Of a stretch of 36,302 nucleotides of DNA, positions 1 through 36,302 are shown in pieces. The notes below the pieces were generated by a model, which saw only the letters and a list, made by a program, of their open reading frames with translations, searched no databases and was not told the origin of the DNA. This DNA is from a virus: positions 1 to 36,302 of IMG/VR virus record IMGVR_UViG_3300008470_000043. One strand, given 5' to 3'. The translations under genes and the position numbers were made by a program. How positions within the stretch are numbered: the stretch's first letter is position 1; every line of letters begins with the position of its first letter.

Positions 1-390
1 AATTGCGACAGCTCCCACATAAGCATTCTTATCTAGCAACACCGGAGCACGCTCATCCAGCCGATCATACAGGGAGGCGCCGATGTCATTCAGCCACCGA
101 GCGGGGGTAAGCTCATGAGAAACTGATGGGGACATGTGGTGAATCCGGTATATCCCAGTCTGCGTCAACTGCTGGAGGACACTCACGATCAGCTCTTGTG
201 CTATGGCCACTAATTCGTCCGCAACGGAAGGCACTGCGTCGACAGTAATCTTGACTATTGCGTCAACCACCGTCCCGAGAGTTTCTAAACCCTTAGCCAG
301 TGTGGGCACGGTCTTATCGAGTATGTCTGCTATCTCCCCTATTTCTTGAGGATACATATCCCTGGGGTTGAACTTTTGCCATTCAGCCAT
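1..390 (-). CDS. Putative baseplate or tail structural protein, 3' end cut by window edge
   Basis: An open frame runs from an ATG at 390 through position 1 without a stop, giving 130 codons. A good ribosome site (GAGGAG, 8 bases before the ATG) fixes the start, although it lies 52 bases inside the preceding gene. The visible protein starts MAEWQKFNPRDMYPQE. It continues as an amphipathic helical region rich in Val, Ala and Leu, with no cysteines and no domain I recognise. Its place after the spike gene and two small genes suggests a baseplate or tail component, but that is positional inference. The rest of the late operon presumably continues beyond the window. Confidence 0.7.
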   Translation of the reverse strand, partial: MAEWQKFNPRDMYPQEIGEIADILDKTVPTLAKGLETLGTVVDAIVKITVDAVPSVADELVAIAQELIVSVLQQLTQTGIYRIHHMSPSVSHELTPARWLNDIGASLYDRLDERAPVLLDKNAYVGAVAI

Positions 391-650
391 GTGTCAATCT
401 CCTCGTTGGGCATTCCATGGACATCTCGCATGGCCACCATAAGAGCCTTGGTCTTCTTGGCAGCATCATACGCCATCTCAGCTGAAAATAGAAAACAGAC
501 CTCGGAGACAAGTTCTAGCCTGTCTCGTATGTTTCCTTTGGCCATAGCAACTTTAATCCTGGCTAGCAGCTCAGTCTTCCATCGCAACATCTCTTCGGGA
601 TCTTTAACGGCACGCAAATGCCTTTCTTGAGGAACTAATGCTTCAGGCAC
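339..650 (-). CDS. Small late-operon protein, unknown
   Basis: A 103-residue protein with a GTG start at 650. The GTG is supported by a strong AGGAGG site a few bases upstream and by the stop of the preceding gene only 10 bases away. The protein is mostly helical and charged, with one Cys in the middle (SEVCFLFSAEM) and one near the C-terminus (GICILKK). I recognise no family. Its position between two putative baseplate genes and the overlap with the next gene show that it belongs to the late structural operon. It may be a minor virion or assembly protein. Confidence 0.7.
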   Translation of the reverse strand: MPEALVPQERHLRAVKDPEEMLRWKTELLARIKVAMAKGNIRDRLELVSEVCFLFSAEMAYDAAKKTKALMVAMRDVHGMPNEEIDTWLNGKSSTPGICILKK

Positions 651-660
651 AGGGAACCTC

Positions 661-1152
661 CTAGAGGATCAATAAGGGTGTCGAGGCTGCTGGAGGAATG
701 ACGACGTTGTTCTGCCATCCCGCCAAATACACATAAATTGCTTCTGCTACCGCTGCTGCCGTATTCATCCCAGCAGCACCCGATTTGAACAAGGGAATTA
801 GCACTGCCGAGAGAGAAGTAGGCACCGCCGATAAGGGAAAGGGTGGAGGCGAGGCCACTGCCGGTGCGGTGACCGTAAAAATAGAAGTGGAACACATAGC
901 AGCCAACCCAGCTTCGATAGCAAGGGCAGCGGTAGAAGCAGTCCCTCCTGGAACACCCAGAGAAGCCATGGGTCCATAGGTAACACCTGGTACGAACACC
1001 GGGGCAGCAGCCACTTCGAATCCTGCTACTCGTGCGTTCTTCCAGAAGTCCTCTATCAGGTCGCATGTATCGGTATAGGAGTCAGGACGTTCCACTTCCC
1101 ACAGAGCAACCAGGTCAGAAATAAACTTCGCTTTTTGTGCAAGTAACGCCAT
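661..1152 (-). CDS. Late-operon protein with hydrophobic Ala/Pro-rich body, unknown
   Basis: A 163-residue protein whose ATG at 1152 shares one base with the TGA of the spike gene (TGATG), so translation is probably coupled. The first 50 residues are charged and helical. From about residue 50 it becomes rich in Ala, Val, Pro, Gly and Ser with very few charges, ending in PLLIL. This composition resembles small baseplate or spike-associated proteins coded just after gp5/VgrG-like spikes in contractile systems. I see no PAAR motif and cannot assign it to a family. A spike-tip or spike-chaperone role is only a guess from position. Confidence 0.7.
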   Translation of the reverse strand: MALLAQKAKFISDLVALWEVERPDSYTDTCDLIEDFWKNARVAGFEVAAAPVFVPGVTYGPMASLGVPGGTASTAALAIEAGLAAMCSTSIFTVTAPAVASPPPFPLSAVPTSLSAVLIPLFKSGAAGMNTAAAVAEAIYVYLAGWQNNVVIPPAASTPLLIL

Positions 1153-2513
1153 CAGGAAGTTTCCGAATACCCAGAGAGGATGCCCCCAACGGCCTTGCTA
1201 TCAATAGTTAATTGCGACTCCACGAGACCCGCTACGGCTACCGCTGCAGGGTCAGCTGTGCCAGACATACCTGTTCCAGTCGGGTGCATATGCGTCTTCA
1301 TATAGGTCAATATATTGTTCAGTAACAGGATCAGTTGATTCCCGAGCACAATAGGTTCCTTAGGCAATATACCGCTACCCAAGTGAACATTGGGACCCTC
1401 AGCAGGAGCTAATGCGCTCGTCAATTGAATCTGTCCTAGTGCCGGGGTCGGAGGATCTTCTGGTCCAAGAAAAACCTTCCATGTGGACTCATGTGCAATG
1501 GCGGCTAAGGAGGCATCCAAAGTTAAGGAAGCCCCCAACGCTTTTCCCGATACATCCGTAGCCTTCATCTTTACTGTTCCATTGTACCCGTGCATGAGAA
1601 TTGACGGTGGATTTGTGGATACTCCAGGGACACTTAATGAGGAGGAAGCAGAAATGGAAAGGTACTCCATAACCGCCACTTGCATATTGGAACCCGCCAT
1701 TGTGCTCAACTGTCCGGTGAAACTCAAAGCTCCATTACCCAAACTGCTCACACGGTATTCACCATCTAGATTGAGTTCATAAAGACCTTCCCAGTTACCC
1801 GTAAAGTTCTTCCCCGTCTGCGTTACCGTTGTGTAAGTCTCAGCTACGTTGCCCACGAATTGGTTCTCCGTCAATCCGTCGACCTGCTGCTTCTTGTTAC
1901 CCATGATCAATTCATCACGGGCACCCACCCGAACGTTCTGGACACCCATAACCAGTCTTCGGTTGTTGGCGATGCAGACTTCCTCGACACTCCCATCAGA
2001 GAACATTTCCAATCTGGAACCGGAGAAGTGTGCCAATTGAACTCGCTCGGCAGAAGGCGTGGCATCAAATTCTAGGAGGGAGCCGTCATACCCCTGAATG
2101 GACCGGACATGGCCGTAGGTTCCCTCGAACTGCGAAGGGGATGTGTTGCCCATGTCTCGAACAGCGTAGTCCATGACGTCCGGCTCAGCCCGTGCGTGCT
2201 TAGGAGCAGTGCTGACACCCTCTCGAATAGGCCAGGGTCCTGCCGACCAGAGTGGAGAAGAGGTGTCACCACCTTCGAATTCAATCCAAACGTAGTCACC
2301 TTTTGCAGGAAGCCAGGTGTCCCCTACGTTTTTACCGCCACCGGTTAGGGTTAGGGGGAATGCCCAACCTAAGGATTCTTCTGACCCCATGACCACGGGA
2401 ACGATGGCTTTAATCCGAAAAAGATTTTTGGGATCTTGGTTGTCATCCACAACACCTCGATATTTACCGAAGTACCTACCAGAGAACCGGTCTTCGAATT
2501 CGTAGATATTCAT
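1152..2513 (-). CDS. Baseplate central spike, gp5/VgrG-like
   Basis: A 453-residue protein. Residues of about 15-100 look like the gp5 OB-fold domain (YRGVVDDNQDP, then GWAFPLTLTGG, then GDYVWIEFEGGDTSSPLWSAG), which forms the collar of the membrane-piercing spike in T4-like phages and type VI systems. After that the sequence is Gly/Ser/Asn-rich and beta-strand-like, consistent with a trimeric beta-helix needle. A histidine-containing stretch (KTHMHPTGTG) lies near the C-terminus. I see no lysozyme domain. The start shares one base with the stop of the gpD-like gene (TAATG). The order hub then spike is usual in contractile tails. Confidence 0.85.
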   Translation of the reverse strand: MNIYEFEDRFSGRYFGKYRGVVDDNQDPKNLFRIKAIVPVVMGSEESLGWAFPLTLTGGGKNVGDTWLPAKGDYVWIEFEGGDTSSPLWSAGPWPIREGVSTAPKHARAEPDVMDYAVRDMGNTSPSQFEGTYGHVRSIQGYDGSLLEFDATPSAERVQLAHFSGSRLEMFSDGSVEEVCIANNRRLVMGVQNVRVGARDELIMGNKKQQVDGLTENQFVGNVAETYTTVTQTGKNFTGNWEGLYELNLDGEYRVSSLGNGALSFTGQLSTMAGSNMQVAVMEYLSISASSSLSVPGVSTNPPSILMHGYNGTVKMKATDVSGKALGASLTLDASLAAIAHESTWKVFLGPEDPPTPALGQIQLTSALAPAEGPNVHLGSGILPKEPIVLGNQLILLLNNILTYMKTHMHPTGTGMSGTADPAAVAVAGLVESQLTIDSKAVGGILSGYSETS

Positions 2514-3988
2514 TACACGTTTTTCCCATCGACCTTTTTAATTATCTTGGTAGTCCAGGTAACGGTGTCTGCAACCACATCGGTTTGGGTGCTAATCTTA
2601 GTGGGAGGCGCCTCACCAGAATCCGAAGGACCCATCGCGGAAGTGCCACCAAAAATAATACTCTGTATGCGTGCATACGCTCTTACCTGCTGTTGGATCT
2701 CGAAATTCCTACCTGCCTTGGACTGCTTAAAAGATCGCTTGATGGTCTTCAGAGAAGTTGCGAAGCCCCCGTTGCTGTAGCTCTGAGTAACCTCGGTAAC
2801 ATGGTGTTTACCTGAGAAACGCTCACCTACCCCAGTCACTTGAACAGCCATGCTGGACCGGTACATCATTGAGGCAATTGTAGGAACCAGTGTACCCTCA
2901 ATAAGCTCGGTAGTGCCTAGGATAACACCCGCTTGTTCATCCTTTTTCTTATCATCTCCAGGGGGACTGGCTGTTTCTTCCGCGTCTTCATCTTTATCCC
3001 CGCCGTCAGGCTTTGTGTTTTCTTCTGCATAGATGTGTTTCCACTCAACCCTATCGGCACCTAGATTAGTCGTAGCGATTGTCTTGGTTGTCTTTGTCTT
3101 AGTGTCCGACTTCTTTTCCTGGTCGTCACCTTCTTGTCCTGCCTTGATCCCCATGATGTCGGCTAACCCAGGGATGACATCCACGAGGGTGTTCCGAGTT
3201 GATTTCCAAGCTGCTGCGCCCAGCTTCTTTGCGTCCTCTAGAGCAGCGTCAGCAATAGATTGTGAGGCCTTTCCGTCTAGGTCAATGTCTTCTGCGGATT
3301 GTGCTGCCCCTTTTCGCTTTCCCTTATTCTGAAATTTGACCGCAAAATTGAAGGTGCGAAGAGAAGACCCATTAGACTTGTAGGAGAGTAACGGTACTAG
3401 AGCCTGCTTGCCAGTAAAGTCCAAGCTGTTCGGGCGTCTAAAATAAAGCGTGTTTCCCTCAAGACCCCAGACGTACCCATATTTAGTAGCCAATTTCTGG
3501 AGTATCGCGGCATCCGTGGTGTTTGATTGAATGAGCGGGCTATCATCATCAAATAACATATCTGACAGGCTCTCGATTTCGAACCCTAAGCCATGCTCTT
3601 CCGCTATTTTTCGAATGATGTTCACGGGCTTCCCCAGATGCTTCCGGCGTTTCTGCTTCTTATTCATCTTATGCGATAAATCTTGAAACTTAACGGTCAA
3701 CCTAGGTACACCGTCGTCCCCTCCCACGAAGGAATATGATTTGACGATGAAGGGTCCCCGAGGCATCGCCTCAGCCGTCCACCCCAACAAGAAAGTGAAA
3801 CGTCGCCCCTTCTTGAAAACGTTGGCATTTGTGAAGGTGTAGTCAACATCCTCAATCACGAACGATCCATCCGTGGCTTTCTTCTCACGGTCGGTGAAAG
3901 TTAAGCTCAGTATCTTCCGAATAGAGTCGTCCGAAAGCCTGTTACCTGCGACCCACATGGCCAACATCGGTGTCCGGACAGAAAGCAT
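2513..3988 (-). CDS. Baseplate hub protein, phage late control gene D family
   Basis: A 491-residue protein with the N-terminal pattern of gpD/gp27-like hubs: an early beta domain with FTDREKKATDGSFVIEDVDYTF, then RFTFLLGWTAE and PFIVKSYSF. Next comes a VNIIRKIAEEHGL segment and ATKYGYVWGLEGNTLYFRRP, which is typical of the second barrel. A long, charged, low-complexity insertion (about residues 290-350, rich in Lys, Asp and Glu) is unusual. The family forms the trimeric hub joining the tail tube to the spike. The ATG directly follows the LysM gene stop (TAAATG), and the stop overlaps the spike start. Confidence 0.85.
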   Translation of the reverse strand: MLSVRTPMLAMWVAGNRLSDDSIRKILSLTFTDREKKATDGSFVIEDVDYTFTNANVFKKGRRFTFLLGWTAEAMPRGPFIVKSYSFVGGDDGVPRLTVKFQDLSHKMNKKQKRRKHLGKPVNIIRKIAEEHGLGFEIESLSDMLFDDDSPLIQSNTTDAAILQKLATKYGYVWGLEGNTLYFRRPNSLDFTGKQALVPLLSYKSNGSSLRTFNFAVKFQNKGKRKGAAQSAEDIDLDGKASQSIADAALEDAKKLGAAAWKSTRNTLVDVIPGLADIMGIKAGQEGDDQEKKSDTKTKTTKTIATTNLGADRVEWKHIYAEENTKPDGGDKDEDAEETASPPGDDKKKDEQAGVILGTTELIEGTLVPTIASMMYRSSMAVQVTGVGERFSGKHHVTEVTQSYSNGGFATSLKTIKRSFKQSKAGRNFEIQQQVRAYARIQSIIFGGTSAMGPSDSGEAPPTKISTQTDVVADTVTWTTKIIKKVDGKNV

Positions 3989-4288
3989 TTAATTCATCTC
4001 CGCATATACGAAGGAAGGGAGGACAATTTCTGTCCCCGCTTCGAGGTCTAGTGGCCAGAAGACTTGCGGGTTTGCGTCGGCAATCACATACCACTTATTG
4101 GCGTCCCCGTACTTAGCAAAGGCCAGAGACTCCATAGTGTCTCCTGCCAAAACCTTGTACTGGATGAACCCATACCTTGTCTCAACGGTGGTTTCCCGTA
4201 AAGGGGGGTGCGACTCAACAGAACCATCGTAGGCAGTGCTCTGGATGTATTCTTCTAACCGGTACCTGGAGCCTTGAAAAAGCGTCAT
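3989..4288 (-). CDS. LysM-domain baseplate/tail protein (gpX or gp53-like)
   Basis: A 99-residue protein. Its second half is a LysM-like domain (YKVLAGDTMESLAFAKYGD, then WYVIADANPQVFWPLDLEAG and IVLPS). Such small LysM proteins (P2 gpX, the LysM part of T4 gp53-like proteins) are found beside hub genes of contractile tails and bind inside the baseplate or to peptidoglycan. I chose the ATG at 4288 because GAGGT lies 7 bases upstream and it directly follows the previous stop (TAAAATG). A longer start at 4318 would overlap the previous gene. Confidence 0.85.
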   Translation of the reverse strand: MTLFQGSRYRLEEYIQSTAYDGSVESHPPLRETTVETRYGFIQYKVLAGDTMESLAFAKYGDANKWYVIADANPQVFWPLDLEAGTEIVLPSFVYAEMN

Positions 4289-4289
4289 T

Positions 4290-4820
4290 TTAATACCTCG
4301 ATAAAACTCGGTTATCAAGCAACGCCTGGTACTGAAGCTGCGTTCTTGAGCGTCCTAGATAAACAGTCTTAATGGCCAGCTTTACTGTGGCTCGGATGGG
4401 GATCAAGCCCCGTGTTCGTTTGGTAACGAGACAGTCGTACTTCGTTACCACCCCCTCCCAAGCATCCGGACCAATACTAATGATCGCCTTGGGGGGAGCT
4501 ACGAATTGCCCCAAGCCATCCACGAAAGGCTGGGCATCCTGCCGAGCGAAGGATTCTAAGAAAGCTCGCTGAGGGCCGATACCCACCTGGGCGTGGTGCC
4601 AACTTTCTGTAGCGTCCAAAAGCAACTGGAGGTCTATTGTGTCGTTCGAAATAGTGTTGAACACCGCCGTGGGGCCTGTCGAACCCGGTGGCTCAATCAT
4701 GGTATATTTGGGGGTGACTCCGTGGTTGTCAGTTGTAGGATTGTACTGAAAGTACATAAGGTCTTCCAGCGAATCGTTTATGACACGGCCTATCCACCCT
4801 TTTCGTACTCTGGGGCTCAT
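4290..4820 (-). CDS. Baseplate/tail tube-associated protein, contractile-injection-system type
   Basis: A 176-residue protein encoded between the tape measure and the LysM protein. The N-terminus (RVINDSLEDLMYFQYNPTTD) and the later segments VFNTISNDTIDLQLLLDATES and VKLAIKTVYLG resemble the N-terminal domain of tube-initiator or peptidoglycan-binding-linked tail proteins of contractile injection systems (Afp7-like, XkdP-like). The match is by eye only. In such systems this protein sits between tube and hub. The start overlaps the tape measure stop by four bases (ATGA). Confidence 0.75.
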   Translation of the reverse strand: MSPRVRKGWIGRVINDSLEDLMYFQYNPTTDNHGVTPKYTMIEPPGSTGPTAVFNTISNDTIDLQLLLDATESWHHAQVGIGPQRAFLESFARQDAQPFVDGLGQFVAPPKAIISIGPDAWEGVVTKYDCLVTKRTRGLIPIRATVKLAIKTVYLGRSRTQLQYQALLDNRVLSRY

Positions 4821-7657
4821 GGTTGGTAGCTCGTTTCAAAGTTGGCGTCGAAGAATTCTTGGACCATGGTTTTTGCAAGTGTCCGAGCGTTCTCGTCATT
4901 AACCGCACCGTTCACAGTGATATTAACGTTCTCAACAACAGCACCAGCTGACTTACCACCAATACCGCCGACCATTGAACCAGCGGCGCCAAGAGCTGGA
5001 GAAGGTGTTCCCCTAGTGATCGTATCCGGACTATTCCACTCATCAATAGCGGGCCTTTCCGTTCTTCTCCCAGTCCTCGCTAGGGTAGCTTGCCGCATAG
5101 TGCCCTGGTTAACCCGGTGGTCAAATTCATCGCTGTAGGCAGCACGCTCTTGCGGGGTACTGAAGGGGGAAGCCGCTGCTGCCCCCAATCTTGCCAGCGT
5201 GTCGCCCCCAAGGTCAGGTGTACCGACTCTGTGTATTAGACCGGCTTGTTCTGCCTTAACCCTGGCATTAAGAGCTGACCCCATCCCAAGGGCCAACTTG
5301 ACCAGCGCCCACAATGCTTTTAGTTGGTTCTTTGCGTGCTCTAGGAAACCACTAAAACCGTTCGTAAAACCATCCTTGAACCAATTAGCTACACCGTAAC
5401 CGAACTCGGTTATCACCAGGCCCATTTTAGCTTTTTTAACAGCCCATGCATCCACCCAACCCCACAGGGAAAGGCCCAGCTGGTCACCGACATCCGTCGC
5501 CAGACTCATCAGGTATGCATAACCGGCGATCGCGGCAGCAATGGCAACGGCAACCGCAAATATTTTAACATTAGCTATCAGGCCGGCGGTACCGAGAGCT
5601 AGCATCTTAGTCGTAGCCACAGCTGTCTGAGCTGCGAAGTTGACCATGTATCCAACAAGGACAGCGCCGATTAGGTTGCCGAGTATTTCTAAAGCCCTAG
5701 TGTAGCCAGAAATATCCTTAGGGTCAGCTACCTGTGCGAATAGGCCTATCACTTCCATGAGGGATAAGAACCCGTAAGCCACGACCCCAAGGATATTCTT
5801 TATGTGCCCCCAGAAAAACGTAAATGTCTGTCCGATACCCCTGAATATTTTAGTGAAGAAACCCTTGAATTGCAGAAGAGAGACAACAATATTCTTCAAA
5901 CCATGCTTATCGAGAGTCTTGAAAAGAAGCGTGCTGTTGGGACCGCCCTTACCATCCCACCATTCAATGACACCTTGGACGACCAATTTGATCATCCTGA
6001 AGTTATGTCGGAAACGCTTAGCCATCGTATCAGAACTGTTAGTGACCCAGCTAACCGCACCAACGATGGCGAGCACTCCCACAAGAATCACACCCAACCA
6101 AACAGCGGGAACTATTAGACCCACCAACCCCGACTTTAGGGCTGTAAATGCAAGTGTGATCGCTCCTGCAAAACCTCCCACACCTAACGCTGGACCCAGA
6201 ACCTGTGTGAAGAATAATATTCCGCCTAACCCGAGGAGTGCCAACCCAGAAGCAGTCGCCAGCGCCCCCAATGCCGAAGTGACTATCATCAAGGTTTTCG
6301 TCAGTATCGGATTAGCTTCTGTGATGGAGAGGATAGTATTTAAGAATTCTTTCCACACTGTGAGAGCTTTGGACACGATGCCCATAGTTGACTTACCGAA
6401 GATAGTGGCGATGGTCAGCTTAGAACCTTCAATCAGCTTTGCAATACCTTCTGCAGTAGCAAGGTAGGCGTCTTCCGCTTCTTTCGAAGATCCTGTGGAA
6501 TCAGCAACCGAAGCTGATAGTTCCAGCATCATCTTCTTGGCGCTTTTACCCTCAGTGGTGAGCTTATTGAGCATCAAGATCATGGCGCCAGCTTTTTGCC
6601 CGAACACCCCCGTGAGGCCTTCTAGAGCCTTCTTATCACCACCTTTAGCCAAGAGAGTTTGATACTCCCCGAGAGCTTCCGCTAAGACCACATTGATGTC
6701 TCGGATTTTCCCGGCCTCATCAAACAGGTCAACTCTCATCTGCTGGAAGGAGATCATCCTTCTCCGTAACTCTGACGGATCTAACTCCATGAACTCCTGC
6801 TTAGTCGTGAGTCCCTTCTTAGTCATAAAGTTGCTGATTATCCGTTCATTCCCGATCAGCTTGTTGGACAGGATCGCTACGGATTCACCGGCTTGAGCAG
6901 CTTGCATACCTCCGGCCTTCATGACACCTCCCAAAGCCATCATCGTGGACATACTGGATTGCATCAAAAGCGGAGCTGCGCGAAGGGAGTTCAAGAACGG
7001 AGCCATATGCTCCCAACTCAGGGCTGTCGTTCGAGTAGCGTTGGCCATGGTGTCCATGACCTGCTGAAAAGAAACGCTCTCACTACCAAATTTCTTGATG
7101 GCTGACACCGAGGCTCTAACTGCAGTGTTCATATCTATCAGACCGCCAGCACCCGTAACCATTTGAATGGTCATCGGGAGCAGCTTCAAGGCTTCGTTGG
7201 TATCCAAACCAGCTGTCCTAAGTTGCCTGAACGCTTCCGCAGCACTTGTGGGCGTTTCTATAGTCTTGAGACCAAGGTCTAACATCTCCTTGGTCAGAAA
7301 CTTCATATCGGCGCCAGTTGCCTTAGTCGCAAACTGAACGCGACTCATCGCTGCCTCGAAACCCATGGCCGTAGTGGTAGCGTGAGCGGTCAGACCCATC
7401 ATCTTCTTACCCACAAAGGACAGTGCAAACCCAGCAGTAGCCAAACTAGCCGAGGCTTGCATTGCACTTTTTTGGAGTTTCTTTACAGACTGCTCAGTTT
7501 CACCTACAGCACGGGCAGTCCTTCGGGCAGTGACCTTGATCTTATCCATGGACCGATTGGCCAGGGTGGCCCCGGTAGCGACTCCGGAGGCGTCAAGCCT
7601 TACGAAAATTCCATATAGTGCTCGACTACCACCTGATCCACTTGGGGCAAAAGCCAT
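4817..7657 (-). CDS. Tail tape measure protein
   Basis: A 946-residue protein. The N-terminal 450 residues resemble the TP901/minor-tail tape-measure core: coiled-coil start, then SAAEAFRQLRTAGLDTNEALKLLP, then TALSWEHMAPFLNSLRAAPLLMQSS. The middle has several long hydrophobic segments (about residues 450-530 and 640-710) as in most tape measures. The C-terminus is Gly-rich and ends in a helical segment. The protein sets tail length and is ejected with DNA; at the usual 0.15 nm per residue it suggests a tail near 140 nm. It follows the frameshifted chaperone gene and starts at ATG 7657, just after that frame's stop at 7665. Confidence 0.92.
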   Translation of the reverse strand: MAFAPSGSGGSRALYGIFVRLDASGVATGATLANRSMDKIKVTARRTARAVGETEQSVKKLQKSAMQASASLATAGFALSFVGKKMMGLTAHATTTAMGFEAAMSRVQFATKATGADMKFLTKEMLDLGLKTIETPTSAAEAFRQLRTAGLDTNEALKLLPMTIQMVTGAGGLIDMNTAVRASVSAIKKFGSESVSFQQVMDTMANATRTTALSWEHMAPFLNSLRAAPLLMQSSMSTMMALGGVMKAGGMQAAQAGESVAILSNKLIGNERIISNFMTKKGLTTKQEFMELDPSELRRRMISFQQMRVDLFDEAGKIRDINVVLAEALGEYQTLLAKGGDKKALEGLTGVFGQKAGAMILMLNKLTTEGKSAKKMMLELSASVADSTGSSKEAEDAYLATAEGIAKLIEGSKLTIATIFGKSTMGIVSKALTVWKEFLNTILSITEANPILTKTLMIVTSALGALATASGLALLGLGGILFFTQVLGPALGVGGFAGAITLAFTALKSGLVGLIVPAVWLGVILVGVLAIVGAVSWVTNSSDTMAKRFRHNFRMIKLVVQGVIEWWDGKGGPNSTLLFKTLDKHGLKNIVVSLLQFKGFFTKIFRGIGQTFTFFWGHIKNILGVVAYGFLSLMEVIGLFAQVADPKDISGYTRALEILGNLIGAVLVGYMVNFAAQTAVATTKMLALGTAGLIANVKIFAVAVAIAAAIAGYAYLMSLATDVGDQLGLSLWGWVDAWAVKKAKMGLVITEFGYGVANWFKDGFTNGFSGFLEHAKNQLKALWALVKLALGMGSALNARVKAEQAGLIHRVGTPDLGGDTLARLGAAAASPFSTPQERAAYSDEFDHRVNQGTMRQATLARTGRRTERPAIDEWNSPDTITRGTPSPALGAAGSMVGGIGGKSAGAVVENVNITVNGAVNDENARTLAKTMVQEFFDANFETSYQP

Positions 7658-7664
7658 ACTAACC

Positions 7665-8635
7665 TCACTTCTGATTTTGACGCCGGTCTTCTTCCACGAT
7701 TAACTCGCAGTAGTCCACCCGGCGCTTATTTGGAAGGCGGAGTATCTCCAGCTCCGTCCACCCATAGGTACTAGCTATGAGATGGATTTGCTGGGTCAGG
7801 CCAGTTAGTACTTCGTCTCCGTGCCCCGCCTTCCACCGAAAAAAGATGTCAAATCGACATTTATGTCAAATTTCTTACCGCAGGTACATTTTACAATTTT
7901 CCACTGTCGAAGGCCAGGAAGCTCGGATTGAAGAATTTGAGCGAGGTACCTACGATCTCTAGATTTGAGGGTTCGCATGGATTCCCTATCCACTTCTTCC
8001 AGGTCACCTAGGGAAGTGATGCAAGCTGCAAACATGGCGTCAAAGACAACGGCTGCATTGTCGCCCAGTTCTCCCGCCAACTCTTGGTCCTTACCCGTAG
8101 GAAAACGCAATGTTCCTTCGTGGTAAACCTTGACCACGCCTTTTTCAACAACCCGCAAACCAGCCGGAAGAGTGAAGGCAATTTCCATCTTGTCGTCTTC
8201 CGGCCACTCAACGACATCGAGATCCGCAAACTTAACCTCCTCTTCCCACACAGCCTCACACCTGGGACACTGCCCAGCCATTAGAGCTTCGGTGTCCCCA
8301 CCGAGTTGGAAGATCTTCGACAGAAGGAAATCCCGGTCAACAACCGTCAGCTTACGGGCTAGGGAACGGTCAAACATCTTGTCCGGATTCTGCTTCTGTT
8401 TGAGGTGCCCTTCGACTTCTTGGATACAACGGTTGAGAATCAACGACACCGCTTTGGCGCCGTTGTTTCCAGACTTTTTGCTTGCAATATTGTGATCGTC
8501 AATACCGGACATTTCGTCGATAACAACGTTCCTATACCGCGTACCGTCGATCTCCAAACCTACCGGCAACCTGACGGTATCAGAGACATCATTGTTAGAG
8601 GATTCTTGGGCATCTTCTTGGGGGTCATCGATCAT
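7665..8635 (-). CDS. Tail assembly chaperone, -1 frameshift fusion product (G-T type)
   Basis: This is the predicted long product: 266 codons of the zero frame up to TTC at 7840-7838, then a -1 slip and 57 more codons in the -1 frame from CGG at 7838 to TGA at 7667-7665, about 323 residues in all. The extension includes QQIHLIASTYGWTELEIL and RRVDYCELIVEED, a pattern often seen in short genes before the tape measure of contractile phages. The -1 frame has an upstream stop and no ATG or GTG before the slippery site, so it has no start of its own. Lambda G/GT and P2 E/E' use the same arrangement. Not tested experimentally. Confidence 0.72.
7805..8635 (-). CDS. Tail assembly chaperone, zero-frame product with zinc-binding Cys pairs
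   Basis: A 276-residue acidic protein starting at ATG 8635 with AGGAG upstream. It has an N-terminal beta region (VRLPVGLEIDGTRYRNVVIDEM) and a helical centre. CPRC at residues 123-126 and CTC at 250-252 could bind one zinc. Similar proteins with a C-terminal metal site are found between tube and tape measure genes in contractile phages and injection systems, and are related or analogous to T4 baseplate/tail chaperones; the exact family is uncertain. The last residues after codon 266 are replaced in the frameshift product. Confidence 0.8.
   Translation of the reverse strand: MIDDPQEDAQESSNNDVSDTVRLPVGLEIDGTRYRNVVIDEMSGIDDHNIASKKSGNNGAKAVSLILNRCIQEVEGHLKQKQNPDKMFDRSLARKLTVVDRDFLLSKIFQLGGDTEALMAGQCPRCEAVWEEEVKFADLDVVEWPEDDKMEIAFTLPAGLRVVEKGVVKVYHEGTLRFPTGKDQELAGELGDNAAVVFDAMFAACITSLGDLEEVDRESMRTLKSRDRRYLAQILQSELPGLRQWKIVKCTCGKKFDINVDLTSFFGGRRGTETKY
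7838..7844 (-). other. Slippery heptamer for programmed -1 frameshift
   Basis: On the minus strand the sequence reads T TTT TTC in the zero frame of the tail chaperone gene. It fits the X XXY YYZ rule for -1 slippage. Eleven zero-frame codons remain before the stop at 7805, while the -1 frame is open for 58 codons to 7665. No strong stem-loop directly downstream was obvious by eye. Confidence 0.72.
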
Positions 8636-8685
8636 GTCGTTACTCCTGTTATGACTACTGCCATGTTTCTAGGGCTTTGGTCTGT

Positions 8686-9141
8686 CTATGATTTCTTTTG
8701 TTTGATGCCTTCATTGGCAAAGACCATCGACTGAATGAGAACACCGTTTCCATTAGCATCCAGGACTTCCGTAGACATCTCTTTAGGCCAGGCACGTTTC
8801 ACAGTCCAGGTGTGAACATTAGCTCCGCTCTTGTCCCGGAGGTGGATAACGATGGTCTTTCGATAAGACTCATTATCTCCCTGGCTACCTTCGACTCTAT
8901 CCACGGAGAATATTTCGTCTCTCCAGTTGAGGAAGTCCTCATCTGACGACATACCGCGCTCAAACGTGAGATCGCCGTATGTGGTTTGTCCCGAGAGGTG
9001 GTGGGGAGTTTCATTCTCGCCACCTTCTCGGTATGTGATGTCCTCGGTTGTTTCAGTCAGCCCACCGATCTTAGCGAATCCCGCACGGGGGAAACCGTCA
9101 CAGTCGACTACGAACTTAAAATTGCGATACGGATCTGCCAT
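8686..9141 (-). CDS. Tail tube protein, T4 gp19-like
   Basis: A 151-residue protein matching the T4 gp19 / contractile-system tube family: MADPYRNFKFVVDCDG, then FAKIGGLTETTEDITYREGGEN, then LTFERGMSSDEDFLNWRD, then WTVKRAWPKEM. Length is typical for the family (about 140-165). The subunits stack as hexameric rings inside the sheath around the tape measure. It is coded directly after the sheath gene, the usual order. Confidence 0.93.
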   Translation of the reverse strand: MADPYRNFKFVVDCDGFPRAGFAKIGGLTETTEDITYREGGENETPHHLSGQTTYGDLTFERGMSSDEDFLNWRDEIFSVDRVEGSQGDNESYRKTIVIHLRDKSGANVHTWTVKRAWPKEMSTEVLDANGNGVLIQSMVFANEGIKQKKS

Positions 9142-9170
9142 CGTTTACTCCTTCAATTGCTCCGGCTCTG

Positions 9171-11627
9171 TTACACGATTTCCGTTACTGAAGAACCGCC
9201 AGTGTATTGAGCGATTCGATGGATAATGAATTCGCCCGGTTTATTCGGGGCCAAACCAATCTCAGTGATAACCCTGCCTGCGTCTACGTCAGCCGCATCC
9301 ATAGTTCCGTCTTTGATGCCAATCTTGATGTAGAAGGCATCATCTTTGACGGTGGTCGGGAAAGCGCCATCGTCCAAGAGACTTTCGAGATAGGTTTCTA
9401 TCCGATTGAACAGCTTGCCCCAGAGAGTTGGATTGTTATTCCTAAATACCGACCAACGAGTCGAGTCCACGAGGGATTTCTCAACGAGCTGGAAGAACCT
9501 GCGAACAGGAATGTATTTAAATTTCTGCAGCGTGGAGGCGTCCAGCGTGCGTGTTCCCCAAACCATCACGGGGGAGGTTCGAGTGAACTTACGCAGGACG
9601 TTAATCCCAGCAGTGTTCATCAGTCCATGGTCGTCACCACTGTACTCAGTGACAATGTCCGTAGCGTACTGAATAGTTCCGTATACACCCTCGCCCGCAG
9701 GAGCTTCCCATGGACCAGAACCAGCGGCACTATCCACACGAGCACGAAGGCCCATCATAGCGCCGAGACCTGTGATGGAGCGTGTAGGATTGGAACCTGC
9801 AGCTGTTGGGTCGAACACCTTCTCCCCGCCTGCGTATAGCGCTACGTAGGACGAGTCGAGGCCCAGCACGTTGTTTCGGTAGGCTACAGCAGAAGCAGCT
9901 GACATTCCCGCATCGACATAGGCGAGATACTCAAACCAGATGCGAGACAGGCAGTACTGAGCAGCTGCGTGAACAAGGCCGGCACTGTTGTTGCCCAGTG
10001 TGCAGAGAGGCATCATTTCGTTGATAATGTCCCAAGCATAGAGACCTGTCTTACCGACAGAAGTTCCGATCCAATCAGCATCAGAGATACCAGCTATTTC
10101 GCTAGTTCCGCTGGCAAGGAGGACGGCTGCTGTGTCCGTAGCCGGAAGGTCAGCACCCATACCTGCTACCGCATCTTGGTCGGAAACCACGACGTATTTT
10201 GAACCGAAGTTCTCGTCGTTCATGAGGGTCTCGACATAATTGTCAGCGGTATCGAGCATCGACATTTGACTCCAAGTTTCCTCAAGTATATTGGACCTGT
10301 AAACTTGAACGTCGAACTCCTGTGTCTGAAGCTGAGTGGCAACATCCAAGAAGCCATTGACGAAGGCAACGCTTACGTCCACGAAGAACGTTACAACGCT
10401 GCCAGTAACCACGGTTCGCACTGCGGTTACTTCTTTGTACTCGATGTTGGTGGCGTCCCAGACCTTGATTACTGAACCGACAGTGATACCGCTAGTGGTA
10501 ACCACCGAAATGGCTGTATCGCCTGCGGTGATGTCGGCTACTAAAGAGTTACCTACACCGGAAGCAGCTTGCTTGGAATTCTGGGTGATCTCAGTGGAGA
10601 GGACATTCCCGGCTAAACCCGGAGAAAGAACCCCACGGTAACCAGCTTCGAATTTCAGTGTGGATTGTGTCGCTCCAAGAGCAGCACCGAGGACAACTTC
10701 CACAGACAAGCCGAGGGGTGTCAGAGCAGTTCCACTTGCGAAATCCAACTCCGAGGTGATTCCGGTAGTCGGGGAGGTCATCGTGAAAGTTCCGTCGCCA
10801 TTCACTGCTACCAGTGCGGTGGTGTCGGCTTCGATGACGGTCTCAACTTCAGTGGCGGTAACAGCTGCGATATTCGCAACATCACCGGTACCGGCAGTGG
10901 CTGCAGCCCAAGTCAGGCCGGATGTTCCCGCAGTAATTGCAACAGAACTTCCAGTACCAGCTTGGTCGGACACGATTTTGACATTGGAGGTATCCAGAAT
11001 TGCATACCCACCAGAAAGCTGAGAGTTGATCTGATTGATGATACCTGCTGCCGCAGTGGTTGCTCCTGAGAAAGTGACGAGCTGAGCTGTCCCACCGTTC
11101 AGAGTCACCGAGAAGGTGAGACCTACTTGGTCGGTTACTGGGTACGATGTGGTGTCGACGACGGTTCCGGCAGCTGCGTCGAAAGTAGCAGCCGCTGCTC
11201 CGACGTTATCCACATCCAAGGACAAGGCCATACCCGGAGTCATCACGTAGTTTTGAGCAGAGCCAATTTTGGTGGCCGCTGTCGCAACCTGCGCGTCTGT
11301 CGACGCGGTTCTGTTGGATGCCACTCCCGAATAGGAAGTGTTGTCGTCCAGGTTAGTATAGTTGGCCTGACGAGATGTGATCAGCTCGACGCCACCTTCT
11401 TTGAAGAAATGCTCGGCCTCATACGCAGCGTCACCTCTTGTGGCAACCTCGTATGTCCCGAAAATCTCTTTCCATGCTGCGAACGTACGTGTTCGAGTTG
11501 GAACACCTACTGGACCTTTTTCAGTGATAGCTTGCATCCCACCGAAGCCGGTGGCTGCTGACACGACTGGACCCTCTTGGGAGGTTACTTCTTCAGTATA
11601 CACGTTGGGTGTAGTGTACTGGGGCAT
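9171..11627 (-). CDS. Contractile tail sheath protein
   Basis: An 818-residue protein, longer than many sheaths (about 390-660). The N-terminus (TPNVYTEEVTSQEGP, then GFGGMQAITEKGPVG, then FFKEGGVELITSRQ) and the C-terminus (VWGTRTLDASTLQKFKYIPVRRFF, NRIETYLESLLDDGAFP, DVDAGRVITEIGLAPNKPGEF) are classic sheath cores. Residues of about 110-430 form a large Thr/Ala/Val/Ser-rich insertion, probably one or two surface beta-domains. Start ATG 11627 has GAGGAG eight bases upstream. The sheath contracts to drive the tube into the host. Confidence 0.95.
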   Translation of the reverse strand: MPQYTTPNVYTEEVTSQEGPVVSAATGFGGMQAITEKGPVGVPTRTRTFAAWKEIFGTYEVATRGDAAYEAEHFFKEGGVELITSRQANYTNLDDNTSYSGVASNRTASTDAQVATAATKIGSAQNYVMTPGMALSLDVDNVGAAAATFDAAAGTVVDTTSYPVTDQVGLTFSVTLNGGTAQLVTFSGATTAAAGIINQINSQLSGGYAILDTSNVKIVSDQAGTGSSVAITAGTSGLTWAAATAGTGDVANIAAVTATEVETVIEADTTALVAVNGDGTFTMTSPTTGITSELDFASGTALTPLGLSVEVVLGAALGATQSTLKFEAGYRGVLSPGLAGNVLSTEITQNSKQAASGVGNSLVADITAGDTAISVVTTSGITVGSVIKVWDATNIEYKEVTAVRTVVTGSVVTFFVDVSVAFVNGFLDVATQLQTQEFDVQVYRSNILEETWSQMSMLDTADNYVETLMNDENFGSKYVVVSDQDAVAGMGADLPATDTAAVLLASGTSEIAGISDADWIGTSVGKTGLYAWDIINEMMPLCTLGNNSAGLVHAAAQYCLSRIWFEYLAYVDAGMSAASAVAYRNNVLGLDSSYVALYAGGEKVFDPTAAGSNPTRSITGLGAMMGLRARVDSAAGSGPWEAPAGEGVYGTIQYATDIVTEYSGDDHGLMNTAGINVLRKFTRTSPVMVWGTRTLDASTLQKFKYIPVRRFFQLVEKSLVDSTRWSVFRNNNPTLWGKLFNRIETYLESLLDDGAFPTTVKDDAFYIKIGIKDGTMDAADVDAGRVITEIGLAPNKPGEFIIHRIAQYTGGSSVTEIV

Positions 11628-11632
11628 AATTC

Positions 11633-11725
11633 CTACTCCTCTGCGTCCTTACGCATTGAGCTTCCTCCTATAGAGAGCACTATGTCTGCTCTAAGTGTCG
11701 CTGTCATCGGGAGGAGCATGTTCAT
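11633..11725 (-). CDS. Possible 30-residue peptide before the sheath gene
   Basis: A short frame from ATG 11725 to TAG at 11633 fills the gap between the tail terminator-like gene and the sheath. AGGA stands six bases before the ATG. An internal ATG near the end of the frame has its own strong AGGAGG and would give a seven-residue peptide ending MRKDAEE. The last codons hold the sheath ribosome site. It may be a real small gene or a coupling peptide that sets sheath translation; conservation is unknown. Confidence 0.35.
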   Translation of the reverse strand: MNMLLPMTATLRADIVLSIGGSSMRKDAEE

Positions 11726-11737
11726 TTTTAGTCCTGT

Positions 11738-12460
11738 TTAGATCGGTTCTTCATCAGTTTCGGTAACACCAATGACCAAATCTAGTACGTTCTTGGTGTC
11801 ATCGACCTGAATTTCCAGAGGATGTCCTCCTTGGTCTCTCCAAGTACTCCTCAAAGATACCTCGACTTGGGCCTCTGTGACAACTTTCTCTTCGTCCACG
11901 TCATCGACGGCGCTCAATGCAAGGTACGCAACCACAACCAAAGTTAAAGTCTTGTGGTAGATAATCTCATCCGAGTGCAGCTCATCCGAGGTGACAAACC
12001 CACCTTCCCAGAACAACCACACGTCAACATTCTCGCCATCTATGTTGGCCACAGTCAAAAAACCTCGGGGACAAGTTCGATACATGAGGACTTCCGAAAT
12101 CAAATCCCTAGACTCAGCCACTAGTGCCTTGTGCCAAGTATCTATCGAATACTGAATCCTAAAGGGCTGTGGTCGTTTACGCATACTTCTTACAGGGGGT
12201 GTTTCTGTATCGTCATAGGCTACCTCTTCTTCCTCCTCGTCATCTGAGTCCACTATCCTGCTATAGTCAGGAGTCACGGACATCATTTTCAGGGATACGG
12301 AAGGGAAGGTACGCTCTTCAAATTCTTCAATGCTGGGCTGTTCCATAAACACTTCGACGGCAGTGGGTGTGGCCAGTGGACCTGTGGGAATAGTTATACC
12401 GCTATATTTGGTGAGCAATGCTTGATCGATAGCGGTTAGTGTTACAGCTATTGAGCCCAT
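11738..12460 (-). CDS. Tail terminator-like / tail completion protein
   Basis: A 240-residue acidic protein. It contains an EQPSIEEFEERTFPSVSLKMMS segment, an acidic stretch DSDDEEEEEVAYDDTE, then FRIQYSIDTWHKALVAESRDLI and KTLTLVVVAYL. This pattern (small beta-alpha protein describing a ring at the tail end) fits tail completion or terminator proteins coded just before sheath genes. The assignment rests mainly on position and length. Start ATG 12460 overlaps the preceding gp10-like gene by 13 bases. Confidence 0.7.
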   Translation of the reverse strand: MGSIAVTLTAIDQALLTKYSGITIPTGPLATPTAVEVFMEQPSIEEFEERTFPSVSLKMMSVTPDYSRIVDSDDEEEEEVAYDDTETPPVRSMRKRPQPFRIQYSIDTWHKALVAESRDLISEVLMYRTCPRGFLTVANIDGENVDVWLFWEGGFVTSDELHSDEIIYHKTLTLVVVAYLALSAVDDVDEEKVVTEAQVEVSLRSTWRDQGGHPLEIQVDDTKNVLDLVIGVTETDEEPI

Positions 12461-12939
12461 CTATCCATCTCCAATATATCTCCCAGAGGTATCTGGGCTA
12501 TTTCCGGCAGAGCTTGCATCTCCATGTATACCGGACGCCAAATCGGTCTGGCTGGTGTCTTGCTGTTGCCATACTCATTCTCAAACGCTATCTCAGCCGC
12601 TGTCTTTCCACTGCGTCTGTACACCTGAGTACCGGGGGTTACTTTCACCGTCGCCCCGTATTTTCTTCTAAGGCTCGTCACTCTAATTCGTCGGGCATAG
12701 GCACTTGTCTCTTTGTATACGATCCCGTGACCTTTCTGGCGAATAGTGCGGTCTGCTAGCTTCTTCCATCCCATGTCCTGGGAGGAGATATGCCCACGGA
12801 TAAGTTTACGGACAGCCTCACCAGTATCCCGAAGATGATCCTGAGCATTCTCGATATACCCACCAGCCTGTGCCCAAGCTACCCAGAGACTGAATCCCTC
12901 CCAGTTTCCGGTGAAGATTACATTTTCCCTAATGGCCAT
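12448..12939 (-). CDS. HK97 gp10-like neck/tail-completion protein
   Basis: A 163-residue protein. The N-terminal half is helical. The basic middle (YARRIRVTSLRRKYGATVKVTPG) and the ending (AFENEYGNSKTPARPIWRPVYMEM) match the gp10-like family, whose hallmark is a Glu-Tyr/Phe-Gly followed by an ARPxxRP motif. Members join the head connector to the tail. The ATG shares one base with the previous stop (TGATG). Confidence 0.8.
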   Translation of the reverse strand: MAIRENVIFTGNWEGFSLWVAWAQAGGYIENAQDHLRDTGEAVRKLIRGHISSQDMGWKKLADRTIRQKGHGIVYKETSAYARRIRVTSLRRKYGATVKVTPGTQVYRRSGKTAAEIAFENEYGNSKTPARPIWRPVYMEMQALPEIAQIPLGDILEMDRWAQ

Positions 12940-13355
12940 CAGTCTCGCTGTCCCTGGATGGTCATCCCCAAGGCTACGACTAGCGAAAAGCTCGTTCCGA
13001 CTTGTCCTGTAGGTGCTACCTTGCTTATTTTATATCTTCTGTTCCACCAAGTGAATTGACCCTTCACATCCATCCACTCACCTTCATCGGCTGTCGGAAA
13101 CTTTCGAAGCATTTCCAGACGACTGAACAGGAAAGCAATGTTGTAGGTTTCTCCACTACCGATCACCGTCAGCTGTTCGGAGGTAGGGTTTAGAATGGCC
13201 CGACCAACCAAGGACACTGGGGTAGCGAAAGTCTTTGTCCGCTGTTTGTAGATGTCCATGACGCCGTCAACATAACCATAATAATTGATCTCGGTCGTAC
13301 GATGCGCCGTTATGACCTGATCTACTTTGGTCTGGATTTGGGCTTCAGTAACCAT
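12939..13355 (-). CDS. Putative head-tail joining protein
   Basis: A 138-residue protein between the connector and the gp10-like gene. It looks like a helix followed by a small beta-barrel (YNIAFLFSRLEMLRKFP, then WMDVKGQFTWWNRRYKISKVAPTGQ), as in head-tail adaptor proteins such as head-closure stoppers. The identification rests on gene order and fold-like pattern. Its ATG shares one base with the preceding stop (TAATG). Confidence 0.65.
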   Translation of the reverse strand: MVTEAQIQTKVDQVITAHRTTEINYYGYVDGVMDIYKQRTKTFATPVSLVGRAILNPTSEQLTVIGSGETYNIAFLFSRLEMLRKFPTADEGEWMDVKGQFTWWNRRYKISKVAPTGQVGTSFSLVVALGMTIQGQRD

Positions 13356-14125
13356 TACGCAACCACCACTTCAAGTGTGTTGCTATTGATTTTGACCCCA
13401 TTCATATTCACCGTTTTTACCCGGTAATAATAGGTGCCAGAAGTGAGATCTTCGTCCCCATACTCAACGGTGTGGTTGTCCGAAATAATACTCAGACGCT
13501 CCTCATCCGACATTGTTATGATGGTTCCACGACACACTTCGTAGCAAGCAAATGTTTCTTCGTATAAAGCGGACCAGGATAAGGCCACAGCACCACCCGC
13601 CACCGCCGCTGAAACCACAGCTGCAGCCAAACCCTCGTCCAATTTATACTTACGATAACCACCGTTAGTAAGCGAGATTCTTTTAACTGTTCCAGATTGT
13701 GTTTCAGCGGCATTTGAAGTCCCGCCAACATGTTTTAGCTCACCGTCGTACTCCTCTTGGAGTTTCTGCGCCAGATTGATCCAGGATGCCGAAGGATCCT
13801 CCACCGAGGAGTTGTCCGTCTCTATCTCAAGATCCGGGACCTTCAGTAGATCAATAGGGCCGCTGGAAGAATCCAAGTCTTCCATATCAGCATACCCAGC
13901 TGCGCGTACATAGCACATCTCGATGGTAGCCAGTTTGACTAGCAGGAAGACACGGTTATCGGGAACGTTCTCAGCATCCTCGTAGGCAGTTGAAAAATCG
14001 TGGCTCAACTTACTGAGACCAAACTCCACAGCATCAACGTAATATTCATCAGAGAATAAACGCTCGACTTTGTAGTCGGCTATCCTACGTCGGACCTTGC
14101 TAATGACCTCAAGTTGTGTCGCCAC
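13355..14125 (-). CDS. Head-tail connector-like protein with C-terminal fibronectin type III-like domain
   Basis: A 256-residue protein. The N-terminal 110 residues are helical and resemble gp6/gp15-like connectors (VISKVRRRIADYKVERLFSDEYYVDAVEFGL). From about residue 175 a fibronectin type III-like domain follows: VALSWSALYEETFACYEVCRG, then LTSGTYYYRVKTVNMNGVK and a final NTLEVVVA strand. Such domains on connector proteins are uncommon; they may decorate the virion neck and bind carbohydrate. The start is GTG at 14125 with a weak AGGTG site. The stop overlaps the next ATG by one base. Confidence 0.75.
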   Translation of the reverse strand: MATQLEVISKVRRRIADYKVERLFSDEYYVDAVEFGLSKLSHDFSTAYEDAENVPDNRVFLLVKLATIEMCYVRAAGYADMEDLDSSSGPIDLLKVPDLEIETDNSSVEDPSASWINLAQKLQEEYDGELKHVGGTSNAAETQSGTVKRISLTNGGYRKYKLDEGLAAAVVSAAVAGGAVALSWSALYEETFACYEVCRGTIITMSDEERLSIISDNHTVEYGDEDLTSGTYYYRVKTVNMNGVKINSNTLEVVVA

Positions 14126-14132
14126 GATTCAC

Positions 14133-14474
14133 CTACTCTACTAATCCATGGCTACGGAGATAGGATATTTGATCTCCAGAAGCCGTGACTGTTTTGCCCT
14201 TGACCAAATGGAACCAGCGATTCCCACAGTATTTAACGGTGGTCTTTAACGCTTTGGCCGTAACCAAAGCATTCGCCACTGCTGTGGGAAGCGCTACCGG
14301 AATGTCTTCCAGATTCTTTGGCGGCTCCTCGATAGGAGCTTCCTGGACGGGGGGTACGAATTTAGAGACTTCCGTTTTCTCAACCGGAGTTTCGTCTAAA
14401 TCCGTGGATTTCTCCACCCTCTCGTCAAACGACGAGGAGGTTAGGATTTTCTTTTTCTTTTTGGAAGAAGCCAT
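14133..14474 (-). CDS. Small virion or head-associated protein with basic N-terminus
   Basis: A 113-residue protein. It begins with MASSKKKKK, then an acidic Pro/Glu-rich disordered part, and a compact C-terminal 40 residues (TVKYCGNRWFHLVKGKTVTASG, then YLRSHGLVE). It follows the major capsid gene, where decoration or head-completion proteins often lie. I cannot assign a family. The TTTGAGG ribosome site sits at the foot of the hairpin at 14490-14535, so that hairpin may limit its translation. Confidence 0.65.
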   Translation of the reverse strand: MASSKKKKKILTSSSFDERVEKSTDLDETPVEKTEVSKFVPPVQEAPIEEPPKNLEDIPVALPTAVANALVTAKALKTTVKYCGNRWFHLVKGKTVTASGDQISYLRSHGLVE

Positions 14475-14489
14475 GATTTTACCTCAAAC

Positions 14490-14535
14490 TTGAGACCACA
14501 GCTCGGGAGGACAGCCATCAAGAGCCGTGTCTCAA
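14490..14535 (-). promoter_or_regulatory. Large hairpin directly after the major capsid gene
   Basis: Arms 14490-14504 and 14522-14535 pair over 14 base pairs with one bulged base and one G-U pair (outer TTGAGAC/GTCTCAA, inner about ACGGCTC/GAGCTGT), with a 17-base loop. No T-run follows, so it is not a classical terminator. It lies 12 bases after the capsid stop and just before the next gene's ribosome site, so a role in mRNA stability or in lowering downstream expression is plausible. Confidence 0.6.
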
Positions 14536-14547
14536 TGAACTTGTTAA

Positions 14548-15510
14548 CTAGACTGTTTCGAGTCGGACGATAAAGTCGTCTTCGAGGATGCCGGCACCCT
14601 GGATACCGTACCAAGCCAAGCCGTGTTTACGGCCATAGTCAGTCACGCCACCGTCGCGTAGTTCGACGGGGAGGGCTGTGGCTTTACCGAAGGCACTGTC
14701 TGCGAAGAGCAGTGATTCGTACACGTGGGCATTTACGACGCCACCTGTGGCGGCACTGGCCAAACCAGCGAGGTAACCAGGATCGGTTGTCGGGGCAGCA
14801 CCATTTTGACAATGGGTTGTGCCAATGAAAATGATGTCCTCCCAGCGACCCAGTTCTCCGTTGAACAGCGCACGGGTGTTGGCGTAATTCTGAGCGGCTA
14901 CCCAGTCAGGGTCTCTCTTCAAATAGGCCGCTTGATGAGGATGGATGAAGCAGGCATAAAAATCGCCCATGAATTTTGGAGCATTCTTGGTCTGAAGAAC
15001 TTCCGCCGCTTGACGGAGGATTTCGACGTCGAAGAAGTCCGCTGCGCCGTCCATGGCGGCACGGGAGGCAGCAGAGCCACCATAGATAACGTTGGTGCCA
15101 GCGGCAATAACGTCACGTAGCATGATGTCGTTGACTACCGCATAGTCACGACCCAACAGGATCGCGGATTCGGCTAGGACGTCATCGAAGGAAGTCTGAA
15201 GCAGTTTCTCGGATACGCCTACGGCATTACCCCACTCAGTGACCGTCAGTTGCTTCTGAGTCGCTGAGAGATTGCCCTCAACCATTGCCACGCTCTCATC
15301 GAGCTGGCCACCACGAGTTAGGTTGTTATACCTATTCATGGTGATGGTTTGACCCGCTTGTTTCATGAGTTCGGTCTTCTTGACTGCGAACTCTTCGAAC
15401 TTCATCACGCCCAGAGCTTCGTGCTCAATGTCCATCGCGTAGACGTCGAGAATCGCTTGTGGTAGCGCAACAAAATCACCAGCAGTCTGTACACCCGAAT
15501 ACGTTGCCAT
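14548..15510 (-). CDS. Major capsid protein, N4 gp56-like
   Basis: A 320-residue protein coded directly after the scaffold gene. Features: QTITMNRYNNLTRGGQLDES, then KQLTVTEWGNAVGVSEKLLQTSFDD, then PKFMGDFYACFIHPHQAAYLKRD, then a C-terminal HGLAWYGIQGAGILEDDFIVRLETV. The order and motifs recall the N4-gp56 family of HK97-fold capsid proteins. GAGGAG lies seven bases before the ATG. It should be the most abundant virion protein. Confidence is high for the role and moderate for the family name. Confidence 0.87.
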   Translation of the reverse strand: MATYSGVQTAGDFVALPQAILDVYAMDIEHEALGVMKFEEFAVKKTELMKQAGQTITMNRYNNLTRGGQLDESVAMVEGNLSATQKQLTVTEWGNAVGVSEKLLQTSFDDVLAESAILLGRDYAVVNDIMLRDVIAAGTNVIYGGSAASRAAMDGAADFFDVEILRQAAEVLQTKNAPKFMGDFYACFIHPHQAAYLKRDPDWVAAQNYANTRALFNGELGRWEDIIFIGTTHCQNGAAPTTDPGYLAGLASAATGGVVNAHVYESLLFADSAFGKATALPVELRDGGVTDYGRKHGLAWYGIQGAGILEDDFIVRLETV

Positions 15511-15566
15511 TGTGTTTTCTCCTCAGCGGCGGGTAGTCTAAGACCTCGCCTTGTTCATTGCTTCAT

Positions 15567-16313
15567 TCAAAAGTTCATTTCGGCGCTTATGATAATCGTC
15601 GCCTTTGAGTCGGACCACCGCCTGACGATTCGCTGCGGAAACCACTGGTGTGGGTCCACGTCCTTGCGAACCATCCGGAGAAATCGGTGTTGGAGGTCAT
15701 TGGCCATTTCTTTGCGGACATTTTCTTTCACAGTAGCTGTGATTTCCGCTTCTCTTGCGAGCGCAGCTTGAATCGAGGCATCGACTTCGGCCTTGGTTTC
15801 GCCGCTAACCAGCTCTACCAATTGGAGACCGGAACCATGAATCTTTTCAGCTCTGTAAGCCTTCATCTCGAATTCGAGAATACGCTGAGCAGATGCGTCA
15901 GCAATAGCCTCGACCGTTGAATTCAGCTTTACATTTTGTTCGCGCAGTTGACCCAACTCATCATTAACGGATTTCATCTCCGAAGAGCGCCCTTCTCGCA
16001 GTGCATCTCGGTCAGCTTCGATCTCTTTGAGCTTCTTCTCAGTCTCTTCTGCCTGAGCTAGGGCCTTGGCGTTCTGCTCTTTGAGAGAATCCAATTTCCC
16101 AAATACTTTGCTCTTCTCTTCGGATCGTGCCTTTTCGAGCATGTCTGCGAGCTGTGCTTCGGAATAAGTAGTACCTTCGGGCTTTACTGCCGGGTCTGGT
16201 TTCGGTGTCGGCTCTTGTGTCTGTGTAGGAGCTATAACTGTTGTTCCTGTAGTGTGAACAGCCACATCTCCTGTCACGATCGGTTTTACGTTCGGGTCTG
16301 TACTTGTGGACAT
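15567..16313 (-). CDS. Capsid scaffold protein
   Basis: A 248-residue protein. Residues 1-50 are Pro/Thr-rich and disordered. Residues of about 55-135 form a long coiled coil (QLADMLEKARSEEKSKVFGKL onward). The C-terminal part is helical and basic (KEMANDLQHRFLRMVRKD), as expected for a scaffold that docks on capsid protein. It sits immediately before the capsid gene, the standard position. GGAGGG precedes the ATG. It resembles phage minor structural protein GP20-type scaffolds by architecture. Confidence 0.82.
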   Translation of the reverse strand: MSTSTDPNVKPIVTGDVAVHTTGTTVIAPTQTQEPTPKPDPAVKPEGTTYSEAQLADMLEKARSEEKSKVFGKLDSLKEQNAKALAQAEETEKKLKEIEADRDALREGRSSEMKSVNDELGQLREQNVKLNSTVEAIADASAQRILEFEMKAYRAEKIHGSGLQLVELVSGETKAEVDASIQAALAREAEITATVKENVRKEMANDLQHRFLRMVRKDVDPHQWFPQRIVRRWSDSKATIIISAEMNF

Positions 16314-16363
16314 AACGCCCTCCTATATCTGTGCAGTGTGTTGGTGCATTATCTACTCAGCGA

Positions 16364-16555
16364 TTAGGCCAAGCGGGGATCGCTCACGGGCTTATTAAGG
16401 CTCGGAACGTCGTTAGGGTTGGAGGTTTTAGAACCCTCGGTCACCTTGCTGGTGTGCCGTTGTTCTTTGTTGTACGAAAAAGTCGCGCTATCGCCACGAT
16501 CTTTATCGATCTTGCCTTCGTTGCTTGTTCCGCCTGCTCCTGCGCTCGATGCCAT
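16364..16555 (-). CDS. Small hydrophilic protein, unknown
   Basis: A 63-residue, low-complexity, Ser/Thr/Lys/Asp-rich protein starting MASSAGAGGTSNEG, probably disordered. The ATG at 16555 is chosen because a near-perfect AAGGAGG lies about seven bases upstream; the frame is open further upstream but without a ribosome site. It lies between the head morphogenesis and scaffold genes, downstream of a candidate promoter. It may be a minor head protein; no family recognised. Confidence 0.65.
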   Translation of the reverse strand: MASSAGAGGTSNEGKIDKDRGDSATFSYNKEQRHTSKVTEGSKTSNPNDVPSLNKPVSDPRLA

Positions 16556-16589
16556 TGGATGACCTCCTTGAAAGTTACATTCTTTTATT

Positions 16590-16618
16590 AGTATCGAGAT
16601 TGAGGCCTCTGCAGTCAA
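16590..16618 (-). promoter_or_regulatory. Candidate sigma70-type promoter before the scaffold/capsid genes
   Basis: On the minus strand TTGACT (16618-16613) and GATACT (16595-16590) are separated by 17 bases. Five of six and four of six positions match the consensus. It would give extra transcripts of the small gene, scaffold and capsid. A perfect 7-base-pair inverted repeat (AGTTTCG/CGAAACT) lies just upstream at about 16618-16640. Sequence match only. Confidence 0.4.
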
Positions 16619-16705
16619 GTTTCGGGTCTCTCTCGAAACTACAGTTCTTCCTATTAAGTAGCACTCTCTACCTTGGAATTCAATAAACACAAACTATTCG
16701 CTGGA

Positions 16706-17611
16706 CTAGATGATGACTCCCTCGGGGAAACAGCGGCACCAAGGGTGGGGATAGGAGGGCCAATTACCGAGCCGATACAGTCCTTCTAGGGCTACATCCT
16801 CGGCATCTCGAATTCGTAACTCGCGTGCTAAACTAGGATTCACTCGGACCGCGTGGAGTTCGCAGATCTCCCCACCCCCATACCAGGGGTGAGAACCCGA
16901 TAGCCTCCAGTGAGCCAAGTCAAGGCCACTCGTTGTCAGCACACGAAGCTCTACCTCATTTGATAGACGGGTTTCTTCCGATGCTACTAATCGCATCATA
17001 TCTTTGGATAGGCTGCCTCCTACCACCGGGGTATGCTGAGGCTTTGTGTGAAGTAGAGCGGTTTCTACGTCCCTTACTATCCGTTCCCGTGCTCCTTCGG
17101 TGTGTGTACTGGCCAGTAAAGTGTCGAGCTGGGCCTGGTGTTTATCATGAATCCTTCTCAACCGATGCGAGTATGTCATCCCAGAGCCAGCAGGAAACTC
17201 ACGGTCTAGGGAAAGCAAGACATCATCTCGAAGGAACTGCATATCTAACTCAGAGGGGAGCTTTACACCTTTCTTGGCCAGATACTGCATCTGAACCCTG
17301 GACGCTCTCCAGATTGCTTTTTTCACGCTCTGTCGGAATTCAACATCCACGTCGGCAACAATCTTGGTGAAAGACCTAGCTACCTTGCCCTGAGCTTGTT
17401 CAAGATGACTGTTCAATAACCGGGTGTCTTTGGAATCAAATCGCGTCTCATCATTGAGGAACGTCAAGAAAGTATCATAGAACACTTGGTAGTGTTTTTT
17501 GATACGTCTCGCGTCCTTCATCCACAACGCTATCAACGCCACTCGCGCTGCCCGTAAGTCATCATCACCAATAGTCTGAGCTTGTTCTACCTTCTCTCGA
17601 ATATCAGCCAT
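16706..17611 (-). CDS. Head morphogenesis protein, Mu F / SPP1 gp7-like
   Basis: A 301-residue protein coded directly after the portal gene. The C-terminus holds the family hallmark: SHPWYGGGEICELHAV, then LYRLGNWPSYPHPWCRCFPEG, with the conserved His-Pro-x-Cys-x-Cys end. The N-terminal part is helical. Such minor head proteins bind the portal and are injected or help in assembly. GAGGG lies about seven bases before the ATG. Confidence 0.87.
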   Translation of the reverse strand: MADIREKVEQAQTIGDDDLRAARVALIALWMKDARRIKKHYQVFYDTFLTFLNDETRFDSKDTRLLNSHLEQAQGKVARSFTKIVADVDVEFRQSVKKAIWRASRVQMQYLAKKGVKLPSELDMQFLRDDVLLSLDREFPAGSGMTYSHRLRRIHDKHQAQLDTLLASTHTEGARERIVRDVETALLHTKPQHTPVVGGSLSKDMMRLVASEETRLSNEVELRVLTTSGLDLAHWRLSGSHPWYGGGEICELHAVRVNPSLARELRIRDAEDVALEGLYRLGNWPSYPHPWCRCFPEGVII

Positions 17612-17622
17612 AGGACTACCCT

Positions 17623-19290
17623 CTACCTACGTCCCTCAGTCTCGTCTTTCTTCTTGGCGGTTGCTTTGTCTTTCTCTTTGCGAGCTTTGTCGGGAGCAGT
17701 GTCTGGATCCTTGCCAGCGTTGTTCACCTGAGTGTTTGCTATTTTAGCTCCGCGAGTAGAGTCAGCACCACCACGGCTCAACTGAAAGGCACCTTGTCCG
17801 GGACCCAAGTCAAAGAGTCCTTCAGCGTCCATGAGAGCATCTTCTTTAGCTTCTTCTAGAATATCTACGATCTCAGCCTGGGAGTACCCCATCTTCTCCA
17901 GCTCGCGCTTTCGAGTAGAGATACCCATGGAGAGTCGCTCTTTGGTCATTTCTAATTCCCGTCGCTCATCCTGTGGCAATGGATAGGGGAATACCACTTC
18001 GTTGCGGTACTTGTTCCCCTTCAATTTCTCCATCTTCTTACCGAAGGCGCTGTCACCCAATTCGGTAGTCATGAGGATGAGACGATTGATGAGACGAATT
18101 CCGAGACCATACGTCAAAACTTTGACGTCGCGCTTCTCCAACATTGGAAGATACTGCAGCTGCAGTGCTACGCCTGAGGGAGGAACAGAACCTTCGAATT
18201 TACCCAAAGACTGTTCTGTGGTGCCGGAGAGTTCCAACATGGCCGACCGAAGCTCCTGATAATGCTTCGAGGCAGCTGTCAAATCTCCATCCAGTTCCAA
18301 GTTGTAGGCCTTTGAATTCTCGGGTAAAGCCCAAATTCTATTTGCGCCCTTTTCCAAGTCCTTCAATTTAGCCCCAGAAACAATCGTCGTGGGAGAACCG
18401 TGATAGTTAATGATGTCTGAGATGTCCGTTAACTTCTCGTTCATCTCTCGGTTCAGTTCGATGATGTAGCTAAGATCAGAGATACCGAAATATTCACCCG
18501 CCAGCGGGTAGTTGGGTATGTGTACAATAGGGATCGTTCCCAGAGGGTTTTCTTTTTCTTCGAGAAGAACTTTGTTCTCATAGTACCTAACGATCGCCGG
18601 CTTTATCAGCTTGCCCGATTTCCTGTCATATACAGGAGCTATCCACTCTTCGGCCTCCATCACCATATCCGTGGCGGACGCCGAATGAGGGTTGTGGTGA
18701 GCCCTAGCTCCTACCATTTTGAGGGTATCAGAATCGCGGAATACCGGGTTCACAATGAGAATACGTTTGAGCTTCTTTCGATCTATCCCGTGAGGGCCAC
18801 CGAACTCAGGAAAACTCAGGTGTGAAGGAATGAGGTCTACTCTAGCATGTGGTTCTTCCAGTGGGTCGGTTGCGTCCCAAGATACTCGGGCAAAGACATC
18901 GCCGGTAACCCCACCTGCTTGAGCTGCTTCCATCAACCATAAATGCTGGTTATTTTTTCGCCACGTTTCCTCAAGCATGACCCGGACAAAGTCCCGATCT
19001 TCTTTATCATTACCCGGAGTAGTGGGGTCATCCGGAATGGTGACTTTGAAGCCCTTTTTAAAAGTGAAATCATTATGGAGGTCCACCAACCTACGTGAGT
19101 AATTGAGCGTAAGAGTTGGGTCGCCAGCATCCCGAGCGTAAGACCAATGCTGCCCTAAATAATAGAGCCAGTATTTCCGATACGCCTGAAGGCGCCTACT
19201 GTGCGTTAAGTTGACCTCATTCGGGAAAACCGATTCGAACATGCTCGCTATCCCATGAGACGCCGTAGGGCTTCCACTATTATATTCCAC
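17623..19290 (-). CDS. Portal protein, SPP1 gp6-like
   Basis: A 555-residue protein. The start is GTG at 19290, supported by GAGGAGG directly upstream. Segments typical of the SPP1-like portal family: AYRKYWLYYLGQHWSYA, then LTLNYSRRLVDLHNDFTF, then IPIVHIPNYP, then SGVALQLQYLPMLEKRDVK. A Lys/Asp-rich tail (TAPDKARKEKDKATAKKKD) ends the protein. It forms the dodecameric ring for DNA passage and anchors the terminase. Confidence 0.92.
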   Translation of the reverse strand: MEYNSGSPTASHGIASMFESVFPNEVNLTHSRRLQAYRKYWLYYLGQHWSYARDAGDPTLTLNYSRRLVDLHNDFTFKKGFKVTIPDDPTTPGNDKEDRDFVRVMLEETWRKNNQHLWLMEAAQAGGVTGDVFARVSWDATDPLEEPHARVDLIPSHLSFPEFGGPHGIDRKKLKRILIVNPVFRDSDTLKMVGARAHHNPHSASATDMVMEAEEWIAPVYDRKSGKLIKPAIVRYYENKVLLEEKENPLGTIPIVHIPNYPLAGEYFGISDLSYIIELNREMNEKLTDISDIINYHGSPTTIVSGAKLKDLEKGANRIWALPENSKAYNLELDGDLTAASKHYQELRSAMLELSGTTEQSLGKFEGSVPPSGVALQLQYLPMLEKRDVKVLTYGLGIRLINRLILMTTELGDSAFGKKMEKLKGNKYRNEVVFPYPLPQDERRELEMTKERLSMGISTRKRELEKMGYSQAEIVDILEEAKEDALMDAEGLFDLGPGQGAFQLSRGGADSTRGAKIANTQVNNAGKDPDTAPDKARKEKDKATAKKKDETEGRR

Positions 19291-19378
19291 GGAGACCTCC
19301 TCTAAAAGAATTGGAGTGCCAAATCCTAATTCCGCAACATCGTTTTAACTCTTTTCAGACAGATTACCTAACCTCTGC

Positions 19379-21142
19379 CTAATCCCATTTCCCGTTCTTC
19401 CCTTTTCGATGAGGCTTCAATTTGGGCTCAGTCACATTTCGGAACCATGCTCGCGCTGTCTTCATCGTGTCAGCATTATGCCATCGGGCCTGCCTACCGA
19501 GGAAGGGGTTAGGAGCTTCTTCTACCTCTTGTGAGGCTTGGACGTTAACTAACCAGCAGAGCATCATTGCGGAGTCAGGATAGTCATCCCTGGCATCAGA
19601 GGAGCCCTTGGGCTTGTGGACTACCAACTGCTGCCCACGCCACTCTTTCTCCAGGTCCTCCATTTGAGAAATAAACCGCTGCCATTTGTGAAGCTGAGAG
19701 GCCCTCGCTCCTGCAGGATACGTGAATCTTCTCGCGGATAATTCCTGACCGAAAGTCTTGTAGCCAATATCTTTTGAACTCGCATTGAATATGAAGGGCT
19801 GGACGTGAATACCATATTGATCGAGGTCAGCCGAAAGCCTGGCATACACCGGGTCACCCTTACCGGTAGCGTCGATTATAAGCTGTGACAGTTTGTAGTT
19901 CTTCAGGAAAGCCAAAATCTGAGGGTGTTGAGCCTCGTGGTCATCGCCCTGGAGTTCCAGCCAGTTCAAAACATGAATAGGGTATCGGTAAGAATCGGCG
20001 TACTCGATAGGACAATCCCAAAAAACCTTAGCTATCGTGATGATGGTAGATGCTTCCCTACCCACGTCGATGGAAGCCACAATCCCATCAGTGGAGATGT
20101 CGTAGTTGACCACATTGGCTGGGCGTAAGAAGTTGATCTTGTACTTCCGCCTACCGGTACCTTTCTCCACATGCAAAAAGTCCTTGGTGCTTTTGATTCC
20201 ACACTCAGCAAGCAGATCGGCATTGACGAACATTCCTCGGTCTAGAAGGAAATGGAGGCGGTACTTCATCCTGAATTCATCCGAGTCCTCACCCAGACGT
20301 TGCTTTTCCTTGATAATATATTTTCGGTACCGAGGATTGTATTTTTGACCGACAGTGTAATCGAATTCGTAGTGTCGACGTTTCCTCGACCGGGTGCTCC
20401 CCTCGGCTAAGTCGGCACGCTTATTTCTCCGACACGCAGAATAGAATTCAGACCTTTTCCTATTCGGAGTACCAATCTTTACCAGCGTGCCGGCCACCGC
20501 CGCCGCCATAGGATGGATGGATTCCAGAATTTTGTTGGTGGGAACGTCTTGTGTCTCTTCCAGAATAATCAGGTGGTAGGTCTTGCCCTCGATGGAGGAC
20601 TGCGGGGAAGCTGTTCCGCTGTCACAAAAGGAGCCGTTCGGAAGTTGCATATTCTCGCGTTCAGAATCCAAGTCGATGTCGATGTCAGGATCGAGTAGAG
20701 CAGAGCGAGATTCGTTGCAGTACAACCGGGCTTTCATGCGTGACCACATGATACCGGCTTGCTCGTAGTTGGGAGCGTAGATGCCTACCCACACACCCTT
20801 AGCGAACTTGGTTACCCGGTCGTCCCAGGGGATATTTCGGGCGAATACCGGGAACAAAACCATGCAGCCTACAACTACATTCGCCACCGTTTCGGTTTTT
20901 CCCATTTGTCTTGCGAAGAGTGATGTAATCTCTTCCGAGTCCTCCATTAGCAGAGAATAAACGATCCTCCACCCAAACTCACACTGGTAAGGGTACAGCT
21001 CTACGCCAGTCATGGTCTGGACGTAGGCCATCACCATATCGGCTAGCTTTTCGATGTCCTTATCAGAGAGGGCTCTTTTAGGTAGCGATTTTAAATCATC
21101 AGCTACCGCCTGCTCATCTACGGTCACAGTCTCTTCTGTCAT
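19379..21142 (-). CDS. Terminase large subunit
   Basis: A 587-residue packaging motor. Walker A lies at about residues 77-84 (ARQMGKTE) and Walker B at about 190-197 (HLIILEET). The C-terminal RNase H-like nuclease shows IVASIDVGREASTIITIAK, LIIDATGKGDPVY and DDYPDSAMMLCWLV, with the expected Asp residues. No small terminase was recognised in the window. The only ribosome-site-like bases (GCAGGT, ten bases before ATG 21142) lie inside a 10-base-pair inverted repeat, so translation may be controlled. Confidence 0.95.
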   Translation of the reverse strand: MTEETVTVDEQAVADDLKSLPKRALSDKDIEKLADMVMAYVQTMTGVELYPYQCEFGWRIVYSLLMEDSEEITSLFARQMGKTETVANVVVGCMVLFPVFARNIPWDDRVTKFAKGVWVGIYAPNYEQAGIMWSRMKARLYCNESRSALLDPDIDIDLDSERENMQLPNGSFCDSGTASPQSSIEGKTYHLIILEETQDVPTNKILESIHPMAAAVAGTLVKIGTPNRKRSEFYSACRRNKRADLAEGSTRSRKRRHYEFDYTVGQKYNPRYRKYIIKEKQRLGEDSDEFRMKYRLHFLLDRGMFVNADLLAECGIKSTKDFLHVEKGTGRRKYKINFLRPANVVNYDISTDGIVASIDVGREASTIITIAKVFWDCPIEYADSYRYPIHVLNWLELQGDDHEAQHPQILAFLKNYKLSQLIIDATGKGDPVYARLSADLDQYGIHVQPFIFNASSKDIGYKTFGQELSARRFTYPAGARASQLHKWQRFISQMEDLEKEWRGQQLVVHKPKGSSDARDDYPDSAMMLCWLVNVQASQEVEEAPNPFLGRQARWHNADTMKTARAWFRNVTEPKLKPHRKGKNGKWD

Positions 21143-21152
21143 TTGCGTGTCT

Positions 21153-21206
21153 ACCTGCGATATTTGGCACTCTTAGAGTGCGATTCCTCTCAATACTATC
21201 GCAGGT
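21153..21206 (-). promoter_or_regulatory. Stem-loop that can hide the terminase ribosome site
   Basis: Perfect 10-base inverted repeat: 21153-21162 (ACCTGCGATA on the plus strand) and 21197-21206 (TATCGCAGGT). On the mRNA the downstream arm contains AGGT, the only Shine-Dalgarno-like bases for the terminase. Inside the loop is a second perfect palindrome, GCACTCTTAGAGTGC at 21167-21181, which forms its own hairpin or could be a protein site. Confidence 0.6.
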
Positions 21207-21223
21207 CTTCTGAATTAGCGAAT

Positions 21224-21287
21224 CTCGGGGGTTTCAGAATAAGGGTCCCCGAGCACCAGTTCGCGGGAGGACGAACCAATGGTGCTC
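21224..21287 (-). promoter_or_regulatory. Two overlapping, mutually exclusive hairpins in the late leader
   Basis: CTCGGGG at 21224-21230 can pair with CCCCGAG at 21247-21253. GAGCACC at 21251-21257 plus GTTCG at 21259-21263 can pair with CGAAC at 21272-21276 plus GGTGCTC at 21281-21287. Both need 21251-21253, so only one can form fully. No T-run follows either. This resembles an attenuator or a packaging-site structure upstream of the terminase. Confidence 0.55.
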
Positions 21288-21320
21288 AGGGAAAGGGGGA
21301 AAAGGGGACTGAACAAATCA

Positions 21321-21350
21321 ACCGTATCAGGTACGATCGGATCGTGTCAA
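21321..21350 (-). promoter_or_regulatory. Candidate late-operon promoter with palindrome in its spacer
   Basis: On the minus strand a perfect TTGACA (21350-21345) is followed after 18 bases by TACGGT (21326-21321), preceded by CTGA as in the other promoters of this phage. The spacer holds an inverted repeat, ACGAT-three bases-ATCGT (21333-21345), well placed for a regulator. It would drive terminase and the morphogenesis genes with a leader of roughly 170 bases. Confidence 0.55.
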
Positions 21351-21351
21351 C

Positions 21352-22029
21352 TTATCGGATGCACAGGTAACCAGCGCCATTCGAACTAGATATAGGTAAA
21401 AGTTTTCCGGAGTGAAAATAAACCGCCCAAGTGTTCGCCTCAGCGGTCCCCGTTTGTACAGAGGCACTTATCACAATACTCACACCAGCATACTTGACTA
21501 CCTCAGAAGTAGAAAACCAGCCGCCCGAAGTACCTTGGGAAGCCACACAACCATCACAAGTCTCGGAAGTCCAGGTTGACATAGTTGCCGTACATTCCCC
21601 ACCGGGCATGGTGGCAGGACAGCGTCGAACCAATGTTCGGAGTTCGTCGATGGTTGCTAACTCTCAATCAGACTTGCCATTGACCGTGAGACCCTCACAG
21701 TATTTTATCGCATGGTGTCGGCTGTCCATTCGCTTGTCGCCAAAACCAGCAGACCACTCATATCCGGTAGCAGAGTCTTTCCAGGTATGGTCAACAGCCG
21801 TCTCGTCATTGCCGACTTCTATGCCGACTATCGTGTCCGCATCCTGTCCCGTATCGCTTGTACTGCCGCCTCCACTGTCCAGAACATCCACCACGCTGTC
21901 ATCGGTATCGCCACAGCCAACATTGCTCCCAGTGCTATCAGGAGTATCCCCCCAAGCACATGATTCACACTCGTCAGGACTAGCACAACCGGCTACCAAT
22001 AATATCATTAGGATCGTTAGAGTCTTCAT
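21352..22029 (-). pseudogene. DUF1566/Lcl-domain lipoprotein interrupted by in-frame TGA
   Basis: ATG 22029 has GGGAGG upstream and begins a lipoprotein signal (MKTLTILMILLVAGC, with a lipobox ending at Cys). An Asp/Ser/Gly/Thr-rich linker follows. A DUF1566 (Lcl C-terminal) domain then starts at HTWKDSATGYEW and runs through AIKYCEGLTVNGKSD. There the frame meets TGA at 21666-21664 (codon 122), exactly where the family has the Trp of its WRLPT motif. The same frame then continues as ELATIDELRTLVRRC and ends with the usual WAVYF...YLCIR strand at 21352. It is therefore one gene broken by a stop, a sequence error, or a read-through case. The domain has a C-type-lectin-like fold in known proteins, so surface binding is the likely original role. 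Confidence 0.8.
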
Positions 22030-22231
22030 AGTGTCCTCCCAGACTTGGATCGCAGTAGACGTCTGGGTCTGCTGCAACATTAAAAGTTCGTTCAACCATT
22101 AGCGGAGCTTGTCCCAGGTCTTCCAGGCGATTCTCAACAGCCTTGTAGATGAAGCTCAACGCTCCCTCCACATCAACGTCGATTACTTTCTGTACCTCAG
22201 AGACAATGTTTACCATGCTACGCTTCGACAT
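21980..22231 (-). CDS. Small acidic protein, unknown
   Basis: An 83-residue protein. ATG 22231 (MSKRSMVNIVSEVQKV) is chosen because AAGGAG lies nine bases upstream; a TTG six codons earlier is possible. It has a helical N-terminal half and an Asp/Asn-rich C-terminal half with two cysteines (VYCDPS and the final Cys). It overlaps the preceding gene by 14 bases and the lipoprotein gene by 50 bases. No family recognised. Confidence 0.6.
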   Translation of the reverse strand: MSKRSMVNIVSEVQKVIDVDVEGALSFIYKAVENRLEDLGQAPLMVERTFNVAADPDVYCDPSLGGHYEDSNDPNDIIGSRLC

Positions 22232-22445
22232 GCTCCGATGCTCCTTCAAGAGTAGTAGTCGGGGTTTCCCGAACCACGGCCATTCGCATTAGCAAACCCG
22301 GCTTACTCTGTTTTATCGCAGAGTGTACCAGGTCCGCAATTATTGGGCCTTGGGCTCGTGCCATGTCTTCCAGGGATGTCCCCGGAGCGTAGTCACTTTC
22401 GTTGAGGTCATAGGTGTAAGTTATTTGGACTCGAAATTTCTTCAT
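22218..22445 (-). CDS. Small protein, unknown
   Basis: A 75-residue protein with a clear GGGAGG site before ATG 22445. It starts with a beta-strand-like MKKFRVQITYTYDLNESDY, then a helix (LEDMARAQGPIIADLVHSAIKQ) and a strand (LLMRMAVVRET). It is the first gene after the promoter at about 22.5 kb. The compact beta-alpha-beta pattern suggests a folded small domain, but I recognise no family. Confidence 0.7.
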   Translation of the reverse strand: MKKFRVQITYTYDLNESDYAPGTSLEDMARAQGPIIADLVHSAIKQSKPGLLMRMAVVRETPTTTLEGASEHVEA

Positions 22446-22483
22446 ACTCGTTCCTCCCGGTTTGAGTCATCGTCTACCATCCA

Positions 22484-22511
22484 AGAATAACACACTGAGT
22501 AGTTTTGTCAC
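22484..22511 (-). promoter_or_regulatory. Candidate promoter, phage-specific motif copy
   Basis: On the minus strand GTGACA (22511-22506), 16 bases, then TATTCT (22489-22484), preceded by TGT as an extended -10. The bases after the -35 (AAA) and the AGTGTGT in the spacer are shared with the promoter near 27.87 kb. It leads into the small gene starting at 22445. Confidence 0.5.
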
Positions 22512-22520
22512 TAACTATTT

Positions 22521-23165
22521 TTAGGAGAGGAACTTTTCTGCGGAGTCAGCAAAGATGCTGGGTACTCGTTGGTGCAAAGTACGGAGGACTTCCTTCGAAC
22601 ATGCACGGATAATCTCATGGGCAGGAGTATCACACCGAAGTCCGAAAATAGTCAACCATTCCCGTAGGTTAGCTTTAACCACCAGCTTCGTTTTCAGCCC
22701 AATCGGAAGGATAGAACGAGCAGATTGAGGAGGTACACCGAGCTTGAGTAGATTCAAATACGCTTCCTCGACGTACTGATTAGCCTGAGTCCAGACTTCC
22801 TTTGCAGCGTCGTTTTTCTCAATCGTTGGTTGCTCGATGACCGTTATCTGCGAATCGAATTTTGCTTTGGCATACGAACAATATCTGGTACTTTCTTGGG
22901 CGAAACTCGCAAGCCTATGCCTAACCTGCTCATGGGACTTACCTCGGTCACAGGAGTAGATGACGGTCGCGTCACAGAACTCCAACATCGCATGGTGACC
23001 CCGTTTATAAAGCATGGACACGAACTTTTCGGCAGAGTCCTGAGTAATCTTGTCCTCAGACCGATAACAGACCCTGCCAAAGTGTTCGAGTGCTTTCTCT
23101 ACTGAACTGAAGCCTTCTGGGATGGAGAGTCTTACCTCCTCAACCCGTGCTTTTTCAACTTTCAT
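22521..23165 (-). CDS. thyX: Flavin-dependent thymidylate synthase ThyX
   Basis: A 214-residue protein. The ThyX signature RHRX7S is present at residues 82-92 (RHRLASFAQES), followed by TRYCSYAK. The C-terminal ARSILPIGLKTKLVVKANLREWLTIF and LRCDTPAHEII are also typical. It makes dTMP from dUMP with methylenetetrahydrofolate and FAD, supplying thymidine for phage DNA synthesis. The ATG overlaps the pentapeptide-repeat gene stop by four bases (ATGA), with AAGGAG upstream. Confidence 0.95.
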   Translation of the reverse strand: MKVEKARVEEVRLSIPEGFSSVEKALEHFGRVCYRSEDKITQDSAEKFVSMLYKRGHHAMLEFCDATVIYSCDRGKSHEQVRHRLASFAQESTRYCSYAKAKFDSQITVIEQPTIEKNDAAKEVWTQANQYVEEAYLNLLKLGVPPQSARSILPIGLKTKLVVKANLREWLTIFGLRCDTPAHEIIRACSKEVLRTLHQRVPSIFADSAEKFLS

Positions 23166-23560
23166 TCTCTTCTTCTCCTTATGATTGCTCCAGGGGACTC
23201 CAGATTATGCTTTTCGATCCCCGACCATCCGTTCGCAAAATCAAATAATACGCCAAGTTCGGAATGATGCTCCTTCGGTAATACAGCGCAAAGGTGATAG
23301 GCCAATTGACGCGCTTGATTCGAATCAATGATCGCATGTAGGGAACCACAGTGTAGCGGCCAGCACGCAAAGTCTAGATTCGCGTCCTCTAGATTCGCTC
23401 TCCGTAGATCCGCGCGCTGTAGATTCGCGTTCTGTAGATTCGCATCCTGTAGATCCGCGTTCCGTAGATCCGCGTCCTCTAGATCCGCGTCCTCTAGATC
23501 CGCGTAGCGGAAATCTAGGTCACCTTTTCCGATCTTCTTTAATATCTCATCCATATTCAT
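23162..23560 (-). CDS. Pentapeptide-repeat protein
   Basis: A 132-residue protein. Residues 20-64 form nine tandem pentapeptides of the A(D/N)LXX type (ADLED, ADLED, ADLRN, ADLQD and so on), a right-handed quadrilateral beta-helix that can mimic DNA or act as a scaffold. A C-terminal 65-residue domain follows (CWPLHCGSLHAIIDSNQARQ, then YHLC), seen in other pentapeptide proteins, ending in a basic RRRRE. I chose ATG 23560 because AGAGGAG lies six bases upstream. The function is unknown. It is translationally coupled to thyX. Confidence 0.88.
   Translation of the reverse strand: MNMDEILKKIGKGDLDFRYADLEDADLEDADLRNADLQDANLQNANLQRADLRRANLEDANLDFACWPLHCGSLHAIIDSNQARQLAYHLCAVLPKEHHSELGVLFDFANGWSGIEKHNLESPGAIIRRRRE
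23369..23503 (-). repeat. Nine tandem 15-base units coding the pentapeptides
   Basis: The DNA repeats with a 15-base period, each unit close to GCGGATCTAGAGGAC on the coding strand. Adjacent units are nearly identical, so the array could change copy number by slippage. Confidence 0.85.
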
Positions 23561-23594
23561 TTTATTCTCCTCTACCTCCATCTCGATCCATACA

Positions 23595-23774
23595 TTAGCG
23601 CGCTGGTTTCTCGTCTCCTATGATCGCCCAGAACAACGCTCCCCACCAACCGATCGCCGTCCAACCAAAAAATATAGTTAGCACCGCTATCGCGCCAAAG
23701 TGCTTTTTATTTATCGCCAGATAGATCGGCAGAAAATATAAGAAGAACCCTAATATAAGCAACACAAATTCCAT
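23595..23774 (-). CDS. Superinfection-immunity-like membrane protein
   Basis: A 59-residue protein with two membrane segments (about residues 2-21 and 27-52). The pattern LYFLPIYLAINKKH, then AIAVLTIFFGWTAIGWWGALFWA matches the Imm_superinfect family (T4 Imm-like), which blocks DNA entry of later phages at the inner membrane. ATG 23774 is chosen because GAGGAG lies six bases upstream; the longer frame from 23843 overlaps the preceding gene. Family match by eye. Confidence 0.8.
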   Translation of the reverse strand: MEFVLLILGFFLYFLPIYLAINKKHFGAIAVLTIFFGWTAIGWWGALFWAIIGDEKPAR

Positions 23775-23776
23775 TT

Positions 23777-24010
23777 TTAACTCCTCTTCCCTTCTCTGTG
23801 GCGACTCATTTTGGAGTCCACTGCAAGAGGGATATATCGCCACTCCTCGATTAGCTCCATGCCCTTGGCGTACTTGTACTGGAAGCTCCAGGCATCCCCG
23901 AACAGTCGGAACATCTCTTCTCGGGTTTCATTAAGGGTACCTGCCAGTTTCACAAAGTGGCCGGCATGTGGCTGACCCACACCAAAGGTGAAGATATAGG
24001 TTTCTTCCAT
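23777..24010 (-). CDS. Small protein, unknown
   Basis: A 77-residue protein (MEETYIFTFGVGQPHAGHFV, then ETREEMFRLFGDAWSFQYKY). AAAGGAC precedes the ATG. The alpha/beta pattern and Gly-Gln-Pro-His loop recall small phage proteins of unknown role. The stop TAA lies two bases before the immunity gene's start, so both are probably translated together. Confidence 0.7.
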   Translation of the reverse strand: MEETYIFTFGVGQPHAGHFVKLAGTLNETREEMFRLFGDAWSFQYKYAKGMELIEEWRYIPLAVDSKMSRHREGKRS

Positions 24011-24022
24011 GTTGTCGTCCTT

Positions 24023-24292
24023 TCAGTCCTCGAAGGTAAGAGTGATTCTAAATTCGAACCTTTTCCAATAGTGGTGAATGCGAAGAGCAGACACCTGAAC
24101 CCTCGCTGAGAACAGGTCCTTAAAGGGCTCGTATGTTCTCCACTCATCATGCGTGACTCCGAACGCTTCTTCCCCGTCGCGGAGTCTTTTCTCTACTAGG
24201 TATACCTTCTTCTTCCGTACCGTTTTCTCGATCACGTCGGCCCATTCTCCCCCGCCTTCCTTCGAGGATTTATTCGGAAAATTAAATCTCAT
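24023..24292 (-). CDS. Small basic protein, unknown
   Basis: An 89-residue protein with a Lys/Arg-rich N-terminal half (VRKKKVYLVEKRLRDGEEAFG) and a beta-rich C-terminus (ARVQVSALRIHHYWKRFEFRITLTF). GGGAGG precedes the ATG, which overlaps the previous stop by four bases (ATGA). No family recognised. Confidence 0.68.
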   Translation of the reverse strand: MRFNFPNKSSKEGGGEWADVIEKTVRKKKVYLVEKRLRDGEEAFGVTHDEWRTYEPFKDLFSARVQVSALRIHHYWKRFEFRITLTFED

Positions 24293-24486
24293 GACGCCTC
24301 CCTATGGTTATCCATATCCCCCAGACGCTTACGACACTCTTGAATGCTCACGGTTAACCGCCTTGAATGCGGCTTCACCACGGCATTAAGGAAAGGATAT
24401 GTCTGGTCTTTCAGATGTTGATAGAGGTCGTGCACCCTAAGCAAATTAGCCAGAGTCTTCCGCCAGTTGTACGGGTCGTTCCGCAT
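24289..24486 (-). CDS. Small basic helical protein, unknown
   Basis: A 65-residue protein with two likely helices (NWRKTLANLLRVHDLYQHLKD and VSIQECRKRLGDM) and net positive charge. GGAGG lies directly before ATG 24486. It is the first gene after the promoter at about 24.54 kb. No family recognised; small basic early proteins of phages often bind host proteins or nucleic acid, which is only a possibility here. Confidence 0.68.
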   Translation of the reverse strand: MRNDPYNWRKTLANLLRVHDLYQHLKDQTYPFLNAVVKPHSRRLTVSIQECRKRLGDMDNHREAS

Positions 24487-24522
24487 TTGCCTCCAGTATG
24501 TTTGAAATCATCGAGCCAGATA

Positions 24523-24550
24523 GTTCTATCAGACAGGAGAGTTTTGTCAA
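24523..24550 (-). promoter_or_regulatory. Candidate promoter, phage-specific motif copy
   Basis: On the minus strand a perfect TTGACA (24550-24545) is followed after 16 bases by TAGAAC (24528-24523) with a TGA extended -10. It shares TTGACAAA and GTCTGATA with the promoter before hsp20. It lies 37 bases before the start of the gene at 24486 and just after the metallopeptidase-like gene. Confidence 0.5.
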
Positions 24551-24557
24551 CAACGAA

Positions 24558-25199
24558 CTACAGGCCGAGGGTTTTTAAAACAAGATGCTGATTGTGGGTA
24601 TAGTGGCGGGAAGTGCCCTGATCTAATAGGAGGTGCCCCATCTCATGCTGTACCAAAGGTCCAAAGGTCTCAAGGTACATAGGCCTCCACTCGACCTCCA
24701 CGACATTCCCATAGGCCAAACCACTGACCACTCGTCGCAGTTTACCCCACCTGAGGATTACGCTTCCTCGCCGTTTGATTCTGCAGATGATGAGCTTATC
24801 GAAAAGAAGGTTGGATGTTCGGTAGGACTCAGGAAAATCATGCTTCGCAATGCTTCGATTTATCCGAATAGCCAAGGTATCCAAAGTAGGCATAACGTCC
24901 TGACGGATGACCCTTCGCATTGGCTCCATGTCCGGATAGCCGCACTCATCAACAAACACCACCGACCGGTGGACAGCCACCACTCTCTTCCGAAGGGCCG
25001 CACGGTTGACAATGGATAACATTGCAGTCCCAGCCATGATTGACGCCAAAGCCAAAACCGATAATTCAGCAATAATTAGCCCAACCAGATGAGCTTCCCC
25101 GTATGTCCAGATAAGGCCTCCCAGTAAGAGTAGGAAAATGGAACTGCCGAGCAAAGCCCAGATAGCACGTGTAGTTGAGGGGTAAACAGTGTCAAGCAT
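24558..25199 (-). CDS. Membrane-anchored HExxH metallopeptidase-like protein
   Basis: A 213-residue protein. Two hydrophobic helices fill about residues 13-33 and 37-64, followed by a basic loop (RAALRKRVV) and a soluble domain. HEMGH at 185-189 matches the zinc-metallopeptidase HExxH motif, and HYTHNQH at 199-205 could give a third ligand. The topology suggests a cytoplasmic or periplasmic catalytic domain tethered to the inner membrane. A perfect AAGGAGG precedes ATG 25199. Its substrate is unknown; host envelope processing or proteolysis of a host factor are options. The C-terminus is only 24 residues past the motif. Confidence 0.7.
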   Translation of the reverse strand: MLDTVYPSTTRAIWALLGSSIFLLLLGGLIWTYGEAHLVGLIIAELSVLALASIMAGTAMLSIVNRAALRKRVVAVHRSVVFVDECGYPDMEPMRRVIRQDVMPTLDTLAIRINRSIAKHDFPESYRTSNLLFDKLIICRIKRRGSVILRWGKLRRVVSGLAYGNVVEVEWRPMYLETFGPLVQHEMGHLLLDQGTSRHYTHNQHLVLKTLGL

Positions 25200-25221
25200 A
25201 GGACCTCCTTATGTTATCGGG

Positions 25222-25251
25222 AGTATACCTTGGGTAAGGTGGAGATCCCAA
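25222..25251 (-). promoter_or_regulatory. Candidate promoter for the HExxH gene
   Basis: On the minus strand TTGGGA (25251-25246), 18 bases, then TATACT (25227-25222). The -10 matches five of six bases; the -35 is weak, as expected for a regulated promoter. It lies 22 bases before the start of the HExxH gene. Confidence 0.4.
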
Positions 25252-25275
25252 ATCCGTGAGGACAACGATTTTTTG

Positions 25276-25308
25276 TGTATATTCTTGCGTATATGGAGCG
25301 AATATACA
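25276..25308. promoter_or_regulatory. Candidate operator, 9-base inverted repeat
   Basis: TGTATATTC at 25276-25284 and GAATATACA at 25300-25308 are perfect inverted repeats 15 bases apart, with a related GTATAT between them. The site lies upstream of the promoter at 25222-25251 and close to the gene for a LexA-like winged-helix protein, which is the obvious candidate to bind it. Confidence 0.5.
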
Positions 25309-25309
25309 T

Positions 25310-25465
25310 TTATGGTTTTACTAGAAGAACGCGAGGCCCAAACAGATTGCCTTCGTCGACTAAGTCAGTTGCAGAATCCGAATCCGAAACATCCGAGTGG
25401 AAGAACACCCGAGCACTCCTTCCCTCGGGGAATACTATTACTTCAACTACCTGCACCTCCTTCAC
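25310..25465 (-). CDS. Possible 51-residue protein with GTG start
   Basis: A frame begins with GTG at 25465, sharing one base with the stop of the LexA-like gene (TAGTG), and ends at TAA 25312-25310. The peptide starts KEVQVVEVIVFPEGRSARVF and ends LFGPRVLLVKP, with a plausible beta pattern. The ribosome site is weak, so it depends on coupling to the gene before it. It fills most of an otherwise empty 265-base gap. Confidence 0.42.
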   Translation of the reverse strand: MKEVQVVEVIVFPEGRSARVFFHSDVSDSDSATDLVDEGNLFGPRVLLVKP

Positions 25466-25713
25466 TAGTTACTTGGCCACGCGCCAACAGTTATGTGGAC
25501 CGACATTCGTGTGGTCTTGATGCTTCGAGACTTACTTTCGTTGGGTAAAAGGTGGCCGTTGTCTTCAAGTCTACCCAACATATACCGAACAGTACCTGGT
25601 CCACGGTTCACCCGCTCGCCCAGTTCTTTCTGAGTTGGGCCGATACCATGCTCCTTCCAGAATGATTCGATGCTCTCGATATATCGCGTTTGCGTTGCTG
25701 TGGGGCCTTTCAC
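25465..25713 (-). CDS. LexA-like winged-helix DNA-binding protein without peptidase domain
   Basis: An 82-residue protein. The order TATQTRYIESIESFWKEHG, then GPTQKELGERVNRGPGTVRYML, then RLEDNGHLLPNESKSRSI matches the LexA DNA-binding domain (helix-turn-helix plus wing). It lacks the serine-peptidase half of LexA, so RecA-driven self-cleavage is not expected. The start is GTG at 25713, with GAGGAG six bases upstream and the previous stop TAG adjacent. It probably regulates phage or host promoters; the inverted repeat at 25276-25308 is a candidate target. Confidence 0.8.
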   Translation of the reverse strand: MKGPTATQTRYIESIESFWKEHGIGPTQKELGERVNRGPGTVRYMLGRLEDNGHLLPNESKSRSIKTTRMSVHITVGAWPSN

Positions 25714-26064
25714 CTACTTCTCCTCATAGAGGAACTTCACCCCTTCTAACGAAGCGATCACTTCATAGATCGACCAGTACGTACTCGCAGGCTCCCCGTC
25801 AAACTGGAAGGCGTCTGTGCCGCTTTTCCTCCGGAGTAACCCTTCTCCATCCTGCCCATCCGATCTGACCTTGACCCAGTACCACCCGTCCGGGTACTCG
25901 GGCTTATCCCGTATCTCGGGACATACCGGTGTGGGCCGTTGCTTCCAGTAAGGGATGTTCTTGGGAATAGGCCTACCTGCATACATGGTAATCATACCTG
26001 TATATTCTTTGGCTTCATTCCAAGTATCGAAATGGGCTTCTGTTTGTCGTACGGATGTTAGCAT
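25714..26064 (-). CDS. Small protein, unknown
   Basis: A 116-residue protein. It is rich in Tyr, Trp and Pro in the middle (YWKQRPTPVCPEIRDKPEYP, then DGWYWVKVRSDGQDGEG) and ends with a Tyr/Trp-rich helix and strand. The DGWYWVK piece is often seen in small phage and host proteins of unknown function. GAGGAG lies directly before the ATG. The next gene's GTG adjoins its stop. Confidence 0.7.
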   Translation of the reverse strand: MLTSVRQTEAHFDTWNEAKEYTGMITMYAGRPIPKNIPYWKQRPTPVCPEIRDKPEYPDGWYWVKVRSDGQDGEGLLRRKSGTDAFQFDGEPASTYWSIYEVIASLEGVKFLYEEK

Positions 26065-26094
26065 TATCTCCTCGTCCTTTATGTTGGTGTGAAG

Positions 26095-26448
26095 CTACTT
26101 TTTGAGGGTTATGGAGTAGATCTTTTTCAGCTCTCTGCCGTAAACCATCGCGTACCCTTGCTCATGTCGAGTATCAGAATTTACCCACTGTTCGGCATCG
26201 GCGTGGTCTGTAAATACTACTGTCTCCCCACCCCCATGTGGAATCGCCATATACTGGAACCTTGCTTCAAGCCGTTTCGTTACCTTAGCCACTACCCGTG
26301 CCTCGTAGTCTTTTGCCGAGGCCGGTCCCACTACGTGTTCCGGGGAGGCTTGCCCCAGCATTTCATCGAGCCCATCCATAGCTTCTTCCAGATCGGGATT
26401 CACCGGTTTGCGCTCACCTATTCCATATCTTATGTGGGGTTCTTTCAT
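26095..26448 (-). CDS. Small protein, unknown
   Basis: A 117-residue protein. It has a charged N-terminus (MKEPHIRYGIGERKPVNPDLE), a helical centre (KDYEARVVAKVTKRLEARFQYM) and a C-terminal alpha/beta part (ETVVFTDHADAEQWVNSD, then YAMVYGRELKKIYSITLKK). GGAAG precedes the ATG; its start follows the GHKL gene stop immediately (TGATATG), so the two are coupled. The RYGIG piece is also present near the N-terminus of the GHKL protein (KYGIG). Confidence 0.68.
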   Translation of the reverse strand: MKEPHIRYGIGERKPVNPDLEEAMDGLDEMLGQASPEHVVGPASAKDYEARVVAKVTKRLEARFQYMAIPHGGGETVVFTDHADAEQWVNSDTRHEQGYAMVYGRELKKIYSITLKK

Positions 26449-26449
26449 A

Positions 26450-27487
26450 TCACTTCCAGTCTTTTGACTTCCGAATGATCATCTCGAAGTCTGTTTTGGT
26501 CGAACCATACAGGGTTGCAGAGTGCCGTTTCATAAAGTCCTTGAGGATAGATGTGGGCTTCCTTTTCCGGGTTAGCTCGTATCTCATCTTCGAGACTTTT
26601 TTCTGCGTGGCAGGATCCTTCATCAGGAGTTTGGCTACGTGCTCAGGTGCTCGTAATCCATCTACTGTGAAGTCAGCTCTACCTGTTACTGGGTCTACCG
26701 AGGGAAGGAATGTTTTCGCCAGCTTCTTCGGCACGCTCTGGAGGTGTCGAGAATCTTTTGCTACCAGATCCTCGACGGTTGTTTCCTCCCATCCGGAGAG
26801 TATCTGACCGGCAGCCCACAGGACATCGAACTCCTTTGGGATCTTTCGATCTCGGTCTAGGGGAACGGCGTTCGGTGGAAAATCATAGGCTCTCGTTAAG
26901 CCGCTGATATTCGAGACAAAGAATCCTCCGACATAGACATCACCCGGCGTTTTATCGATCACCTTACCCGCCCAACAAGAGTAAATCGTATGCTCGGTAC
27001 CCAGCCTATTTCGGGACCAGGTCTCCCAGGCTTCCTTCGTTAATGTGAAATAAACCCGGAAGCAATAAGGCCGAGATGCTACACGAAACGCCCTCACTGA
27101 AAGACCAAAACATCTGCCCAGATAGTTATCCTCATACCAAACAGGCTTATACCCGGTCGAGCAATGTTGGATGGTCATATCGCTACCGCACCGATGCAGC
27201 ACCAGCGCAGCCATTTTCAGGCCTTCGCCATGCTGACCGATGGTGTCAGAATCGTCGCGCTTACCCGACTTTCCAATCCGAAGAAAATCTCCCGACTCCC
27301 GTGGGTTGTATTGACTGGTCAGAGTTACTGAGACTATCTCCGAATCCCGGAATTTTAGCTCTTGCTCGTATTCACCAAAATCTTTGAAATTCTGGTAGAT
27401 CTCACGTAGGGCTTCCTGTTCTCCCCAATCGGGGAGGTACTCAGCTCCTATCCCGTATTTGATGGTCCCTTTTTCCGTCCCCTGCAT
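26450..27487 (-). CDS. GHKL-superfamily ATPase
   Basis: A 345-residue protein with an N-terminal GHKL (Hsp90/MutL/histidine kinase/gyrase) ATP-binding fold. The N-box is at residues 26-36 (ALREIYQNFKD, with Glu29, Asn33 and Asp36). A G1-like FLRIGKSGK is near 69-76. The G2 box IGQHGEGLKMAAL is at 83-95. The C-terminal third is basic (SKMRYELTRKRKP). I see no histidine phosphotransfer, MutL endonuclease or Hsp90 middle domain, so it is a stand-alone ATPase of unknown role. Its ATG lies two bases after the hsp20 stop, so the pair is co-translated. Confidence 0.82.
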   Translation of the reverse strand: MQGTEKGTIKYGIGAEYLPDWGEQEALREIYQNFKDFGEYEQELKFRDSEIVSVTLTSQYNPRESGDFLRIGKSGKRDDSDTIGQHGEGLKMAALVLHRCGSDMTIQHCSTGYKPVWYEDNYLGRCFGLSVRAFRVASRPYCFRVYFTLTKEAWETWSRNRLGTEHTIYSCWAGKVIDKTPGDVYVGGFFVSNISGLTRAYDFPPNAVPLDRDRKIPKEFDVLWAAGQILSGWEETTVEDLVAKDSRHLQSVPKKLAKTFLPSVDPVTGRADFTVDGLRAPEHVAKLLMKDPATQKKVSKMRYELTRKRKPTSILKDFMKRHSATLYGSTKTDFEMIIRKSKDWK

Positions 27488-27489
27488 CC

Positions 27490-27804
27490 CTAGTTACCGT
27501 CTTTCGGATGCACCTTAACCACTCTGTCTTTTTGAACCTGTAGAGTGATGGTGATGATGCCATGCTCTACCTTTACTTGGGCATTCGCTACATCGTACTT
27601 TTTATCAACGTCGATGTCCTTGTGGATAGCCAAGTCAAAATCTTCAGTTAGTTGCTCTGGGGCTGTTGAGGATTTCTTGGCCTCGATGTAGATTTTCGAA
27701 TCCTCGCAATCGACATTCACCGTCACATCTTGGGCGCTGATTCCCGGCGCCATTAAGAAAAATTGAAGGGTGTCCAGCGTCTCGTGTTTGATTACGTTGC
27801 TCAT
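27490..27804 (-). CDS. Small heat shock protein, Hsp20/alpha-crystallin family
   Basis: A 104-residue protein. The alpha-crystallin domain is visible: LQFFLMAPGISAQDVTVNVD, then KIYIEAKKS, then VKVEHGIITITLQVQ, with the A/G-x-L-like strand at the end. The N- and C-terminal arms are very short for the family. Phage Hsp20 proteins are known from T4-like cyanophages, where they are linked to virion assembly. ATG 27804 is chosen because AGGAG lies five bases upstream. It is the first gene after a strong promoter. Confidence 0.87.
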   Translation of the reverse strand: MSNVIKHETLDTLQFFLMAPGISAQDVTVNVDCEDSKIYIEAKKSSTAPEQLTEDFDLAIHKDIDVDKKYDVANAQVKVEHGIITITLQVQKDRVVKVHPKDGN

Positions 27805-27850
27805 TTTATCTCCTGTTGTTATTTGCCAGTAACTCCCACCGACAAAAGAC

Positions 27851-27878
27851 AGCATATCAGACACACTTAATTTGTCAA
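27851..27878 (-). promoter_or_regulatory. Strong candidate promoter before hsp20
   Basis: On the minus strand a perfect TTGACA (27878-27873) is followed after 16 bases by TATGCT (27856-27851), with TGA directly before it as an extended -10. It is the best sigma70-like site in the window and lies about 46 bases before the hsp20 start. It shares TTGACAAA and GTCTGATA with the promoter near 24.54 kb. Confidence 0.65.
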
Positions 27879-27929
27879 CTATCTTTTATCTTGAGGGCGA
27901 AACCATTTTCCCGACGTTGGGGAAAAGGT

Positions 27930-28006
27930 GGTACCGACGCCTTTTTAGGAAAGTTCGGACAAGAGTGCCGGCCCACATTATTGTGGAACTCGACGACGTC
28001 GGTACC
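27930..28006 (-). other. Structured intergenic segment with perfect 10-base inverted repeat
   Basis: GGTACCGACG at 27930-27939 and CGTCGGTACC at 27997-28006 are perfect inverted repeats. Between them lie a GAGT/ACTC pair and a CCACA/TGTGG hairpin with a four-base loop (about 27973-27986), giving a three-tier stem. Another 7-base hairpin (TTTTCCC/GGGAAAA) follows at 27906-27926. The segment starts right at the 3' end of the tRNA-like gene. It may be a processing structure, a small RNA or part of a terminator, although there is no T-run. Confidence 0.5.
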
Positions 28007-28008
28007 GG

Positions 28009-28084
28009 GGCCTGGTGTAGGAATCGAACCTACTTAATTAGCACTTGTCTCGGGAGTGAAAAACAGTCCATCTGCAGACCAGGC
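28009..28084 (-). tRNA. tRNA-like gene, isotype unclear, abnormal anticodon arm
   Basis: On the minus strand a perfect 7-base-pair acceptor stem (GCCTGGT at 28084-28078 with ACCAGGC at 28016-28010) encloses a canonical T arm (GTAGG, loop TTCGATT, CCTAC). It also encloses a D arm (GCAG, loop ATGGA, CTGT) with A14, G18-G19 and A21 in place but a very short loop. The remaining 29 bases do not fold into a normal anticodon arm. The best stem is CACT/AGTG with a nine-base loop CCCGAGACA, lacking U33. CCA is not encoded and the discriminator is C. It is either a degenerate tRNA, a tRNA-like RNA, or an unusual tRNA. Confidence 0.55.
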
Positions 28085-28107
28085 TCAGCGGGTTTCCCCG
28101 TCTTTGG

Positions 28108-28572
28108 TCAGGGCAGGGCGTCGTAGATGTGTGGGTCTGCATACATTCGATATACCCTACGGGCCTTGTCCGTCAGCCAGAACTCGTCGACAAGACAGTA
28201 GCCGCCCATACTATGATTACTCCAAGGACTACAGCGTCCCCACTCGGTATAGCTCCCACCCCAAAACTTAAAGTAAGAAGGCTGATCGATCCTTCGAACA
28301 GCGAGTCCCAGGGCTTTCCCGTAAGTATTCACCCAGAGCCTTCCCTCCCATCCTGCAACGCCCATATCTAATTCTGTTATCTCGATGTTACCTGCGCAGA
28401 CTGGGGGCTCTATTTTCTTACTGGGCTTCAGCACTTCATTGCAAGGCAAACACACACTCTCGGCGAGGTCCTTTTTCTCATCTAAGATATTAATAAATAC
28501 CCAAATAAGTAGCAGCGAAGCTGCAACCGTCAAGAAACCCATTAAACATTCAAATGCGAACTTCCGACTCAT
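28108..28572 (-). CDS. Membrane-anchored protein, unknown
   Basis: A 154-residue protein. One membrane helix (about residues 8-29) is followed by an exported domain with several cysteines (VCLPCNE, PPVCAG, GRCSPW, GGYCLV) likely to form disulphides. The distal part is rich in aromatic residues and glycine (YFKFWGGSYTEWG, then DEFWLTDKARRVYRMYAD). The ATG overlaps the SGNH hydrolase stop by four bases, so the two envelope-directed products are coupled. No family recognised. Confidence 0.75.
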   Translation of the reverse strand: MSRKFAFECLMGFLTVAASLLLIWVFINILDEKKDLAESVCLPCNEVLKPSKKIEPPVCAGNIEITELDMGVAGWEGRLWVNTYGKALGLAVRRIDQPSYFKFWGGSYTEWGRCSPWSNHSMGGYCLVDEFWLTDKARRVYRMYADPHIYDALP

Positions 28573-29651
28573 TGAACCACCTCATAGATGCGACTCAATG
28601 CCTGCAAGGTCAAGAGGTTATGCAGGTTGGCACCCTTGGTTAACGTCTCATCGTTGAACACACAACTGCGGTTATATTGGAAAATAGACGGGTGCTGACT
28701 ATCACGCAATCCATGATCAATAAGCGGCCATGTTGCATCATGCAGATTTACAAATGTAACTTTTGCAACTGAACAAGCGGCCTCTAAAAATCCGCTCATC
28801 AAATTCATTTCTTCCTCGTACCCTATATGAGTAAAAGACGACAAAACGATCGGGACGATCCCCTGCTCCTCCATTACCTCCGTGATCTCCATTATGTCTT
28901 CAACTTTTTCGTGAATTCTGTATTCCTCTGTCGCCGCGTTGATTCCGTAGACGTCATTTGATCCAAACATCACGATGCCATACTGAGGATTGATCGCGTC
29001 AATTTCCTGCTGGAGCCTCGACGGTGAACCGCTCAACACGCCCGCTGCCGTTAAACCGCCGCCCTGTGCGATACTGTCCCGAGTAAAAGTTGCACCCTCT
29101 AAAAAATAATCTAACGGCTCAACAAGCTCTGGGAAACACCCTAGATCCTTGATGCCTATCCACCCATAAACCTCGTCAACATCTCCATATGGATATTCAA
29201 AATTTCCGAGATAATACGCAAGGATCCGATTCGATGTACTAATTGAATCCCCCGCGATCATAACAACATTTTCGTTCTGTTGCTGTCCATCGTTGATAAT
29301 ACCGAGAATGTGATCACTATCGATCTCAGAATGGTAATTGTAATACTCGCTGCGCACTGGGCAACCTTCTCCAACGGATCCTAAAACTTCTGTATCGGTA
29401 TCAATCTCCGTGTCTGTGTCAGGCTCCGGTCCGGTGTCCGTATCCGTATCTGGGCACCCGCTTGACTCATCGCACTCATCGCCGATCCCATCGCTATCGC
29501 AATCGCCCTGTGCTGGATTATACACGTCGGGACAATTATCAACCGGCGTACAGACCTCCGTCACGATTCCGTCACCATCCATATCTTGAGCAAAAACCGT
29601 TACCGGAACAGCTAATGCGACTAGCAATAAAATCAAAAACAACGTTCTCAT
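28569..29651 (-). CDS. Secreted SGNH/GDSL hydrolase with calcium-binding repeats
   Basis: A 360-residue protein. A signal peptide (MRTLFLILLLVALAVPVTVFAQ) is followed by thrombospondin-type-3-like repeats (DMDGDGI, then DNCPDVYNPAQGDCDSDGIGDEC) and an Asp/Thr linker (residues about 68-88). The SGNH domain shows block I VVMIAGDSIS with Ser136, block III MFGSNDVYG with Asn232, and block V DSQH with Asp317 and His320. Such enzymes hydrolyse esters, often acetyl groups on polysaccharide or peptidoglycan. ATG 29651 is chosen because AGGAGG lies a few bases upstream. Export suggests it changes the host surface during infection. Confidence 0.85.
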   Translation of the reverse strand: MRTLFLILLLVALAVPVTVFAQDMDGDGIVTEVCTPVDNCPDVYNPAQGDCDSDGIGDECDESSGCPDTDTDTGPEPDTDTEIDTDTEVLGSVGEGCPVRSEYYNYHSEIDSDHILGIINDGQQQNENVVMIAGDSISTSNRILAYYLGNFEYPYGDVDEVYGWIGIKDLGCFPELVEPLDYFLEGATFTRDSIAQGGGLTAAGVLSGSPSRLQQEIDAINPQYGIVMFGSNDVYGINAATEEYRIHEKVEDIMEITEVMEEQGIVPIVLSSFTHIGYEEEMNLMSGFLEAACSVAKVTFVNLHDATWPLIDHGLRDSQHPSIFQYNRSCVFNDETLTKGANLHNLLTLQALSRIYEVVQ

Positions 29652-29712
29652 ATTCCCTCCTATAGGAAAGTGTTGTGGGTACCGTACCATATTGCTTCGG
29701 GATACCTTATTT

Positions 29713-29829
29713 CTAGACGTAGTACTTGGTTCCCCTGTGTTGACATTTTTTCTTGACCTTATCTTTGTCGAAAAGACGCCGGAGGATCTGAGATACCTGG
29801 CCGCTGGTGTACTCTCGGTATTGTTGCAT
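29713..29829 (-). CDS. Mini winged-helix-like protein, 38 residues
   Basis: ATG 29829 follows the preceding gene's TGA by one base (TGATATG), with GGGGAG upstream. The protein (YTSGQVSQILRRLFDKDKV, then a basic wing ending RGTKYYV) looks like the recognition helix and wing of a winged-helix regulator such as BlaI or MarR, but nothing else. It could bind DNA as a dimer or be the remnant of a larger protein. Too short for most gene finders. Confidence 0.6.
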   Translation of the reverse strand: MQQYREYTSGQVSQILRRLFDKDKVKKKCQHRGTKYYV

Positions 29830-29830
29830 A

Positions 29831-30340
29831 TCACTCCCCAAAGTCTGACCCCTGGCAGTTCTCTGTTAGCTCATTAAAATACTCACGAGTCGCTTGTATC
29901 CCGCAGTCGTCACACGCGCCAGTCGTATAGCATTCGCTGCAAGCCTGACTGGCCTCGTCTACAGCGCGTTTTAGTTTCTTTGCGATTGCATCAACCCGAA
30001 CATATTCGACATCCCCGACTTCTCGTTCGACATCTGACTTGCACCATTCACGAGGAGTTCCATCTCTCCAGTAGCTAGCAATTATCCTCTCAGGCATTTC
30101 CTGGATGGGGTCATCGCATTTCGGTTTCTGCTTAAACGGAACCTGGTGTGGGGTGCTGGCATCTAGACCCAAGGGTATCCGGAACTGGGCGACCGCATGT
30201 TCGAATTCTTCGGTGGTCCAGCGAAGAACATCGGCAGCCTCTACCCGGCGAAGGTTAGGTAAAATTTCCCCGTTAGGTCCCATCAGATTCCCCGTATAAA
30301 GAACACCTTCGTCCGCATTGAATATCAGTTTGTTACTCAT
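29831..30340 (-). CDS. Protein with C-terminal Cys cluster, unknown
   Basis: A 169-residue protein with GGAGG before ATG 30340. The N-terminal part is beta-like (LIFNADEGVLYTGNLMGPNGE), the middle helical (RVDAIAKKLKRAVDEASQ). The C-terminus holds CSECYTTGACDDCG, a CX2CX5CX2C arrangement able to bind zinc. I recognise no family. Its neighbours are other small Cys-rich early genes. Confidence 0.72.
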   Translation of the reverse strand: MSNKLIFNADEGVLYTGNLMGPNGEILPNLRRVEAADVLRWTTEEFEHAVAQFRIPLGLDASTPHQVPFKQKPKCDDPIQEMPERIIASYWRDGTPREWCKSDVEREVGDVEYVRVDAIAKKLKRAVDEASQACSECYTTGACDDCGIQATREYFNELTENCQGSDFGE

Positions 30341-30357
30341 AATTCCTCCAGTTTAGG

Positions 30358-30579
30358 TTAAAACTTACCTGTTTTCTTTCGCACTACGTAACCGTCCGGT
30401 GTTTTGCAGACAGCCATTTTTGACTTGCACATTTTAACGACATATGGGTCGCATGTTCGTTCACAGCTTTCTTCTATCGCTGCGAACTGACTGGCCACTA
30501 CCATTCCTCCGACAGCTAGGAAGAACAAACATGCCCAGGCTAGCCACTCAACTGTTGTCTTAGGTAAAGGTACGCTCAT
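30358..30579 (-). CDS. Small membrane protein with exported Cys-rich tail
   Basis: A 73-residue protein. A single membrane helix (WLAWACLFFLAVGGMVVASQF) is followed by a 40-residue tail with four cysteines (ESCERTCD, then MCKSKMAVCK) and a basic end. A Rz/spanin or holin-like role cannot be excluded, but no specific motif supports it. The ATG overlaps the previous stop by four bases (ATGA). Confidence 0.7.
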   Translation of the reverse strand: MSVPLPKTTVEWLAWACLFFLAVGGMVVASQFAAIEESCERTCDPYVVKMCKSKMAVCKTPDGYVVRKKTGKF

Positions 30580-30827
30580 TTCGACCCCTTCTTTCTTAAT
30601 GAAGACCAGTCAAAGCCGAGGCCCCGGTCTATCTGTGAGGGTGTCCCCTGGCAGGAGTGAACATGTCCGTCCTCGTCGGCCAGTCTCCAAGTCGGGTTTC
30701 TTTTTGTCCCGCCTTCTACCCAGTGTAATTCTGATTCACCGCAATGTTTGCATGAAAGGTCGCCGCCATAATCATACAGGACGCCATCGGGGTCCCCATC
30801 ATTAACCATGTCAGCCATATCACCCAT
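30576..30827 (-). CDS. Small protein with CxxC motif, unknown
   Basis: An 83-residue protein. The N-terminus is acidic (MGDMADMVNDGDPDGVLYDYGGD). It has CKHCG and a later HSC that could form a zinc site (CX2C then HXC). ATG 30827 is chosen because GAGGG lies six bases upstream and the previous stop ends at 30830; the longer frame overlaps that gene. No family recognised. Confidence 0.65.
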   Translation of the reverse strand: MGDMADMVNDGDPDGVLYDYGGDLSCKHCGESELHWVEGGTKRNPTWRLADEDGHVHSCQGTPSQIDRGLGFDWSSLRKKGSK

Positions 30828-30829
30828 GA

Positions 30830-31261
30830 TCACCCTCGTTCTCTTCGACCAGCTTGTTGACCCGCTATGAAACCTAGTTGCCGAGTAATTTTCATCACCT
30901 CCGGCCACTCCTCAGCTTCCTGTGCAGAATTCCGGCGCTTTTCCAAAAGAGCGATCTGGTATTCATCCTCATAGAGAGCGGGTTGCTCAGCCAGGTAACC
31001 GGTAACCAGCATCGCGTTGTGCTTCAAGTGCTGCTCGTAAGTATCCGTTTTCACTTGTTCGGGATTACGGCGAGCGTGCTCACACAGCTCGAAATTCTCG
31101 CACTCGTTGCACAGTCTCTGCCACTCCTGCATGGTCTTCCGAGCCAGGTGCTCTTCCAAATACGTGGATAGACCGTAGCCAATATGGTGCTTAACTACGC
31201 CTACCTTCCGTCGAGTGGCTTTTTCCCTATAGCAGACGACATCAATATTAAAGCGAATCAT
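30830..31261 (-). CDS. Small protein with Cys cluster, unknown
   Basis: A 143-residue protein. ATG 31261 is chosen because GGGAGAG lies about eight bases upstream; it overlaps the previous gene by 14 bases. The first part is beta-like (MIRFNIDVVCYREKATRRKVG). Residues near 52-62 contain LCNECENFELCEH, a CX2CX6C site loosely like the mini-protein family nearby. The C-terminal half is helical and charged. No family recognised. Confidence 0.68.
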   Translation of the reverse strand: MIRFNIDVVCYREKATRRKVGVVKHHIGYGLSTYLEEHLARKTMQEWQRLCNECENFELCEHARRNPEQVKTDTYEQHLKHNAMLVTGYLAEQPALYEDEYQIALLEKRRNSAQEAEEWPEVMKITRQLGFIAGQQAGRRERG

Positions 31262-31466
31262 TTCTTTTTCTCTCCCGTGGTTGTGGATTACCCACATCTT
31301 CCCACGCAATAATTTCATCCATAATCGCGCATTTGCTGCATATCGAACGTTCATCCGGACAATGTTGCAAACAGAATTTTCTTAGCAAATTTATGACGCC
31401 ATGCTTAACCGCTCGATGTTTGTCCGGGAGGTTCCCGATGAATCTACCCATTCTGTCATCCGACAT
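31248..31466 (-). CDS. CX3C/CX2C mini-protein, family member
   Basis: A 72-residue protein carrying FCLQHCPDERSICSKCAIMDEII, a CX3CX6CX2C pattern shared with the proteins at 32553-32771, 33483-33650 and 35322-35579. The cysteines probably bind one zinc. It overlaps the Lar-like gene by 11 bases. The function of the family is unknown. Confidence 0.7.
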   Translation of the reverse strand: MSDDRMGRFIGNLPDKHRAVKHGVINLLRKFCLQHCPDERSICSKCAIMDEIIAWEDVGNPQPRERKRNDSL

Positions 31467-32004
31467 GAGGTTCGGCCTCTTCTGTTACTCGGACCAATCC
31501 GTTCCATAGGATAATCGCTTCATCCAAAGTTTCGGCGGAAGGTCCATGCAGATTGCATCCCGAGCACTCAACCCAGATAAAAGGAATCCGGTTCGCAGGT
31601 TCGGGAATCCGACCTGTCCCGAGGTGGCGCTTCGATCCACAATCCGGATTCGGACAGGCTAACGCCCTAGCTAGAGGACGGGCCAGTTTCTCCGCCTCTT
31701 CTTTATCCAGCCGGATTTTCTCTTCTTCGAGGTCTTTACGATATTCCAACTGAGTGCAAAGATTGAGAGCAGCCTTTCGAATGGCAGTGGTATCGTGGTC
31801 CAAGGCGTACCCCCGAACATTCGCCATGAAATGCCCCCCACTTATCGACGTTAAGTGGTCCATAAGTTGAATTTTTGAGAATTCGCTGGGCACTGGGCCG
31901 AGGATGACAGAAATGAGGGTGTTCCCGTCAACGTGACGCCCCTCCTTTTCCACTAAATGACTACCATCTCGGAACAAACACAATCTTATCTCGGAATATT
32001 CCAT
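31456..32004 (-). CDS. Lar-like zinc domain protein (paralogue 1)
   Basis: A 182-residue protein. The N-terminal half begins MEYSEIRLCLFRDG and contains LGPVPSEFSKIQ; a charged helix follows. The C-terminal 60 residues (ALACPNPDCGS, then WVECSGCNLHGPSAETLDEAI, then LWNGL) match the Lar restriction-alleviation pattern of two Cys pairs followed by Ala-Ile-x3-Trp-Asn. Lar proteins reduce host type I restriction, but this domain is also found in other phage proteins. The protein at 34089-34637 is a paralogue of the same length. ATG 32004 is preferred over TTG 32007. Confidence 0.72.
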   Translation of the reverse strand: MEYSEIRLCLFRDGSHLVEKEGRHVDGNTLISVILGPVPSEFSKIQLMDHLTSISGGHFMANVRGYALDHDTTAIRKAALNLCTQLEYRKDLEEEKIRLDKEEAEKLARPLARALACPNPDCGSKRHLGTGRIPEPANRIPFIWVECSGCNLHGPSAETLDEAIILWNGLVRVTEEAEPHVG

Positions 32005-32008
32005 CAAA

Positions 32009-32338
32009 CTACCACCCTTTCCGGCTGCGACTACCCCTCGAAACCAGCCAATCGATGGCGGTTAGGAGATAATCGGTAAAATGAGTCTTGGCTTTAGGTC
32101 TCTCTGAACGTTCCTCTATCAGCGTAATTTTATTGGCTAAGCCACATACCGGGCAAACCTCAGTGTTTTCGCCGTGCAATAGCTCTTGCGAATCGAAAGA
32201 AGTCCGGCAGCGAGCACAAATCACGTCGGTAAAAAGACCTGGTTGAAAACGAGGTCCACCACCTCCGTTAGATGGGCCGGTGTCCACTACTTCTCTCCGC
32301 CATGAAGAGGACCAATTGAGCAAGGGAAGGTTTGTCAT
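32009..32338 (-). CDS. Zinc-ribbon protein with LLHG motif
   Basis: A 109-residue protein. The central zinc ribbon has CARC, then SQELLHGENTEVCPVCG. The same LLHG-x4-E-x-CPxCG block is found in the protein at 34858-35325, so the two share a domain. The N-terminal part is Gly/Pro-rich and disordered; the C-terminal part is helical and basic (SRGSRSRKGW). The ATG overlaps the previous stop by four bases. Confidence 0.7.
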   Translation of the reverse strand: MTNLPLLNWSSSWRREVVDTGPSNGGGGPRFQPGLFTDVICARCRTSFDSQELLHGENTEVCPVCGLANKITLIEERSERPKAKTHFTDYLLTAIDWLVSRGSRSRKGW

Positions 32339-32556
32339 CTTTTGATCCTCGACCTAAGGTATTCCAGCATAGGGAGTTCCACGGCCACCGCCCGGACAGT
32401 CATTGAAAGGTGCTCCCCATACTTCGAAATAAATCGGAGATTCAAGGGGATGTATATTTCCGAGACCACCAAATTCTGAACATGCTCGATGATCTCGGCA
32501 TCGGTCCACTCATCCCACCGCTTGCCATATTTCTTTTCTGAATCTTCTATTTTCAT
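32335..32556 (-). CDS. Small acidic helical protein, unknown
   Basis: A 73-residue protein. It begins MKIEDSEKKYGKRWDEWTDAEI and is helical throughout, with a LEYLRSRIKR end. ATG 32556 overlaps the stop of the mini-protein before it by four bases (ATGA), and GAAGG lies upstream. A much longer frame exists but overlaps that gene. No family recognised. Confidence 0.65.
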   Translation of the reverse strand: MKIEDSEKKYGKRWDEWTDAEIIEHVQNLVVSEIYIPLNLRFISKYGEHLSMTVRAVAVELPMLEYLRSRIKR

Positions 32557-32771
32557 TTGCCACCTTCTTCCGTCTTCGCTGCCCACACACGGGAAGCCGA
32601 TAATTTCCGTATCTCCAAGTCGATCGGGCACTCGGAACAAACGCGGTTTTCTCTCTTGCAGGCATGGACACAATACGCGGCGTAATGCATGGACAGAAAT
32701 CGAGTCGATTTACCGTGCAGGATCAGAACATCGGCCTTTCTCACGTACCGTTTTTCTTCGTGGTAATTCAT
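32553..32771 (-). CDS. CX3C/CX2C mini-protein, family member
   Basis: A 72-residue protein with YCVHACKRENRVCSECPIDLEI, a CX3CX6CX2C pattern followed by Pro-Ile, as in three other proteins of this region. A basic helix precedes the site. ATG 32771 overlaps the preceding membrane-protein stop by four bases (ATGA), with GGGAG upstream. Function unknown; a zinc-stabilised fold is likely. Confidence 0.7.
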   Translation of the reverse strand: MNYHEEKRYVRKADVLILHGKSTRFLSMHYAAYCVHACKRENRVCSECPIDLEIRKLSASRVWAAKTEEGGK

Positions 32772-33022
32772 CTGTTCTCCCGCCTCCATTTATCCTGCTT
32801 TCTAGAGATAATGGCGTCACATAATCGGTCGTGGGTATCGAGCGACATGGCCACCGCCGCCAAAGCGAACGGAACTAGTGAAATGAAAAAGCGGGTGAGC
32901 GGAAAGCCTACATTGTAGGTGTTCTCGATGTAGGCGTGAGCCCAATGATTTACGACCAGACCAAAGGCCCAGAGTACTGCCACCACGATGGTCCAAGTTG
33001 TCCAAGTTATCCAAATATGCAT
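32768..33022 (-). CDS. Two-helix membrane protein
   Basis: An 84-residue protein with two membrane segments (about residues 5-28 and 43-66) and a basic cytoplasmic tail (AIISRKQDKWRREN). ATG 33022 has AGGAGG five bases upstream. Length and topology would suit a holin or superinfection-exclusion protein, but its place among early-type genes argues against a lysis role. No family recognised. Confidence 0.7.
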   Translation of the reverse strand: MHIWITWTTWTIVVAVLWAFGLVVNHWAHAYIENTYNVGFPLTRFFISLVPFALAAVAMSLDTHDRLCDAIISRKQDKWRRENR

Positions 33023-33030
33023 GAATCCTC

Positions 33031-33486
33031 CTATCTGGTGCATTTCGCATGGTGCCGAGAAGCGAAGTGGAGGTCGACTTCCAATTTACGGACCTTCTTC
33101 TCCAGCCGAGTTATCTCCGCTTTTGCCTCTCGAAGCTGGACGGAAAGAGTTTTTTTCTTCTCAGCTGAGGGACTGACCACTTCGCAAACAACCCAGACAA
33201 TCGCGTTCCGTCCAGAACGTGTTCGCCTTTTTCTACAGCTGTCTACAACCCGGCCTTCCAACACCAGCTCTCGACGTCGAGCAGTTTGAGTTTGCGATCC
33301 CAAATCGAGATGCACTTGCAGCTCATCATCGGTGCAGCCGTATTCGCCCATTTCTCCCAGCCGGCCAAACACCCTGGCGCGAAGGCTTGTCGCAATAGGG
33401 GCAATCGCGTCAGCAGCCGCTTCAGAGGTGTCGCTTTCTGCCACGTGGGGCGGTTTCCCGTCATATAAATCATAGTCAGTCATCAT
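33031..33486 (-). CDS. Winged-helix protein with C-terminal coiled coil
   Basis: A 151-residue protein. Residues of about 33-95 look like a winged helix (SLRARVFGRLGEMGEYGCTDDE, then GSQTQTARRRELVLEGRVVD, then a wing with RRTRSGRNAIVWVV). Residues of about 108-140 form a coiled coil (VQLREAKAEITRLEKKVRKLE), probably for dimerisation. The first ATG of an ATGATG pair overlaps the previous stop. It is likely a phage DNA-binding regulator. Confidence 0.78.
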   Translation of the reverse strand: MMTDYDLYDGKPPHVAESDTSEAAADAIAPIATSLRARVFGRLGEMGEYGCTDDELQVHLDLGSQTQTARRRELVLEGRVVDSCRKRRTRSGRNAIVWVVCEVVSPSAEKKKTLSVQLREAKAEITRLEKKVRKLEVDLHFASRHHAKCTR

Positions 33487-33650
33487 TTTCCTCCCCGCTT
33501 CATCTCAACCAGTCGTTTTGCGATTGGGCAGCGGTGGCAATCAAGTGTCCGATCACGCTTACAATACCAATTGCAGTGTTGGTAGAGATGGCTCCAAAGA
33601 AGAGCTTCCGCCTTTTCGACCAACATCTCTTCTTTTACATAGTCAGTCAT
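33483..33650 (-). CDS. CX3C/CX2C mini-protein, family member
   Basis: A 55-residue protein. HCNWYCKRDRTLDCHRCPIAKR gives CX3CX7CX2C followed by Pro-Ile, as in the other members of this family; the end (MKRGGK) matches the EKKRGGKG end of the member at 35322-35579. ATG 33650 has GGGAGG upstream and overlaps the previous stop by four bases. Confidence 0.72.
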   Translation of the reverse strand: MTDYVKEEMLVEKAEALLWSHLYQHCNWYCKRDRTLDCHRCPIAKRLVEMKRGGK

Positions 33651-34096
33651 TCTGATCCCTCCCATGGCATTTCTATCCCCTCGATCAAGCTCCCTTTTTC
33701 AGCAAAAACATATACGCTCTCGTGTTTGGGAACCGAGTATTCTGCGGTCCATTTAACAGTCCCCGAGGGCATCCAAAGCCCCACTCGTTCGACTCGCACG
33801 TTTTTCGACGGTTCTTCCGCCACAGGCTCCTCATAAGACCCATAAAATGTTTTTGATCGTTCACTATCTCGGACGATAATCACTACATAAGGCTGGCCGT
33901 TTTCGTGTACCGTCGTGGTGCTTCCATCCGCCATTAAAACCAAGACTCGATTTCGCATACGCAAATATTTCGCACGCTCGAAAACACTTCGATGAACCAG
34001 GTGTTTGCCCTCAACCTCACGCAGCCTCCGAAAGAATTTTTTCTCTTCTTCCTTGGGGTCTACGATCCGTTCTGTCCGGAACTCGGAGTCAGCCAT
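33647..34096 (-). CDS. Small protein, unknown
   Basis: A 149-residue protein. The N-terminal half is charged and helical (VDPKEEEKKFFRRLREVEGKH), the C-terminal half beta-rich (RVLVLMADGSTTTVHENGQPYVVIIV, then WTAEYSVPKHESVYVFAEKG). ATG 34096 is chosen because it lies at the end of the preceding gene (8-base overlap); the longer frame from 34183 would overlap that gene widely. No family recognised. Confidence 0.68.
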   Translation of the reverse strand: MADSEFRTERIVDPKEEEKKFFRRLREVEGKHLVHRSVFERAKYLRMRNRVLVLMADGSTTTVHENGQPYVVIIVRDSERSKTFYGSYEEPVAEEPSKNVRVERVGLWMPSGTVKWTAEYSVPKHESVYVFAEKGSLIEGIEMPWEGSE

Positions 34097-34637
34097 TTTC
34101 TGCCACCCGAAGAAGGCCATTCCATAAATCGATGGTTTCTGTGAGATCGGTGCCGAAAGGCCCACGCATTTCACACCCCGCACACGCTATCCAGCCGCGA
34201 CCGGGTTCACCTAAAGAATCCTTGATGAAAACAGTGGCTTCTTTTCCATCACTGCAATTTGGATTCGGGCAGCCTAGAGCACCGAAGATATGCTGGGTGT
34301 ATCCTTCGCGCTGACCTTTTTCGATTCTCGCTTCAGCCAAGTAACTCACTCGACGTTGCTCCAAGATGGGCTTCAGGCGTTCTGCTAACTTCCGAACTTC
34401 GACAAGGTGTCCGTTTTCAGCACAATCAATAAGATCCTCGCTCAATACAGAATGGCATTCCTTTAAATAAACCTGCTGCTCGATCGACGATGAATCATCT
34501 GGAACCGGGCCTAGAACGAAAGAAAGGTAGCTCCCCATAATTGTGATGGGTCTCGTTCCTATTGAAGTGCCTCCTTGTTCGTACAGGTACACTCGCAGAA
34601 CTAAATATTTCGCCGGACTTTGCTTATCGGACATCAT
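34089..34637 (-). CDS. Lar-like zinc domain protein (paralogue 2)
   Basis: A 182-residue protein, the same length as its paralogue at 31456-32004. Shared landmarks are LGPVP, then ALGCPNPNC, then WIACAGCEMRGPFGTDLTETI and LWNGLLRV. The C-terminal domain matches the Lar restriction-alleviation pattern. ATG 34637 (first of two) is chosen because GGGAGG lies six bases upstream; the longer frame from 34727 runs through the preceding zinc-ribbon gene. Confidence 0.72.
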   Translation of the reverse strand: MMSDKQSPAKYLVLRVYLYEQGGTSIGTRPITIMGSYLSFVLGPVPDDSSSIEQQVYLKECHSVLSEDLIDCAENGHLVEVRKLAERLKPILEQRRVSYLAEARIEKGQREGYTQHIFGALGCPNPNCSDGKEATVFIKDSLGEPGRGWIACAGCEMRGPFGTDLTETIDLWNGLLRVAENG

Positions 34638-34659
34638 GAATCCTCCCGAATTCGTAGGC

Positions 34660-34818
34660 CTAGCCGTATCCGCCAGGCAGGTAGCAATCGAAACAGATAG
34701 AATGCTAACCATCATATTCGCTGCCATTCACCTGTGTCAGCCGAGGCTCGTTTTCTCCTCGACCGGTTGGTTCTCCACAGATGTCACACAGTTCTGGTTT
34801 TTCTTCTTCGTCAGTCAT
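34660..34818 (-). pseudogene. Zinc-ribbon mini-gene interrupted by in-frame TAG
   Basis: ATG 34818 has GAGGA upstream and codes MTDEEEKPELCDICGEPTG and so on for 37 residues to TAG at 34707-34705. The same frame continues for 14 codons (HSICFDCYLPGGYG) to TAG at 34660. Read through, the product has CX2C and CX2C pairs, a complete four-Cys zinc ribbon of 52 residues, and its end leaves just room for the next gene's ribosome site. The gene is therefore either broken by a nonsense change or read through. Confidence 0.65.
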
Positions 34819-34857
34819 AAATCCTCAACGATTGCACTTTTTAGTGTCGATTACCGA

Positions 34858-35325
34858 TCACTTGTCTTGCGGAATAGGATTCAGTTGCTCCCACCCGATG
34901 TCTTTCCATGCCCTCATCTTGTCATCCCATTCCTGCTGATCTTTCCACATCGTCCCATCGTCACAAAGAGCAACAGCGCGACCTTCAACCTCTATAAGTT
35001 GTATCGGCTTGCGCTCCCTGACCACTAGCTCCTTTGGAGAATTCTGCTGGAAGTCATCGCACCTCGGATCATCTGGCCAAATCGCACGAATGCCCTTTTT
35101 GTTCCAAAAACACAGCCAAGCACCTTCAAGTCGCTTGCCTGGTCTTGAATGCAAGCATTCTCTACACGTATTCATTGCCCCTTTGTACGCAGAAAAACCG
35201 CACGTCGGACAGGCCTCGGTGTCCATTCCGTGCAAAAGGTCCTCTGGAACAGAGTTCGACTTACACTGAGAACAGGTCGGTCTGGTGTGGGGGTCATGGT
35301 CGCACTTGTTAGTATGACTGCTCAT
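34858..35325 (-). CDS. Zinc-ribbon protein with LLHG motif, second Cys cluster
   Basis: A 155-residue protein. The N-terminal zinc ribbon has CSQC, then PEDLLHGMDTEACPTCGF, sharing the LLHG block with the protein at 32009-32338. A second part has TCRECLHS, WLCFWN and RCDDF, which could form another metal site. The C-terminal third is acidic and Trp-rich (KDQQEWDDKMRAWKDIGWEQL). GGGGAGG precedes the ATG, which overlaps the previous stop by four bases. Confidence 0.75.
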   Translation of the reverse strand: MSSHTNKCDHDPHTRPTCSQCKSNSVPEDLLHGMDTEACPTCGFSAYKGAMNTCRECLHSRPGKRLEGAWLCFWNKKGIRAIWPDDPRCDDFQQNSPKELVVRERKPIQLIEVEGRAVALCDDGTMWKDQQEWDDKMRAWKDIGWEQLNPIPQDK

Positions 35326-35579
35326 CCTTTTCCTCCCCGCTTCTTCTCAGCTAACCACTTGCGGTTGTGTGGCTCAGCCATGGGAGAGAGGTTCAAAATT
35401 TCATTGTGCAAAGGGCACAAGCCACAAGTGGACTCCGAACGATTCTCCTCACACTGTTGCAAGCAATAGTGGAGTAAATCAGACAATTTATGTCTTCCTA
35501 GTGCAGCCTTGGAGTAGTTGTAGCTTTCTTGAACATGCCTCAACCAGGCAGTTTTACGTCGGCTGTTGTCCTTGTTCAT
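35322..35579 (-). CDS. CX3C/CX2C mini-protein, family member
   Basis: An 85-residue protein. HYCLQQCEENRSESTCGLCPLHNEIL gives CX3CX8CX2C followed by Pro-Leu. The N-terminal half is a basic helix. A strong AGGAGG with the flanking bases GAATTC and GATTCA precedes the ATG; nearly the same block precedes the Lar-like gene at 34637. Function unknown. Confidence 0.72.
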   Translation of the reverse strand: MNKDNSRRKTAWLRHVQESYNYSKAALGRHKLSDLLHYCLQQCEENRSESTCGLCPLHNEILNLSPMAEPHNRKWLAEKKRGGKG

Positions 35580-35617
35580 TGAATCCTCCTGAATTCGCTT
35601 CCCCTAGTAAATGTATG

Positions 35618-35673
35618 GAAACTGCATAATTACTGGCTCTAGCCCTAGAGAAATGTGCAGTCTATGCAGTTTC
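35618..35673. other. Perfect 11-base inverted repeat after the HNH gene
   Basis: GAAACTGCATA at 35618-35628 and TATGCAGTTTC at 35663-35673 are perfect inverted repeats; the loop holds a second hairpin, CTCTAG/CTAGAG, at about 35637-35650. A further copy of the TATGCAGTTT block lies at about 35685-35694 inside the end of the HNH gene. No T-run follows on the minus strand. It may be a processing hairpin or mark the edge of a mobile HNH unit. Confidence 0.55.
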
Positions 35674-36177
35674 AGTCCCTTTTTTATGCAGTTTGGCTGC
35701 TTCCACAGCCTCCCGAATTCGCTTTCTCTCGGCGACATGCCATGCCACATGATGTTTTGTGCAAAGCCAAGTAACTTCCAACGGTTTCGAGTAGTCCTGG
35801 TGGTGACCTTCTACCTTCACATCCGTGCCACAGACTTCGCAATTCCCCTTGAATAAACGGCCATGCCGAAGAGCGGAGTGCATCAAGTCCCAAGCATGCC
35901 ACTTTTTCAACTGCCGTTTGTGCCTAGCTCTTTCCTTCGGAGTCATTTTCTTCGCTAATTCCGGGTCCAAGACATCCTTTTGGCGCTGGCGGTACTGCTT
36001 GCGCCCGGCAATAACCTTTTCAGGGTTGTCTTTTTTCCACTGCATTTGAGCGACGTAAATACACCCTTTGCAGAGACCGGCCTTTCCAGACTTAACCCGA
36101 GGCTCATTAAAGAAGTTATCCAGCGGTTTCGCCTCACCACAACGATTGCATTCCTTTGTTCCCACTTCTTCAGTCAT
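35662..36177 (-). CDS. HNH endonuclease with N-terminal zinc ribbon
   Basis: A 171-residue protein from ATG 36177. CNRCG at 10-13 and LCKGC at 36-39 form an N-terminal zinc ribbon. A basic helical linker follows. The HNH domain shows CEVCG (113-116), EGHHQDYSKPLEVTWLC (125-139) and KHHVAWH, the usual arrangement of free-standing phage homing-type endonucleases. AAAAGGG lies five bases before this ATG. An ATG at 36243 with AAAGGA nine bases upstream is a possible longer start (193 residues). Confidence 0.85.
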   Translation of the reverse strand: MTEEVGTKECNRCGEAKPLDNFFNEPRVKSGKAGLCKGCIYVAQMQWKKDNPEKVIAGRKQYRQRQKDVLDPELAKKMTPKERARHKRQLKKWHAWDLMHSALRHGRLFKGNCEVCGTDVKVEGHHQDYSKPLEVTWLCTKHHVAWHVAERKRIREAVEAAKLHKKGTETA

Positions 36178-36259
36178 CTGAGCCCTTTTCGAAGTATGTT
36201 CGGCCAGGAGGATGCCAGACCCTGGACCTGACCTAGACTTCATTCGGTGAAGTCCTTTC

Positions 36260-36302
36260 TCAGAACTTTTTGTTCGGTATGAAGGATACTCTTTTCACCG
36301 GT
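36260..36302 (-). CDS. Possible 3' end of an upstream gene
   Basis: Fourteen codons ending FIPNKKF and a TGA at 36262-36260 are open to the window edge. The stop is followed by an AAAGGA site, as between other genes here. Too little is visible to be sure that it is coding. Confidence 0.25.
   Translation of the reverse strand, partial: PVKRVSFIPNKKF

Follow-up and report, generated by a model that had tools for sequence, protein, structure and literature searches.

A predicted -1 programmed frameshift in a tail assembly chaperone gene of the T4 gp26/gp51 family

I propose that a programmed -1 frameshift in the tail assembly chaperone gene of this virus yields a short and a long form of a protein of the T4 gp26/gp51 family. 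Judging from the virus and its relatives at the level of sequence, I would put the probability of this reading at about 93%. The frameshift device itself is already well known in phages. Here it turns up in the T4 chaperone family, where it would link the device to the gp26/gp51 pair and offer a single-gene relative of T4's two-gene system. The reading would also set right the products of a gene that routine annotation would cut in two or cut short, and it would connect DUF6760, whose function is unknown, with the extension that a tail chaperone acquires. A first-pass annotation of the same DNA had proposed a -1 frameshift extending a tail chaperone of a distinct family. The frameshift is strongly supported by the conservation of the heptamer and of the -1 frame and by the selection acting upon that frame; the distinct family has to be given up.

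The slip site and the two products

The window, by which I mean the whole stretch of 36,302 nucleotides that was analysed, carries on its minus strand the gene order tail tube, chaperone, tape measure. Directly upstream of the chaperone gene lies a gene for a tail tube protein of the T4 gp19 type (8686..9141; PF06841, E 7e-33), and directly downstream lies the gene for the tape measure protein (4817..7657; PhageMin_Tail, E 4e-12; phrog_28, E 1e-24). A contractile tail sheath protein is encoded on the same strand at 9171..11627 (Phage_sheath_1C, E 3.5e-8; phrog_23). With neighbours of these kinds, the gene belongs to a phage with a contractile tail.

The zero-frame ORF (7805..8635, minus strand) encodes the short chaperone, TAC-N, a protein of 276 amino acids identified by matches to PF12322 and to phrog_508/phrog_150 and by matches of its predicted fold to viral models in BFVD. 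Read from 8635 to 7805, it ends in ...NVDLTSFFGGRRGTETKY. Near that end the slippery heptamer T TTT TTC stands in phase (TTTTTTC at 7844-7838; 7838..7844, minus strand), separated by 10 sense codons from the TAA, which is the 11th codon. Counted from 7844, the -1 frame runs for 59 sense codons to a TGA at 7667-7665. Upon slippage into this frame base 7838 would be read twice, and 57 residues (RWKAGHGDEV...DRRQNQK) would be added to make the long form, TAC-NC, of 323 amino acids; the extension, 57 codons and the TGA, occupies 7665..7838 on the minus strand. Its frame has no start of its own to speak of: the earliest ATG, GTG or TTG is a GTG 17 codons before the end, within the conserved motif. 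The ATG of the tape measure gene follows at 7657, 7 nt beyond the -1 stop. On all these points (a heptamer in the zero frame 11 codons from the stop, a -1 frame open to 7665 with no ATG or GTG before it, a product ending just ahead of the tape measure gene) the first-pass annotation was right.

Under the proposed frameshift, most ribosomes would halt at the TAA and release the 276-residue short chaperone. In a minority, the tRNA-Phe on TTT and on TTC of T TTT TTC would slip back by one base and re-pair on TTT TTT, and these ribosomes would read 57 further codons to give the 323-residue form, with its helical DUF6760-like domain, ending just ahead of the tape measure gene. If lambda gpG/gpGT is a guide, the short form, in many copies, would cover the tape measure protein; the domain added in the scarcer long form would recruit tail tube subunits; and both forms would be absent from the finished tail. 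It is from lambda, too, that I infer slipping by ribosomes rather than by RNA polymerase, the ratio or efficiency with which it happens, and the binding roles of the two forms. A stimulatory structure 3' of the site is not part of this picture for the window's clade: downstream RNA structure was sought in the window and in its T TTT TTC clade, and the candidate was rejected, fold z-scores being near 0 and none significant.

There are well-studied systems with which the window can be compared. P2 E/E' uses a -1 shift at a T-run site ahead of the tape measure gene, the same device in the same place, although the match of the P2 gpE family (Phage_TAC_7, PF10109) to the window protein falls below the cut-off (E 0.014; 15.9 bits against 25). 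Lambda gpG/gpGT and other tail assembly chaperones extended by -1 frameshifting have been described (Xu, Hendrix and Duda 2004; review PMC5009743). Lambda and the window have in common a site before the tape measure gene, an in-phase slippery heptamer close to where the short ORF ends and a -1 extension with no start codon; the window protein differs in having a Cys4 pattern and in belonging to the T4 gp26/gp51 family, and no similarity of the window proteins to the gpG/gpT families was found by sequence. The Pakpunavirus/Vandenendeviridae phage Adele (PMC12846349) shares the layout, with a contractile tail, TAC-N and TAC-NC proteins, a -1 shift at a T-rich site and even a downstream ORF that annotation has wrongly set apart as its own gene. 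Adele differs in its invariant motif, GTTTTT, and its likeness to the window is drawn from layout.

How surprising is such a heptamer? The bare string T TTT TTC occurs in the window 8 times against 8.7 expected, no more rarely than chance would have it. In phase it occurs once in the 43 called ORFs, which comprise 10,495 codons of the window. The same ORFs contain 21 in-phase canonical heptamers, 2 of them with a -1 frame that outruns the gene's own stop, and only the chaperone heptamer opens a long -1 frame beyond that stop. An in-phase TTTAAAA at window position 24579 (minus strand), four codons ahead of a stop and with a -1 frame that adds 8 codons, is probably there by chance. Given Ser-Phe-Phe, codon usage makes T TTT TTC an event of probability about 0.05 for one gene, and its significance must therefore come from conservation in relatives.

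Conservation in relatives and competing explanations

Relatives were drawn from viral contigs, and once duplicates had been removed the site was complete in 23 distinct loci, of which the window is one. An in-phase canonical heptamer stands at the same protein position in every one of the 23, as T TTT TTC in 17 and as G GGT TTT in 6. The -1 frame likewise stays open in 23 of 23, starting at the heptamer and running past the zero-frame stop, and it encodes a related motif, which in the window's clade reads Y-G-W-T/S-x-x-x-I-L-R-L-P. Positions of the extension that relatives keep are R-W/R, A, W, L-P and Y. The two clades differ in the distance from heptamer to zero-frame stop, 9-10 codons against 24-25, yet the position of the slip in the protein is constant. 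The first-pass annotation had looked to homologues for a conserved heptamer and a conserved -1 frame, and both are present in all 23 distinct loci. It had also supposed that the heptamer might be lost with the frame unchanged; none of that kind was seen among the -1 relatives, since G GGT TTT, another canonical heptamer, stands in the six that have no T TTT TTC. Relatives with their second frame in +1 do lack the heptamer.

When bacterial genomes were scanned with an alignment of the zero-frame proteins, no relative turned up, and a search by DNA and protein for direct named-phage relatives of the window found none. It was the portal protein, together with more distant loci, that led to named relatives.

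Past the zero-frame stop, pN/pS in the -1 frame ranges from 0.08 to 0.57 and is below 1 in 16 of 16 locus pairs. In these pairs the values are mostly similar to those of the upstream gene, and other frames mostly do not have them. By this measure the -1 extension is translated and under purifying selection.

In all six of the G GGT TTT loci (L022, L024, L047, L049, L050 and L054) a hairpin, TTTGGGTC...GACCCAAA, with as many as 8 bp, begins about 5 nt 3' of the heptamer. A clear stimulatory hairpin is limited to this clade; the window clade, with its T TTT TTC, lacks one. As a sequence pattern, G GGT TTT with a hairpin some 5 nt downstream is suited to ribosomal slippage.

Might the -1 frame instead be a small gene in its own right, with translation beginning by reinitiation at the stop of the chaperone gene or at a near-cognate codon such as CTG or ATC? 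Starts at such a junction do exist: the second gene begins with an ATGA in Bacteroides phages BS162P1 and MT835482, and at one locus, L012, an ATG overlapping the zero-frame stop is a possible start for the second frame. Moreover, DUF6760 is a Pfam family and so presumably has annotated members that stand alone. The window, however, has no ATG, GTG or TTG in the -1 frame ahead of the conserved motif, and neither do L001, L002, L022, L024 and others. The frame is open and conserved all the way back to the heptamer in every relative, and the same domain is fused in frame in the gp51 of T4-like phages. The heptamer is retained even where an ATG is present. The first-pass annotation had counted an independent start in homologues against frameshifting; such starts do occur in the two distant Bacteroides phages, but both keep T TTT TTC in place. 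I regard a separate gene as improbable.

Less probable again is slippage of RNA polymerase on the run of six T, by which some transcripts would gain or lose a base and the long protein would arise by ordinary translation. The site is indeed a homopolymer, with seven T in phage XacN1, but bacterial transcript slippage usually needs about nine, and six is short by that standard. Against it, too, six relatives have GGGTTTTT followed 5 nt on by a hairpin, a pattern suited to ribosomes, and every site is in the X XXY YYZ phase. A sequencing or assembly error, or decay that split one gene into two frames, would look alike in a single genome if one indel were involved, but it is already refuted by the relatives, with the identical split position in 23 distinct loci from many samples and selection in both frames. 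Programmed -1 frameshifting by ribosomes remains by far the best account.

The T4 gp26/gp51 family and DUF6760

The chaperone encoded in the zero frame is of a known type, that of the T4 gp26/gp51 family (PF12322, phrog_150), and this is where the first-pass annotation, with its distinct family, went astray. The window protein itself matches PF12322 (T4_baseplate) weakly, just above the cut-off (E 2.2e-5; 24.7 bits against 24.5), and 12 of 12 relatives match it at E<=0.1, the best at 5e-11. A predicted model of the zero-frame protein (pLDDT 83) matches BFVD viral proteins named baseplate hub or gp26, gp26 of Aeromonas phage 25 being one example (E 3.4e-6); among solved structures, compared by sequence and by fold, there was no match. 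The Cys4 pattern that the first-pass annotation saw in the protein is real. Its first half, Cys123/Cys126 (8258..8269, minus strand), and its second, Cys250/Cys252 (7880..7888, minus strand), are invariant in 12 of 12 aligned proteins.

Vladimirov et al. 2022, as cited in PMC10885494 and PMC12846349, had already recognised the gp26/gp51 family as the chaperones of tail assembly in T4-like phages. T4's layout, with one gene short and the other long and fused, is credited in the same two papers to Vladimirov, Gautam and Davidson 2022, and I make no claim to its discovery. A review (PMC5009743) describes the G-T frameshift as conserved among long-tailed phages, T4 excepted. T4 obtains from two genes the short and long forms that the window phage would obtain from one gene and a frameshift.

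Both gp26 (208 amino acids) and gp51 (249 amino acids) of T4 fall in PF12322. Along the 282 positions of phrog_150, gp26 covers 14-235 and gp51 covers 13-280, and gp51 is therefore a gp26-like domain with a C-terminal extension. T4 gp26 ends at the position equivalent to the slip site of the window. When 22 frameshift or second-frame extensions were made into a profile and this was aligned by hhalign with one of seven gp51 C-termini, the result was a probability of 82%, an E of 1e-5 and a score of 32.3, against 17.7 for the best of 300 column shuffles. The C-terminus of T4 gp51 itself (L059:7056-7229) is part of this profile match to the frameshift extensions. As a single sequence against a first, narrower extension profile it gave no match; only the two diverse profiles aligned. 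A frameshift at T4 gp26 was also considered and rejected, neither alternative frame at the end of gp26 resembling the extension.

In the extension of the window, the -1 peptide resembles DUF6760 in a stretch (IHLIASTYGWTELEILRLPNKRRVDYCELI) at 7671..7799 on the minus strand, where the match to PF20546 (E 4.2e-4, 20.8 bits) is under the curated cut-off of 27. The extensions of 9 of 11 relatives match DUF6760 at E<=0.1. Three helices are predicted for it, with a mean pLDDT of 80. The profile match of the T4 gp51 C-terminus to the frameshift extensions suggests that DUF6760 serves long tail chaperones as their C-terminal domain, also in cases where annotation shows it as a gene on its own.

The number of PF12322 genes per genome fits the division between T4-like phages and the rest. 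There are two in 7 of 7 T4-like phages and one in 16 of 17 frameshift or second-frame records, where records showing two PF12322 rows hold pieces of one gene and where the 17th, that of L034, has the gene but in a form missed by the Pfam model. The window record, possibly a fragment, has one copy and larger relatives have one, so that they lack the two-paralogue layout of T4-like phages. Two paralogues, short and long, are a trait of T4-like phages and not of the whole PF12322 family.

Variation in how relatives make the pair

I lean modestly towards a wider view, in which this is one homologous family whose long form is made in at least four interchangeable ways, the pair of short and long forms being conserved rather than the mechanism, and DUF6760 being the C-terminal chaperone domain everywhere. 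The four would be a -1 shift (the window clades, XacN1 and LR756511), a +1 shift (the Streptomyces Borockvirus phages, those of the SP-15/LIS04 type and LR756508), an overlapping start together with a slippery site (the Bacteroides phages) and two paralogues (T4-like phages). Relatives with -1 and likely +1 shifts would be well suited to a study of what governs the ratio of short to long form.

The second frames in +1 of the Borockvirus and SP-15/LIS04 phages are under purifying selection in closer pairs and are candidates for +1 shifts. In the Streptomyces Borockvirus phages (L008:17464-17721, L028, L029, L030 and L031) the extension in +1 mostly has no start codon. Their zero frame ends CTG TTT CGC/CAG GAA CTC TGA/TAA, where a +1 shift is possible at TTT C or at CTC with the stop that follows it. 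In LuckySocke, the annotated start of gene 91 removes the conserved motif.

A second frame in +1 is also found in Listeria phage LIS04 (L055:3569-3877), Bacillus phage SP-15 (L066:1817-2140), vB_SagM-GXN1 (L067:1850-2218) and a further locus, L057:3629-3931. This group has possible internal ATGs in its second frames. The region in LIS04 is an unannotated gap ahead of the tape measure gene.

In the Bacteroides phages BS162P1 (L009:18281-18610) and MT835482 (L058:10040-10364), the ATG of the second gene, which lies in -1, overlaps the stop as ATGA, yet shortly ahead of that stop, by a few codons, an in-phase T TTT TTC persists. The jumbo phages XacN1 (L068:2244-2486), with T TTT TTT, and LR756511 (L056:3702-3929), with T TTT TTC, have the same -1 layout as the window.

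Follow-up and report, generated by a model that had tools for sequence, protein, structure and literature searches.

An Hsp20-like protein and a GHKL ATPase are encoded as a conserved gene pair in uncultured phages

GHKL proteins, RIIA among them, are widespread in phages, and their mechanism is poorly understood (PMC7824862, PMC11879866). RIIA acts with RIIB to counter Rex immunity (PMC11879866), and it figures among the counter-defence systems listed as poorly understood (PMC7824862). The MORC/paraMORC proteins keep their ATP-binding motifs and are located in restriction-modification operons, and the S5 domain of MORC is marked by a GhXhhpXXRhl motif (PMC2292703). Small heat shock proteins with an alpha-crystallin domain are encoded by cyanophages (PMC3827213) and Hsp20 is also found in large freshwater phages (PMC7674155), in agreement with the original prediction for this locus, which took phage Hsp20 as known. 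The cyanophage protein is 18 kDa in size, has N- and C-terminal arms, and assembles into 24-60-mer cages (PMC8546028, PMC5028025).

A locus carrying both kinds of protein side by side lies in an IMG/VR virus record of 36,302 bases, analysed here at its full length and called the window. The record encodes a portal, a major head protein, a tail sheath, a tape measure, a terminase and a thymidylate synthase. The operon consists of the following elements:

27490-27804, minus strand: Hsp20-like gene; 104 aa, ATG start; predicted bare alpha-crystallin domain, N-terminal arm nearly absent
26450-27487, minus strand: GHKL ATPase gene; 345 aa, phrog_6077; GHKL domain, S5-like transducer and short helical tail
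26095-26448, minus strand: orphan ORF; 117 aa, same operon, outside the conserved unit
27851-27878, minus strand: promoter-like site of sigma70 type; TTGACA-16-TATGCT, extended -10 with TG; 47 nt upstream of the hsp20 ATG
27810-27814, minus strand: Shine-Dalgarno AGGAG of hsp20, preceding the ATG

Both genes of the pair are on the minus strand with hsp20 upstream, and the ORF coordinates confirm that hsp20 and the 345-residue GHKL gene are two bases apart, as originally predicted. The extended -10 promoter announced ahead of hsp20 is present as well, TG included. Its description as the strongest promoter holds in part: of the 17 promoter-like sites located in 22000-36302, two match the consensus best, and this site is one of them and alone of the two has the TG, but 15.0 +/- 4.0 sites are expected from shuffled sequence. 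The scan as a whole is thus not above chance, so that "strongest" refers to the consensus match only. Just upstream of the promoter we noted a divergent tRNA-like sequence (window 28009-28084, minus strand) with a 7-bp acceptor stem, GCCTGGT/ACCAGGC, and an intact T arm; it scores 21.1 bits against Rfam tRNA, under the cut-off of 29, and ARAGORN reported none. Another minus-strand gene of the window, at 28569-29834, encodes a weakly GDSL/SGNH-hydrolase-like protein, under Pfam cut-offs, in which one stretch resembles a signal peptide and another is of low complexity and rich in D/T.

The original prediction counted the gene at 26095-26448 as a third, coupled member. It does start one base past the GHKL stop, but the collections searched contain no homologue of its 117-aa product, and in relatives the genes downstream of GHKL are other ones. 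We therefore rejected this orphan as a member of the unit. A different element is a Cys-rich CxxC...CEGxxC module. In one relative (L024:5516-5995) it is fused N-terminally to the Hsp20 domain; in another (L027:6987-7199; E 5e-7) it has an ORF of its own where the GHKL gene ends. A weak counterpart (E 1) is present within a fused ORF of a further one (L016:4776-5870). This module may be a third component.

The window Hsp20-like protein has no Pfam match, PF00011 included, and the PHROG Hsp20 family reaches it at E=0.043 only. Its identity, proposed at the outset, is upheld by the profile of its relatives, by their Pfam matches and by a structural model. Searched against the PDB, the profile of the ten-member family found S. 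pombe Hsp16 (E 5e-7) and plant Hsp21 (3e-5); PF00011 matches six family members, two of them above the cut-off in the genome search and four more weakly. The AF2 model (pLDDT 83.6, built from only ten sequences) has an alpha-crystallin beta-sandwich fold. Its best structural match is the M. marinum sHsp (Z 11.9), followed closely by the HSP18.1 core (Z 11.8, rmsd 2.6 over 88 residues); the Hsp90-bound SGT1 CS domain comes behind the sHsp cores (Z 9.6). The model thus assigns an alpha-crystallin fold to the small protein. The first strand begins at residue 4 of 104 and the conserved domain at about residue 8: in model and alignment alike, there is almost no N-terminal arm for oligomerisation. 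As this arm is nearly missing and model confidence is lowest in the loop joining strands 5 and 7, the protein appears to be a bare alpha-crystallin domain. The C-termini of some family members, not all, are V-x-V or I-x-I-like (RVVKV, RIIDI).

The window GHKL protein has no Pfam match either. It belongs to phrog_6077 (E 3.6e-39, residues 8-255), a family of unknown function whose wider circle occurs in ~100 isolate phage records (Vibrio, Pseudomonas, Escherichia, Pectobacterium and others), and HATPase_c_3 matches 8 of its 85 relatives. The AlphaFold (AF2) model, of high confidence (pLDDT 93.5, 85 sequences), shows a Bergerat fold followed by a transducer. It matches Hsp90 with Z 11.8 (231-234 residues, rmsd about 5.0), MORC2 with 10.8, topoisomerase VI-B with 10.7 and GyrB with 10.1; these differences are small, so Hsp90 is not singled out. 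Taken together, family, relatives and model bear out the GHKL assignment of the original prediction. Among viral models, Foldseek returned phage family members first and then RIIA proteins (E 1e-7 to 1e-5), whose folds match over the ATPase part only. The sequence profile found MORC2 and MORC4 alone in the PDB, at best E 0.011-0.056, and the MORC2 match (E 0.011) spans just the GHKL domain. With hhalign, the alignment to HtpG had a probability of 73% over 75 columns from the wide alignment and 0.6% from the subfamily alignment. The Hsp90 C-terminal dimerisation domain is absent: the protein ends at 345 aa and the matched range stops near residue 293. PADLOC models gave no match to 16 subfamily members at E 0.1; a known anti-phage defence family is rejected on this basis. 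Elsewhere, an Omnitrophota MAG carries a 1861-aa ORF (L130:4762-10347) with a short GHKL match to the window GHKL family, at residues 353-461.

Four motifs were examined in the GHKL protein:

27380-27406, minus strand: N-box, residues 28-36 REIYQNFKD; E29, N33 and D36 invariant in 85/85 relatives
27308-27322, minus strand: degenerate G1 box, residues 56-60; Asp position at residue 58
27215-27238, minus strand: G2 box, residues 84-91 GQHGEGLK; G84, G87, E88, G89 and K91 invariant in 85/85
26846-26854, minus strand: transducer RDR motif, residues 212-214 (R212-D213-R214), invariant in 85/85

K76 and R99 are likewise invariant in all 85 relatives. The N-box fits the pattern ExxxNxxD and the G2 box GxxGxG, but the G1 box departs from DxGxG. 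The structure check, on which the original prediction had staked the GHKL pocket, therefore gave a mixed answer: the fold is there with its N-box and G2 box, but the pocket is not canonical. Residue 58, where the adenine-binding Asp of the G1 box should stand, is N in 51 relatives, S in 27, T in 6 and K in 1, D in none of the 85, and the GxG is missing as well throughout. By its sequence, the pocket is non-canonical; with the G1-box Asp absent family-wide, ATP binding is not assured, and the choice of nucleotide is possibly altered. By motif, the stretch YVGGFFV...PLDRDR resembles Hsp90 YVQRVFI...PLNVSRE (HtpG), and R214 would be the counterpart of the catalytic arginine in the Hsp90 middle-domain PLNxSRE.

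Scanning with alignments yielded 22 members of the close GHKL subfamily, the window included. As single sequences, neither the GHKL nor the Hsp20 of the window retrieved anything from IMG/VR, so alignments were needed for this neighbourhood survey, the main test of the original prediction. The pairing extends beyond the window contig: in 10 of the 22 members (the window, L014, L107, L015, L016, L017, L021, L024, L025 and L027) the gene directly upstream encodes a homologue of the window Hsp20 and has the same orientation, the remaining 12 being without Hsp20. A chance pairing limited to the window contig is rejected by this survey. At the Hsp20/GHKL junction stop and start overlap (TAATG) in four cases; the genes are a few bases apart in most others, and 118 bases apart in L016. 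Identity among paired members goes down to 29% for GHKL and to about 16-20% for Hsp20. The two identity matrices are correlated (Mantel r=0.89, p=5e-5; Spearman 0.55), a result driven largely by two clades.

PF00011 detects Hsp20 in 6 of 21 subfamily records, every time at the GHKL-adjacent place, and in none of 50 phage records with distant GHKL homologues. For the reverse search, an alignment of nine Hsp20 sequences diverged too much to be scanned with, and two tight subgroups were used instead: they retrieved six loci, all already in the GHKL-adjacent set, and no Hsp20 of this family without a GHKL neighbour. Across the GHKL loci surveyed, no gene stands directly upstream as regularly as Hsp20. 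None of the isolate loci of the wider phrog_6077 family that we examined has it, and the paired subfamily was found in uncultured phages only; blastn gave no close phage isolates of the window, and the Hsp20 of L027 has no homologue among isolates.

In the GHKL tree all ten paired members lie on one side of one branch, and the pairing label changes once. Repeated independent acquisition of Hsp20 is thus not supported; one pairing event may account for the tree, so the ten pairs should not be counted as independent of one another. Most GHKLs of the wide family lack Hsp20, which is therefore dispensable for their basic function. Positions conserved only in paired GHKLs were considered as a hint to an interface and dropped: at least one of them, the C-terminal W344, occurs in distant Hsp20-less members too, so no interface is inferred. 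Altogether, the Hsp20-GHKL pair is real, old and maintained, since its adjacency is kept despite GHKL identity as low as 29%, despite differing flanks, and with a Pfam contrast of 6/21 against 0/50.

The genes flanking the paired loci are mostly unrelated. Neighbours are common to L015, L107 and L017, and L014 has some genes in common with L015 and L017; the window and L014 have nothing in common beyond the pair and two genes, one for an HTH protein and one for an endonuclease. The operon lies outside the structural module. A GHKL was looked for, and not found, in six terminase relatives, one of them a 103,713-base record with a 74%-identical terminase (several of the six are short, and all possibly incomplete). 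The surroundings of the pair in L015, L017 and L107 are rich in tRNA genes: ARAGORN predicts several of them, along with tmRNA genes, within a few kb. From these surroundings and from the terminase relatives without GHKL, the role of the operon is likely to be early and accessory.

In the Hsp20-less sister clade, an ATP-dependent DNA ligase gene is a frequent upstream neighbour, overlapping some of the GHKL genes or lying near them (L018:4665-5993, L019:4716-6008, L026:1701-3026 and L028:3963-5270). These ligases carry an N-terminal extension that is WGR-like by eye, with no Pfam match. Another Hsp20-less member of this clade (L129:5983-7047) comes from a Mucilaginibacter genome, in which its 72,888-base contig may derive from a prophage or a phage.

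We propose, with about even confidence, that the conserved operon encodes one ATP-driven protein-remodelling machine, for which host takeover or counter-defence would be the likeliest role. That nine more uncultured phages, distantly related, carry the pair too suggests a two-protein machine in infection that is so far undescribed. The bare alpha-crystallin protein would bind the ATPase or present its clients, as p23 or the CS domain of SGT1 does for Hsp90. The GHKL dimer would cycle between open and closed states, driven by nucleotide, and its closure would hold, disarm or remodel a protein target. This action would fall early in infection, in host takeover or counter-defence, comparable to RIIA. 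Such a role seems to fit the context better than virion assembly, in view of the patchy presence of the pair, the tRNA-rich segments, the DNA-metabolism neighbours and the RIIA-like fold. Counting against the machine are the lost G1 Asp, the missing Hsp90 dimerisation domain, the Hsp20-less wide family and the ligase neighbours. A more specific version remains tentative: a minimal Hsp90-p23-like machine, in which the cycle of an ATPase without G1 Asp is governed by an armless alpha-crystallin partner, would disarm or remodel host defence proteins.

The GHKL dimer could alternatively be a MORC/MutL-like clamp around DNA of the phage or the host, with a part in its replication, repair or silencing, the Hsp20-like protein only stabilising or scaffolding the clamp. 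MORC2 and MORC4 are, after all, the only PDB families reached by profile (E 0.011-0.056), and MORC2 and topoisomerase VI-B come within about 1 Z of Hsp90. The DNA ligase gene that overlaps GHKL in the sister clade suggests that the substrate is DNA; in L014 the adjacent gene is RecA-like, and helicase, primase and polymerase genes adjoin the isolate GHKLs. However, any early phage gene commonly neighbours DNA genes, and no DNA-binding domain is recognised past the transducer. Alpha-crystallin domains are protein-binding folds, so a dedicated one favours a protein target, and we consider the DNA clamp rather unlikely.

It is no more probable, in our judgement, that the two proteins are independent general folding helpers, serving host fitness or virion assembly and neighbours by chance in one phage lineage. 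Hsp20 is common in cyanophages, where capsid maturation or host survival has been proposed for it (PMC7674155, PMC7824862), and the single origin of the pairing on the GHKL tree also speaks for this reading. Yet the pair persists amid neighbour turnover, with stop and start overlapping in four genomes; the two Hsp20 subgroups of the reverse search never occurred without GHKL; and the operon stands outside the structural module, with terminase relatives available that have no GHKL. Least probable by far is a degenerate GHKL, its fold kept for binding only, as a nucleotide sensor or decoy, and not as an active ATPase. The G1-box Asp and GxG are gone in 85/85, but the N-box Glu, Asn and Asp, the G2 glycines, K76, R99 and R212/R214 are invariant in 85/85, which is atypical after loss of catalysis.

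An alpha-crystallin partner retained across deep divergence gives a handle on GHKL mechanism, since it leads one to expect both a client protein and physical association of the two gene products. Viruses would then have their own counterpart of the Hsp90-p23 partnership, with an ATPase about half the size and a non-standard nucleotide pocket.

Among known systems, RIIA of T4-like phages has the nearest named viral fold and is likewise a GHKL ATPase in a two-gene accessory unit. RIIA is, however, about 650-1050 aa long with a large variable C-terminal part, whereas the window GHKL has 345 aa, and its partner is RIIB instead of Hsp20. In PHROGs, the window GHKL matches no RIIA family and the next two downstream genes match no known family. 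Within phrog_6077, of which the window GHKL is a member, the isolate loci examined differ from the paired subfamily in having no Hsp20 neighbour. Hsp90/HtpG provides the top structural match, with its N-domain and part of its middle domain, but the window GHKL lacks both the Hsp90 C-terminal domain and the G1 Asp. Similarly, the CS domain of SGT1, bound to Hsp90, is among the matches of the small protein (Z 9.6), which is nevertheless nearer to sHsps (Z 11.9) than to such co-chaperones. MORC/paraMORC proteins share the minimal GHKL and S5 architecture (PMC2292703), the weak MORC2 profile match and a MORC2 Z of 10.8; the window GHKL differs by its degenerate G1 box and has no restriction-modification neighbours. 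The cyanophage sHsp is represented among the matches of the small protein by the S-ShM2 structure 7ck4, but the window protein, of 104 aa, is nearly armless and stands beside a GHKL. As the original prediction supposed, no established Hsp20-GHKL pairing was found in the literature searched, the coverage of which is incomplete. Hsp20 and GHKL proteins are each already known in phages: what is new is their pairing, not the kind of protein.
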